Part shown: piece after piece, positions 1 to 45,239 of the stretch
Layout of the letters: each line of letters starts with the position of its first letter
Position numbering within the stretch: position 1 is the stretch's first letter
Origin: Alicyclobacillus pomorum DSM 14955
GTDB taxonomy: Bacteria > Bacillota > Bacilli > Alicyclobacillales > Alicyclobacillaceae
Length of the DNA stretch: 45,239 nucleotides
Direction: 5' to 3'
Assembly: GCF_000472905.1 (NCBI RefSeq)
Contig: NZ_AXAR01000005.1
Location: forward strand, 1 to 45,239
Position numbers and translations under genes: made by a program
The notes under the pieces: model-generated
What the model saw: only the letters and a program-made list of their open reading frames with translations
What the model was told of the DNA's origin: nothing
The model's database searches: none

Positions 1-118
1 GTCTGGTGGCAATGGCGGAGGGGAAACACGCGTACCCATCCCGAACACGACCGTTAAGACCTCCAGCGCCGATGATACTTGGGGCGGGAGCCCCTGGGAA
101 AGTAGGACGCCGCCAGGC
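1..118 (+). rRNA. rrf: 5S ribosomal RNA (5' end at window edge)
   Basis: The sequence has the 5S hallmarks: CCGAACAC in the loop B/C region, the GCGCCGATG segment, and AGTAGGACGCCGCCAGGC closing the terminal stem with the first bases of the window. The length (about 118 nt) fits a complete or nearly complete molecule. 16S and 23S are not in the window, so this is the tail of an rRNA operon cut by the window edge. Confidence 0.95.
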
Positions 119-128
119 AAGAGAGCAG

Positions 129-163
129 AAGAGCTCAGTGCTACATGCACTGGGCTCTTTTGT
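129..163 (+). terminator. Intrinsic terminator of the rRNA operon
   Basis: An 11-bp stem (AGAGCTCAGTG / CACTGGGCTCT, one G-T pair) with a 7-nt loop is followed by TTTTG, directly after the 5S rRNA. Confidence 0.85.
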
Positions 164-199
164 GCTGGGTGAGACTGTGTGATGAATCATGGACGTCTT

Positions 200-751
200 C
201 TATCCCTCGTGGTTTATCCAGTCTTGAGCTAACATGCCATAGACAATGTGGTCCACGAAGTGATCGTAGATCCATTCGGCTTGACGAATACAACCCTCGT
301 TTTGGAAGCCTAACCGTTCTGGAATCGCTCTGCTTTTGAGATTGTCAACGGCAGCCCGAATTTCTATCCGGTTCAGCTTGTAATCCCGGAATGCAATGTC
401 GACGACTGCTCGAACGGATTGGGTCATAATCCCATGCCCTTGAAATCGTTCTGCGAGCCAGTATCCAATGCTCGTGTGGCGATTGGTCCAATGGATGCCA
501 TGTAACCCGACGCAGCCAGCAAGCTGACCTTTGTACCAAATCCCTGCATGAAATCCATTGTTTTCGGCAAATTGATTCAGCGTTGTTTGAATGAACGAAC
601 GTGTGTCGTCGGCTGTTTTGGTCTCATCAACCCAAGGAAGCCATTGTCGCAGGTGATGTCTCGATGTGTCGGTCAACGCAAAAACTTCAACTGCATCTTG
701 TACCGTCAGCAGCTTTAACCGGATGTTGTCGTTGACTGGGTAGTAGAACAT
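200..751 (-). CDS. GNAT family N-acetyltransferase (RimJ/RimL-like)
   Basis: A 183-aa single-domain acetyltransferase of the RimJ/RimL/YdaF type, predicted to move an acetyl group from acetyl-CoA to a protein N-terminal amine or a small amine in the cytosol. The acetyl-CoA motif ERFQGHGIMT lies at about residues 101-110. The preceding strand-helix (IGYWLA) and the C-terminal NxxSRAIPERLGF-type segment are typical of the family. The start is supported by AAAGGAGG about 7 nt upstream. It stands alone, downstream of and in the opposite direction to the rRNA operon. The substrate cannot be read from the sequence. Confidence 0.88.
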   Translation of the reverse strand: MFYYPVNDNIRLKLLTVQDAVEVFALTDTSRHHLRQWLPWVDETKTADDTRSFIQTTLNQFAENNGFHAGIWYKGQLAGCVGLHGIHWTNRHTSIGYWLAERFQGHGIMTQSVRAVVDIAFRDYKLNRIEIRAAVDNLKSRAIPERLGFQNEGCIRQAEWIYDHFVDHIVYGMLAQDWINHEG

Positions 752-829
752 GCGAAGCCTCCTTTGCCTCTTGAGTTCGCACCTGCACAGAGGAAGAACC
801 GTTCCGAAAATGTGAACCCCACCAACAGC

Positions 830-1699
830 TCAGTGCGGCAGGGAGGTGGGGTTACCATGGGCTACATGTTCCAGCATTCTGTCAATCACGGCTTGATGTA
901 CATCTGGCGGTAAGTGGTGACCGTACCCTTCGTAGGCGTGAACGGTAAACGGTTTTCCGTGCGCCCTCAGTGACTCGCTCATCAATATGGCGTGTCGGAA
1001 CGGTACCTGGACGTCGGCTGTTCCATGGACGATAAGAACTGGGCAGGGAATGTCCTGTGCCAGTCGGGCAGGGGATCGTTGCTGGTACGCGTCCGGGACC
1101 TTTGTGGGAGAACCGCCTACCACGCGCTTGAGCATACGCCGCAGTTCGATTCGCTCCTCGTACGTCCACGCCAAGTCCGCAACGCCGCCCCACAAAATGA
1201 GGTGGTGTACGTCACGCGCTGCAATGGTTAACTTGGTTGCATTAATCGATCCACGCGAAAACCCGAGTGCTGAGATGGCGTTGGCCTGAACGAACGGCAT
1301 CGATTGCAACAAGCGGTACGCTTCCAAGACGTCGTTACAGTCTGCCCCACCAAACTGGTCGCGGCCGGGGTTGCCATACGTACCTCGATACCACGGTGCG
1401 ATAACGGCGTACCCACGCGCCATAAAGTCGTTGATCCAAGGAATTTTTGCCATGCCCACACGGTTGATGCCGCCTCGGCAATAGACGAGTCCCGGCAAAG
1501 AATCGTTTACTGGAACACGGTCTTTCTCTTCGTCCTCGGCTCCTTCAACCACCTCTACAGAAAGGTCAGGGCGGTGCCCATACCTCTGTATCAGCAGTGT
1601 CAGGATGTCGTCGCGTTGGACGCGAATCGCACTTGGGATTCCTAAATAGGCTTTTACCAGAAGTTCATCGGATAAGTAGGTCAACTCAAAGATGCCCAT
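830..1699 (-). CDS. Alpha/beta hydrolase, prolyl-oligopeptidase-like (S9-type)
   Basis: A 289-aa serine hydrolase. The nucleophile elbow is GFSRG with Ser148. Asp229 (HGTAD, before a VPF segment) and His261 (GYGHH) complete a plausible catalytic triad. An N-terminal helical extension of about 60 residues precedes the hydrolase fold. The fold resembles S9-family dipeptidyl/acyl peptidase domains, but no beta-propeller is present, so it is probably a small esterase or peptidase. It starts 9 bp after the stop of the upstream membrane-protein gene and has only a weak ribosome site, which suggests translational coupling. The substrate is unknown. Confidence 0.82.
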   Translation of the reverse strand: MGIFELTYLSDELLVKAYLGIPSAIRVQRDDILTLLIQRYGHRPDLSVEVVEGAEDEEKDRVPVNDSLPGLVYCRGGINRVGMAKIPWINDFMARGYAVIAPWYRGTYGNPGRDQFGGADCNDVLEAYRLLQSMPFVQANAISALGFSRGSINATKLTIAARDVHHLILWGGVADLAWTYEERIELRRMLKRVVGGSPTKVPDAYQQRSPARLAQDIPCPVLIVHGTADVQVPFRHAILMSESLRAHGKPFTVHAYEGYGHHLPPDVHQAVIDRMLEHVAHGNPTSLPH

Positions 1700-1708
1700 G
1701 CATCTATC

Positions 1709-2155
1709 TTACCACTCGTCCCCTGATGCGATGTAATCGTCGGGCGAGTCAGCAACGCCGAGATTCTGTTCATGCACTGTACAGGACGGCCGCACTAGCG
1801 CAAGTACCGCCCTGCCGAGCCAGGTACCTGCGAGGCCAAGGAGCAATCCAGTGAGTACCGTGATGGCGTCGACCACCCACCACAGTTTCGTGCCAAAACC
1901 CATCATCGCCGACACGGCGGCGGCAGCCGCGTGCATGTGCCCCGTCCGGCTCATCCAAGCGAGTGGTAACCCCCAACCGGCCGCAGAGACCGAAGCGCTG
2001 AGAAATGCGGCTACGCCACCACGAACAGGGAGTCCTGTAAGCGCAATACCGACCAGAAACGTCACATACCAGAGACCGAGAATATTCGCATACCAGATGA
2101 TGCCGAGGCTCACCAACAATATGGCCCAAATCACCCATCGACTGATGTGAACCAT
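1709..2155 (-). CDS. Hypothetical multi-pass membrane protein
   Basis: A 148-aa protein. I chose the ATG at 2155 because GAAGGAGGTGAT ends 3-4 nt upstream. A longer in-frame start at 2191 would overlap the penicillin-acylase stop and has no ribosome site. Hydrophobic stretches after the N-terminal 5 residues (WVIWAILLVSLGIIWYA), in the middle (LTGLPVRGG to LSAS) and near residue 100 (VVDAITVLTGLLLGLAG) give about three to four membrane spans. The polar C-terminal tail is acidic. I recognise no family. It is downstream of the broken acylase gene and coupled to the alpha/beta hydrolase. Confidence 0.7.
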   Translation of the reverse strand: MVHISRWVIWAILLVSLGIIWYANILGLWYVTFLVGIALTGLPVRGGVAAFLSASVSAAGWGLPLAWMSRTGHMHAAAAAVSAMMGFGTKLWWVVDAITVLTGLLLGLAGTWLGRAVLALVRPSCTVHEQNLGVADSPDDYIASGDEW

Positions 2156-2180
2156 CGAATCACCTCCTTCACTCACCATG

Positions 2181-4657
2181 TCAAGGTTCAAGCTCCCACT
2201 CGACGCTTTGGGGTGACCTATCTACGGTGGGAAAGTCTTGCATTGGGTAATACGCACCGTTCCACCAGGCCGTAATGAAATTTGCATACCAGGGGGACAA
2301 CGGGTTCTCACTCTGGCCCCCGGGATACACACCAAAGCCCTGTTTCGTGCCCCAATCCATGATGAACCGCCAACTGGGCCCCGCTGTCGACAAGTATCCG
2401 TCTGCGGAATCCGCCGCATTTACGCTCCAAATGTCCCCGCCGCTCGGAAACGGTCCGTAGCCCAGTTCCGGAACACGCAGGAGAGAGGGGAACTGGCGAC
2501 TGTGGAGCAATCCCCACGACCGCGCCTTCGGACCCGCTCCGAGGCGTGCCGAGAGCGAACCCACGGCTTCGTGGAAGGACTGCCGCATGACCTCGTTAGC
2601 GTCGCGCCGTGTGCCGTTCGGCAAAGAAAAGGCTGCATTGTTCGGGTCTTTTAACGTCCACGCTTCCAAGTCCTCGTTTAAAGAGGCGAGGTTCGGGTTT
2701 ACTTTGAGGGACGGATCCACCTCGACCGGAACTTTGAAGTGGTCCCACCACGGTTGAAACGTATCTGACAGGTACTGCGTCCAAAACGTCCACCACAGGG
2801 CGGCCGCCGGTGAGTCGGAATCCATCCGGTAGTCCCACGATTTCAACAGTGACAACGCACTTTGTTCGTTGCTCGTCAGGGGTTGACCCTTCGCAGCTTC
2901 CAAGAGTTTCGGGACCATCAGACTGGCGAGATAATCTCTTGTGTCGTTCTGCAACGACTGCATATCCTTCACGGTCAATCGATCCCAGCGGCTCAGTGTC
3001 CGGTAAATTTCATTCGCACGGTACCCGTCGGAGAAGAAGTCGAGGCTCGTTCCGATGTAATATGGGTAGTCCGGCTCTACGACCCGTTGGTTGGCGCTGA
3101 AAACGAAGTGTGACGGCGGGGTGTACACCTGCGGGATGTCGTCGAACGGGATGGTTCCACACATGTCAGACTCGCCGGTACCAGGGAGGGGGAGCCACGG
3201 ACTGCCCTGCTTGATGATGGGTAGTACCCCGCAGAAATGAGGCCAATGTTTCCCGCGTCGTCCGCATACACAAAGTTCTGGGACGGCGCGTGCCAGTCTT
3301 TCAGCGCATCTCGGAATTGATGGAAATTGGTTGACCGAATGATGTTCATCATCACCTGGATATCTGGCGATGGGTCGGCACCTATCCAATCGACGGACAG
3401 CGTTTGTCCTTTTTGCGTGAGCACAGGACCGTGAACTGTGAGATTCACTGTCAGGTGTTGCGTTTGGCCGCCTTTCACAGGAATGTCGTAGGTGACTTGC
3501 CGCTGGCCATTCCAAAAGTACTGACCGGGGTGGTCCGCATCTGTCTTCTCCGCGTAAAAGAAGGTGGCCTGGTTCTGGACGTTCGTCAGGCTCCAACTGA
3601 TGTGTTCATTGCACCCAATTAAGATGAGCGGCAAGCCAGGGATGCTGACACCCGAGAAGTGGAAGTCGGGCGCGTTGCCCTGAACCTGGTACCAGATGGC
3701 CGGGAGAGTTTGGGATAGGTGAGGATCGCCAGCCAAGCGGTTTCCCATTCGCCGTCTTGGTGCCGTCCACGGCCCAGTTGTTGCTGTTAGATCCCTGGTG
3801 CACCGCGGGGACCGGCAGGCTCCGCATGCGGTTCTCTACATCCCGCACAGCAGCCAGCTCCGCGTCAGAGATGGGTTGCGCAGTGGGAAGCGGAGAGACG
3901 CCACCCGCTTTGTATGGACCTGGATCATACGGGTGTTGTTCATTCGGTGGCAGGACAGGAAACCAGTTCATGGTCCGGTTGTACCCGAGTGACTTTGTTA
4001 GCAGTGCATAGTCGAGAGGGGTGTCTGTGTAATCTAAGGTTTGAGTCATGATGCCTTGGATCACGAGACTATCAACGGGTGTCCACGCCTTCGGCTCGTA
4101 CCCGAGCAACTTGAAGGCGTATGGAAGCTGTCCGGACTGTTTGTCTTCGCTTAGTTTGGCGTTCACGCCTGCCGAGTATGCTGTGAGCGCCTGATAGGCG
4201 TCACTGTCCTTGGACATTTGTTCCCATTCCTGCTTGGCCGTGCGGAGTAATCCAAGTTGTAATTCAAAGGTATCCGAGGGAAGCGCTTTCTTGCCGACAA
4301 CTTGCGAAAACAGCCCTTCGCCTTGACGCCGCATGAGATCCATCTGTGTCAATCGGAAGGTTGCGTGCAGATATCCCATGGTTGCAAACAGATCATGGTT
4401 TGTGGATGCGTTGATGTATGCTACGCCGTTCTCATCGAACGCAACAGTGACGGATTTGTCCAGAAACGACAAGTGCAAAGTCTGTGACTTCGGTAGAGTG
4501 GCTTCTTTCGCTACGGTCCAAACGCCAGTCCCAGGTTGAACGCAACCCCCAACGCAGGCAAGGGACTGACTCCTTTACCCGCGAGCAACAGGACACCGCC
4601 GGAAAATACCATAGCGGCAGCCACATTGAGACTGCGGAGAACGATGGACTGCCTCAC
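2181..4657 (-). pseudogene. Penicillin acylase family (Ntn-hydrolase), broken by three apparent frameshifts
   Basis: Read across three frames, this is a full-length (about 820 aa) penicillin G acylase/cephalosporin acylase homologue. A GTG start at 4657 opens a hydrophobic signal-anchor (VAAAMVFSGGVLLLAGK). Next come GTGVWTVAKEA, the A-chain, the autoprocessing Ntn site GSNSNNWAV (the serine after Gly would be the nucleophile), then GDPHL, the B-chain SANQRV and a long C-terminus ending at 2181. Frame breaks lie near 4534 (a C missing in an AACC run), 3733 (an extra G in CTTGGCT) and 3220 (a C missing in a CCC run). Family members hydrolyse acyl amides, including acyl-homoserine lactones and beta-lactams. 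All breaks are at short homopolymers, so either sequencing error or real decay fits. Confidence 0.85.
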
Positions 4658-4812
4658 GTACTTACCCCACCCATTTCAGCGTTTCGAAGAACACCCATTC
4701 ATCTATTTTTCTCAATTATATCAGAATTCGACAAAAATCGCGTATCATTTTGAGAATTGTTGATGGTCTTGTCGACGGATCAGTCATCCGAAATCTGGAG
4801 AAGACCGAACGG

Positions 4813-4841
4813 TTGAATTCAGCCTTCATACATGGTACAAT
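4813..4841 (+). promoter_or_regulatory. Sigma-A promoter for the tRNA-Gly/tRNA-Ile2 pair
   Basis: A -35 TTGAAT (4813-4818) and -10 TACAAT (4836-4841) with a 17-nt spacer lie 27 nt before the first tRNA. Confidence 0.7.
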
Positions 4842-4867
4842 GTCTTCTGCACGTTGGATTTGACTGC

Positions 4868-4942
4868 GCGGAAGTGGCTCAGGGGTAGAGCATCGCCTTG
4901 CCAAGGCGAGGGTCGCGGGTTCGAATCCCGTCTTCCGCTCCA
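4868..4942 (+). tRNA. tRNA-Gly (GCC)
   Basis: A full cloverleaf with acceptor GCGGAAG/CTTCCGC, anticodon stem CGCCT/AGGCG around GCC, T arm GCGGGTTCGAATCCCGT and an encoded CCA end. It is followed 5 nt later by the CAT tRNA. Confidence 0.97.
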
Positions 4943-4947
4943 GAAGA

Positions 4948-5024
<77 letters not shown>

Positions 5025-5047
5025 AGATGTGTTGACGAAAGATGTTG

Positions 5048-5097
5048 AAGACCGCGTGATGTCCATGTGTGAGTGGGCACGCGGTCTTTCCGTTTTG
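5048..5097 (+). terminator. Intrinsic terminator of the first tRNA unit
   Basis: AAGACCGCGT pairs with ACGCGGTCTT across a roughly 20-nt loop, followed by a T-rich run (TTTCCGTTTT). Confidence 0.8.
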
Positions 5098-5131
5098 GGG
5101 GTACGGAAGTCCTGCCGCATGTCCAAAGCGG

Positions 5132-5160
5132 TTGCTTTGAACGACACGGATGTGTATAAT
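5132..5160 (+). promoter_or_regulatory. Sigma-A promoter for tRNA-Gly (TCC)
   Basis: A -35 TTGCTT (5132-5137) and perfect -10 TATAAT (5155-5160) with a 17-nt spacer lie 57 nt before the tRNA. Confidence 0.7.
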
Positions 5161-5217
5161 AATCTTTGTCGTTCGGGTGTCGACGGATTTACTACGTCAT
5201 AAACAACAACAAAATGT

Positions 5218-5291
5218 GCGGGTGTAGTTCAATGGTAGAACTCCAGCCTTCCAAGCTGGTAGCGTGGGTTCGATTCCCATCACCCGCTCCA
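5218..5291 (+). tRNA. tRNA-Gly (TCC)
   Basis: A cloverleaf with acceptor GCGGGTG/CACCCGC, anticodon TCC between CCAGC and GCTGG, T arm GTGGGTTCGATTCCCAT and an encoded CCA. It lies at the left border of an AT-rich patch. Confidence 0.97.
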
Positions 5292-5303
5292 AACGAGCGA
5301 AAT

Positions 5304-5349
5304 AAACCATCACAGTCAGACAATGATGTTTGGTTGTGGTGGTTTTGTT
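5304..5349 (+). terminator. Probable terminator after tRNA-Gly (TCC)
   Basis: AACCATCAC can pair with GTGGTGGTT (with a G-T pair), followed by TTTTGTT. Confidence 0.5.
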
Positions 5350-5358
5350 ATTCGGTTG

Positions 5359-5374
5359 AGCGATTTGCAAAACG
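5359..5374 (+). repeat. Copy of the GATTTGCAAA intergenic motif
   Basis: An exact copy of the consensus AGCGATTTGCAAAACG, between the tRNA and a convergent small gene. See the finding on the dispersed family. Confidence 0.6.
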
Positions 5375-5426
5375 CCTCTTTTCACATTTACCTTCATGAA
5401 AATTTTTTGCATCTTTGCTTGCTACC

Positions 5427-5678
5427 CTATTCTTGTTTAGTGACTTTCCATCTGATTGCCATTGCAAACAACGAGATGGCAGCGACTAACAAAAAGAATG
5501 CAACGTAATCCTTCAATACAATGCAGACAACCCCAATTGAAGCCAAAACTATCGCACCGATAAAGAATTGCGTTGATGTGCTTTTACCTTTGAAGGCTTT
5601 AGAAAATATTGCATAGGCGGACAACACCATCAAAACAAACGCAACAAATGCAATGACTTGGGTGATTGCGAACAGCAT
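5427..5678 (-). CDS. Small hypothetical membrane protein (83 aa)
   Basis: An 83-aa protein with three hydrophobic segments (about residues 2-24, 38-56 and 58-75). A short basic loop (KAFKGKS) separates the first two, and the tail is charged. The start is supported by GAGGAGG about 8 nt upstream. I recognise no family. It follows the lipoprotein gene by 22 bp in the same direction and may share its transcript. Both genes are clearly richer in A+T than the rest of the window. Confidence 0.7.
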   Translation of the reverse strand: MLFAITQVIAFVAFVLMVLSAYAIFSKAFKGKSTSTQFFIGAIVLASIGVVCIVLKDYVAFFLLVAAISLFAMAIRWKVTKQE

Positions 5679-5700
5679 TGTTTGTCCTCCTCGAAGGTAC

Positions 5701-6549
5701 TTAGCTTATCAAAACATACGAACTGGGCATCTTTTGAGGAAGGTTTGTTTCAGTCCATACAACAGGTGGTAATACTTCTAGTCCTTGTTGGGTTCCTTTG
5801 ATCAATTGCATGGCAGGTTGGAAAATGACATTCCGTTCATCTGGAGTAAACCCAATCTCGCAGTATATTGTTATCGTTTCATTCGGGAGAATGGTAAAGC
5901 CACTAGATGGCATAGGCCGTGTATTATCGGGGATAGATAAATCCATTGCACTAATCCCACTGATGTAGTGATAGTTAGTAATTGTAAAATCGCCAGCTTG
6001 AATTAATTTAACGAATTTGATGGGGGTACTTGTAGTGTTTTTTAGACTAAAATAATAGACCCTCGAAGAAACAAATGAACCTCCACCACCTGCTAATGCT
6101 TGCTCCATATCCACCCAACTGACTTGTTTTGAAATCAGAGATGTGCTTACACTCGCATAAGGAAGCGTTTTATGCCATGCATTCGTTGAGATTGTTATTG
6201 GCAATTTTGCGTTTTTGATATCACGTGTCACTTTTGCATCGCATTGTGTAGTGAACTCAATCTGATTTTCCGTCTTGTTCGGTTGAGTATGAATGCTTTG
6301 AACAGCAATGCCTTGTGATTCTTGTAAAAGTATAGATGTTACTTGGGCATTTTTCGATGGATTTCGACATAGCAAATCGTACTGGAGGGGAATTACAGAG
6401 GATGGGTCTGATACTACATTTATAGACCATCCTCCTAAACTCAACCATTGTTCTGGTTTGTTGTCTACCTTCCTCGGTGATGTTGAGCAACCAATCGTCA
6501 AAGCAGCGATGGAAGAAAGAAGTAAGATGGTCGCAGATTTTTTTCGCAT
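5701..6549 (-). CDS. Hypothetical lipoprotein
   Basis: A 282-aa exported protein. The N-terminus has a basic start (MRKK), a hydrophobic core and the lipobox LTIGC with Cys21, so it should be lipid-anchored to the outer face of the membrane. The rest is rich in beta-forming Thr/Ser/Ile segments and has no motif I know. GGAGGGG about 8 nt before the ATG supports the start. The A+T-rich composition contrasts with its neighbours and suggests horizontal origin. No enzymatic function can be inferred. Confidence 0.78.
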   Translation of the reverse strand: MRKKSATILLLSSIAALTIGCSTSPRKVDNKPEQWLSLGGWSINVVSDPSSVIPLQYDLLCRNPSKNAQVTSILLQESQGIAVQSIHTQPNKTENQIEFTTQCDAKVTRDIKNAKLPITISTNAWHKTLPYASVSTSLISKQVSWVDMEQALAGGGGSFVSSRVYYFSLKNTTSTPIKFVKLIQAGDFTITNYHYISGISAMDLSIPDNTRPMPSSGFTILPNETITIYCEIGFTPDERNVIFQPAMQLIKGTQQGLEVLPPVVWTETNLPQKMPSSYVLIS

Positions 6550-6682
6550 AGAGTATTCCCCTCCGTGATTTCTCCTTAATGGAGAACTACAGAATGATAG
6601 ACGTAATGGTCCTATCTACTTGCATCGCAAGTCACTAGAGGTACATTGATTTGTCTCGAAACACGTTGCTCATGTCGAAGCT

Positions 6683-6742
6683 TTATGCCAGTGTTACATC
6701 GCTCGGCCCCCATCCAGCAGGGCCAAGGCTAACTTTCTTCAT
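6683..6742 (-). CDS. Possible 19-aa peptide
   Basis: A short frame, MKKVSLGPAGWGPSDVTLA, with an AAAGGG ribosome site 6-7 nt upstream. An in-frame ATG 7 codons earlier would give a 26-aa form. It lies 134 bp upstream of the lipoprotein gene on the same strand. There is no secretion signal and no recognised partner. The Gly/Pro/Trp-rich body does not look like random shadow sequence, but the evidence is thin. Confidence 0.25.
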   Translation of the reverse strand: MKKVSLGPAGWGPSDVTLA

Positions 6743-6955
6743 CGTTTTCCCTTTCCTCTTCATGTTACTAAGAACCGGCACAGAAATGTTGTATATTTTT
6801 CGTTCTAGTCTGTAAATTGAGCTAGCATTGCACTTCACTTTATGGGCATTTCCAGAGCTATTTGCGTTACGTTCTTTGCAACGACAATGGATAAGGCGTA
6901 TCATTCGACATTGTCAGAGGCACATGGTTCAGTTTTCGAAATAGGAGGTTTAGGG

Positions 6956-7885
6956 ATGCCGCTTTATCCGGATATACAAGCGATTCTGGACAAGATCAAT
7001 GCCGTGCCGCGGCCGCCGCTTGACTCCATTTCGCTTGAAGTATTTCGAAAGCAAGCATTCAGCTTTCCTGCCAAACCCATGGAGGTCAAGGAAGTATATG
7101 AGCGCGTCTTGCCGCTGTCAGGACGAGACATTCGCGTACGTGTGTATTTGCCAGATTCGGCAGGACCCGCACCTCGTCCGGCACTGATTTACTATCACGG
7201 CGGCGGCTGGGTGACAGGCAACATTGCGAGCCATGATTCGATTTGTCGGGTTTTGGCCAATCTCGGTCAGTGTATCGTGGTCTCGGTGGATTACCGCTTG
7301 GCACCTGAGCACAAGTTTCCCGCTGCGGTGCACGATGCATTTGATGCGTTACAGTGGATTGCCGCGCACGCAGATGAGTTCGATATCCATCCACAGCGAA
7401 TTGCTGTTGGGGGAGACAGTGCAGGAGGTAACCTGGCCGCGGTTGCTTGCGTCATCGCCAAAGAACGTAAGGCGCCACAGGTGAAGTATCAATTTCTGAT
7501 CTATCCTTCGACTGGATATGCGGAAGAACCGCCCTCCATGCGAGAGAACGGGGAGGGTTACTTGTTGACCCGTGAAATGATGAATTGGTTCCGGAAACAC
7601 TACTTAAACAACGATGAAGAATTGCTTCACCCTTATGTGGCTCCCATCTTGTACTCTGACTTACGTGGTTTGCCTCCAGCGTTCATTGCTACAGCCCAGT
7701 ACGATCCGCTGCGGGACGTTGGTCGCGCATACGCGGATAAACTGCGTGAAAACGGAGTTGAAGTCACGTACAAGAACTTCGAGGGACTCATCCACGGATT
7801 CGCGAATCTGCACGGCATCGCGCCCAGTGCACAAAAAGCACTGGAGTTTTGTGCTGAGCAGTTGCGGATGGCGATGCATAAATGA
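6956..7885 (+). CDS. Carboxylesterase of the hormone-sensitive lipase family (Est2-like)
   Basis: A 309-aa alpha/beta hydrolase very similar from memory to the thermophilic Est2 of Alicyclobacillus acidocaldarius. It starts MPLYPDIQ, has the oxyanion motif HGGGW at 81-85, GDSAG with Ser155, Asp250 in QYDPLRDVG and His280 in LIHGF. Family members hydrolyse medium-chain acyl esters in the cytosol. I chose the ATG at 6956 because AGGAGG lies 7 nt upstream; the open frame extends further 5' to 6842 without a ribosome site. It is a single gene followed by a terminator and a copy of the intergenic motif. Confidence 0.93.
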   Translation: MPLYPDIQAILDKINAVPRPPLDSISLEVFRKQAFSFPAKPMEVKEVYERVLPLSGRDIRVRVYLPDSAGPAPRPALIYYHGGGWVTGNIASHDSICRVLANLGQCIVVSVDYRLAPEHKFPAAVHDAFDALQWIAAHADEFDIHPQRIAVGGDSAGGNLAAVACVIAKERKAPQVKYQFLIYPSTGYAEEPPSMRENGEGYLLTREMMNWFRKHYLNNDEELLHPYVAPILYSDLRGLPPAFIATAQYDPLRDVGRAYADKLRENGVEVTYKNFEGLIHGFANLHGIAPSAQKALEFCAEQLRMAMHK

Positions 7886-7887
7886 TG

Positions 7888-7903
7888 AGCGATTTGCAAA
7901 ATG
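7888..7903 (+). repeat. Copy of the GATTTGCAAA intergenic motif
   Basis: AGCGATTTGCAAAATG begins 3 bp after the esterase stop codon. It matches the consensus at all but one position. Confidence 0.6.
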
Positions 7904-7905
7904 GA

Positions 7906-7937
7906 GAGGCGGTTCCACGAAGGGACCGCCGTTTCGT
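7906..7937 (+). terminator. Terminator after the Est2-like esterase
   Basis: GGCGGTTCC pairs with GGACCGCC (one bulge/mismatch), followed by GTTTCGTT. The stem is good but the T run is short. Confidence 0.6.
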
Positions 7938-7993
7938 TATAGCATGTGAGCGACAGAATACAAAATCTATGTCAACTTTGTTTCAATGATTGC

Positions 7994-8113
7994 TCATTTG
8001 TTTTTATCTCCGTGATTCATTTTGGAGTGAAACAGGTACTTATGTGCGACCGTGCGACATCCTAATAAAACGACAACCGTTACCGCGCCAAGTGCAAGCC
8101 CTCCTAATTCCAT
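7994..8113 (-). CDS. 39-aa single-span membrane protein downstream of mntH
   Basis: The protein begins MELGGLALGAVTVVVLLGC, forming one membrane helix, and ends in a basic, His/Lys-rich cytosolic-type tail (HKYLFHSKMNHGDKNK). GAGGAG lies about 9 nt before the ATG at 8113. It starts about 95 bp after the mntH stop on the same strand, so it may be co-transcribed. The position invites comparison with small proteins that modulate Mn transport (for example MntS of E. coli), but I see no sequence similarity and infer only linkage. Confidence 0.5.
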   Translation of the reverse strand: MELGGLALGAVTVVVLLGCRTVAHKYLFHSKMNHGDKNK

Positions 8114-8207
8114 AGTCACACACTCCTCGACTACACCTGAACCAACACGTTCCTCAGAGCCTATACAAGTGGTTCTCACGATGTTCAGATTCAAGGACAG
8201 CCTGTTC

Positions 8208-9509
8208 CTAGAACGGCAGCGTACCACCAAATGATAGATACAGGAGCAAGACATTCAGGGACAATATCACGACTGCACATATTGTCGCTGTGACAGTCAC
8301 CACCCGCTTGTTCACGAGAACACCCATAATGTCGCGCCGCCTAGTGAAGTAAATGAGAGCTATGATAGGCATCGGCAACACTAAACTCAGAACGACTTGG
8401 CTGATGACCAAAGTGTGCGTTGGATCCATGCCAAGTGCAACAATGACGACTGTTGGCAACATGGTGATCACGCGTCGTAGCCACAGTGGAATGGTGAACC
8501 CGACAAATCCTTGCATAATCACTTGACCGGCCATCGTCCCCACCGCAGAGCTCGAAATGCCGGATGCCAGCAGAGAAACTAGAAAGACCGCTGCAGACGC
8601 TGCTCCGAGGAGAGGCGTCAACGTCTGATATGCAGATGAGATGTCCGCGATTTGCGTACGGCCGGATTGGTGAAAGACCGAAGCGGCCATGAACATCATG
8701 GACAGGTTGATGAGCCCAGCGAGGCTCATGGCGATGATGACTTCCTTTGTATGAAAGCGAAAGATACTGCGTCTTTCTGCATCATTGCGTGGAACCACGC
8801 GGTTTTGCGTCAGACTGGAGTGTAGATATACAGCGTGTGGCATGACCGTGGCGCCAATAACACCGACAGCCAATAGGACAGAATCGTTGCTTCCGAGCCA
8901 TGGAACGAGACTGTGATACGCAATCTGACCAACGTCTGGCTTTGCCCAAACCGTCTCGACGACATAACAGGCAGCAATCACGACGACGAAGGCGGCGATG
9001 AACTTCTCCAATGGCCTGAAGCCGAAACGTTCAAGGGTCAGGATGAGGTACGTTGTTACACCCGTCAGCAATGTAGCCATCAACATCGGGATGTGAAATA
9101 ACAAGTTGAGCCCGAGCGTCGCGCCCAGAAACTCTGCGATATCCGTCGCCATTGCAGCAACCTCGGAGAACGCCCACATGACATACGAGAGCCATTTGGG
9201 GCAATACTCGCGACACAGCTCTGGAAGGTTTTTACCCGTTGCGATGCCAAGCTTTCCCGACATGTTTTGAATTAACATTGCCATCAAATTCGCCAATACA
9301 ACAACCCACAACAATTTGTATCCAAACTCCGAACCGCTTTGAATGTTTGTGGCGTAGTTCCCAGGATCGATATACGCGACACAAGCAACGAAGGCAGGAC
9401 CCAAGAACGGTAACAAAGCTCTAATGCCTTTTCTTTGGTGGGTTATGGATTCTCTAGCCGCCAAGACGGCTTTGGTCTCTTTTTGCATTTGCAGAGACGG
9501 TATGCTCAT
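8208..9509 (-). CDS. mntH: Nramp family divalent metal transporter (manganese), MntH
   Basis: A 433-aa proton-coupled Mn(II)/Fe(II) importer with about 11 membrane spans. The diagnostic metal-site motifs are present: DPGN at 48-51 in helix 1 and MPHAVYLH at 223-230 in helix 6. AAAGGAT about 10 nt upstream supports the ATG at 9509. A -10 TATAAT and several MntR/DtxR-like palindromes lie in the upstream region, consistent with repression by manganese. Length and topology match bacterial MntH. Confidence 0.95.
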   Translation of the reverse strand: MSIPSLQMQKETKAVLAARESITHQRKGIRALLPFLGPAFVACVAYIDPGNYATNIQSGSEFGYKLLWVVVLANLMAMLIQNMSGKLGIATGKNLPELCREYCPKWLSYVMWAFSEVAAMATDIAEFLGATLGLNLLFHIPMLMATLLTGVTTYLILTLERFGFRPLEKFIAAFVVVIAACYVVETVWAKPDVGQIAYHSLVPWLGSNDSVLLAVGVIGATVMPHAVYLHSSLTQNRVVPRNDAERRSIFRFHTKEVIIAMSLAGLINLSMMFMAASVFHQSGRTQIADISSAYQTLTPLLGAASAAVFLVSLLASGISSSAVGTMAGQVIMQGFVGFTIPLWLRRVITMLPTVVIVALGMDPTHTLVISQVVLSLVLPMPIIALIYFTRRRDIMGVLVNKRVVTVTATICAVVILSLNVLLLYLSFGGTLPF

Positions 9510-9530
9510 CTAGAACACATCCTTTCCCAC

Positions 9531-9696
9531 TTTTGGTTTTCCTCCAGGACAAAATGTGGATCTCGGGAAAAAGTTTTAGCCGAAGGAAACTTCTATGGAA
9601 CCATTATACACAGTGACATCAGAAAATTGTCACAGTTCCAGTGGGTATCGGCGAAAAAATTTTCGTTAAGGAAAAAGTGTTGGATGAAGGAAACAT
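9531..9696 (-). promoter_or_regulatory. mntH promoter with MntR/DtxR-like palindromes
   Basis: On the minus strand a TATAAT -10 (complement of 9603-9608) faces mntH. Palindromic elements surround it: 9571-9592 (AAGTTT, 10 nt, AAACTT, with core GCCGAAGG), 9531-9556 (TTTTCCTCCAGGACAAAA), and two related copies at 9656-9678 (TTTTCGTTAAGGAAAA) and 9675-9696 (GATGAAGGAAAC). The arms and AAGGAAA core resemble Bacillus MntR operators. The first two lie between the -10 and the gene, where bound repressor would block transcription. The assignment is by pattern only. Confidence 0.5.
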
Positions 9697-9764
9697 ATCT
9701 GTGGGTCAGAGAAGGTACCAAAACCAAACATGTGGCGATACGCATTTCGAGGAGGTGACTGCCT

Positions 9765-9881
9765 ATGGCCACATTCAGTGTACGCATCATCGGTGGACGC
9801 AGAGCGGTAGGTCCGCCCCGACAAAACGCTCAATCGAGCGATTTGGAGAACCACCTAAAGTGGTTCAGCACATATAGGTGA
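9765..9881 (+). CDS. Possible 38-aa protein
   Basis: A short frame beginning MATFSVRIIGGRRAVGPP with a very good ribosome site (GAGGAGGTGACTGCCT before ATG). Its 3' third runs into the repeat element starting at 9837 (Ser-Asp-Leu-Glu-Asn is encoded by the motif). No domain is recognised and it is strongly basic. It could be a real small protein, a leader peptide, or a gene truncated by insertion of the repeat element. Confidence 0.35.
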   Translation: MATFSVRIIGGRRAVGPPRQNAQSSDLENHLKWFSTYR

Positions 9882-10024
9882 TGTGTTTCATTGCTGCCTG
9901 AAACACTCCGCAGTGTGCTGAACCAACTGTCATATGTGATTTGCAAACGCATGGTGTGTTTCCCGAATGCCGGAAACCCATATATTGTGCTGAACGAGCT
10001 GTGTCTCGTTCGTTTCCAAATCAC
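9837..10024. repeat. Composite structured intergenic element with three motif copies
   Basis: Motif copies sit at 9837-9850 (AGCGATTTGGAGAA), 9936-9949 (GTGATTTGCAAACG) and, inverted, 10011-10024 (CGTTTCCAAATCAC). The last two form 13-of-14-matching terminal inverted repeats of an 89-bp unit. Inside are hairpins GAACCAC/GTGGTTC, GTGTTTCA/TGAAACAC, TTTCC/GGAAA and GAACGAG/CTCGTTC, and three copies of GTGCTGAAC (one inverted). The right end overlaps the glycosyltransferase stop codon. Confidence 0.6.
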
Positions 10025-11223
10025 TGAATACCGGTTTTGTGTTTGAACGCAAAAATTTCCCTAACGGCTTGATGGTATCCGCCAGCCTGTTGAAATGACT
10101 TACTCATTTCACTGACGACTTTTCGGAAATCCTGGTTCTTGACCACTTCATCGACCGCTTTCCGAAGTTCGTTCGCTGATAGATTGTCCTTTTGCAATTG
10201 AATGCCAGCACCAAGCTCCGCTACACGCCGGGCGATGAAGGGTTGGTCTTTATCATGCGGAATGACGATGAGCGGAACACCGTAAAACAAACCTTCGCTG
10301 GTACTGTTCATACCCCCATGTGTGATGAACACTTGAGTCTGCCGAAGGACCTCTGTTTGTGGCACGTAATTTCTGACAATGAAATTGGGAGGTATGTTGC
10401 CCAAATCCGAAATGTCCGTGTGCCTTCCTACGGATGCAACCACGGTGTATTCCGTGTCCCCGAGAGCTTCAAAACATATCTTATAGAAGTCCATGACATC
10501 GCGAATGACAGTGCCCAACGAGATGTAAATCACCTGTTTATTCTCAAGGTCTAGGTCCCATTTGTCCTGCGATCCGCGTTCTGAGATGGATGGACCTACA
10601 AACTTGTACGTGTCATCGAATGATTCACCATGTGGCTGAAACTGCCTGGTGGTATACACAATGGAAAGCGGTGCAGGATTACAGAACACATCGTACGCTG
10701 ATTCCAGATCTACGCCATATTTTGCGTTCACGGTGGCTAACATTTGTTCAAATTCCGATTCCACTTGGGTATTTATCGATGCAGGGGATTGGCGTGACAC
10801 GCTGTTCAGTATGAAGTCAAAAGACTGTTTTGTCTGGGCGAATGACGTGCAGGAGTTCACAGCAGGTAAATGCAACATTTGAGCGAGTAAGCGTCCACAA
10901 CCGAACATGGAATCGTGGATGATATAGTCAAACTCATCCCCCTTTGTTTGCTCGATGACGCTGGGTACGATGACATCAGACGTGCGTAATAGTCCAGTGA
11001 CCTTATCTAAAATATGATTCGTATTCCCTGCCAAGAATGCGCTCATGAAGGCAGAGTCATCATAGGTGCGCACGATGGCACCCGTTTTCTCAATGCGCGT
11101 TCTGAATTGTTCGGTGGTGAAGTAGACAACTTCCTCTCCTTGGCGGATTAATTCCGACACAACCCCCAGCGTTGGGTTAATATGGCCTTCAGCAGGCCCA
11201 TTGATAAACAAGACCCGAGACAT
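10021..11223 (-). CDS. MGT-type glycosyltransferase (UDP-sugar dependent, GT1 family)
   Basis: A 400-aa GT-B enzyme resembling macrolide glycosyltransferases and B. subtilis YjiC. The N-terminal acceptor domain begins SRVLFINGPAEGHINPTLG. The C-terminal nucleotide-sugar domain carries ITHGGMNSTSEGL and the following PLIVIPHDKDQ segment, which bind the UDP-sugar. Such enzymes glycosylate hydrophobic acceptors such as antibiotics, flavonoids or lipids. I place the start at the ATG at 11223, since GAGGTGG lies 5-6 nt upstream; an in-frame GTG three codons earlier is inside that site. It is the only intact gene downstream of the minus-strand c-di-AMP riboswitch, about 390 nt away. Confidence 0.88.
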   Translation of the reverse strand: MSRVLFINGPAEGHINPTLGVVSELIRQGEEVVYFTTEQFRTRIEKTGAIVRTYDDSAFMSAFLAGNTNHILDKVTGLLRTSDVIVPSVIEQTKGDEFDYIIHDSMFGCGRLLAQMLHLPAVNSCTSFAQTKQSFDFILNSVSRQSPASINTQVESEFEQMLATVNAKYGVDLESAYDVFCNPAPLSIVYTTRQFQPHGESFDDTYKFVGPSISERGSQDKWDLDLENKQVIYISLGTVIRDVMDFYKICFEALGDTEYTVVASVGRHTDISDLGNIPPNFIVRNYVPQTEVLRQTQVFITHGGMNSTSEGLFYGVPLIVIPHDKDQPFIARRVAELGAGIQLQKDNLSANELRKAVDEVVKNQDFRKVVSEMSKSFQQAGGYHQAVREIFAFKHKTGIQ

Positions 11224-11417
11224 GGAAACCACCTCGTTTTAAGGTTACATCATGAATCGTCAGAGACCTATGCAAACATATTTGTACACAATAGCGCAGT
11301 GTAGTTGCAGACATTATACTTAGTGGATATGGAAATTTTACGAATTGTTTGGGTGGAGCCGATCCACCTTCCCACTGTCCCATCGGGTCCACCCATGGAC
11401 GTTTCATTTAATAGCGA
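11224..11417. other. Intergenic stretch between the riboswitch-linked frame and the glycosyltransferase
   Basis: No gene is supported here. On the minus strand there is a GC-rich hairpin (GGTGGA/TCCACC near 11350-11367) and a TATAAT-like -10 near 11316-11321 that could serve the glycosyltransferase. Forward frames across 11345-11979 lack ribosome sites and overlie the riboswitch. Confidence 0.4.
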
Positions 11418-11591
11418 TTAATGGCGATGAGGTCTGGGAACCACTGTGCGAACGGAATTGGACTGCAGTCGGGAAGCTCTTGCTCTCTGCGTCTTACATG
11501 CTGCGCGACCTCCTGTGCTTACCATAGCACTGGAAGTCTCCGATTGTGAGGACCGCTGTGATGAACCAGGGACCACCGTATACATGGGCAT
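11418..11591 (-). CDS. 57-aa frame directly after the riboswitch (gene remnant or small protein)
   Basis: This frame starts at an ATG 20 nt after the riboswitch core, with AGAGAGGAG about 9 nt upstream, and encodes a Ser/Arg-rich sequence beginning MPMYTVVPGSSQRSSQ. Its composition is not typical of a folded protein. A second frame over the same DNA reads more protein-like for about 30 codons (HVYGGPWFITAVLTIGD) before stopping. Both facts suggest a decayed gene that the riboswitch once controlled. Confidence 0.3.
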   Translation of the reverse strand: MPMYTVVPGSSQRSSQSETSSAMVSTGGRAACKTQRARASRLQSNSVRTVVPRPHRH

Positions 11592-11611
11592 AAAACCGCT
11601 CTCCTCTCTTA

Positions 11612-11728
11612 AACGCTTACGAAGTTAGCTGTCGGATTTGGGCTTAAGAGATTGCCCTACCAGTCAGCAGACTGGATTCACCCCAAAGATTGGTTCCTCC
11701 GTTCCCTTTCGGGATTCAGCGCAAGCGA
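11612..11728 (-). promoter_or_regulatory. c-di-AMP riboswitch (ydaO/yuaA class), minus strand
   Basis: Read on the minus strand, the conserved ydaO blocks appear in order: GCTTGCGCTGAATCCCGAAA, GGAACGGAGGAACCAA, TTGGGGTGAATCC, GGTAGGGCAATCTCTT and CAAATCCGACAGCTAACTTC, ending GTAAGCGTT, which closes P1 with GCTTGC. TCTCTTAA inside the aptamer is complementary to TTAAGAGA at the 3' edge, which overlaps the downstream AGAGAGGAG ribosome site, so translational control is possible. There is no clear target gene. Confidence 0.92.
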
Positions 11729-12015
11729 CATTCAGTTTTGTAGAGTGTAGCTCGTCCATCATCAAACTTCAAAGACTGATCTCTATAGGAAAGAGGAGGA
11801 TAAGGCCGAAATTCTCCGGACATTGCCGGACATTTGACCTGTACGTGAATGACCTGTGCCTACCCAAGGTACATCTGCGTGAGTCACTGATACTGTTGGT
11901 GGCGCTTTGGCGTGTGGATCATCGAAACTGCCGTTGTATATCATTGACGCCTTACGGGACATGGATATTTATGTTATAAAAAAGAGAAATGCCAGCATGT
12001 TAGGGAGGTGTCGAT

Positions 12016-12999
12016 TTGGAATACGTTGAGTCAAAATTCAATTTTGAACGTGGCATACAACACAAAACGGCCAGCGAAATTCAATCGACAATCATCGCCG
12101 GCAAAAAATTTGACCATTTCAAAGGACTTTCGATGGTCCTTCTGGGAGCCGTTCTTTGGGGGGTATCTGGTACAGCCGCTCAAGTTTTGTTCCAACGGGA
12201 CGGATTTGATCCTGGTTGGTTAGTCAGCACGCGGATGAGTGCAAGCGGACTATTGCTACTTCTTGCTGTTGCAATTCGCTCCGGATGTAAGCCCGTATTT
12301 TCAGTATGGGGGAATACAAAGGACTCGCTTCGCCTCATTCTCTTCGGAATCCTTGGATTGTTGGGCGTTCAATACTCTTATTTTGCATCCATTCAGTACG
12401 GAAACGCCGCGACGGCAACTTTATTGCAGTATTTGGGACCGGTTTTCATCACAGTATATCTGGCGTTTCGGCGACGTAGTATGCCGAATCGGTGGGAGTC
12501 CATTGCCGTTGTCTTAGCACTCATCGGGACGTTTTTTCTCGTGACAAACGGTAAATGGCAGGGGCTTTCTGTTTCCACGCCTGCTGTCGTGTGGGGACTG
12601 ATCTCGGCCCTGACGTTATCTTTCTATACTTTGTATCCGAAAGGGTTGCTGCAAAGCTACGGGTCTGCAACCACGCTTGGCTGGGCTATGGTGATTGGTG
12701 GGCTTGTCATGGCCTTCAAGAATCCTCCGTGGCACTTTGTCGGATACAGTTCATTCGGTGCGTGGTGGCTTGTTGGGTTTGTCGTATTGTTCGGGACGCT
12801 GATTCCGTTTTACCTGTATATCTCCAGCTTGAACTACATTTCAGCCTCAGAAGCGAGCCTTCTGGCGTGTGGCGAGCCGCTTTCAGCCGCGATTGTGGCC
12901 ATGGCATTTTTGCACGTGAACATGGGGGCATTCGCTGTATTCGGAGGACTGTGCATCCTGGCGACAGTGGTCATACTGGCCCGAAAGAGCTCTGCATGA
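12016..12999 (+). CDS. EamA/DMT family transporter
   Basis: A 327-aa inner-membrane protein with ten predicted helices in two EamA repeats. The first repeat begins LLGAVLWGVSGTAAQVL, the second PAVVWGLISALTLSFYTLYPKG. The segment ASEASLLACGEPL before helix 9 is typical of the drug/metabolite exporter superfamily. The start is TTG at 12016, with GGGAGG about 8 nt upstream; the 40-residue hydrophilic N-terminus is longer than usual. The substrate is not deducible. It is monocistronic, with a good terminator. Confidence 0.9.
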   Translation: MEYVESKFNFERGIQHKTASEIQSTIIAGKKFDHFKGLSMVLLGAVLWGVSGTAAQVLFQRDGFDPGWLVSTRMSASGLLLLLAVAIRSGCKPVFSVWGNTKDSLRLILFGILGLLGVQYSYFASIQYGNAATATLLQYLGPVFITVYLAFRRRSMPNRWESIAVVLALIGTFFLVTNGKWQGLSVSTPAVVWGLISALTLSFYTLYPKGLLQSYGSATTLGWAMVIGGLVMAFKNPPWHFVGYSSFGAWWLVGFVVLFGTLIPFYLYISSLNYISASEASLLACGEPLSAAIVAMAFLHVNMGAFAVFGGLCILATVVILARKSSA

Positions 13000-13048
13000 T
13001 GCGGGAGCGATACAGAACAAGGTGAACGGACAAAGTGCCTACCACGAA

Positions 13049-13084
13049 GACCGCCTTAGAGAAGATTCTAGGCGGTCATTTTTA
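13049..13084 (+). terminator. Terminator after the EamA transporter
   Basis: GACCGCCT pairs perfectly with AGGCGGTC (13-nt loop that can pair further), followed by ATTTTT. Confidence 0.85.
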
Positions 13085-13088
13085 GATC

Positions 13089-13102
13089 AGCGATTTGCAA
13101 AG
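13089..13102 (+). repeat. Copy of the GATTTGCAAA intergenic motif
   Basis: AGCGATTTGCAAAG lies 4 bp after the EamA terminator, in the leader of the two-component operon. Confidence 0.55.
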
Positions 13103-13182
13103 TACCGACGAATCCCTGGTTCTACCTCTGGGCCTGACCACTGCTCTGCGATACAATCCTATGTGTTGAGAAGGAAAAAAGG

Positions 13183-13875
13183 TTGGGTGCAGCTGTGAGA
13201 ATTCTCTTGGTCGAAGATGAGAAACCGTTGGCTGACGCGCTCATGCAATTGTTCCGCGACAGCCGATACCTTGCTGACGTGGCCTACGATGGAGAAACCG
13301 GGCTTGACCTGGCTCTGACCAACAGCTACGACGTGCTAGTGTTGGACATTATGCTTCCTCGATTAAACGGACTGGAGATTGTACGCAAAGTCAGAGCGGA
13401 GAAACTGGACGTTCCGATTTTGTTGTTAACTGCACGGGATGCCGTCGACGACAGGGTGCAAGGACTGGACGCGGGAGCTGACGATTACCTCGTCAAACCG
13501 TTTGCCAACAAAGAACTGCTGGCACGTCTGCGTGCCCTGACCCGGCGAACCGGCAGCTTAGCCGGGACGGATATCATGCAAGTCGGCCCCTTCACCATTG
13601 ACTTGTCATCCCGAACTGCGAAGCGGGGCGACCACCCCCTCTCCCTCACCAGCAAAGAGTTCCAAATGCTAGAACTGTTCATGCGCAACCACGGCAAGGT
13701 TCTTTCGAAAAAATTGATTCTCGACAGGATTTGGGGCCCGGATGCGTCGGTGATGAGCAACGCAGTAGAAAATTACGTGCACTTCTTGCGCAAAAAGATT
13801 GACGTGCCCGGTCACCACTCTTACATTGAAACCGTCCGTGGCGTCGGTTATGTGTTCAAAATCCCATCTTCCTAG
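13183..13875 (+). CDS. Two-component response regulator, OmpR/PhoB family
   Basis: A 230-aa regulator. The receiver domain (residues 6-120) has the acidic pair Glu11/Asp12, phosphoacceptor Asp55 (VLVLDIM), a Thr in LLTARD and Lys105 in LVKPF. The C-terminal winged helix (about 130-228) ends with the usual ETVRGVGYVF. The TTG at 13183 has AAGGA 7 nt upstream; a GTG at 13195, giving VRILLVEDE, is the more family-like start but sits 12 nt from AAAGG. It is the first gene of an operon with the split kinase. The divergent secreted protein at 15245-15997 is a plausible target. Confidence 0.93.
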   Translation: MGAAVRILLVEDEKPLADALMQLFRDSRYLADVAYDGETGLDLALTNSYDVLVLDIMLPRLNGLEIVRKVRAEKLDVPILLLTARDAVDDRVQGLDAGADDYLVKPFANKELLARLRALTRRTGSLAGTDIMQVGPFTIDLSSRTAKRGDHPLSLTSKEFQMLELFMRNHGKVLSKKLILDRIWGPDASVMSNAVENYVHFLRKKIDVPGHHSYIETVRGVGYVFKIPSS

Positions 13876-13945
13876 CAACGCAACCATTACGACGGGGAAG
13901 GGGTACCCTTTCATTTTGATTCCAAACAGGTAGGAGCCTTTTACC

Positions 13946-14314
13946 GTGTTCAATCGCATCCAAGTCCGTTTGACATTGCTTACTGTAGGGATTTTTTTAG
14001 CGCTCTACATGGTTTCCTCGTTTGCTATATACGGAATCCTGCGGCAAGTCGTTCTGCATGCTGTTGATGTGGAGTTATCCGGCATTGTTCGCCAGGTGGA
14101 GCATCAGAAACCCCCTGCTGTGATGAAATACCTACCATCCGGTATCTACGCCATTGTCGTCAAGCCAGGCCAGTTCGTCTCCAATGCTACACCTGATTTG
14201 GCCGCCAAATTGCAGATCCTCATTCAGCGACATCAGTATCGGCACTTTACGGCCAACTTGAATCAACAAGGTGCGGTCTACCGCGTGAATTTCGTGCCAT
14301 TACAAACGTTGTGA
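13946..14314 (+). CDS. Sensor histidine kinase, N-terminal sensor part (split gene)
   Basis: A 122-aa frame with a GTG start and TAGGAG 9 nt upstream. It carries the first membrane helix (LTLLTVGIFLALYMVSSFAIYGI) and an extracytoplasmic region with the fold pattern of kinase sensor loops, ending VYRVNFVPLQTL before a TGA. In intact relatives the next words are a VGYI segment, and that is exactly how the following overlapping frame begins. Adding one A in the CAAACG run (near 14303-14307) would join the two frames. This is therefore probably half of one kinase. Confidence 0.75.
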   Translation: MFNRIQVRLTLLTVGIFLALYMVSSFAIYGILRQVVLHAVDVELSGIVRQVEHQKPPAVMKYLPSGIYAIVVKPGQFVSNATPDLAAKLQILIQRHQYRHFTANLNQQGAVYRVNFVPLQTL

Positions 14315-15195
14315 AGCAAAACCAGGTTGGGTATATCGTCACCGCCACCAACGTAGCTCGAGAAATGGCTGTCTTACACCGCCTCCAAAGCGTGCTGCTT
14401 CGAGTTGGCGCTTTGGGCACGCTCATTGCTATGTTGGCTGGGTTTTTCCTCGCTGGGCGGGCTATGCGCCCCATTCGCCAGGCTTGGCAACGACAGATCC
14501 AATTCGTTGCAGATGCTTCCCACGAATTGCGAACGCCATTGGCTGTCATTCAATCCAACTTAGACATTGTATTGGATCACTCGGATCAATCCGTTTTGGA
14601 TAACTTGGAGTGGATTAACAACGCGCATCGCGAGGCACGGCGACTAGCCAAACTTGTGGAGGATTTGTTAACACTTGCGCGCAGCGATTCTCAGACCGCT
14701 ACGGTACAACGACAGCCGGTAGATCTTACGAAACTTGTACAGCATGTGGTGGAACTGTTTGAGACCATCGCGATGGCGAAACGGTTGGAACTGGAAGCGG
14801 ATCTGCCTGGGGAAATCCATATCATGGGCGATCCCGATAGACTGCATCAGCTTTTCGTGATTTTGTTGGACAACGCATGCAAGTACACCCCTGAAGGTGG
14901 TAAGGTGCGAGTCACCGTTGCGTTAGAGAGGAACATAGCTGTGGTACAGATAGAGGATACGGGTCAAGGCATCGCGGAGGCGGATGTGAACCGGGTCTTT
15001 GAGCGGTTTTTCCGGGCGGATGAGGCGCGTCATCGGGGGACTGGCGGTGTGGGCCTAGGCCTCGCCATTGCCAAGTGGATTGTCGAGGCACACCAAGGAA
15101 AAATCATGTTGCAAAGCAAACTTGGAGAAGGTACGCGAGTGACAGTGAAGCTGCCGGTTCGCTCGGCTGAACATGCACAGCGGCCGTCGCTGTAA
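14311..15195 (+). CDS. Sensor histidine kinase, catalytic part (split gene)
   Basis: A 294-aa frame starting at a GTG that overlaps the TGA of the previous frame (GTGA). It holds the second membrane helix (VGALGTLIAMLAGFFLAGRAM), a shortened HAMP-like linker (RPIRQAW), the HisKA H-box ASHELRTPL with His71, N-box with Asn188 (DNACKYTPEGG), and the G-boxes EDTGQGI and GGVGLGLAIAK. It would autophosphorylate and pass phosphate to the regulator upstream. No own ribosome site is evident, which again suggests it is normally fused to the frame before it. Confidence 0.85.
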   Translation: MKQNQVGYIVTATNVAREMAVLHRLQSVLLRVGALGTLIAMLAGFFLAGRAMRPIRQAWQRQIQFVADASHELRTPLAVIQSNLDIVLDHSDQSVLDNLEWINNAHREARRLAKLVEDLLTLARSDSQTATVQRQPVDLTKLVQHVVELFETIAMAKRLELEADLPGEIHIMGDPDRLHQLFVILLDNACKYTPEGGKVRVTVALERNIAVVQIEDTGQGIAEADVNRVFERFFRADEARHRGTGGVGLGLAIAKWIVEAHQGKIMLQSKLGEGTRVTVKLPVRSAEHAQRPSL

Positions 15196-15200
15196 ATGTC

Positions 15201-15232
15201 AATGACTCCGGATGAACGCATCCGGAGTCATT
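15201..15232. terminator. Bidirectional terminator between convergent genes
   Basis: A perfect 14-bp stem (AATGACTCCGGATG / CATCCGGAGTCATT) with an AACG loop lies between the kinase stop and the convergent secreted-protein stop. Confidence 0.85.
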
Positions 15233-15244
15233 GATGATGATGCG

Positions 15245-15997
15245 TTAATTGCTGGTCGTCGTGATGGTTGCCGGTGCAGTCGTGTCTTCCTCGTCCTGTG
15301 TAAACCAATGGCTCTTTGAGAGAATCTTATCGATTTTTCCATTCACTTTTGCATCAATCACAGAACTAAGCTCGTCCTTCAACGTATTTGGAGACACGCC
15401 TTGCGCTTGCGCAATGGAATTGATGGATTGACCGGATTTCAGCTTGGAGACGAGTTGTGGAACGGTCATGTGCAGATCTTTTGCAACAAGCTGTAAAAAG
15501 TGAACTCTGGTTTCAAATACCCTTCCATGTTGAAGTAGGTGCTTGTCTGCAGCAATCTGTGGAAGTCTTGCATCGATTCTTGCCTCAATTGTCGACTCTT
15601 GAGCTTCGGTGATACGCTTATCAATCACTGGTTGCTCCAATGCGGAGTGAACCAGAGACTTCAGTTCGGTTTGCAGATTCGCCTCCGAGATGTTATGTGC
15701 TTTTGCAATATCATCTAACGACTGCCCATTGGCCAAATCTTTATGTAACTCCTGTGGAGTTACATGTAAATATGTTGCTAAGGACGGCAATGACTTCTTG
15801 ATGACAAAGCGTTGAAAATGAAAATCATGGTCACCATCATTATTGTTTGCCTGTGCCGCTGGCGTCGATGATGATGCTGTTGACGGAGACGAGCTTCCAG
15901 TGTTGGCGAACGCGTTAAAAGCGAACATTCCAGCACCAACTAAAAAACCACACGCGGCACTGGATACTACCACTAATTTGCCTTTTGTTACATTCAC
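15245..15997 (-). CDS. Secreted protein with two helical repeats
   Basis: A 250-aa exported protein. The N-terminal hydrophobic segment (about residues 8-31) ends FNAFANTG, a likely signal-peptidase site, followed by a Ser/Thr/Pro/Ala-rich linker. Two copies of a helical module follow, at about 72-120 and 169-218. Each has the pattern hydrophobic core, h(T/S)PxxLhxxLxxGQSIxxIAxxxxhS, then LxxELxSxhxxA. The GTG start has AAGGAG about 10 nt upstream. Similar modules occur in secreted Firmicute proteins of unknown role. Its position convergent to the two-component operon suggests it may be regulated by it. Confidence 0.75.
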   Translation of the reverse strand: MNVTKGKLVVVSSAACGFLVGAGMFAFNAFANTGSSSPSTASSSTPAAQANNNDGDHDFHFQRFVIKKSLPSLATYLHVTPQELHKDLANGQSLDDIAKAHNISEANLQTELKSLVHSALEQPVIDKRITEAQESTIEARIDARLPQIAADKHLLQHGRVFETRVHFLQLVAKDLHMTVPQLVSKLKSGQSINSIAQAQGVSPNTLKDELSSVIDAKVNGKIDKILSKSHWFTQDEEDTTAPATITTTSN

Positions 15998-16027
15998 AAG
16001 CTATCACTCCTTCAACTTTTGATGTCC

Positions 16028-16080
16028 AGCGATTTGAAAAATAACTTCGAACCACGCTAGAGGAATTTTGCAAATCGCCG
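16028..16080. repeat. Inverted pair of the GATTTGCAAA motif (53-bp hairpin element)
   Basis: AGCGATTTGAAAAAT at 16028-16042 faces its inverted partner ATTTTGCAAATCGC at 16065-16078, giving a stem of about 13 bp with one mismatch around a 22-nt loop. It lies just upstream of the secreted-protein start, in a 342-bp intergenic region with no supported gene. Confidence 0.65.
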
Positions 16081-16339
16081 ATGCCATGCATTTTATCCGC
16101 AAAACGTTGAAAGAACATTGAAGACAAGCGTCGCGCACCTCGATAGCGCGTAGCAATACGAAGCCACAACCGTAATCAATGCCCCAATACCCCTAAAACT
16201 GGAGTGCATTCTCCCTAAAAGTAGGGATGCTCATTTATCCCCAGATCCAATATGTTATTGGTGAACAGGATGTCTCTCCACAGCGATGGTTGAAACTGAA
16301 GAAGGTAGATAGGATACGAGTACTTGAGGAGGACTGCGA

Positions 16340-16762
16340 ATGGAAGTGTTTACAGACGAGTGGGCGAAGACGTGGCAGGTCGAATTGAACAAAAGTGAGC
16401 AATACCGGACTTCTGCGACGACATGGGAGTGGCCCCTTGCACTCAAAATGCAGCGAGATCCATCTGTCGGGGTGCCGGAGGATAGGGCGATTCTGTTGGA
16501 TCTGTATCACGGCCAGTGCAGAGATGCGAGGGTAGTGTCCACTGAAGACCTGAGTTCTGCGACGTACGTCATCAGTGCGGATCCATATACGTGGAAACAG
16601 ATTTTTGAAAGAAAACTGGAGCCGATCTCATCTATTATGCGAGGCAAACTGGCCCTTGAAAAAGGAAACATGTCCACCTTGTCACAGTACGTGATGGCTG
16701 CCAAGCACTTGGTCGAATGTGCCCTCAGCGCAGGCGGAGAGATGCCGGAGGGATTGAAATGA
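16340..16762 (+). CDS. SCP2 sterol-carrier-like protein
   Basis: A 140-aa cytosolic protein with the SCP2 pattern: a beta-sheet with a hydrophobic tunnel, then WKQIFERKLEPISSIMRGKLALEKG, matching the W...M.GKL.L.G signature near the C-terminus (quoted in part: MRGKLALEKG), and a final helix. SCP2 domains bind sterols, fatty acyl chains or acyl-CoA. GAGGAGG 7 nt upstream supports the ATG. Its stop overlaps the start of the alcohol dehydrogenase gene (ATGA), so the two are translationally coupled. It opens a long co-directional run including R2lox and aldehyde dehydrogenase. Confidence 0.8.
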   Translation: MEVFTDEWAKTWQVELNKSEQYRTSATTWEWPLALKMQRDPSVGVPEDRAILLDLYHGQCRDARVVSTEDLSSATYVISADPYTWKQIFERKLEPISSIMRGKLALEKGNMSTLSQYVMAAKHLVECALSAGGEMPEGLK

Positions 16763-17802
16763 AAGCGGTAACGTTTCAGGGTGTGCAAAACATTCAGGTC
16801 GAGCGGGTGGATGATCCATCCATTCTGGATCCAGCGGACGCCATTCTTCGCATCACCACGGCAGCCATTTGCGGCTCCGATTTGCACCTTTATCATGGTC
16901 AGATTCCTGGAATGCTGCCGGGGATGGTCATCGGACACGAATACGTTGGTGTGGTAGAAGAGGTTGGGGCGCAGGTTCGCGCCTTTCGTCCGGGCGACCG
17001 GGTTGTGGGCACCTTTCATGTCGGTTGTGGAACGTGCCTGTCGTGTAGGAGAGGTGATTTCCACCAATGTCAGTCCGGCGGTGTGTTAGGTTACGGAATG
17101 GCGTTTGGAAATCTAAACGGAACGCAAGCCGAGTACGCACGGATTCCGTACGCCGATTATTCGCTGCGCAAGGTACCGGACGGGTTGACCGACGAACAAG
17201 CATTGTTCTCCGGGGACATTTTGACGACTGCATACGGTGCGGTGATGAACAGCGGTTTGAAACCTGGTGAAACTGTGGCTGTCATCGGGTGTGGACCGGT
17301 AGGCATGATGGCGATTCAGAGCGCATTTGCGCTCGGTGCCGCGCGTGTCATTGCCATCGACTTGATGAGGGAGCGAACCGAGATGGCCGCTGCAGTGGGA
17401 GCCATTCCGGTATGGTCCGCACACGTCAATCCTGTCTCGCGCATCAATGAACTGACGCATGGCGAAGGTGTCGACGTTGCGATTGAGGCGGTGGGTGGCT
17501 CCGCGACCATTCGCCTGGCGTTCGATTTGGTACGCGGGGGCGGAAGGATCTCGGCGATAGGGGTAACGTCGGAAGAGACGTTCGAGTTTCCACTCGTGAC
17601 TAGTTTGGCGAAGGACATTACGTTCCGAGTGGGCGTTGCGAATATCCACCGAGACATCGATACCACGTTGGCCCTCGTACAGTCGGGGCGGATTGATCCA
17701 ACAGTGGTGGTGAGTCACAGGCTGCCGCTAGACCAGGCCGCTGAAGGATATCGCCTGTTTGCGAGCAGAGAGGCCAGTAAAGTTCTCTTTACCGTCGACT
17801 GA
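16759..17802 (+). CDS. Zinc-dependent alcohol dehydrogenase (MDR family)
   Basis: A 347-aa medium-chain dehydrogenase/reductase, oxidising an alcohol to an aldehyde or ketone with NAD(P). The catalytic zinc ligands are visible as Cys38 (AAICGSD) and His60/Glu61 (GHEYVG). The structural zinc site is Cys90, Cys93, Cys96 and Cys104. The Rossmann motif is VIGCGPVG. The start at 16759 is set by GGAGGG 6 nt upstream and the ATGA overlap with the SCP2-like gene; the open frame extends upstream without a ribosome site. Its place between SCP2 and R2lox suggests a hydrophobic alcohol as substrate. Confidence 0.93.
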   Translation: MKAVTFQGVQNIQVERVDDPSILDPADAILRITTAAICGSDLHLYHGQIPGMLPGMVIGHEYVGVVEEVGAQVRAFRPGDRVVGTFHVGCGTCLSCRRGDFHQCQSGGVLGYGMAFGNLNGTQAEYARIPYADYSLRKVPDGLTDEQALFSGDILTTAYGAVMNSGLKPGETVAVIGCGPVGMMAIQSAFALGAARVIAIDLMRERTEMAAAVGAIPVWSAHVNPVSRINELTHGEGVDVAIEAVGGSATIRLAFDLVRGGGRISAIGVTSEETFEFPLVTSLAKDITFRVGVANIHRDIDTTLALVQSGRIDPTVVVSHRLPLDQAAEGYRLFASREASKVLFTVD

Positions 17803-17903
17803 ACGGGCACCTCTCAAACGTCAGGATAGGCAGCGTTTGGATGCAAAATTTCTTTACCAGCAGTTAAATTGTTTAATTATTCAGTCTAATGGAGGGGTAC
17901 GGA

Positions 17904-18797
17904 ATGCGTGTGACGCAAACGACAACTGAACGAGGATTGAATCAATCGATACTGCCAATGCGCCTGTATCAGAAGGCGAAAAAGTTGGGCATCTGGGATC
18001 CACGGGATATTGACCTAACGCAAGATAAGGAAGATTGGAAGGGATTGTCGGACGCGGAACAGCAATATGTTCTCAGGTTGTGCTCCATGTTTCAGGCCGG
18101 TGAGGAAGCGGTCACAAGGGATCTTCTGCCGCTCGTCCGCGTGATCTCGTTGGAAGGTCGACTCGAAGAAGAAATGTATCTGACGACATTCTTGTGGGAA
18201 GAGGCAAAACACACGGAAATGTTTCGCTTATTCCTGGACGATGTCGTGGGGGTAAAACGGGATATCACGGAGTTTCACGGTGAGAACTACAAGAAAATCT
18301 TTTACGAGTTTCTGCCGGAAGCGATGGAGGCATTGATTCAAGATCAGTCACCCGAGGCGCAGGCCAAAGCATCGGTCACCTATAACATGATTGTCGAGGG
18401 GACGCTGGCAGAGACCGGTTACCACGCTTTCTACACCTCGTTGAAGCGGCTGAACAAGATGCCCGGTTTGATATCTGCTATCGATTATTTAAAGAAGGAT
18501 GAATCTCGCCACATTGGCTATGGAACCTATCTTTTATCCCGTCTCATCTGTGAGAACGAAAACATCTGGGATGTGGTCAACAGCCACATGGAGACATTGT
18601 TGCCGTACGCCATCGGGGTTGTGAACGAAATCATTACTCCAGATGAAAACATGCCCTTTGGTTTAAACATTGACGAGTTTATCAACTTTGCAATGAAACA
18701 GTTCCAATTCCGGATGGATACGCTGGAACGAGCGCGGACGCGAAACGTGGACGAAATCTACCTCATCAGCGAAGAGTCTGTAGGAGTTCTGCGATAA
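17904..18797 (+). CDS. R2-like ligand-binding oxidase (R2lox)
   Basis: A 297-aa ferritin-like Mn/Fe protein. The residues known in R2lox are all present with near-constant offset: metal ligands Glu67, Glu100, His103, Glu165, Glu200 and His203, and the crosslink pair Val70 and Tyr160. The Val-Tyr pair separates R2lox from ribonucleotide reductase R2, with which it is often confused, and no R1 gene is nearby. R2lox binds a long-chain fatty-acid-like ligand and activates O2; its natural substrate is unknown. I chose the ATG at 17904 because GGAGGGG lies 6 nt upstream, inside the longer frame that starts at 17889. An inverted repeat (CAAACG/CGTTTG) at 17816-17839 separates it from the alcohol dehydrogenase. 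Confidence 0.92.
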   Translation: MRVTQTTTERGLNQSILPMRLYQKAKKLGIWDPRDIDLTQDKEDWKGLSDAEQQYVLRLCSMFQAGEEAVTRDLLPLVRVISLEGRLEEEMYLTTFLWEEAKHTEMFRLFLDDVVGVKRDITEFHGENYKKIFYEFLPEAMEALIQDQSPEAQAKASVTYNMIVEGTLAETGYHAFYTSLKRLNKMPGLISAIDYLKKDESRHIGYGTYLLSRLICENENIWDVVNSHMETLLPYAIGVVNEIITPDENMPFGLNIDEFINFAMKQFQFRMDTLERARTRNVDEIYLISEESVGVLR

Positions 18798-18870
18798 GGG
18801 CGTGATGGACTGTGCTTTGCGGACTCTGCCACGTGGATAGGTGTGGACATTGGAAATGGAGGAACGTGAT

Positions 18871-20376
18871 TTGACAAGTATATTTTCGACCACGTTGGAA
18901 TCAGCGTTTGTCAGCGATACCGTCCGAAAGTTTTTGCTAGACGGCCCCAAAAAGTTGTTGATTGGCGGAAAATGGGTCGACGGGCAGTTAGGACGCACGT
19001 TTCACAGTATCGATCCAGCCACTGGACAGCCGCTTGCCGAGATTTGCGAAGCCGGGGAAGAAGACGTCCATCTGGCAGTACAGGCTGCACGTACCGCTTT
19101 GGATGGTCCGTGGCGAAATGTGAGTCCGGCTGAACGGGGGCGCTTGCTTTGGCAATTAGCTGACTTGATTGAACAGCATAGTGAGGAACTCAGCCAACTA
19201 GAATCCTTGGATACCGGCAAGCCGGTGACCGAAACGTCGTTCGTGGACATCGCCTTTACGGTGGACCATTTCCGGTACTTTGCCGGATGGACGACCAAGA
19301 TCACCGGGGAAACGTTACCCGTGTCATTTCCAGGCAGTTACCTGACATACACGCGGCGCGAGCCGATTGGTGTGGTGGGCGCCATCGTTCCGTGGAACTT
19401 TCCGTTGATGATTACGTCTTGGAAGCTAGCCCCTGCATTGGCGTGTGGAAACACGGTTGTCCTGAAACCGTCGGAGATGACGCCGCTTACCGCCATTCGC
19501 TTGGGTGAGCTGGTGATGGAAGCAGGCTTCCCGCCCGGTGTGGTCAACATCGTCCCCGGCTACGGACAATCTGCTGGCGCAGCGTTGTCGAAGCATCCAG
19601 GTGTCGACAAAATTACGTTCACCGGTTCGACTCGCGTTGGAAGAGACATTTTACAAAACTCTTCTACGAATTTTAAACGCGTCTCCCTGGAGCTAGGGGG
19701 TAAGTCACCGAACATCGTGTTTCCGGATGCTGATATGGACGCGGTTGCGGGTGGAATCATGATGAGCATTTTCTTCAACCAAGGAGAGGTGTGTTGCGCC
19801 GGTTCGAGACTCTATTTGCATAAGCGGATATATGACCAGGTGCTTGCAAAAGTTTGCGAACGCGCGCAAGCCATTCGTCAAGGCGTCGGAGTCGATCCGT
19901 CGACGCAAATGGGGCCATTGGTGAGCGAAGCGCACATGCAAAGAGTACTGAGCTATATCGAGAAAGGAAGGGCGGAAGGCGGCAAAGTTCTCACCGGTGG
20001 GACAAAGAACTCGGACCAAGGATACTTTGTCCAGCCGACGGTTCTGGAGGCAACCGATGATATGTTTGTTGCGCGCGAGGAGATTTTTGGCCCGGTTTTG
20101 GCCGTGATGCCCTTCGAAGATGTATCGGATGTGGTGCAGCGAGCGAATCACACCGAGTACGGTTTGGCAGCCGGAGTGTGGTCAAGCGATGTGAAAACGG
20201 CGTTGCAAGTGGCTCACGCGCTGAAAGCCGGCACAGTCTGGGTAAACGGTTACAGTCTGTTGGATCCGGTGAGCCCGTGGGGCGGATTTAAACAAAGCGG
20301 CATTGGCCGAGAAATGGGTCGATATGCACTGGAGCACTTTACGGAAGTGAAAAGCGTGTGGCTGAATCTCACGTGA
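18871..20376 (+). CDS. Aldehyde dehydrogenase (NAD(P)-dependent)
   Basis: A 501-aa ALDH-superfamily enzyme oxidising an aldehyde to the acid. Visible landmarks are PWNFPL, the NAD-binding GSTRVGR, general base Glu274 (LELGGKSP), catalytic Cys308 (GEVCCAGSR) and EEIFGPV near the C-terminus. I chose the TTG at 18871 because GGAGGA lies 7 nt upstream; in-frame GTG 18841 and ATG 18856 are alternatives without good spacing. It follows R2lox by 73 bp and would complete an oxidation series with the alcohol dehydrogenase. Its stop codon touches a copy of the intergenic motif. Confidence 0.94.
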   Translation: MTSIFSTTLESAFVSDTVRKFLLDGPKKLLIGGKWVDGQLGRTFHSIDPATGQPLAEICEAGEEDVHLAVQAARTALDGPWRNVSPAERGRLLWQLADLIEQHSEELSQLESLDTGKPVTETSFVDIAFTVDHFRYFAGWTTKITGETLPVSFPGSYLTYTRREPIGVVGAIVPWNFPLMITSWKLAPALACGNTVVLKPSEMTPLTAIRLGELVMEAGFPPGVVNIVPGYGQSAGAALSKHPGVDKITFTGSTRVGRDILQNSSTNFKRVSLELGGKSPNIVFPDADMDAVAGGIMMSIFFNQGEVCCAGSRLYLHKRIYDQVLAKVCERAQAIRQGVGVDPSTQMGPLVSEAHMQRVLSYIEKGRAEGGKVLTGGTKNSDQGYFVQPTVLEATDDMFVAREEIFGPVLAVMPFEDVSDVVQRANHTEYGLAAGVWSSDVKTALQVAHALKAGTVWVNGYSLLDPVSPWGGFKQSGIGREMGRYALEHFTEVKSVWLNLT

Positions 20377-20391
20377 ACGATTTGCAAAACG
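20376..20391 (+). repeat. Copy of the GATTTGCAAA intergenic motif
   Basis: AACGATTTGCAAAACG overlaps the last base of the aldehyde dehydrogenase stop codon and differs from the consensus at one position. Confidence 0.6.
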
Positions 20392-20437
20392 ACCTGAGGT
20401 GCCGAGAATCCCACTTGATGCAGAAGGAGGCGAGACA

Positions 20438-22135
20438 ATGATGGGTACGGCGGTTCAAACCGAAGAGCGTCCAAACTTGGACCAATCCGAACAGAACATT
20501 GAACGGCTGCGGTCAAAGATCACCAAACGGCAACGGTTACGAAAAATCATCACCACAGTGAGTAAGCATGGCATCATGCACCTATTGGCAGACCGAAGCC
20601 GCGACGATGTAAAAAAGCAGCGTTTACTTGGTGAGCGCTTGAGAAAAGCGTTCGAGGAACTCGGCCCGACCTTCATCAAACTGGGGCAAGTCATTATGAC
20701 GCGCCAGGAGTTACTGCCTGAGGCAGTTACGACGGAACTCGCCAAGCTGCTGGATGACGTCACTCCAATGCCCTTTGAATACATGGCCGTATACCTCGAA
20801 CGCGAACTGCCGGATGGCCTTCAAACGTTCAAGTGGATTGACACGGATCCGATTGGATCCGCGTCACTGGCGCAGGTTTACAAGGCGGAATTACAAGATG
20901 GGAGAACCGTTGCAGTCAAGGTTGTACGTCCTGTTGTCGATAAGTTGTTTCAGGTCGATATCTCGGTCATTAAACGTTTGGTTCGGCGAGTCGAGAAACT
21001 GTTACCTGACAACTTAGCTGCCGCACTGGATCTCAGCGGTTTAATTTCAGATTATTACAGCAGTTCTGTCGAAGAGTTGGATATGCGGACGGAACGTCGC
21101 TCGATGGACGAACACAGAGTTTTCATGGACGAATTTGAGACGATTGACGTACCAGAGGTGTACTTTGCTTCTGAACACGTCCTCGTCATGCAATATATCG
21201 ATGGGTGGAATCTCAAGGAGTTCCCGGTCGACTTTCTCACGTTTGAAGAGCGGCTGGAACGCATGGTGGACCTCGCGCACTACTACATTAAAACCTTTGT
21301 GCAGGGGTACTATCACGCGGACCCGCACGGCTCCAACATCATGATTGATCGCTCTTCAAAGAAGGCGTATATCATCGACTGGGGCATGGTCGGTCGCATG
21401 GATGCCATACACACCGAAGCGATTTTTCGCATGCTCTTGCATACACGGGTCAATCAAGCCGAGGATGCGGCAGAAGCTGCCTTGGATTTGTTTCAGCCGA
21501 CGAAATTCACGGATCGGGTGAATTTGAAAGACCAATTGCGGTCGCTCTTCATTCATTACGTAACGAGTAATCAAGCGAGTAAATACAACTGGGGCAATCT
21601 GATTTTGAGTCTGATTTTGATTGGCATGAAAAACTACTGTCGTGTTCCCACGGGACTCGCTTTGTGGGCGAAAGGATTTTCGGCAGCCGAAGGGACTGCG
21701 CGCTGGCTCTGTCCGGAGATATCCTACCACACGGTGGTTGAAACAGCGGATGTTCAGTTACTCCGGCAATGGTTTCAACGACGCTTCAATTACCGGGCGA
21801 GCGCTTCACTTCTTGCTGAATCCACGAAATTGGTTACCTCACTACCACGGCGTCTCAACATGATTCTTGAACATCTGGCATGGAATGACATGACGTTCAC
21901 CGTGGAAAACAGGGTTTCGCCGAGCACATTAAAATCCTTTCAAAAAATGGTGAATCGATTGGTGATGGCTGGAATCGTTATTGCGTTGCTCGTGGCCGGT
22001 TCGTTGTTAATGAGCGTTGCGTTACGGACGCCAAACGGTGGGGCTGTTGAAGCGATGTCGTCAGCGATGTTGTGGTCAGGCGTTATCCTGGGTGCGTTCA
22101 CACTGTGGAGCGTTTTTCGTTCCAGGCGTACTTGA
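20438..22135 (+). CDS. ABC1/UbiB/ADCK-family atypical kinase
   Basis: A 565-aa protein-kinase-like ATPase. The family KxGQ motif is LGPTFIKLGQ, the nucleotide-binding lysine lies in VAVKVVRP, the catalytic loop is YHADPHGSN and the metal-binding motif IIDWGMVG. Two membrane helices close the C-terminus (LVMAGIVIALLVAGSLL and MLWSGVILGAFTLW). Members support isoprenoid-quinone and lipid metabolism at membranes. The ATG at 20438 has AAGGAGG 7 nt upstream. It continues the direction of the R2lox cluster and may share in handling a lipid-like substrate, which is inference from position. Confidence 0.92.
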   Translation: MMGTAVQTEERPNLDQSEQNIERLRSKITKRQRLRKIITTVSKHGIMHLLADRSRDDVKKQRLLGERLRKAFEELGPTFIKLGQVIMTRQELLPEAVTTELAKLLDDVTPMPFEYMAVYLERELPDGLQTFKWIDTDPIGSASLAQVYKAELQDGRTVAVKVVRPVVDKLFQVDISVIKRLVRRVEKLLPDNLAAALDLSGLISDYYSSSVEELDMRTERRSMDEHRVFMDEFETIDVPEVYFASEHVLVMQYIDGWNLKEFPVDFLTFEERLERMVDLAHYYIKTFVQGYYHADPHGSNIMIDRSSKKAYIIDWGMVGRMDAIHTEAIFRMLLHTRVNQAEDAAEAALDLFQPTKFTDRVNLKDQLRSLFIHYVTSNQASKYNWGNLILSLILIGMKNYCRVPTGLALWAKGFSAAEGTARWLCPEISYHTVVETADVQLLRQWFQRRFNYRASASLLAESTKLVTSLPRRLNMILEHLAWNDMTFTVENRVSPSTLKSFQKMVNRLVMAGIVIALLVAGSLLMSVALRTPNGGAVEAMSSAMLWSGVILGAFTLWSVFRSRRT

Positions 22136-22236
22136 CAGATGGTTAGAAGTTGATGGGGCAGGGCTTTTGTCGTCAGGCCATCCATCAAAAAGAAGCGTTT
22201 GAGCGAACGAAATGGTGTTTGAGGGAGGAATGCGAG

Positions 22237-22785
22237 ATGAAGTACCGGTTTCGGGTGTTCATCGGTGCGCTTCTGGGCGCTTTCGCGATGGTTGGGGCTA
22301 TGTTAGCTGGCGTTCTCAATGGTGGTGTGGCGCTCGCGTTACCTCTGGCTGGGGTGGGAACCTTTACGATTGAGGCGAGTCAAATCAATATTACCCACTT
22401 TCGGTTGTTGCCTCGGATTGGCCAGCTCTCTTCAGACGGATCCAACGTTCCAGAAACGCAGGTGTCATTGGATTGTACGATTGAAAACTTGAAACTGTAT
22501 AAGGACGTACCCGTGCCGGGCGGCGGAAAGATTCGTGTGCTGATTCAGACGAATAAGGAGGTTCATGCGAACGGTATGGTCATGAACATGGCTGCATTGC
22601 AGGCGCTGGCAGCATTTAAGCAACTGACGATTGGCCAAAACGGAGAGGCTTCGAGCGCTGTACAAGAATTTTCGTTATCAGCACCTCAACTTACCTTGGT
22701 GAATCCGCACATCCAAACGACTTACCTATATACCAACAGCATTACATTGCCAGGGTTGTCAGTGAGTGTATCGCCAACACATTAA
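22237..22785 (+). CDS. DUF6230 family secreted/anchored protein
   Basis: A 182-aa protein. An N-terminal membrane segment (about residues 8-35, rich in Gly/Ala/Leu) is followed by GTFTIEASQI and a beta-rich domain with repeated strand patterns (QLSSDG, VSLDCTIENLKLY, QLTIGQNGE). This matches my memory of DUF6230, a family mostly seen in Actinobacteria beside DUF6114, some members of which are annotated as cholesterol esterase. The ATG at 22237 is set by GGGAGG about 7 nt upstream. The next gene is DUF6114-like, which strengthens the call. Confidence 0.7.
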   Translation: MKYRFRVFIGALLGAFAMVGAMLAGVLNGGVALALPLAGVGTFTIEASQINITHFRLLPRIGQLSSDGSNVPETQVSLDCTIENLKLYKDVPVPGGGKIRVLIQTNKEVHANGMVMNMAALQALAAFKQLTIGQNGEASSAVQEFSLSAPQLTLVNPHIQTTYLYTNSITLPGLSVSVSPTH

Positions 22786-22793
22786 CTTCAGTC

Positions 22794-22859
22794 AGCGATT
22801 TTCAAAACGCGAGCAACAACTCTTCGTGCTGAACTATTTCAGAGGAATTTGCACATCGG
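22794..22859. repeat. Inverted pair of the GATTTGCAAA motif (66-bp element)
   Basis: AGCGATTTTCAAAACG at 22794-22809 is paired with the degraded inverted copy AATTTGCACATCGG at 22846-22859. The right arm shares AGAGGAATTT with the element at 16028-16080, and the loop holds GTGCTGAAC, also present in the element at 9837-10024. It lies between the DUF6230 and DUF6114 genes. Confidence 0.6.
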
Positions 22860-22913
22860 AGAAGTGTTTACGAGATGCAGTTGAAAACGCTTCCGTGAGA
22901 AAGGGGTATTCGG

Positions 22914-23429
22914 ATGCCGCAGGTGTCATTTCAAAGCTCCAGACCGCAACCACAGTTGCAATCTCCTCAGTCAGAATTACCCAAAGCTCGTCGTAGACCT
23001 CGATTGGGTCTATCATGCATCACATTATCTGGGGTTGCGACGTTGTGGATCCCTGTCAACCTCTACTGGTTAGCGTTTGTGTCTGGAAGCTTTGCCTCCG
23101 CAGGACTTTTATTTGGCACCTTGATTCTAGCCTGTGCCATACTGGGGTGGCTGTTCCCTCAAAACACGAGAATCATCGGAGTATTTTCCATCATTCTGTC
23201 GGTGTTTTCGATAATTGGTGCGCTGGGTGGACTGGTCGTAGGAGCATTATTGGGGATTGTCGGAGGTGCTCTGTGTATCGCTTGGGCACCGGCAACGAGT
23301 TCAGCGAGTAAAGCATCAGTAAACCCAAAGCGAACAAAGCGCGCGAAAGACAGGGCTGCTTCAGCAAGAACTCGTGAACAGTCAAAGGAGAAGGAGCCAT
23401 CGAAAAACGCGTGGGAAAAATGGTTTTAG
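22914..23429 (+). CDS. DUF6114 family membrane protein
   Basis: A 171-aa protein with a polar Gln/Pro/Ser-rich N-terminus, three to four membrane helices between about residues 30 and 125, and a Lys/Arg/Ser-rich tail. The segment GGLVVGALLGIVGGALCIAWAP is the part that best matches DUF6114 (final helix with GGxLGxxGGxLAFAW pattern). AAAGGGG about 9 nt before the ATG supports the start. The pair DUF6230-DUF6114 is preserved here as in Actinobacteria. The function is unknown. Confidence 0.72.
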   Translation: MPQVSFQSSRPQPQLQSPQSELPKARRRPRLGLSCITLSGVATLWIPVNLYWLAFVSGSFASAGLLFGTLILACAILGWLFPQNTRIIGVFSIILSVFSIIGALGGLVVGALLGIVGGALCIAWAPATSSASKASVNPKRTKRAKDRAASARTREQSKEKEPSKNAWEKWF

Positions 23430-23448
23430 GACTCTCGGAGGGATGCCC

Positions 23449-24498
23449 ATGTCCTGGCATCGCAAAGGTTACAGAAAGCTTTTTTTAACAGGCGCCTTCG
23501 TATTGACTTGGCTGGCTGTTGCCTTGATATGGCCCAATACCGCCTCTGCGACGACTCAGTCCATGGTGACTCGCTCTGTGTCAGACATGCCAAACGATAA
23601 GGGGACTGTTCATGCTTCTCCAGCTGCCAATCCATCGTCTTTTTACATCCATGCAGACAAGATTCAGGCTCAAGGCGCCTTTTTAGAACCCATTTCTACA
23701 TCTGGGAAACTCGGCGTTGAATTGCGGTTTTCAGAATTGGTGCTCTATGGGATGAAACTTGTAAAGAACACGTCCATTTCCGGGAGTACGGACGCAATCG
23801 AAATTCAATCCACGGGACCAGTTCGCCTGAACAACGTGACCGTTGATGTAGTTGGTCTGGGATTTCGCGGAGTTGGCGTAAAGTTGAACGTACTGTTGCC
23901 TGATTTGGTACTGACCGACGTCAACCTGATGGCGACCCGATTGATTTCAGATGAGGCGAATATTCCGGGGTTGTCACTCCATGTCAATGAACAACCCATT
24001 GGAGTGAATACAGGCAATATGGTCGATTTGACTCAGATCCCGTTGTCCGGAACGTTGGCACAAGTAGTTTCACAGTTGGATTCCCTCTTGAACGGTGCGG
24101 ATCCAAGAGAAGTTCAACCAGAGGCCAATCATACGGACCCCACTCAAGTTCAACAAGGAGAAAATCATCAATTCAAAGTACCCCCACTGATGGGGACTGT
24201 GTCGTCGCCCACAGGGATTTTGACAAATGGGAACTTGCAGAGTGTGCTCGGGAGTGCGTTATCAAGTACCGCCAAGGACTTAGGATCATTAAACTCTGGT
24301 TCTAAAGCAACCCAACTTAAAAATACTGTCTCTAGAACTCAATCTGAAAATTCGGTAACCGAAAGCCCAGCCACTTCACCGTCAACCCGTTCCAGCGGTT
24401 CATCGACCGAGCCAACGAGTCAAGGACCAGGGTTGTTGGGTTCAGTTATACAAGCAATGTCCCCTCTGCTTCGAGATTTTTTTGGAAGTGGCCCATAG
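23449..24498 (+). CDS. Secreted protein with a Ser/Thr/Pro-rich tail, linked to DUF6230/DUF6114
   Basis: A 349-aa exported protein. The signal peptide (residues about 8-32) ends TASATTQ. The middle (about 60-200) is beta-rich with a pattern like the DUF6230 domain two genes upstream (SFYIHADKIQAQGAFLEP; LVLYGMKLVKN; a late PGLSLHV compared with PGLSVSV there), so the two may be distant paralogues. The last 120 residues are Ser/Thr/Gln/Pro-rich, suggesting a wall-spanning or surface linker. GGAGGG 6 nt before the ATG at 23449 fixes the start; an ATG at 23443 abuts the ribosome site. It begins 19 bp after the DUF6114 stop. Confidence 0.68.
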   Translation: MSWHRKGYRKLFLTGAFVLTWLAVALIWPNTASATTQSMVTRSVSDMPNDKGTVHASPAANPSSFYIHADKIQAQGAFLEPISTSGKLGVELRFSELVLYGMKLVKNTSISGSTDAIEIQSTGPVRLNNVTVDVVGLGFRGVGVKLNVLLPDLVLTDVNLMATRLISDEANIPGLSLHVNEQPIGVNTGNMVDLTQIPLSGTLAQVVSQLDSLLNGADPREVQPEANHTDPTQVQQGENHQFKVPPLMGTVSSPTGILTNGNLQSVLGSALSSTAKDLGSLNSGSKATQLKNTVSRTQSENSVTESPATSPSTRSSGSSTEPTSQGPGLLGSVIQAMSPLLRDFFGSGP

Positions 24499-24548
24499 GC
24501 TGTCTGCCGCGCTACGCAGTTTCACTTTTGCATAAGGAGGAACATACA

Positions 24549-24950
24549 TTGGCCCCGGACCATCAGGACGAAGCGTTAACCATGTCACAGCGCATAGAGG
24601 CATTTTACCGGCAAAGTGGTGGACCGAACAACCCTGACATTGATCGCCTTTTGGAAAAGCATTTGCTTTATGGAAAAGATCATGGGATGCCGGGTTACAA
24701 GGAAACCATCGAGGATGCTTTCATCGATACAGTCGTGAACGATCCCGCGTTATTGATTCTTTTTCAGCGCTTTCAAAGATTACGTCATCAAAACACGAAC
24801 CTCAATGACGGGAAAAGTGTATCCTTCAACGAAGGATTGGAATCAGTTCATAAAAAGTTGGCAGAGTTGCAAGCTGATCTCGAGTTGCTCCGGCTGGAAG
24901 TGAAAGATATCAGTAATGAGTTGGCACATCGGCGACAGAAAGTGGAGTGA
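24549..24950 (+). CDS. Hypothetical cytosolic protein with a C-terminal coiled coil
   Basis: A 133-aa protein with no signal or membrane segment. The N-terminal half is polar and helical (MSQRIEAFYRQ; DHGMPGYKE). The last 35 residues form a clear heptad coiled coil (VHKKLAELQADLELLRLEV). The TTG at 24549 has AAGGAGG 8 nt upstream, whereas the longer frame overlaps that ribosome site. It closes the co-directional run, and a terminator follows. I recognise no family. Confidence 0.65.
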   Translation: MAPDHQDEALTMSQRIEAFYRQSGGPNNPDIDRLLEKHLLYGKDHGMPGYKETIEDAFIDTVVNDPALLILFQRFQRLRHQNTNLNDGKSVSFNEGLESVHKKLAELQADLELLRLEVKDISNELAHRRQKVE

Positions 24951-24970
24951 CGAGTGATAAGTGCTTGAAT

Positions 24971-24999
24971 GAGCGGCGGGGGGAAACCCGTCGCTCTTT
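24971..24999 (+). terminator. Terminator closing the R2lox-DUF6114 gene run
   Basis: GAGCGGCGGG pairs with CCCGTCGCTC (one G-T pair) around GGGAAA, followed by TTTA. Confidence 0.75.
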
Positions 25000-25151
25000 A
25001 GACATGGATACCCCTAAAGAGAAGAGAGCTCATTTGATGTCTAGCTGGAGTACGGAGAGAGGACACAACAGACAGAAACAAACTTTATATTTCGAAATTT
25101 TTGACAATATGTAAATTCGAATTGAGGATCTGTGGATTTGGGGGAGATTCA

Positions 25152-26684
25152 ATGCGAAATGTCTGCTCCGAGATCAAGTTGCCGTTAATATCCACAAAGA
25201 TTCGAGAATGTTTGGCAAAACAACTACTTTCAAACGCTCGCCATTGCGAAATGCAGTTCGGGATTCGTTTACAAGAGTTGCGTATGAATTCCCGGGAAGC
25301 GCGGGCGTCGGAGGACGTTTTTTCATCATTAATCGGCTTGTGTGAATTGTGGGCCGTGGACGAATCAGCCGTGGTTTCTCAGTTTCGCTCTGTCATCGCG
25401 TGTCTGCAGGAACATATCACTCTATCGAATATCCTATTTATTCTATCGACTTTCGAAGAATTCGTTGTTGCAGTCGTGCGGCTAAACATGGATGAATCAG
25501 ATATCGCGATTGCTTTGCAGTGGGTACATGCGCTCATATTGCAGCTCTCCCTTGCCGCGGTGGCGCAACTCACGTCGGTTACACCGACAGGTCGATTCGC
25601 GACAATGACCAGCATGGAACAGACGACCTTAACAGCAATGTTGAATTACATGGGGGTCATGGGGATCTGGGACTGGGCGGCGATAGTCACGTCACACCTA
25701 AAAAAACTGTCCATTGTCGATGTGGCCGTATGGAACAAAGATGAACAAGTCTGGTACCCCGCCAACATGGATACACAGATAACAGAACAAGTGTACGAAC
25801 GCTGCATATCAGGCCGGCACACGTTCAAGATACCCGTCGCAGGCAACCTTACCTTCATTGTGAGCGGGGAAATGAACGCTCAATCGGAACTCTTATTGAA
25901 TCAATGTGTTCGGTGGCTCAACATCACTTTGCAGCTGGCGAAGCACATGAACGATGACGGTGGATACTCCGAACTGTGCCTGCAGAGGGCACTCCTTCAC
26001 CTTGACGAAACCATACTCACAGCTAAGCAACACGACCGTTTTTCGCATGCAATGAGAGAACTTTGCCAGTTTACAGGGTTTTCTAGGAGTGCCTTGCTTG
26101 CCTATGCTCCGGTGACGAAGACATTCGAAGGTTTCGAGGCATATAACATTCCCGTGCAAGACATTCGGAGAGTCAAGGAAATGGAATGGAGCGTCCCTGA
26201 GATATCTCATACATTGCAGACTTTGGAACCATATCACATTACAGATGCTCACGGAATGATTCCAGATCATCACGTAAAATTCTTCGGCCTCACTTCTCTT
26301 TTGGTTGTTCCATTCGTAAATCCAGATAAGTATCCACTTGGCCTGGTTCTACTGGATCACCAGGGAAGTCCGTTTACTCCGGATGGACGAACGGTGCAAG
26401 CCGCGCAAACGATAATCAATCGAATGGCTAAGGTGAGCACCATGCTTGCTGATGAAGCTCACAATTTGAGTAAAGCCGGAGAGAGCTCGTCAGGGATCAG
26501 CAACAATGAACTGAGAATCCTTCAGCTGATTGCAAACGGATTGGATACCAAGGACATTGCAAGAACACTATATCTGAGTGAATATACAGTGAATGACTAT
26601 GTGAAGTCTATCTTGAGAAAATTCGGTGCCAAGAACCGATCTCATGCAGTGGCGGTAGCTTTGCGAAAAGGGCTGATTCAGTAA
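25152..26684 (+). CDS. LuxR-type transcriptional regulator with GAF-like domain
   Basis: A 510-aa regulator. The N-terminal 250 residues are helical without a clear match. A GAF-like sensor domain spans about 280-420 (FTGFSRSALLAYAPVTKTFEG to TSLLVVPFVN). The C-terminal 65 residues are a LuxR/NarL helix-turn-helix (NNELRILQLIANGLDTKDIA, then LYLSEYTVNDYVKSILRKF). GGGGGAG 5 nt before the ATG at 25152 decides the start. It lies between the lipid-oxidation run and the PHA locus and could control either. The effector is unknown. Confidence 0.85.
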   Translation: MRNVCSEIKLPLISTKIRECLAKQLLSNARHCEMQFGIRLQELRMNSREARASEDVFSSLIGLCELWAVDESAVVSQFRSVIACLQEHITLSNILFILSTFEEFVVAVVRLNMDESDIAIALQWVHALILQLSLAAVAQLTSVTPTGRFATMTSMEQTTLTAMLNYMGVMGIWDWAAIVTSHLKKLSIVDVAVWNKDEQVWYPANMDTQITEQVYERCISGRHTFKIPVAGNLTFIVSGEMNAQSELLLNQCVRWLNITLQLAKHMNDDGGYSELCLQRALLHLDETILTAKQHDRFSHAMRELCQFTGFSRSALLAYAPVTKTFEGFEAYNIPVQDIRRVKEMEWSVPEISHTLQTLEPYHITDAHGMIPDHHVKFFGLTSLLVVPFVNPDKYPLGLVLLDHQGSPFTPDGRTVQAAQTIINRMAKVSTMLADEAHNLSKAGESSSGISNNELRILQLIANGLDTKDIARTLYLSEYTVNDYVKSILRKFGAKNRSHAVAVALRKGLIQ

Positions 26685-26836
26685 TGATGATGGTCATCTT
26701 CCTACGTTTCGTTTACCATTCGGTCTAGGTACAGGTCGGGTAAATAAAAAAGTGAACGTCGCAAGACAAGCTGCCATTAAGTACACCGCACCCTTTGATG
26801 GTTTGATTTTAGGAAGGTCTGTTCACGCCATCTCCA

Positions 26837-27268
26837 TCACTCCCTCTTTCCAAATTTGTATACATTGCATTTTTCAAACACCATTTCCTCATAATCGCCA
26901 AAGAACTCCTTTGTTTCCGGAACATATGCTTCGATTTTATCGAGTCCAAACGGCGGGCCTCCGACGACAATGGTGAACCTGCCCGCAGTGATATAAGTTC
27001 CAATGACATTGATCTCCCCAAGAATCAGCAGTAATGCCGTGATAACGTCCAATCCGTCCTGTATGAATTTTGCTTGCTCTGTTTTCCCAACAACAATCCG
27101 ACGTCCGGTAAACAGCCCGGAAAGAGACAGTGAGAACCCATCTGGAGTAATAAAAACCCCACCTATTGTAATCTGGCCGGTCAATAACAAAAGTATGGTG
27201 ACAATTTCCAAAAACCTTAACATGATACTTGCAGCAATTTTTGTTTGCCTGTTTTTTCTCTTTCTCAC
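26837..27268 (-). CDS. Hypothetical protein with an internal duplication
   Basis: A 143-aa protein made of two similar halves. ILLLLTGQITIGGVFITPDG (about residues 25-44) followed by FSLSLSGLFTG aligns with ALLLILGEINVIGTYITAGR (about 77-96) followed by FTIVVGGPPFG. Each half starts with a hydrophobic helix and ends in beta strands. The start is a GTG at 27268 with AGGTGG 5 nt upstream. The C-terminus is charged. I recognise no family. It is a lone minus-strand gene between the LuxR regulator and the PHA locus. Confidence 0.65.
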   Translation of the reverse strand: MRKRKNRQTKIAASIMLRFLEIVTILLLLTGQITIGGVFITPDGFSLSLSGLFTGRRIVVGKTEQAKFIQDGLDVITALLLILGEINVIGTYITAGRFTIVVGGPPFGLDKIEAYVPETKEFFGDYEEMVFEKCNVYKFGKRE

Positions 27269-27644
27269 ATGCACCACCTCGCGCTGGTACCTGCTCCTCA
27301 AGGCGGTTTGGCCTCGAATCAGCATATGCCATCAGGGAACAAAGAGAGCGGCCTTGTACTCCATACTCACAGGTTCTTTTTTGTCTTATTCGTCTGGTTC
27401 GTTCCAGGCCACGGCGATGGAGCTATCAGCACGAGTGGCCGATTGTGATAGGCAGTGCCGCAAAGAAGGATTAACTGCAGAACACGCTTGGGTCGACCGA
27501 TGACGTGAAAGTGGCTTTTTAGTCCATTCCAGACTATCGCCGTCGTTCCGTTCTTGAGAGCTATAATTTCCATATTACGGATTCTTAATAGACTGTAAAC
27601 TTATGTTCAGCTGTTTGAGATATGTGAAGAAAGGGTTAAAGTTC
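27269..27644. other. Intergenic stretch upstream of the PHA promoter, no supported gene
   Basis: Open frames exist on both strands (for example minus 27367-27573, 68 aa), but none has a ribosome site or recognisable protein character. I see no tRNA, insertion sequence or strong terminator here. Confidence 0.4.
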
Positions 27645-27781
27645 TGTCGAATCAGACCATCATCCGACATTTTTCGACATGCTGAACATATAAACAATTG
27701 CAGCGAAAACGAGGCATGACAAGGAATAAGATGATGAATGGGAAAGTGCGACGTGTCGAATCTAGTCGAATTTTGTATAAA
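27645..27781 (+). promoter_or_regulatory. PHA operon promoter with Spo0A-like boxes
   Basis: The 0A-box core TGTCGAA occurs at 27645-27651, inverted at 27673-27679 (TTCGACA) and at 27754-27760. Near matches lie at 27663-27669 (TCCGACA) and 27764-27770 (AGTCGAA). The last pair is spaced 10 bp and overlaps where a -35 should be, just before the -10 TATAAA (27776-27781). That arrangement is typical of Spo0A-activated sigma-A promoters. The leader to the first ribosome site is about 130 nt. Confidence 0.6.
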
Positions 27782-27927
27782 ATTATCCGAAAATATAACT
27801 TTTCTAATTCTAATAATATCTTATACTGAGTATGTGCATGCGCCACTCCAAACATTCGTAGTGACTCTTCGTATCTGCTTATTCGCAGGTGCTAAGACAT
27901 AAATAGGAGTCAGTGGAGGGAATTCCA

Positions 27928-28200
27928 ATGGAAAAAGTGACTGAGTACATCATGGAACAGTCGAAAAAGAACACCGTGCAACTCTTTCAGTTGATGGAAA
28001 ACGCTGTGACTTCCTCAGTGGCGATGGTGAACGAGGCCCAAAGTGAGGCGCAGCAAATCACCAGCCGTCTTACGGAGAAAGGGAAGGAGCAGTTTGTGGC
28101 GCAGCTGGCAAACCTCCAAGTGCGATTGATTGAGGCCCAAACAGAGTTTCAGGATCAGTTCCGCAATTTGATGCAACTGTTCAAGCAGGAAGGGAAATAG
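27928..28200 (+). CDS. Small phasin-like protein of the PHA operon
   Basis: A 90-aa fully helical, Gln/Glu-rich protein with heptad character throughout (QSKKNTVQLFQLMENAV; LANLQVRLIEAQTEF). Such sequences coat PHA granules or join synthase subunits. TGGAGGG 7 nt before the ATG at 27928 decides the start. The stop codon directly abuts the phaR start, indicating tight coupling. It is shorter than usual phasins. A role on granule surfaces is inferred from context. Confidence 0.65.
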   Translation: MEKVTEYIMEQSKKNTVQLFQLMENAVTSSVAMVNEAQSEAQQITSRLTEKGKEQFVAQLANLQVRLIEAQTEFQDQFRNLMQLFKQEGK

Positions 28201-28692
28201 GTGACTGCCATGCAAGCAAAATACTTAGACCCGTTCTCTGTTTGGAAGTCTTTTTATGGTGAAGTGGAGCCGAAACTATCTGAAGCGATGCAAAAGTGGC
28301 TGGAAAGTGAAGAGTATGCTGCATTTTCCGGACAATTGCTGAGTGCCACACTACAAGTGGAACAAAGCATTCTGAAGAATGTCGAACACATGCTGCAAGC
28401 CTACAACATACCAACTGTGAAAGACTTCGCTCGCCTAGGTGAGTTAATCGTTGGAGTCGAGAGCAAGATTGACCAGCTGGACGAACGTTTGGCTCGGTTG
28501 GAGCAACTCGCGTTAAGCAACGCTGATGTGCGAGAGCAGCTTGAAGCAATCACAGCGCAGCTGGAATCAATCGGTCAGCTCCAGCTGCCAGAGGCATCTG
28601 ACTCTGACAAGAACGCAACGGCCACGAAAAACCGCAGACGCGGGCAGAGAGCACAAGAGGGTGCGGACGAATCGAAGTCTGAACTCGTGTGA
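28201..28692 (+). CDS. phaR: PHA synthase subunit PhaR (PhaE/PhaR-like)
   Basis: A 163-aa helical protein. The N-terminal part DPFSVWKSFYGEVEPKLSEA, the SGQLLSATL segment and NIPTVKDFARLGELIVGVES resemble PhaR of Bacillus class IV synthases, which pairs with PhaC to form the active enzyme. A coiled coil (KIDQLDERLARLEQLA) and a basic, disordered tail follow. The GTG at 28201 has GGAAGGG 6 nt upstream; an ATG at 28210 is possible. It lies in the order phaR-phaB-phaC as in Bacillus. Confidence 0.72.
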   Translation: MTAMQAKYLDPFSVWKSFYGEVEPKLSEAMQKWLESEEYAAFSGQLLSATLQVEQSILKNVEHMLQAYNIPTVKDFARLGELIVGVESKIDQLDERLARLEQLALSNADVREQLEAITAQLESIGQLQLPEASDSDKNATATKNRRRGQRAQEGADESKSELV

Positions 28693-28757
28693 ACACATAG
28701 TGAAGAGTCAGTTCTTTTGATACAAACACATCACGTGATACTTGGAGGGACGAACCT

Positions 28758-29531
28758 ATGGCAATTTCGGTAAATGAACTGGCTACGCACAAAATTCTAC
28801 AGGATCGCGTTGTATTAGTGACAGGCGGTTCTCGTGGCATTGGCGCAGAAATCGCCAAAGAACTGGCGGCCCAGGGCGCAACGGTCGCTATCAACTACGT
28901 GTCCAATGCGGATCGGGCGCAGGAAGTGGTGCGTGAAATCGAGTCGTACAACGCAAAGGTTACGGCGGTACAAGGGGATGTCGCCAATCCGGAGGCCATG
29001 AAAAAGGTCTATGAAGAGGTTATGGAGACCTACGGGAAGATTGACATCCTCATCAACAACGCGGGCATTACGCGCGACGCGAAATTTGTGAATATGACTG
29101 AAGAGCAATGGAACCAAGTCATCACCACCAATATGAACAGCATCTTCCACCTCACCAAACTGGTTCTTCCAAACATGATTGAGCAAAACTATGGTCGAAT
29201 TGTCAACATTTCGTCCATCATTGGTCAGGCTGGTGGGTTCGGTCAGACCAACTACTCGGCTGCAAAGGCGGGGATGATTGGCTTCACAAAATCCCTTGCG
29301 CTGGAAGTGGCACGCTACAACATCACGGTCAACTGTGTCTGCCCGGGTTACACCTTCACCGATATGGTGGCGGCTGTACCGGAAAAGGTTCAAGAAAAGA
29401 TCATCGCTAAAATTCCGTTGGGCCGCTTCGGGACGCCGAAGGAAGTGGCCAAGGCTGTCCGCTTCTTGGTCGTTGACGGTGACTACATCACTGGCCAGAG
29501 CATCAACGTAAACGGCGGCATGTACATGTAA
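28758..29531 (+). CDS. phaB: Acetoacetyl-CoA reductase PhaB (SDR family)
   Basis: A 257-aa short-chain dehydrogenase/reductase making (R)-3-hydroxyacyl-CoA for PHA synthase, using NAD(P)H. Visible motifs are the cofactor site TGGSRGIG, NNAG, catalytic Ser (NISSII), Tyr-x-x-x-Lys (YSAAKAG) and the C-terminal NVNGGMYM. A 15-residue N-terminal extension precedes the fold. TTGGAGGG 8 nt upstream supports the ATG. Its position between phaR and phaC supports PhaB over the very similar FabG. Confidence 0.88.
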   Translation: MAISVNELATHKILQDRVVLVTGGSRGIGAEIAKELAAQGATVAINYVSNADRAQEVVREIESYNAKVTAVQGDVANPEAMKKVYEEVMETYGKIDILINNAGITRDAKFVNMTEEQWNQVITTNMNSIFHLTKLVLPNMIEQNYGRIVNISSIIGQAGGFGQTNYSAAKAGMIGFTKSLALEVARYNITVNCVCPGYTFTDMVAAVPEKVQEKIIAKIPLGRFGTPKEVAKAVRFLVVDGDYITGQSINVNGGMYM

Positions 29532-29544
29532 CAACGGCAATGTG

Positions 29545-29572
29545 CCCCTGGTCAGTGAACCAGGGGTATTTT
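29545..29572 (+). terminator. Hairpin between phaB and phaC (possible attenuator)
   Basis: A perfect 8-bp stem (CCCCTGGT / ACCAGGGG) with a CAGTGA loop, followed by TATTTTAT, ends just before the phaC ribosome site (GGAGGTG). Confidence 0.65.
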
Positions 29573-29586
29573 ATGGAGGTGAAACA

Positions 29587-30693
29587 ATGACCGCGCATGG
29601 AAATTGGGCAGAGGCCTGGAAGCAAATGATAGATGGCGAACAAGGCGCCGAACAGAAGAACATCCCATTCGTTCAATGGAGTGAACGGCAGCGCAAAATA
29701 CTGGAAGTTATCACGAAAGCGGAACCGGAGATGGGTTTGACCCCGAAGGAAATCATCTGGCGGAAAAATAAGAGCAAGCTCTACCACTTCACGCCAGTAG
29801 ACGCGAAGGTCACGAAAAAGACGCCCATTCTCATGGTATACGCGATGATCAACAAGCCCTACATCCTTGATGTCGAGCCGGGTAACTCTTTCGTAGAGTA
29901 TTTGCTGCAAGATGGTTTTGACGTCTACATGCTGGATTGGGGTGACGCGGGGATTGAGGATTCACACAATGGATTTGCCGAGTACATCCTCGATTATCTG
30001 GCAAAAGCAGTAGAGCGTGTGTGCCTGCATAGCGGCCAGGAGTCCATCAACCTGTTTTCCTACTGCATGGGTGGCACGATGGGCACAATGTACACCACAC
30101 TCTTCCCGGAACGGGTAAAAAACCTGGTGGTTCTCGCTGCACCTATCGATTTCCGGCATGCTGTGCTGTACAACAAATGGCTCGACGAAAAGTATTTCGA
30201 TGTTGACAAAGTGGTGGAGACGTTTGGCAACGTGCCTGCCCACATGATTGACCTTGGGAACAAAATGCTGAAACCGATGAGCAATTTCATTAATCCGTGG
30301 GTGCAACTGTATGAAAAAGTGGACAATGAAAAATTTGTGCACAATTGGCGCCTCATAAACAAGTGGGTGAACGACGGCACTGACTTTCCAGGGCAGACCT
30401 ATCGCGAATGGATTCGAGACTTCTATCAGCAAAACAAGCTCATTAAAGGCGAGATTGTACTGCGCGGTCGGCGCGTGGATCTCTCAAGGATTGAGTGCCC
30501 AGTGCTGATTGTGACGGCAGAGCACGACCATATTGCACCCTGCGACCAGACGCGTGCCTTGTTTGACTACATCAGCAGCACGGACAAACAGGAGAACAAC
30601 TATCCGGTCGGCCACGTCAGTCTCGTCTTCGGTGGTACGGCGAAAAAGAGAGTGTATCCGGACACCTCTGCTTGGCTCGCCGCACGGGATTAA
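29587..30693 (+). CDS. phaC: PHA synthase catalytic subunit PhaC (class III/IV)
   Basis: A 368-aa alpha/beta-hydrolase-fold polymerase that joins (R)-3-hydroxyacyl-CoA units into granule polyester. The triad is Cys160, Asp314 (AEHDH) and His343 (VGHVSLVFGG). The lipase-like box reads S-Y-C-M-G rather than the usual G-x-C-x-G. The length fits class III/IV, which need PhaE or PhaR, the latter encoded upstream. GGAGGTG 6 nt before the ATG at 29587 decides the start. The conserved Trp/Tyr-rich C-terminal half (FPGQTYREWIRDFYQQN) is typical. Confidence 0.93.
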   Translation: MTAHGNWAEAWKQMIDGEQGAEQKNIPFVQWSERQRKILEVITKAEPEMGLTPKEIIWRKNKSKLYHFTPVDAKVTKKTPILMVYAMINKPYILDVEPGNSFVEYLLQDGFDVYMLDWGDAGIEDSHNGFAEYILDYLAKAVERVCLHSGQESINLFSYCMGGTMGTMYTTLFPERVKNLVVLAAPIDFRHAVLYNKWLDEKYFDVDKVVETFGNVPAHMIDLGNKMLKPMSNFINPWVQLYEKVDNEKFVHNWRLINKWVNDGTDFPGQTYREWIRDFYQQNKLIKGEIVLRGRRVDLSRIECPVLIVTAEHDHIAPCDQTRALFDYISSTDKQENNYPVGHVSLVFGGTAKKRVYPDTSAWLAARD

Positions 30694-30714
30694 CATCAAT
30701 GTGATAGAGATGAA

Positions 30715-30748
30715 AAAGAGACCTGGGATTCATTCAGGTCTCTTTTTT
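30715..30748. terminator. Terminator after phaC
   Basis: AAAGAGACCTG pairs with CAGGTCTCTTT around a 9-nt loop, with a T run on the plus strand and an A-rich opposite side. It may also serve the convergent hydrolase gene. Confidence 0.85.
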
Positions 30749-31551
30749 ATGTCTTGATTGGCGGTTGACTTTTCGATTTTCAACTCGGAAAGAAACTCAA
30801 GGATCTTCCGATTAAACTCCTCTGGTTGCTCCAGTTTTGCCATGTGTCCGGCGCAATGGAGAATCGCCATTTTTGAGCCTGGGATAAGATGATGTATCAT
30901 CATCTGCCCCCACAACGGGGTCAGGAGGTCGTAGTCACTGGCAAGGATTAACGTGGGCACCTTGATTCGCGGTAACAACTCGGTATTGTCCACTTGCAGA
31001 CAAGCTTCCAGCGTCTGACGATAGGTGCTTGCATTGTGCTCCATGGCATGTTGAAAGCGTTCCAGCGTCTCGCTCTTCCAATTAACTAGGCAAGTAGCCG
31101 CCGCCAGTGACATCCGCCATTGTGGTGGAAGGAAGTTGGCGCGCCATGTCCACAACTGGTAAAGCGGGGCCCGCATCAGCCGCGGAACGTAAAAAAAAGT
31201 GTTGACCAGAATGAGAGAGCGGCAACGGTCTGGCGCCATTCGGTACATCTCTTGAGCGACGACACCGCCCATCGACAATCCACAAATGTGTGCGCTTTCA
31301 ACTTCCAGTACGTCCAACAATTCTAGAACGTGTCGTGCAAATGCCTCGATTGAAACTTTCTCGGCAGGTGCCGACTGGCCATGACCCGGCAAATCGGGGA
31401 TGATCAGATCATATGAATTGGCCAGCGTATACTGGCAGGCCCATCCTTCCTTTCGTTCACCCAGGCCGTGAATCAAAACCAGCGGTTCTCCCGAGCCCAT
31501 CCTGTCGCAGTGGATTGTCACATTACGGAGTGTGGCAGTGGCAGTGTACAT
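30730..31551 (-). CDS. Alpha/beta hydrolase, possible intracellular PHA depolymerase
   Basis: A 273-aa hydrolase with HGLGE oxyanion region, nucleophile elbow GLSMGG (Ser about 103), an acid in ASDYDLLTP and catalytic His in CAGHMA. The GxSMGG elbow and its place inside the PHA locus recall the intracellular depolymerase PhaZ of Bacillus, but the same pattern occurs in many lactonases and esterases. TGAGG 8 nt before the ATG supports the start. It is transcribed convergently to phaC and divergently from phaQ. Confidence 0.75.
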   Translation of the reverse strand: MYTATATLRNVTIHCDRMGSGEPLVLIHGLGERKEGWACQYTLANSYDLIIPDLPGHGQSAPAEKVSIEAFARHVLELLDVLEVESAHICGLSMGGVVAQEMYRMAPDRCRSLILVNTFFYVPRLMRAPLYQLWTWRANFLPPQWRMSLAAATCLVNWKSETLERFQHAMEHNASTYRQTLEACLQVDNTELLPRIKVPTLILASDYDLLTPLWGQMMIHHLIPGSKMAILHCAGHMAKLEQPEEFNRKILEFLSELKIEKSTANQDIKKRPE

Positions 31552-31693
31552 GAGAAAACCTCATTTCACAGGTGGTGGAATATCGTATTCAAAAACGGAT
31601 CCAACGTGTAACCCCGTTACTTGTCTTGCCGAATGGAGTACGGACCATACACGGCAAAAAGAAATTTTTTAAAAAAGGGATATGATTTTGATG

Positions 31694-31720
31694 CATATAG
31701 GTGTAAAATACATATAGGTG
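31694..31720 (+). promoter_or_regulatory. Direct repeats upstream of phaQ, candidate operator
   Basis: CATATAGGTG occurs at 31694-31703 and 31711-31720, 17 bp apart, ending 20 bp before the phaQ start. Autoregulation by PhaQ is known in Bacillus. These repeats are the only obvious candidate site. Confidence 0.4.
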
Positions 31721-31740
31721 AAATTGAAAAGGTGATTTCA

Positions 31741-32247
31741 ATGGCAGAACACAAAGCACCGAGCGGACTAGGTGGATTGGGGAAAAACTTTTTAGTACCA
31801 CACATCCTGCTCCTCTTGCGAGACATGCCGATTCACGGTTATGAGTTGATGCAAAAGCTGACATCCCTTGGGTTTCAGGCACTTGACCAGGGAAATTTCT
31901 ACCGCACGATGCGACAGTTAGAAAAGGAGAGCTACGTGCATTCGGAATGGGACACCTCGTCGAGCGGCCCAGCCAAACGGCTCTATTCTCTGACTGAAAT
32001 GGGCGAGAAGTATCTCCAAGCATACGCTGATGAGCTACAACGGTACCAAAACATGTTGAATCAATTCTTCGACATGTACTCCAAAATGTTTGACCTCTAC
32101 CTCTTTCCCTTTCGTAAGGAAGGGGACGAGGAAGAGAAAAATAATCAACCTCAAGGGAGGGCTTTCAATGAGCCAGAAGGAAATCAAGGACATCAAGGAA
32201 ATCAAGGAAATCAAGGAAAAGAAGGATCAAGGACAATACGTGAGTGA
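31741..32247 (+). CDS. phaQ: PhaQ, PadR-like PHA-responsive repressor
   Basis: A 168-aa regulator. The PadR-type winged helix covers about residues 15-95 (VPHILLLLRDMPIHGYELMQ; GNFYRTMRQLEKE; RLYSLTEMG), followed by a helical dimerisation part. In Bacillus megaterium PhaQ represses phaP until PHA is present, and the phasin gene follows here too. AAAGGTG 6-7 nt before the ATG at 31741 supports the start. The last 35 residues are low-complexity (NQG repeats) and overlap phaP by 80 nt in another frame, so the normal end was probably earlier. Confidence 0.82.
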   Translation: MAEHKAPSGLGGLGKNFLVPHILLLLRDMPIHGYELMQKLTSLGFQALDQGNFYRTMRQLEKESYVHSEWDTSSSGPAKRLYSLTEMGEKYLQAYADELQRYQNMLNQFFDMYSKMFDLYLFPFRKEGDEEEKNNQPQGRAFNEPEGNQGHQGNQGNQGKEGSRTIRE

Positions 32248-32692
32248 CGCACTGGTGGATGCGCTGTGGAACTCATACGAAGCACTGGTGTCGCACACCC
32301 GTCAACAGGCCAAGTCTGCGGAGAATGAATGGCAGCAGGCACTGGGCAAGGCACTGACATGGGGAAAAGAACAGCGGCAGCAGGTGAAGACGTTCTCTCA
32401 AGAAGTCGTCAAGAAAAGCAGCGAAGTGTTTTTCCCGGACAACAGCCCGCTGAAACCATTAGCGAAACAGGTGGAAGCCATCGCTCTCACTCCGCTGCAG
32501 TTCTCGTTTGATCTGGCGGAAAAAATCGAGCGAGTCTGGGAAGGAGATCAAAAGGACTTCGACAAGATTCAAGGCGAACGGTTTACTACGTGGTGGAATT
32601 GGCATGACTCGTTCGTAGCGGCCGCAAGGAGTCAGCAACGCACTTTCTTCCGGATGATGGAAGATAGCGCGCGATTGGTTGCACGTGCGTAG
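32168..32692 (+). CDS. phaP: Phasin PhaP-like granule protein
   Basis: A 174-aa helical protein. It begins MSQKEIKDIKEIKEIKEKK, a Lys/Glu repeat encoded by 9-bp DNA repeats, followed by amphipathic helices rich in Gln, Ala and Trp (DALWNSYEALVSHTRQQ; WGKEQRQQVKTF; TTWWNWHDSF). Such proteins cover PHA granules and control their number. AAGGGAGGG 7 nt before the ATG at 32168 decides the start, which lies inside the phaQ gene. Position after phaQ is as in Bacillus. The protein itself is diverged, so the call rests largely on context. Confidence 0.72.
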   Translation: MSQKEIKDIKEIKEIKEKKDQGQYVSDALVDALWNSYEALVSHTRQQAKSAENEWQQALGKALTWGKEQRQQVKTFSQEVVKKSSEVFFPDNSPLKPLAKQVEAIALTPLQFSFDLAEKIERVWEGDQKDFDKIQGERFTTWWNWHDSFVAAARSQQRTFFRMMEDSARLVARA

Positions 32693-32714
32693 AAGTCGAT
32701 GAGGGGGAGCACGC

Positions 32715-33455
32715 ATGCGTCTGCATGACAAGGTCGCTCTGATCACCGGGGCTGCCAGTGGAATCGGGAAAGCCACAGCCCACGTGTTTGCAAGAAACGG
32801 GGCTCGGCTGGTGATTGCCGATTTCGATGAAGAACTGGGGATGGCCACCGTCGAAGAACTGCGGAAGCTGGGAGCAGAAGCAGCCTTTGTGAAAGTCAAT
32901 GTCAGCAATCTGTACGACGTGCAACAAATGGTCGACGCAGCCGTGAAAAGATATTCCCGCATCGATGTGCTAGTGAACAATGCAGGTATTGTCCGCGACG
33001 GACTGCTGACGAAATTGGACCCAGCTGAGTGGGACCAGGTGATTGCGGTGAACCTGACAGGTGTGTTTTACTGCACCCAGGCGGTGGCGCGCGTGATGGT
33101 ACCCCAAGGGAACGGCGTCATCCTGAACGCTGCTTCCGTGGTCGGGCTGTATGGCAACATCGGACAAACGAACTACGTTGCAACCAAGTCCGGCGTGATT
33201 GGAATGACGAAAACCTGGGCGAAGGAACTTGGGCCTAAGGGAATTCGTGTAAACGCGGTGGCTCCCGGCTTCATCATGACCGGGATGACTGAGCAGATGC
33301 CTGAAAAGGTACTGGATAAGATGAGAGAAAAGACGCCGCTGCGCCGACTCGGACAGCCGGAGGACATCGCACATGCATATCTGTTTCTCGCATCAGATGA
33401 GGCTAGCTTTATTCACGGGGCAGTTTTGAGTGTCGATGGTGGGCTCACATTCTAA
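32715..33455 (+). CDS. 3-oxoacyl-ACP / acetoacetyl-CoA reductase (FabG/PhaB-like SDR)
   Basis: A 246-aa short-chain reductase with TGAASGIG, NNAG, a catalytic Ser in NAASVVG, YVATKSG (Tyr-x-x-x-Lys) and C-terminal VDGGLTF. AGGGGGAG about 6 nt before the ATG supports the start. It lies 22 bp after phaP and ends at a strong terminator, so it is the last gene of the phaQ-phaP unit. It is not a recent copy of phaB: the two differ widely apart from motifs. It probably supplies another chain-length or stereospecific hydroxyacyl precursor. Confidence 0.88.
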   Translation: MRLHDKVALITGAASGIGKATAHVFARNGARLVIADFDEELGMATVEELRKLGAEAAFVKVNVSNLYDVQQMVDAAVKRYSRIDVLVNNAGIVRDGLLTKLDPAEWDQVIAVNLTGVFYCTQAVARVMVPQGNGVILNAASVVGLYGNIGQTNYVATKSGVIGMTKTWAKELGPKGIRVNAVAPGFIMTGMTEQMPEKVLDKMREKTPLRRLGQPEDIAHAYLFLASDEASFIHGAVLSVDGGLTF

Positions 33456-33467
33456 CAAACGTTGATG

Positions 33468-33497
33468 AGCTGTCGGAGTCTATTCCGACAGCTTTTT
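33468..33497 (+). terminator. Terminator after the phaQ-phaP-reductase unit
   Basis: AGCTGTCGG pairs perfectly with CCGACAGCT around AGTCTATT, followed by TTTTT. Confidence 0.9.
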
Positions 33498-33562
33498 CAC
33501 TCCGGTGTTGTATCGTCGCCTGTTCGAAAAAATCAGGAAAACGAACCACACAAGATAAGGGG

Positions 33563-33603
33563 CTGTCCTTTTGCTCATCTCAGGATGCGCTGAGGACAGC
33601 CAC
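33563..33603 (-). terminator. Probable terminator of the MFS transporter gene
   Basis: GGCTGTCCT and AGGACAGCC form a 9-bp stem around a 23-nt loop that can fold further (CTCA/TGAG). The T tail on the minus strand is weak. Confidence 0.45.
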
Positions 33604-33639
33604 ATTCTTGTGCAAAGATAATCCTTGAACATGGGCTGA

Positions 33640-34878
33640 CTAATCCAATGGAACGCCTTTCGATTCTCGCCACATGACAGTGAAAAGTATCATGACAACG
33701 GAAGCCCCAACCACGAAATAGGTCATTGCGTGCGCCAAGCCTCCTACCGATGACGCAATCTCGGATACAATCAAGGGCACCACCGCGCCGCCTAGTGCTG
33801 CACCGATATGGTAGGTCGTTCCTTGACCCGTCGAACGTACATTCGTCTGAAAATGCTCCGCAAGATAGGTTGGGATGGCTGCCCAAACACCCCCGATGGA
33901 AAACAGGCCAATCAAGAACGTCAATATATCTCTCAATACGTCGTGGGTGATGAACTCAAAGACAAAAGAGCATAGCAGAGTTCCAATGGCGGAAATGATG
34001 ATGATGGTTCGACGGCCGACGATGTCAGACAGCCAACCTCCTAGGATATTTCCGATGATTCCTGCAACATTCAGCAAAATAATCGTATTTGCCACAACCG
34101 TTGGCTCAAAATGACCCTGGGATTTCAACAACGTTGCGTATAACGTGTTCATCGGATAGGTCAAGCTGAATGCAACGATGGCGATGATGGCCGCGTGAAT
34201 CGTTGTCCAAGTGTTTCCTTTCACAAAGAGCTGAGACAGCGGAATGGACCTTTTGTGTCGTACTGCTCGCTCGAGTTTCCACCGCGGAGATTCCGGCAAC
34301 TTCCACCATATGTACAACATGACGAGGAGTGCAGGAACACATGCGATATAAAACATGCTGTGCCACCCGAGCTTCGTGTACCATTCGCGATAGATGATGG
34401 CTGCGAAAATGTAGCCAAAAGAAAACCCCGACTGCATGAGCCCGGAAGCTAGGCCGCGCCACTTCGCCGGCATCATCTCCATCAACATGGGCGTACCGCT
34501 GGCGTACATGGCGCCCATGCCAAGGCCGTACAGGATGCGAACCAGGTATAGCACTGTAAAACCGAGTGAGAAACCAGTCAGAAACTCGAACACCGAGAAC
34601 CACAAAATCGAGAGGACGAGGGTCATCTTTCGGCCCCAGTAGTCTCCCAGCAATCCGCCCAAAAATCCGCCACCCAAGCGTGCAAATGTGGTTGCGGACG
34701 TCACCCCGGCGGCCAGTGTCAGAGGTACGTGGTAATCTTTCATAATGTCCAACAAGACGAAAGTGAGAATAGAAAAGTCCATGGCATCGAACGCCCATGC
34801 CAGTGCGATGGAAATGAGTGCCTTCTTGTCTATGCGCTTCGTTGCTGCAGGAAGATTGGATTGCAATGGCATCGACAT
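33640..34878 (-). CDS. MFS transporter (sugar/organic acid porter type)
   Basis: A 412-aa, 12-helix major facilitator. The loop 2-3 motif GLLGDYWGRK, a Pro-Glu-Ser-Pro-Arg-Trp segment after helix 6 and a second WLSDIVGRR motif in loop 8-9 place it with sugar-porter/aromatic acid:H+ symporter or sialate-like carriers. Asp in FDAMDF of helix 1 is typical for organic-acid carriers of this group. AGGAG about 12 nt upstream supports the ATG at 34878, though the ATG 6 nt later is close. It is a single gene; the substrate is unknown. Confidence 0.87.
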   Translation of the reverse strand: MSMPLQSNLPAATKRIDKKALISIALAWAFDAMDFSILTFVLLDIMKDYHVPLTLAAGVTSATTFARLGGGFLGGLLGDYWGRKMTLVLSILWFSVFEFLTGFSLGFTVLYLVRILYGLGMGAMYASGTPMLMEMMPAKWRGLASGLMQSGFSFGYIFAAIIYREWYTKLGWHSMFYIACVPALLVMLYIWWKLPESPRWKLERAVRHKRSIPLSQLFVKGNTWTTIHAAIIAIVAFSLTYPMNTLYATLLKSQGHFEPTVVANTIILLNVAGIIGNILGGWLSDIVGRRTIIIISAIGTLLCSFVFEFITHDVLRDILTFLIGLFSIGGVWAAIPTYLAEHFQTNVRSTGQGTTYHIGAALGGAVVPLIVSEIASSVGGLAHAMTYFVVGASVVMILFTVMWRESKGVPLD

Positions 34879-35022
34879 ATATTGTCTTTCTCCTCTCTCG
34901 AAAAATTGGTGATGAATGCGTAGTCATCATCAATGGTGACACTTTCTAGATGATATTGTCAATTCTGACGAATCTATTTGTGAGGAAGATATTGGTGACA
35001 GCAGTGAAAACTATGGAATTAG

Positions 35023-35054
35023 AATTGATTCATTGGTGAAAGTGGTAATCAATT
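35023..35054. promoter_or_regulatory. Inverted repeat in the MFS/wall-hydrolase divergent region
   Basis: AATTGATT and AATCAATT form perfect 8-bp arms with a 16-nt spacer. The surrounding AT-rich region also carries several ATTGGTGA words (34993, 35032 and nearby). It is a candidate operator for the divergent MFS gene. Confidence 0.35.
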
Positions 35055-35128
35055 ATCATTTCAATAGCCATCCAATCTTGATAAACTTTATCGGCGTGTA
35101 CAACAAAAATGCCTAATCATCGATGCTA

Positions 35129-35245
35129 TCGTTGCCATCGATGTACGGGGGATGCAAATGGTCTTCGGACCTGGGGTGAAGCGCTGAAAAGCGCCGGGTG
35201 GTCTCGTCATCCGAACCCGACAACTAACCTCGGAGGCAAAAACGA
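35129..35245 (+). promoter_or_regulatory. c-di-AMP riboswitch (ydaO class) ahead of a wall hydrolase
   Basis: The ydaO blocks appear in order: GTACGGGGGATGCAA, CTGGGGTGAAGCGC, a GCGC-TGAAAA-GCGC hairpin, CGGGTGGTCTC, TCCGAACCCGACAACTAACC and TCGGAGGC. P1 can form between TCGTTGCC and GGCAAAAACGA, next to the ribosome site AGAGG. Control of peptidoglycan hydrolases is the classical context for this class. Confidence 0.85.
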
Positions 35246-35258
35246 GAGGATGAACAGA

Positions 35259-35888
35259 ATGCGTTTGTCACGTGTTGGTTTGGGTATTGTTTCCGCTGCC
35301 GCTGTCAGCTGTGCAAGCTTCACGCCAGCATTTGCGGCAACTTCGAATACAGTCACCGTGAAGCCTGGAGATACCATGTGGCTCATCGCCAAGGCACATG
35401 GAATCAAAGTACAGGCGTTGGAAAATTCGAATCCCACGGTAGACCCATACGACATGCTGGTTGGCACGGTACTGAAACTACCTGAAGGTTCTGCTAATAC
35501 CAAGAGCACGACGGCTACTTCAGAGAACCTGTACTGGATGGAGCATGTGATTCACGCCGAAGCGGGCGGTGAGTCGCTGCAGGCGCAGATTGCGGTCGGA
35601 GATGTCATCCTTCATCGGATGAATCACGGCGGTTATGGCCGTACGGTGAAAGATGTTGTGTTTCAGGTGCAGAATGGTCACTACCAATTTACCACTGTTG
35701 CCAACGGGTACATTTATTCGACACCGAACGAAAGCAGCAAACAAGCTGCCAAAGCTGTTTTGGAGAATCACACAGATGTGGTCCCTGGGGCGATGGTATT
35801 TTACAACCCGGGTGAAACGCCAGCAAACAGTTGGGTGTGGTCGCAACCAACCATCACCCATATTGGCAAACTCGTGTTTGCCAAATAA
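35259..35888 (+). CDS. LysM-containing cell wall hydrolase (SleB/CwlJ type)
   Basis: A 209-aa exported enzyme. The signal peptide ends FTPAFAATS. One LysM domain (VTVKPGDTMWLIAKAHGIK, about residues 30-75) binds peptidoglycan. The hydrolase_2 domain (about 92-209) shows the hallmark HAEAGGESLQAQIAVGDVIL, then VKDVVFQVQNG and FYNPGETPANSW, as in spore-cortex lytic SleB/CwlJ. I favour the ATG at 35259, nine nt after GAGG; an ATG at 35250 is adjacent to the same site. It is single, under a c-di-AMP riboswitch, with a strong terminator. Confidence 0.92.
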   Translation: MRLSRVGLGIVSAAAVSCASFTPAFAATSNTVTVKPGDTMWLIAKAHGIKVQALENSNPTVDPYDMLVGTVLKLPEGSANTKSTTATSENLYWMEHVIHAEAGGESLQAQIAVGDVILHRMNHGGYGRTVKDVVFQVQNGHYQFTTVANGYIYSTPNESSKQAAKAVLENHTDVVPGAMVFYNPGETPANSWVWSQPTITHIGKLVFAK

Positions 35889-35919
35889 TTCACCATTCCA
35901 AATATGCCAATTGATGTTG

Positions 35920-35949
35920 ACGCTACAGGGTCTTCCTGTAGCGTTTTTT
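35920..35949 (+). terminator. Terminator after the wall hydrolase
   Basis: ACGCTACAGG pairs perfectly with CCTGTAGCGT around GTCTT, followed by six T residues. Confidence 0.92.
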
Positions 35950-35990
35950 GCATGGTCGAGTGGCAACATTGCTCTAGATGGGTTCGTCGT

Positions 35991-36007
35991 GATTTTGCAA
36001 ATCACTG
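35991..36007 (-). repeat. Inverted copy of the GATTTGCAAA intergenic motif
   Basis: GATTTTGCAAATCACTG reads CAGTGATTTGCAAAATC on the minus strand. It is also internally palindromic. It lies about 40 bp after the wall-hydrolase terminator. Confidence 0.55.
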
Positions 36008-36189
36008 ACATGAATGACTTGCACATGGCTACGTGACGTTCACGCGTAACTTGAACGTGGTTTATGATGAGGAGGATGGATGTTGTCTGTAATGTAACCC
36101 GTGGCTGCCACTCGGCAGCACCGGTGGACGTCCAGCAAGCATTGAATTGGATTTCTTTGCAATGACTGAGAGTAAATGAGGCGATGTCC

Positions 36190-37485
36190 ATGTCAGGGCG
36201 CATCCGTTTAGGCGTGCTTGGTGCTGATGATTCCCTTTCTGTGATTCAGGACGTGGCGAAGGAATTTGGTGAACTGGAGCTGATTCCCGTCGTTTATTGG
36301 GAAGAGGATGAAATCCCAGACAGAATCAGCCCCTATCTTGCCGATGCACACATGTGGCTGTGCAGTGGACAAGTTCCGTACGTCATCCTGTACCAGCAGC
36401 TCAAGGTGGACAGGCCTGTTTTTTACACCCGTCACTCTGGTGAGGGACTGTATAAGGCGCTCCTGTACTGGGTCCATGAACGCGGTGTGCGGATTTCAGA
36501 GATGAGCTTCGACACACTGAGCCCAGAGACATTGCAGAAGTTTCTGATGGATGTCGGCATAGAATCGACATTTTACGTAAAGCATTACACTGGAAGCATT
36601 CGCTCGGAAGAGCTGGTCCACTATCACAAGTCCCTTTGGGAGCGCGGTCTTATCAAAGTGGCGGTAACCTGCTTACGCTCTGCGCAGTTGCAACTGAAGC
36701 AGTTGGGAATTCCTTGTACGCATATCACGCCAACCCACAGCGAGGTCAGGCAGGTACTGGAGAGTATTGTTCAGACACAGGCGTTGTTGGTGTCTCGCGA
36801 TGCCCAAGTCGCCGTGCAACTCATCCAGCGCGCCGATGGCGATGAAGTGCGAACGTCCGAAGCGGACTTTGATTCGGCAATTCATCGCTATTCGCGATAT
36901 GTACACGGGACTACGCAGAAAATCAGCGCCAATCAGTGGATGATTTACGCAACGCGTGGGGCCATCGAAGAGCTGACGGACCACTTCCAGCGAAGACCTC
37001 CGTTGCATGCTATCGCTGACCTTGAAGACCACCTCATCACCGCGGGGATTGGCATCGGCAAGACCGTTCGGGACGCGCAAGAACGGGCGCGCCTTGCACT
37101 GGAACAGGCGAATGTATGCGGTTCAGGAAACTGGGCTTGCGCTCTCGAAAACGACACGTTGATTACGCCATTGGGCGTGAAGGACTTTTCGCTGTCCTAC
37201 CAGTACGTTCGGGAAGACATGCAGGAAGTAGGTCGTGAAGTCCCGCTCAGTACACTGACCTTGACCAAAATTGCCGGTGTGCTTGCGAAGCGGGGATCCA
37301 CACGTATTACGGCGCACGAACTGGCACAATATTTGCATATTCTCCCGCGCAGCGCACGCCGCATTCTACTGACTCTGGAAGGCCACGGGATGGCCACGGT
37401 TGTTGGCGAGGACACGTCTCACCAGCGCGGGCGTCCGCGGAAAATTTACGATATCCGGATGAGCTGCGCGGGGAACGCGCAGTGA
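36190..37485 (+). CDS. Transcriptional regulator with a degenerate GGDEF-like domain and C-terminal winged helix
   Basis: A 431-aa protein. The N-terminal part (about 1-190) resembles a receiver-less ligand domain starting RIRLGVLGADDS. The centre (about 215-315) has the nucleotide-cyclase-like pattern (ISANQWMIYATRGAIEELT; LITAGIGIGKTVRDAQERA) without GGDEF residues. The last 90 residues are a winged helix (ELAQYLHILPRSARRILLTL, then GRPRKIYDI). GAGG 8-9 nt before the ATG at 36190 supports the start. It precedes the amidohydrolase/transport cluster and probably regulates it. Confidence 0.7.
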   Translation: MSGRIRLGVLGADDSLSVIQDVAKEFGELELIPVVYWEEDEIPDRISPYLADAHMWLCSGQVPYVILYQQLKVDRPVFYTRHSGEGLYKALLYWVHERGVRISEMSFDTLSPETLQKFLMDVGIESTFYVKHYTGSIRSEELVHYHKSLWERGLIKVAVTCLRSAQLQLKQLGIPCTHITPTHSEVRQVLESIVQTQALLVSRDAQVAVQLIQRADGDEVRTSEADFDSAIHRYSRYVHGTTQKISANQWMIYATRGAIEELTDHFQRRPPLHAIADLEDHLITAGIGIGKTVRDAQERARLALEQANVCGSGNWACALENDTLITPLGVKDFSLSYQYVREDMQEVGREVPLSTLTLTKIAGVLAKRGSTRITAHELAQYLHILPRSARRILLTLEGHGMATVVGEDTSHQRGRPRKIYDIRMSCAGNAQ

Positions 37486-37550
37486 TGTTCTTCTTGGAAA
37501 CCAATTCACATGACCGGCGCAGTGCACAACAGCGACCAACCACTGTCGTG

Positions 37551-37564
37551 CATGCAAATCGCTG
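37551..37564 (-). repeat. Inverted copy of the GATTTGCAAA intergenic motif
   Basis: CATGCAAATCGCTG reads CAGCGATTTGCATG on the minus strand, 65 bp after the regulator stop codon. Confidence 0.5.
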
Positions 37565-37577
37565 ATGATTTGTGATC

Positions 37578-37607
37578 AAGCGGTGCTCTTATCGGTCACC
37601 GCTTTTT
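37578..37607 (+). terminator. Terminator after the regulator gene
   Basis: AAGCGGTG pairs with CACCGCTT around an 11-nt loop, followed by TTTG. Confidence 0.8.
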
Positions 37608-37714
37608 GTGATGACACTTACTATGCATAGACTAGTCAAACATTTTTGAATGATGCTATGATTAGAATAACCGTAAATCAGCCGTAAATTGGTGAAGCTT
37701 GGAGGAGATCAGTG

Positions 37715-38899
37715 ATGACAGTCGAGTTCACCCATGTGCGTTCACTGGTAGAACAGGTCACGGAAGACGTCGTGAAATGGCGGCGCTACTTGCATCAAAA
37801 TCCTGAGTTGTCATTCGAAGAGGAGAAGACGTCTCAATTCGTATACGACACACTGGCCTCGTTTGGCGGACTGGAACTCTCGAGGCCGACGAAGACCAGT
37901 GTCGTGGCGCGTTTGAAAGGGGCATTTCCTGGACCGGTTTTGGCCATCCGCGCAGACATGGATGCATTGCCGATTACAGAGGAGAACCACTTCGACTTTG
38001 CCTCCAAGACACCAGGAAAAATGCATGCTTGTGGACACGATGGCCATACGGCGATGTTGCTCGGTACCGCAAAGATCCTGTCGGGCCTCGCCGACAAGAT
38101 CCACGGTGAAGTTCGCTTCATTTTCCAACACGCAGAGGAACTCTTCCCAGGCGGAGCACAACAAATGGTGGACGCAGGGGTGATGGAAGGTGTCGATTCT
38201 GTCATTGGCATTCACCTTTGGTCACCGCTTGAGGTCGGAAAAATCGCAGTGAGGTCCGGCCCGTTCATGGCGGCGCCGGACACATTCTACATCACCATTC
38301 GCGGCAAAGGCGGCCACGCAGCCCAGCCACATGCCACGGTGGATCCCATCGTGATTGCTGCGCAAGTGGTGACCAACCTTCAACACATTGTGTCGCGCAA
38401 CACGGATCCACTGGATCCCCTCGTTCTTTCAGTGACACAGTTCCACGCTGGAACTGCACATAACATCATTCCGGAGACGGTGGAGTTAAACGGGACGGTG
38501 CGCTCGTTCAAGCCCGAACTTCGAACGGAAGTGCCGCGTCGCATGGAGCAAATTGTAAAGGGAATCACCGAGGCGCACGGGGCTACGTACGAGTTCCGCT
38601 ACGAACAGGGCTACCGCCCGGTCATCAACGACGAGGCGGTGACGGAAAAGGTCCGTCAAGCACTGATTGAAGTGTTTGGAGAGGACGTTGTGATTGAAGG
38701 GGAACCACACATGGGCGGTGAGGACTTCTCTGCCTATCAAAGCGTCGCGCCAGGCACGTTCTTCAACGTCGGCGCCGGCAACGTCGAGAAGGGCATTGTC
38801 TACCCGCATCACCATCCAAAGTTCACCATCGATGAGGATTCTCTGCCTATGGGCGTAGAAGCCTTCGTTGGAATTGTCCTGAAGACGCTCGGAGCGTAA
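37715..38899 (+). CDS. M20 family metallo-amidohydrolase (hippurate/N-acyl-amino-acid hydrolase type)
   Basis: A 394-aa zinc/manganese amidohydrolase that splits N-acyl amino acids or similar amides in the cytosol. The metal-site motifs are visible: HACGHDGHTAML, then HAEELFPGGAQQM with the catalytic Glu pair, IHLWSPL, and GGEDFSAY near the C-terminus with a final HHPKF. The ATG at 37715 has GGAGG 9 nt upstream, and a GTG immediately before it is possible. It starts an operon with DUF3311, a symporter and a second amidase. Confidence 0.92.
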   Translation: MTVEFTHVRSLVEQVTEDVVKWRRYLHQNPELSFEEEKTSQFVYDTLASFGGLELSRPTKTSVVARLKGAFPGPVLAIRADMDALPITEENHFDFASKTPGKMHACGHDGHTAMLLGTAKILSGLADKIHGEVRFIFQHAEELFPGGAQQMVDAGVMEGVDSVIGIHLWSPLEVGKIAVRSGPFMAAPDTFYITIRGKGGHAAQPHATVDPIVIAAQVVTNLQHIVSRNTDPLDPLVLSVTQFHAGTAHNIIPETVELNGTVRSFKPELRTEVPRRMEQIVKGITEAHGATYEFRYEQGYRPVINDEAVTEKVRQALIEVFGEDVVIEGEPHMGGEDFSAYQSVAPGTFFNVGAGNVEKGIVYPHHHPKFTIDEDSLPMGVEAFVGIVLKTLGA

Positions 38900-38932
38900 C
38901 GAGGTCAATTCCTGAGAGAGGAGGGGAAGTCA

Positions 38933-39151
38933 GTGTCCATTCGATGGCTCACACTCGTACCGTTGATTGGCATTTTTGTTGGCGTCATCTTCGCCAACCG
39001 CGTCACGCCGATTGTGCTAGGTATGCCGTTCTTGTTCTTTTACGTCGTGCTTTGGGTCGTGCTCACATCTGTCTGCATGGCCGTCGTGTACAAGTTTGAT
39101 CCCACAAACCAGGAGGGAGGCGAACCCCCATGCACACGTCATCCATCGTGA
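38933..39151 (+). CDS. DUF3311 family small membrane protein (symporter partner)
   Basis: A 72-aa protein with two membrane helices (LVPLIGIFVGVIFANRV and MPFLFFYVVLWVVLTSVCMAV), then a short YKFDP tail. DUF3311 proteins regularly precede sodium:solute symporters, and here the reading frame overlaps the symporter start by 22 bp. The GTG start has AGGAGG 8 nt upstream. A role as accessory subunit is inferred from that linkage. Confidence 0.85.
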   Translation: MSIRWLTLVPLIGIFVGVIFANRVTPIVLGMPFLFFYVVLWVVLTSVCMAVVYKFDPTNQEGGEPPCTRHPS

Positions 39152-40560
39152 TTATCTTCGCTACCATCCTCGTGGCACTGATTTTGGGCCTCCTCGCGCA
39201 GCGGCGGAAGCAGATGAACCTGGAACAGTGGTCGGTGGGTGGCCGCGGCTTTGGCATCCTGTTGGTATTCCTTCTTATGGCCGGAGAAATCTACACGACA
39301 TTCACCTTCCTCGGTGCAAGTGGATGGGCGTACGGAACAGGGGGCCCTACCGTCTATATCTTGGCCTACGGCGCCGTGGCCTATCTCTTTTCGTACTTCC
39401 TGTTGCCGCCCATCTGGCGTTACGCAAAGGAACACAAACTCATCTCGCAGTCGGACTTTTTCAATCAGATGTTTGACAGCAAGTGGCTCGGTATTCTGGT
39501 TGCGGTGGTTGGCGTTGTCGCCATCGTTCCTTATCTCCAGTCACAGATGACAGGCCTTGGACTGATTGTGGCGACGGCATCCTATGGTGCCATCAACCAA
39601 GCCACGGCCATCGCCATCGCGATGCTCGTCCTCGCCTTCTACGTGACCATCAGTGGCATTCACGGCACGGCTTGGACGGCTGTGTTGAAGGACATCATGA
39701 TTTTGCTGGTCGTCGTGGTAGTAGGAATTGCATTGCCAGCTCATGTTGGCGGTCTGCATGCGATGTTTACGAAAATCAATGCCGAAAAGCCGGGATTTTT
39801 AACGCTCGGTGCACATGGCATGGGCATTCCGTGGTTCATGTCCACCGTAGCCTTGACGGGCCTCGGCTTTTACATGTGGCCACACGCCTTTGGCGCAGTG
39901 TACTCCGCCAAAAATGAGCGCGTCTTCCGCCGGAACGCCATTTTCCTGCCGCTATACCAATTGATTCTGCTGTTCGTGTTTTTTGCGGGATTTGCGGCGA
40001 TTTTGATTGTGCCTGGACTGAAGAACTCCAACCTCGCACTGCTTGCAGCGGTTCAGAAGGTGTTTCCCGCGTGGGTGGCCGGCATCATTGGTGGAGCAGG
40101 GGTATTGACCGCTATCGTGCCAGGTTCCTTGATGCTCATGTGTGCCGGAACCTTGATTGCCGAAAACATTTACCGCCCGCTTGCAGGCCATGTATCGGAT
40201 CAAAAGGTGCAGACAGTGGCTCGCGTTTTTGTGTGGATTGTGGCCGCTGTCACATTCATCTTCTCCATCCACAGCAACGCGGCGATTGTGACGCTGTTGC
40301 TGATGGGCTATAACTTTGTGTCACAGTTCTTCCCAACGGTGGTTTTGTCGCTCTTTGCCAGAAATGCAGTGTCCAAAGCTGGCGCATTCTCTGGTATCCT
40401 CGTGGGTGTGGCACTGGTGGTCTATTTCACCCTGACCAAGCAATCGCTTTTGTGGGGGGTGAACACCGGTTTCTGGGCACTGTTGGTGAACTTCGTTGTG
40501 GTTCTCGCGGTATCTGCAGTGGCGCGCGATGTGGAGACGGAGCAGTCTGTCACTGCATGA
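39130..40560 (+). CDS. Sodium:solute symporter (SSS family)
   Basis: A 476-aa, 13-helix secondary transporter. The N-terminal helix is followed by QMNLEQWSVGGRGFG, typical of the SSS loop, and GYNFVSQFFPT and VTAIVPGSLMLMCAGTL lie in the sodium-site helices. AGGAGGGAGG lies about 9 nt before the ATG, inside the DUF3311 gene. Located between two amidohydrolases, it probably imports an amide, ureido or carboxylate substrate that they cleave. Confidence 0.92.
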   Translation: MHTSSIVIIFATILVALILGLLAQRRKQMNLEQWSVGGRGFGILLVFLLMAGEIYTTFTFLGASGWAYGTGGPTVYILAYGAVAYLFSYFLLPPIWRYAKEHKLISQSDFFNQMFDSKWLGILVAVVGVVAIVPYLQSQMTGLGLIVATASYGAINQATAIAIAMLVLAFYVTISGIHGTAWTAVLKDIMILLVVVVVGIALPAHVGGLHAMFTKINAEKPGFLTLGAHGMGIPWFMSTVALTGLGFYMWPHAFGAVYSAKNERVFRRNAIFLPLYQLILLFVFFAGFAAILIVPGLKNSNLALLAAVQKVFPAWVAGIIGGAGVLTAIVPGSLMLMCAGTLIAENIYRPLAGHVSDQKVQTVARVFVWIVAAVTFIFSIHSNAAIVTLLLMGYNFVSQFFPTVVLSLFARNAVSKAGAFSGILVGVALVVYFTLTKQSLLWGVNTGFWALLVNFVVVLAVSAVARDVETEQSVTA

Positions 40561-40633
40561 TGGGGATTGGAAGGCATTGCGCTGCACGTGCATCGCAGTG
40601 CCTTTTTGTCACGGATAAGGAGGGTGGACGTGT

Positions 40634-41860
40634 ATGGTGAACCAAGAGAGATTGTGGCAGCGTCTGATGGCACTCGGCGAAATCGGAAAGCAACCGTCCG
40701 GTGGCATCACGCGGTTGTCCTTTACTGCAGAGGAGCGCGCAGCCAAAAACTTGGTTCGGCAGTGGATGATTGAGGCAGGATTAGCTGTCCGAGAGGATGC
40801 GGTCGGCAACCTGATAGGGCGGAGAGAGGGACGAGATGCAGGGGCGGCGGTGGTACTGGCGGGATCGCACCTGGATTCGGTGTTGAATGGGGGCAACTTC
40901 GATGGACCGCTTGGCGCCTTGTCGGCGGTTGAGGCTATGCAGTGTATGAACGAGGCGGGGGTTCAGACCGATAGGCCCATTGAAGTCATTGCGTTCACGG
41001 ACGAAGAGGGCGCTCGGTTTCGGTTCGGTATGATTGGCAGTCGGGCACTCGCCGGAACCCTAACATTGGATGAACTTGAAGCGACCGATTCGGATGGCGT
41101 TCGCATTCTCGACGCCATGCGACAAGCCGGATTGAATCCGGCGAAGATCTCCGAGGCCGCCCGCTCCAAAGGTTCCGTTCACGCGTACGTGGAAGTGCAC
41201 ATTGAGCAAGGCAAGGTCCTGGAGCAGGCAGGCTTGCCGGTAGGCGTAGTCACAGGTCTCGCGGGCCCGTTGTGGTTGAAGTTTACCATCATTGGACAAG
41301 CGTCACATGCAGGGACGACGCCGATGTCGATGCGGCACGACGCGCTTGTGGGGGCGGCGGAAATTTTGCAGGTCATCGAGCATGAAACCCGTAAGGAGGA
41401 GCGAACGGTCGGTACAGTGGGACAATTCAGCGTCTTTCCGGGCGGGGTCAACATCATACCCGGACGTGTGGAATTCACGTTGGACTTGCGCGATGTCGAC
41501 GCTGATACGAGGCAGAACGTCGAGTTGCGGATCCGCCAACAGGCTAGGCAAATTTGCGATGCGCGTGGATTGGCGCTCGACGTTCAAGTATTGCAGGATA
41601 TCGACCCCGTTCACTGCTCTGTCGACATCCAGAATACGGTGTACGAAGCGTGTGCGGCACTTGGCCTCAAGGCCATTCCGGTGGTCAGTGGTGCGGGGCA
41701 CGATTGTATGCAGCTTCGGGACCTCTGTCCCGTGGGCATGATCTTCGTACGTTCGAAGGACGGTGTGAGTCACCATCCGGATGAGTGGAGTTCGCCGGAG
41801 GACTGTGCAGCAGGGGCGGCAGTTTTGTATCACACATTGTTGAAGCTCGCAACCGTCTGA
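40634..41860 (+). CDS. Zn-dependent hydantoinase/carbamoylase family amidase (M20)
   Basis: A 408-aa hydrolase of the N-carbamoyl-L-amino-acid hydrolase/allantoate amidohydrolase group. Metal-binding motifs appear as [26 protein letters not shown] and [18 protein letters not shown] and [13 protein letters not shown] close the active site. AAGGAGG about 10 nt before the ATG supports the start. It would release an L-amino acid from a carbamoyl or ureido compound. It follows the symporter by 73 bp in the same direction. Confidence 0.92.
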
Positions 41861-41865
41861 TGTGG

Positions 41866-41894
41866 TTGACTAGATTCTTTACTGTATCTAGAAT
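41866..41894 (+). promoter_or_regulatory. Sigma-A promoter for the acyl-CoA synthetase
   Basis: A -35 TTGACT (41866-41871) and -10 TAGAAT (41889-41894) with a 17-nt spacer lie 114 nt before the start codon. Confidence 0.65.
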
Positions 41895-42007
41895 TACTAA
41901 CAATAGTAGTTTTCTCAACATTCGTGTAATCGGTTTCATTTATTGGAAAACGGTGTGGTCAGAGGAGTGGCGTTTTAACGAATAGACTGTCCAGAGGAGG
42001 CACACGC

Positions 42008-43696
42008 ATGCAAAGACAAACGGAAGACGATGTCAGAGTCATCATAGATGACACCTTGAACATGGAGGACCCACTGGCTCTGGTGAGCAGGTGGGTGGAG
42101 GAATACAGCCATCCGGTCGGATCAGTCGCTCACTATCTCTGCGACCGACACGATGGGGATAAAATCGCATTGAACTACGAGGATGCAACAGGGCAGAGAC
42201 AATCCTTTACGTTCGCCGACTTACACGACCTCTCCGCCCGGTTTGCAAGTGTTTTGCGAGACTTGGGAATCGGCCACGGGGATAGGGTCGCCATTCTCTT
42301 GCCGAAAAGTCCAGAACTGGTCATCGCTGTCCTTGCTGTGTGGCGACTCGGTGCCGTGCACGTGCCTCTTTTCACTGCGTTCGGTCCGCAGGCCATCGCC
42401 CATCGCGTGGAGAATAGTGGTGCGCGTGTGATGATCACCGACACAGCCAATCGATCCAAGCTGGACGGAACGACTGACGGTGTGGGTGCCGTCAACACCG
42501 AGCGCGTGCGCGTGGTGACGGTTGCCAGAGGGGATGACACGCTTTGCGCTTCAGACGTCTCTTTTCGGGAGGCGCTCGCCACGGCAGCGCCGTTGAGCGA
42601 GTCTGTTTCAGTTTCTGGAGACGACCTGTTCATCCTGCTCTATACCTCTGGCACAGCAGGACATCCCAAGGGGGTGGAGGTACCTGTTCGGGCGCTTGCT
42701 GCGTTTGAGGCGTACATGCGCTTCGGGCTGGACCTGCGGCCGGACGATGTGTTCTGGAACATGGCCGACCCAGGTTGGGCCTATGGGTTGTACTACGGGC
42801 TGGTCGGTCCTCTCCTTTTGGGGAACACGACGATGATGGTGAATGCGCCATTTGATGCGAACGAAGTCTATCGCCGCTTAAGGGAATATCGCGTCACCAA
42901 CTTCACTGCTGCCCCTACCGTCTACCGGTCCATGCGCGCGAAGGGTGTGCCGGAGGGCCTGAAGGACCAGCTGTACCTGCGCGTCCTCTCGAGCGCGGGG
43001 GAACCGCTCAACCCGGACGTCGTCGACTGGGCGGAGACAAACCTGGGCTTGCCCATTCACGACCACTACGGCCAAACCGAGCATGGCATGGTGGTCAACA
43101 ACCACCACTTTCCATCCTTGCAGCGTCCTATTCGCTCGGGTTCGATGGGACATCCCATGCCAGGATACCGGATTATGGTTGTCAATTCTGAAGGGATGGA
43201 ACTTCCTCCAGGCACGGAGGGACAGGTGGCGGTGGACATCGAACAATCTCCACTGTACTGGTTCCGGGGTTACTTCGGTGATCCGGTGCGGACGGCAGAA
43301 CGCTTTCCGGTGGGTCCGCGCTATTACTTCATGGGAGACGCGGCGAGCCAAGATGCCGATGGATACATCTATTTCTCTGGCCGTGCGGATGACATCATTA
43401 GCAGCGCCGGCTACCGAATTGGTCCCTTCGAGGTGGAGAGCGCTTTGATGGGACACGACGCGGTGGCGGAAGCGGCGGCGGTCGGCGTGCCTGATGAGCG
43501 GCGCGGGGAGATTGTGAAGGCATACGTCGTGTTGCGTCCTGGGCACACTCCCTCAGACGCATTGGCGAAAGAATTGCGGGAATTTGTCAAAGGCACCTTG
43601 TCTGCACATGCCTACCCGCGTGAAATCGAATTCGTCGAATCCTTGCCGAAGACACCGAGTGGCAAGGTACAACGTTTCCTATTACGACGCCAATAA
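42008..43696 (+). CDS. AMP-dependent acyl-CoA synthetase (acetyl-CoA synthetase-like)
   Basis: A 562-aa adenylate-forming ligase converting a carboxylate, ATP and CoA to acyl-CoA. Landmarks are the P-loop-like YTSGTAGHPKGV, the core DHYGQTEHG, the hinge FSGRADDIISSAGYRIGPFE and the C-terminal catalytic Lys in TPSGKVQR. The segment WNMADPGWAYGLYYG is typical of acetyl-/propionyl-CoA synthetase relatives. AGAGGAGG about 7 nt upstream supports the ATG. It has its own promoter and could activate acids from the amidohydrolase reactions or supply PHA precursors. Confidence 0.93.
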   Translation: MQRQTEDDVRVIIDDTLNMEDPLALVSRWVEEYSHPVGSVAHYLCDRHDGDKIALNYEDATGQRQSFTFADLHDLSARFASVLRDLGIGHGDRVAILLPKSPELVIAVLAVWRLGAVHVPLFTAFGPQAIAHRVENSGARVMITDTANRSKLDGTTDGVGAVNTERVRVVTVARGDDTLCASDVSFREALATAAPLSESVSVSGDDLFILLYTSGTAGHPKGVEVPVRALAAFEAYMRFGLDLRPDDVFWNMADPGWAYGLYYGLVGPLLLGNTTMMVNAPFDANEVYRRLREYRVTNFTAAPTVYRSMRAKGVPEGLKDQLYLRVLSSAGEPLNPDVVDWAETNLGLPIHDHYGQTEHGMVVNNHHFPSLQRPIRSGSMGHPMPGYRIMVVNSEGMELPPGTEGQVAVDIEQSPLYWFRGYFGDPVRTAERFPVGPRYYFMGDAASQDADGYIYFSGRADDIISSAGYRIGPFEVESALMGHDAVAEAAAVGVPDERRGEIVKAYVVLRPGHTPSDALAKELREFVKGTLSAHAYPREIEFVESLPKTPSGKVQRFLLRRQ

Positions 43697-44024
43697 AGGC
43701 TGGATTGCGTACGTGAAGGGAGCATCGGCTCCCCGTACTTCACACCATGGCCGGACCGGTGCTGACAGCCCGTCCGGCCTTGGTCGTTCCATGCCAACAC
43801 TTGACCTGCAACCGGCCTGACAGGCTGATTGCAGACCTCCACCTCCATCCTCTTTCGTTCCTCAAACGACTTCCTCATTTCGTTCATTGGTTTTTATCCG
43901 GCAACCATCACGCAACGAACCCATCTCTTTTACCGTGCACCCCCGGTATTCGCCAATTCTACTCCCCATGGGATGGGTGTCTTGTACCCCCTGCTCTGTC
44001 CGCCGATACACTAGGAGCAACTGT
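43697..44024. other. Intergenic region before the CotS-like gene
   Basis: Apart from a probable terminator at 43749-43784, I see no supported gene or RNA. Frames on either strand lack ribosome sites. A sporulation sigma promoter is expected here but none is clear. Confidence 0.4.
43749..43784 (+). terminator. Probable terminator after the acyl-CoA synthetase
   Basis: GGCCGGAC pairs perfectly with GTCCGGCC around a 15-nt loop, followed by TTGGT. The T run is weak. A second stem (GGGAGC/GCTCCC) precedes it. Confidence 0.5.
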
Positions 44025-44039
44025 GAGGGAGGGATAAAG

Positions 44040-45239
44040 GTGGCGGAGTACATGATTCGTCCTTGGATAAACGATGGATATGCAGATCCGGACATGACGG
44101 TGCCACCGGAAGTGGAGACCCTGGCCCAAAAGGTAATGTCTCGATACAACATGAAAGTCAACAACATGACACTCATTACCGCAAAGTCCGATAAAGGGGG
44201 GGCGATTTGGAAAATTGACACCAACCACGGACCGCGCAGCTTAAAGGTGTTGCACCGTGCACCGGAGCGAAGTCTTTTTTCTGTTGGAGCACAAGAATAT
44301 CTGGTGAAACAAAAAGCACGTGTGCCTGCCTTGATACCAACCAAAAAAGGAAAACAACGATACACGCAAGCGGGGGGGAAGTTGTGGATTGTCACGGACT
44401 GGGAGGAATCTCTCATTCCGGCCTCCAAAATTGACCTCACTGGTGCCCAAGAACTATGTTACGGCCTCGGTGAGTTCCACCGCTTGTCCAGAGGGTATGT
44501 AGAGCCAAAAGGTGCGTACCACGCGTCGCGTCTATACCGCTGGCCGAAAACGTACGACAAAGTGCTGACGAAAATCGGCTGGTTTCGCACACTTGCACAG
44601 ACTTACTCGGATCTGCCGGCAAGTCGGACCCTGTTACAGGTTGTGGATAAATATGAGGAGCAGGCGCGACAGGCCATTCAACTGTTGGAGCAATCTCCGT
44701 ACACTCAACTAACCCAACGAGGCGAGGCGCAATGGGGGCTTGTTCACCAGGACTACGGCTGGTCGAACGGACAACCGGGACGCGGCGGCATTTGGATCAT
44801 CGATTTGGACGGCGTGGCGTTTGACTTGCCCGTTCGAGATTTAAGAAAACTGATTACTTCCACGATGGATGACATGGGCATGTGGGACGTGACCTGGATG
44901 CGCGGCATGATAGATGCGTACAGCAAGGCGTGCCCCATTGAATCGGAACTGTACGAAGTCCTACTCATTGACATGGCCTTGCCCAACGAGTTGTACAAGA
45001 ATATCAAGGAAATTGTCTACGATCCGACGACGTTCATGACCACAGAACTAGAGCCCTTATTACAGCGGCTTGAGATATCCGAGAGTACGAAGTGGTCGGC
45101 ATTGAAAGAACTTGGTCTGACTGCTAAGGGAGTCAAGGCAAAATGGACGGGGAAAAAGGCAAAGTGGACGGAGACAAAGGCAGAACGGACGGAGACAAAG
45201 GCAGAACGGACGGAGACAAAGGCAGAACGGACGGAGACA
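44040..45239 (+). CDS. CotS/YutH-type spore coat kinase-like protein with repeat tail (3' end cut by window)
   Basis: An open frame of exactly 400 codons with no stop before the window ends. The GTG start has GAGGGAGGG 6 nt upstream. Residues about 30-330 have the kinase-like fold of the spore-coat CotS/CotI family: N-lobe with ISRLKVLHRA-type strand (seen as GPRSLKVLHR), YGLGEFHRLSRGY, then catalytic-loop-like LVHQDYGWSNGQ and IIDLDGVAFDLPVRDL. From 45135 the tail is five perfect or near-perfect heptads (KAKWTGK, KAKWTET, then three KAERTET). It likely sits in the spore coat. The true length is unknown. Confidence 0.85.
   Translation, partial: MAEYMIRPWINDGYADPDMTVPPEVETLAQKVMSRYNMKVNNMTLITAKSDKGGAIWKIDTNHGPRSLKVLHRAPERSLFSVGAQEYLVKQKARVPALIPTKKGKQRYTQAGGKLWIVTDWEESLIPASKIDLTGAQELCYGLGEFHRLSRGYVEPKGAYHASRLYRWPKTYDKVLTKIGWFRTLAQTYSDLPASRTLLQVVDKYEEQARQAIQLLEQSPYTQLTQRGEAQWGLVHQDYGWSNGQPGRGGIWIIDLDGVAFDLPVRDLRKLITSTMDDMGMWDVTWMRGMIDAYSKACPIESELYEVLLIDMALPNELYKNIKEIVYDPTTFMTTELEPLLQRLEISESTKWSALKELGLTAKGVKAKWTGKKAKWTETKAERTETKAERTETKAERTET
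45135..45239 (+). repeat. 21-bp in-frame tandem repeat array reaching the window end
   Basis: Five 21-bp units (45135, 45156, 45177, 45198 and 45219). The last three are identical and the first two diverged. The window ends exactly at a unit boundary, so the array probably continues and may have stopped the assembly. Confidence 0.9.

Follow-up and report, generated by a model that had tools for sequence, protein, structure and literature searches.

A conserved operon in Alicyclobacillus pomorum for the probable surface capture and internal oxidation of alkanes or other oily chain molecules

Two of the closest described systems come from Geobacillus. The protein P21 of Geobacillus thermoleovorans and the protein P16 both lie in the membrane fraction; alkanes induce them, longer alkanes more strongly, whereas palmitic acid, tributyrin and trimyristin give no induction, and disruption of P21/P16 was attempted without success (PMC2676291). 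P21 adjoins GkR2loxI, which is reported as an alkane monooxygenase on the basis of activity in crude lysate that ligand mutations lowered only slightly; GkR2loxI co-purifies with hydroxy fatty acids, and R2lox can bind lipids (PMC10867098). Because of the crude-lysate assay, the small mutation effect and the failed disruption, the P21/R2lox model case is itself unproven.

Operon layout and conservation

The window, as we call the whole 45,239-nucleotide stretch of DNA that was analysed, carries genes for UbiB, DUF6230, DUF6114, Sec3 and CC4 in one direction on the + strand at 20438-24950 (n = 5), separated by gaps of 19-128 bases. Together they make up the later, surface and membrane half of an operon at 16340-24950, the first half of which encodes SCP2, Zn-ADH, R2lox and ALDH; it starts with the SCP2 gene at 16340, which overlaps the Zn-ADH start by 4 bases and had gone unnoticed as the operon's beginning in the initial annotation. 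Shine-Dalgarno-like purine runs can be read in the bases upstream of UbiB, DUF6230, Sec3 and CC4. The features are as follows:

16340..16762, + strand: operon gene 1, SCP2-domain protein, hydrophobic-ligand carrier (PF02036, 26.9 bits vs cut-off 21.3)
16759..17802, + strand: Zn-dependent alcohol dehydrogenase, Zn-ADH (PF08240/PF00107)
17889..18797, + strand: R2lox, Mn/Fe oxidase (NF006202, 386 bits vs cut-off 315)
18841..20376, + strand: aldehyde dehydrogenase, ALDH, of the module-type clade (PF00171, 612 bits)
20438..22135, + strand: atypical kinase of the UbiB/ABC1 type from the R2lox-linked subfamily, membrane segment at the C-terminus (PF03109, 150.8 bits vs 22.9)
22237..22785, + strand: DUF6230 protein, signal peptide and beta domain, P21/P16 family (PF19741, 44.4 vs 27.5)
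22914..23429, + strand: DUF6114 membrane protein (PF19609, 72.0 vs 27.9)
23449..24498, + strand: Sec3, signal peptide, DUF6230-like beta domain at ~61-182 and low-confidence tail (tuned profiles, predicted model)
24549..24950, + strand: CC4, small soluble protein with conserved core and coiled-coil end, TTG start (alignment)
24971..24999, + strand: hairpin, probable terminator with weak U-run (folding energy vs shuffles)
25101..26684, + strand: GAF-LuxR regulator, true start possibly a later ATG (PF01590, PF00196)

The initial annotation had described 20438-24950 as a co-directional block continuing the R2lox group up to a terminator. The block itself is borne out, with the same order found in other families. 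The hairpin is stable (segment 24962-25010, -23.5 kcal/mol, z -5.1; 0/200 shuffles equally stable), but with no more than TTTAG for a U-run, and no entry in the list of the consensus terminator scan, we call it only a likely terminator. A GAF-LuxR match lies inside the fetched stretch of 30 of the 42 distinct DUF6230 loci, window counted, LuxR genes being common generally.

Two loci from other Bacilli families (L206 and L271) have SCP2-ADH-R2lox-ALDH-UbiB-DUF6230-DUF6114-Sec-CC4 in exactly the window order. Another, L209, has this order with one additional S-layer-type gene separating ALDH from UbiB; the stretch fetched there stops short of CC4, which a separate search places just beyond. Since the same genes in the same order recur in other families, the arrangement is not a product of chance. 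Reshuffled sets are found at L099, L108/L264, L205, L210, L217, L223, L254 and L256; in some of them ADH is of another type or missing. Counterparts of the SCP2 gene are 54-66% identical in nine module loci (L099, L205, L206, L209, L210, L217, L221, L223 and L271), Zn-ADH shares 59-75% identity with counterparts in 10 other module loci, and ALDH belongs to a nine-row clade (SH-aLRT 99, quick tree).

In a draw of 398 genomes from the class, DUF6230 was found in 33, R2lox in 63 and both in 27, compared to 5.2 expected (hypergeometric p 5e-19, for genomes that are not independent). Outside the organism's own family, 18 of the 24 DUF6230 genomes have R2lox (p 4e-13, with the same non-independence). 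Of all 33 DUF6230 genomes in the draw, 26 carry CC4 somewhere. Within the own order, nine genomes have DUF6114 over its cut-off, and in every one the DUF genes lie at most ~9 kb from R2lox, a proximity that for one of them (G013) is probable only, as a contig break intervenes. R2lox was not found at the threshold used in 6/33 DUF6230 genomes, and was absent from the fetched stretch around DUF6230 in 13/33; the surface set may therefore serve other substrates. A literature search found no print record linking these families.

The DUF6230, DUF6114 and Sec3 proteins

Earlier assignments of two genes to DUF6230 and DUF6114 stand, both proteins scoring over the model thresholds as listed above. The DUF6230 family is the family of P21 and P16. 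The published P21 peptides AFPLSGVGGFTISADLI, IDVVVTGGNVSGQNLK, TDNPLNVIDLSAPSLTLDK and PSLNTHYMSAGSITIPSMK are matched at 16/17, 16/16, 19/19 and 18/19 positions (69/71 residues in total) by the DUF6230 protein of L254, a Geobacillus-like genome locus in which the DUF6230 gene adjoins R2lox; a DUF6230 profile from which this protein was left out gives it 165.6 bits. The P16 start VPISGVGEF, from the same source, is matched 9/9 in L255 and L257, and an internal P16 peptide 12/18 there. The predicted model of the window's DUF6230 protein has a mean AF2 pLDDT of 84.9, and three segments of DUF6114 pass as TM-like at the threshold used.

Sec3, proposed earlier as a tailed relative of the DUF6230 protein, has no Pfam or NCBIfam match at E 1, and a single-sequence search of 59 genomes matched 2/59, namely itself and one weak match with stops. 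We nonetheless reject the view of Sec3 as an orphan, profiles having found kin where that search was weak: reciprocal profile matches with DUF6230 score 29.8 bits (best shuffled decoy 8.4) and 35.3 bits (6.7), the hhalign probability is 98, and strand order is one-to-one between the two predicted models. By these profiles and the predicted strand order, Sec3 is a tailed DUF6230 homologue, with a long, low-confidence tail ending in a terminal helix in the model; we do not term it a DUF6230 member, because the homology comes from tuned profiles only, with no PF19741 match. A three-sequence Sec profile returned 27/43 DUF6230 proteins and missed the window's own at threshold, while a 25-row Sec profile retrieves it. 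L101 and L102 have Sec-like proteins that match DUF6230 weakly (probability 37), and their kinship with it is doubtful. Neither the DUF6230 nor the Sec3 model has a solved-fold match (Foldseek, none at E <=0.001; best VIA Z 2.9 and 2.8, respectively).

The initial annotation had this pairing as mainly actinobacterial; a DUF6230 gene with one for DUF6114 close by is found in ten Bacilli families besides the window's own, and also on a haloarchaeal plasmid (Natronococcus). The third gene of the Natronococcus locus, considered as a candidate Sec protein, does not match the Sec profile. Plasmid searches for DUF6114 and DUF6230 in actinobacterial neighbourhoods returned nothing, or Natronococcus only, and L029, which matches the DUF6114 model below its cut-off, has no module gene in the fetched stretch. 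One Streptomyces plasmid UbiB that we examined lies among lasso-peptide and NRPS genes.

The suggestion that the block is a transferred module is not upheld: trees and GC give no support to recent horizontal transfer of the whole block, in that UbiB has homologues from the organism's own family as its sister group (93/94), R2lox falls with rows of that family at weak support (84, quick tree), and GC is even across the block. Only DUF6230 falls outside; its placement with own-family members is rejected (AU p 0.001) in a tree with long branches, a position that paralogy could explain too.

UbiB, CC4 and the oxidation enzymes

The UbiB gene is a member of the UbiB/COQ8 family by its ABC1 domain and KxGQ motif. 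Its C-terminal membrane segment is a feature that bacterial UbiB also has. In an alignment of 32 rows (29 different, window included) KxGQ is kept in 32/32, DWG in 31/32 and GSAS at the A-rich loop in 29/32, these being what we take to be the UbiB motifs KxGQ, DWG/DFG and A-rich loop. It scores 244.4 bits on the ubiquinone-biosynthesis equivalog TIGR01982, under the cut-off of 487.55. A genome-contig scan gave at least five close relatives, and the nearest solved chain is 5yjz, presumably Rv3197.

CC4 has a core, R-x-x-A-F-x-R-Q-S-G-G-P, that is conserved in the alignment, with no TM-like segment in the protein and no family model above its cut-off. It is present in 31/398 class genomes, of which 30 also carry R2lox (p 2e-26, genomes not independent), and travels with the R2lox/UbiB block. 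The initial annotation had it as an intracellular partner; the location fits, but UbiB is a likelier partner for it than the secreted proteins are.

The window R2lox scores at most 64.8 bits on RNR R2 models, compared to 386 for NF006202. All eight cofactor and cross-link positions of GkR2loxI, metal ligands and Tyr-Val pair, are kept in an alignment to 4hr0: E72, V75, E105, H108, Y165, E170, E205 and H208 correspond to E69, V72, E102, H105, Y162, E167, E202 and H205 of GkR2loxI, residues having been counted by hand and the entry numbering taken as shifted by 14. The L254 enzyme belongs to a different subfamily (NF006200; 43% identity). The view of R2lox as the only alkane enzyme of the genome is unsupported, and it need not be so, because there is also a strong match to TIGR03860 (582.6 bits vs cut-off 279.7), a group that we take to include LadA. 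The genome has two PF00487 matches, which could be desaturases or AlkB.

Substrate, mechanism and comparison with known systems

We estimate a probability of roughly 60% that the operon at 16340-24950 serves to capture long-chain alkanes, or alkyl-chain compounds much like them, and to oxidise them terminally. The P21/P16 identity and the R2lox literature favour a narrower term than the 'envelope lipid' of the initial annotation, namely substrates of the alkane or alkyl-chain kind. What the window's branch of the operon acts on, and what UbiB, DUF6114 and CC4 do in it, is inferred. Secreted DUF6230 and Sec3, with DUF6114, would bind hydrophobic substrate within the envelope and hand it to the membrane, from which the membrane-tethered UbiB ATPase and soluble CC4 may lift it out of the bilayer to cytosolic enzymes, a step based on COQ8/UbiB models. 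SCP2 would act as carrier, R2lox would hydroxylate the substrate (a first step reported for a distant R2lox), Zn-ADH and ALDH would convert the alcohol to a fatty acid by chemistry established for alkane pathways, and GAF-LuxR may control the gene set.

The same architecture might instead take up and oxidise fatty acids, esters of the wax or glyceride type or some other alkyl lipid, which we judge unlikely though worth keeping in mind. Seven own-family genomes have a lipase-like hydrolase gene separating R2lox from DUF6114, a position that hints at esters, and SCP2 and AMP-ligase neighbours agree, as do the hydroxy fatty acids of GkR2loxI; however, the fatty acid and glycerides named at the outset do not induce P21/P16, and an oxygenase beside ADH and ALDH is an alkane-type step sequence. 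We find it improbable that two modules merely adjoin, a DUF6230-DUF6114-Sec-LuxR surface set with its own function next to R2lox-UbiB-CC4. Each does occur apart from the other in the stretches compared (R2lox-UbiB-CC4 without DUF genes at L204, L207, L208, L211, L212 and L219; at L262, L263 and L266-L269 the DUF trio and LuxR, with R2lox, UbiB and CC4 all missing), yet the 33 DUF6230 genomes include 27 with R2lox and 26 with CC4, the regulator family is common to both, and one fused order repeats in more than one family. Modification or protection of the cell's own envelope lipids or quinones, with UbiB at work in quinone biology and close to the general idea first proposed, has UbiB family membership, the secreted or membrane proteins and possible lipid binding by R2lox in its favour, but is very unlikely given a distinct R2lox-linked UbiB subfamily under the equivalog cut-off, catabolic neighbours (carrier, CoA-ligase and acyl-CoA dehydrogenase genes by the L108 block; beta-oxidation genes by UbiB-CC4 in Thermus L107) and the patchy occurrence of DUF6230 (33/398 genomes).

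Capture and oxidation of alkane-like chains would tie two Pfam DUF families and two unnamed families to proteins whose alkane induction is published. It would name partners for R2lox, the substrate of which has long been an open question, and offer a testable role for several protein families without known function, with a clear prediction of alkane acquisition by single-membrane bacteria and of UbiB-type ATPase work outside quinone synthesis. A bolder proposal, tentative and well short of an even bet, is a dedicated uptake machine for solid or liquid alkanes in single-membrane bacteria and some haloarchaea, in which DUF6230, Sec3 and DUF6114 would form a capture complex in the envelope and an R2lox-specific UbiB-CC4 ATPase would pull the alkane out of the membrane and feed the Mn/Fe oxygenase. 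If true, this would be, to our knowledge, the first UbiB role outside quinone and isoprenoid lipids, and a route unlike the outer-membrane FadL/AlkL type.

Among known systems, lipid-transfer proteins that we group as TULIP proteins (SMP, CETP and BPI) make up the top three VIA rows for Sec3 at Z 2.8, 2.7 and 2.4, too low for a shared-fold claim; they are absent from the VIA rows of DUF6230, and the predicted Sec3 domain is without their long core helix. UbiB/COQ8 atypical kinases share the ABC1 domain and KxGQ with the window UbiB, which differs in its own probable small partner CC4 and belongs to an aligned set with DWG in place of their DFG in 31/32 rows and GSAS at the A-rich loop in 29/32. 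Geobacillus P21/P16 have a signal peptide, a measured mature start at an xPxxGxG stretch and a membrane-fraction location (PMC2676291); the window DUF6230 protein, 31% identical to the L254 homologue and 30% to that of L255, is on a separate branch of the family. The G. kaustophilus GK2769-GK2782 cluster holds R2lox, ALDH, ADH and P21 together, with another R2lox subfamily and another gene order than the window, and the accessible part of its description does not name UbiB, DUF6114 or the tailed protein as parts (PMC10867098). To that same set of R2lox, ALDH, ADH and P21, the L254 locus adds UbiB, CC4, DUF6114, Sec and LuxR.

Extent of the operon

The initial annotation had placed five genes after R2lox, from UbiB to a coiled-coil protein, and all five lie on the forward strand where it put them. 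UbiB, DUF6230 and DUF6114 each exceed the Pfam curated cut-offs, while the secreted, tailed third protein (Sec3, 23449-24498) and the soluble coiled-coil fifth (CC4, 24549-24950) match no family above its cut-off in Pfam or NCBIfam. The terminator predicted downstream of CC4 has a stable hairpin (z -5.1) but a short U-run. Upstream, the strand is unchanged back to an SCP2 gene that starts at 16340 and overlaps the Zn-ADH gene; we therefore take the operon to run from SCP2 through CC4, in the order SCP2, ADH, R2lox, ALDH, UbiB, DUF6230, DUF6114, Sec3, CC4; a GAF-LuxR gene comes next. Three further features of this genome were recorded.

13946-15195: sensor kinase spread over frames 13946-14314 and 14311-15195, which overlap; possibly a frameshift or a split gene
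27913-30693, 3 kb beyond the operon: polyhydroxyalkanoate-like set that could store oxidised chains, with two small proteins (no family above cut-off), an SDR reductase and a PhaC_N-type polymerase
G000:C31:51631-52488 (L086:9650-10516), ~33 kb downstream: second R2lox gene, of another clade

Sec3 is a homologue of DUF6230

The proposal that the third gene encodes a tailed DUF6230 relative is borne out by profile matches in both directions, by hhalign and by predicted models. A DUF6230 profile made without Sec3 recovers Sec3 in its own genome (E 1.6e-6), and a DUF6230 profile retrieves 13 Sec proteins, the window's Sec3 included. Conversely, of 43 DUF6230 proteins a three-sequence Sec profile retrieves 27, but at the threshold used it misses that of the window. 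With larger profiles the window pair scores 29.8 and 35.3 bits; the best decoys, from 2000 shuffles each, reach 8.4 and 6.7. In profile comparison with DUF6230, the tailed set reaches a probability of 98 and the two small-protein sets 95 and 86; the proteins from loci L101 and L102 reach no more than 37.

Unrelated predicted folds for the two secreted proteins had been set beforehand as evidence against kinship; this test does not refute kinship, because both AlphaFold2 models have the same strand succession after one TM-like helix, a likeness judged by that succession and not by superposition.

Predicted strands in the AlphaFold2 models (residues)
DUF6230: 43-58 (short break), 74-83, 86-93, 97-104, 109-128 (+131-134), 145-165, 168-170, 175-181
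Sec3: 65-84, 87-100, 103-110, 113-121, 125-140, 150-166, 169-171, 175-180

The Sec3 model is good in the DUF6230-like domain only (whole-model mean pLDDT 66.6), its tail being of low confidence except for a helix of about 56 at its end. One Sec3 homologue has a tail ending in a recognizable domain.

L206:2275-3531, - strand, residues 337-415: PTS-HPr-like domain (PF00381, 55.4 bits)

No HPr-type active-site histidine was seen by eye in this tail; those in L210, L223, L261, L262 and L266-L269 resemble it by alignment, the PF00381 scan covering L206 only.

A gene set that co-occurs with R2lox

Across class-level draws of 398 genomes, in which the same handles recur, R2lox is present in 63 (E 1e-50), DUF6230 in 33 (profile A2) and CC4 in 31 (profile A6). 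DUF6230 and R2lox occur together in 27 genomes where 5.2 are expected, and CC4 and R2lox in 30, the sole CC4 exception being a weak match with two stops. The co-occurrence p-values are a guide only, because the genomes are related; outside the window's own family, R2lox is found in 18 of the 24 DUF6230 genomes and 19 of the 20 CC4 genomes. L105, from Alicyclobacillus montanus, has the same genes as the same-family genome G027. The exact nine-gene order recurs in L206 and L271, and L209 has the window's order with an inserted S-layer-type gene, CC4 lying just beyond the fetched stretch.

L209:4075-6555, - strand: S-layer-homology/DUF11 surface protein between ALDH and UbiB

R2lox lies within the stretch around DUF6230 in 20 of the 33 genomes (counting G013, via its split contigs) and is absent from it in 13. 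The 42 distinct DUF6230 loci (43 rows, one a duplicate contig) are a biased sample, some having been picked for holding R2lox; DUF6114 is nearby in 39, the order DUF6230-DUF6114-Sec holds in 24, and a DUF6230-like secreted third protein is present in 36 (three of them, L100-L102, at only 23-27 bits) by a Sec profile built partly from these same proteins. Twelve loci (L096, L255, L258-L263, L266-L269) have no R2lox in the fetched stretch; in 11 of these, L261 being the exception, a LuxR match lies 0.8-2 kb from DUF6230.

Among 59 genomes of the order, R2lox is present in 23 (E 1e-20), DUF6114 exceeds its cut-off in nine and DUF6230 in eight, blastp picking up DUF6230 in the ninth DUF6114 genome (G003). 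All nine have the DUF genes within ~9 kb of R2lox, a distance inferred for G013 across two contig ends, L024 and L091. Seven of them (G002, G003, G009, G011, G013, G015 and G035; loci L021, L022, L024/L091 and L025-L028) have a gene for a lipase-like hydrolase placed between R2lox and DUF6114, with DUF6230 and two small DUF6230-like secreted proteins following. On a Natronococcus plasmid, DUF6230 adjoins DUF6114 (123.9 and 127.0 bits), and the profile found no Sec protein there; an R2lox-like gene ~10 kb from the pair is matched at E 1e-5 by R2lox models only, all below cut-off.

L184:6305-7465 and L274:1450-2502: haloarchaeal DUF6230-DUF6114 pair, R2lox-like gene ~10 kb away

The block had been read as perhaps a transferred envelope-lipid module. 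Recent transfer of the whole finds no support in the trees, in which UbiB is sister to its own family's UbiBs (93/94) and R2lox weakly joins own-family sequences (84). DUF6230 is the partial exception, being held apart from its own family (AU p 0.001), and the ALDH falls in a clade of module-type ALDHs from other families. GC is 0.48-0.53 across the block and 0.45-0.58 across the window. An ancient module that has since undergone loss and shuffling accounts for the pattern no less well than transfer does. Separately, the UbiB of Thermus locus L107 and one from a distant member of the Bacillota group together on a long branch (100/99), which suggests cross-phylum transfer.

Predicted roles and the P21/P16 proteins

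The window's R2lox keeps 8/8 named metal and cross-link positions. In its UbiB subfamily, KxGQ is kept in 32/32 rows and DWG in 31/32 (29 different sequences, the window's included), and the CC4 core is invariant (A6 alignment). CC4 directly follows UbiB in L104, L105, L204, L208 and others; DUF or Sec genes separate them in the window, L205, L206 and L271. In L107, UbiB-CC4 shares its run with genes for a CoA ligase, hydroxyacyl-CoA dehydrogenase, thiolase and acyl-CoA dehydrogenase, and in L108, R2lox, UbiB, CC4 and the DUF trio lie near an SCP2-ligase-acyl-CoA dehydrogenase run.

L107:6124-8157 (Thermus sp. 2.9): UbiB-CC4 in a beta-oxidation run, preceded by two unknown proteins

The route from alkane through alcohol and aldehyde to acid is established elsewhere. 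In the window's operon, whose natural substrate may be an alkane, DUF6230, Sec3 and DUF6114 would capture the substrate, UbiB-CC4 would extract it, and GAF-LuxR is the putative regulator. Within the open-access literature searched, we found no statement of this gene set, no mention of DUF6114 and nothing on a ligand-binding oxidase together with UbiB; DUF6230 appears in one paper, in a promoter table.

Kato and co-workers obtained peptide sequences for P21 and P16, alkane-inducible proteins of Geobacillus thermoleovorans B23 (PMC2676291, in excerpt). Four P21 peptides are identical at 69/71 residues to the DUF6230 protein adjoining R2lox in L254; the P16 start matches the DUF6230 proteins of L255 and L257 at 9/9 and an internal P16 peptide at 12/18. 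At the level of sequence, these matches show the DUF6230 family to be the P21/P16 family. The sequenced starts of both proteins correspond to the signal-peptide end; once processed, DUF6230 proteins therefore probably lack a membrane helix. According to the same excerpts, both proteins were nevertheless found in the membrane fraction; their levels rose with alkane chain length, palmitic acid and the tested glycerides gave no response, and their N-termini resemble a Streptomyces 'cholesterol esterase' (PMC2676291). P21 adjoins GkR2loxI, the G. kaustophilus R2lox reported as an alkane monooxygenase, and alkane loss is described with the crude enzyme; we give the oxidation claim moderate weight, because the activity of the ligand mutant fell only in part (PMC10867098, in excerpt). 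The window's R2lox and the L254 enzyme belong to different NCBIfam subfamilies.
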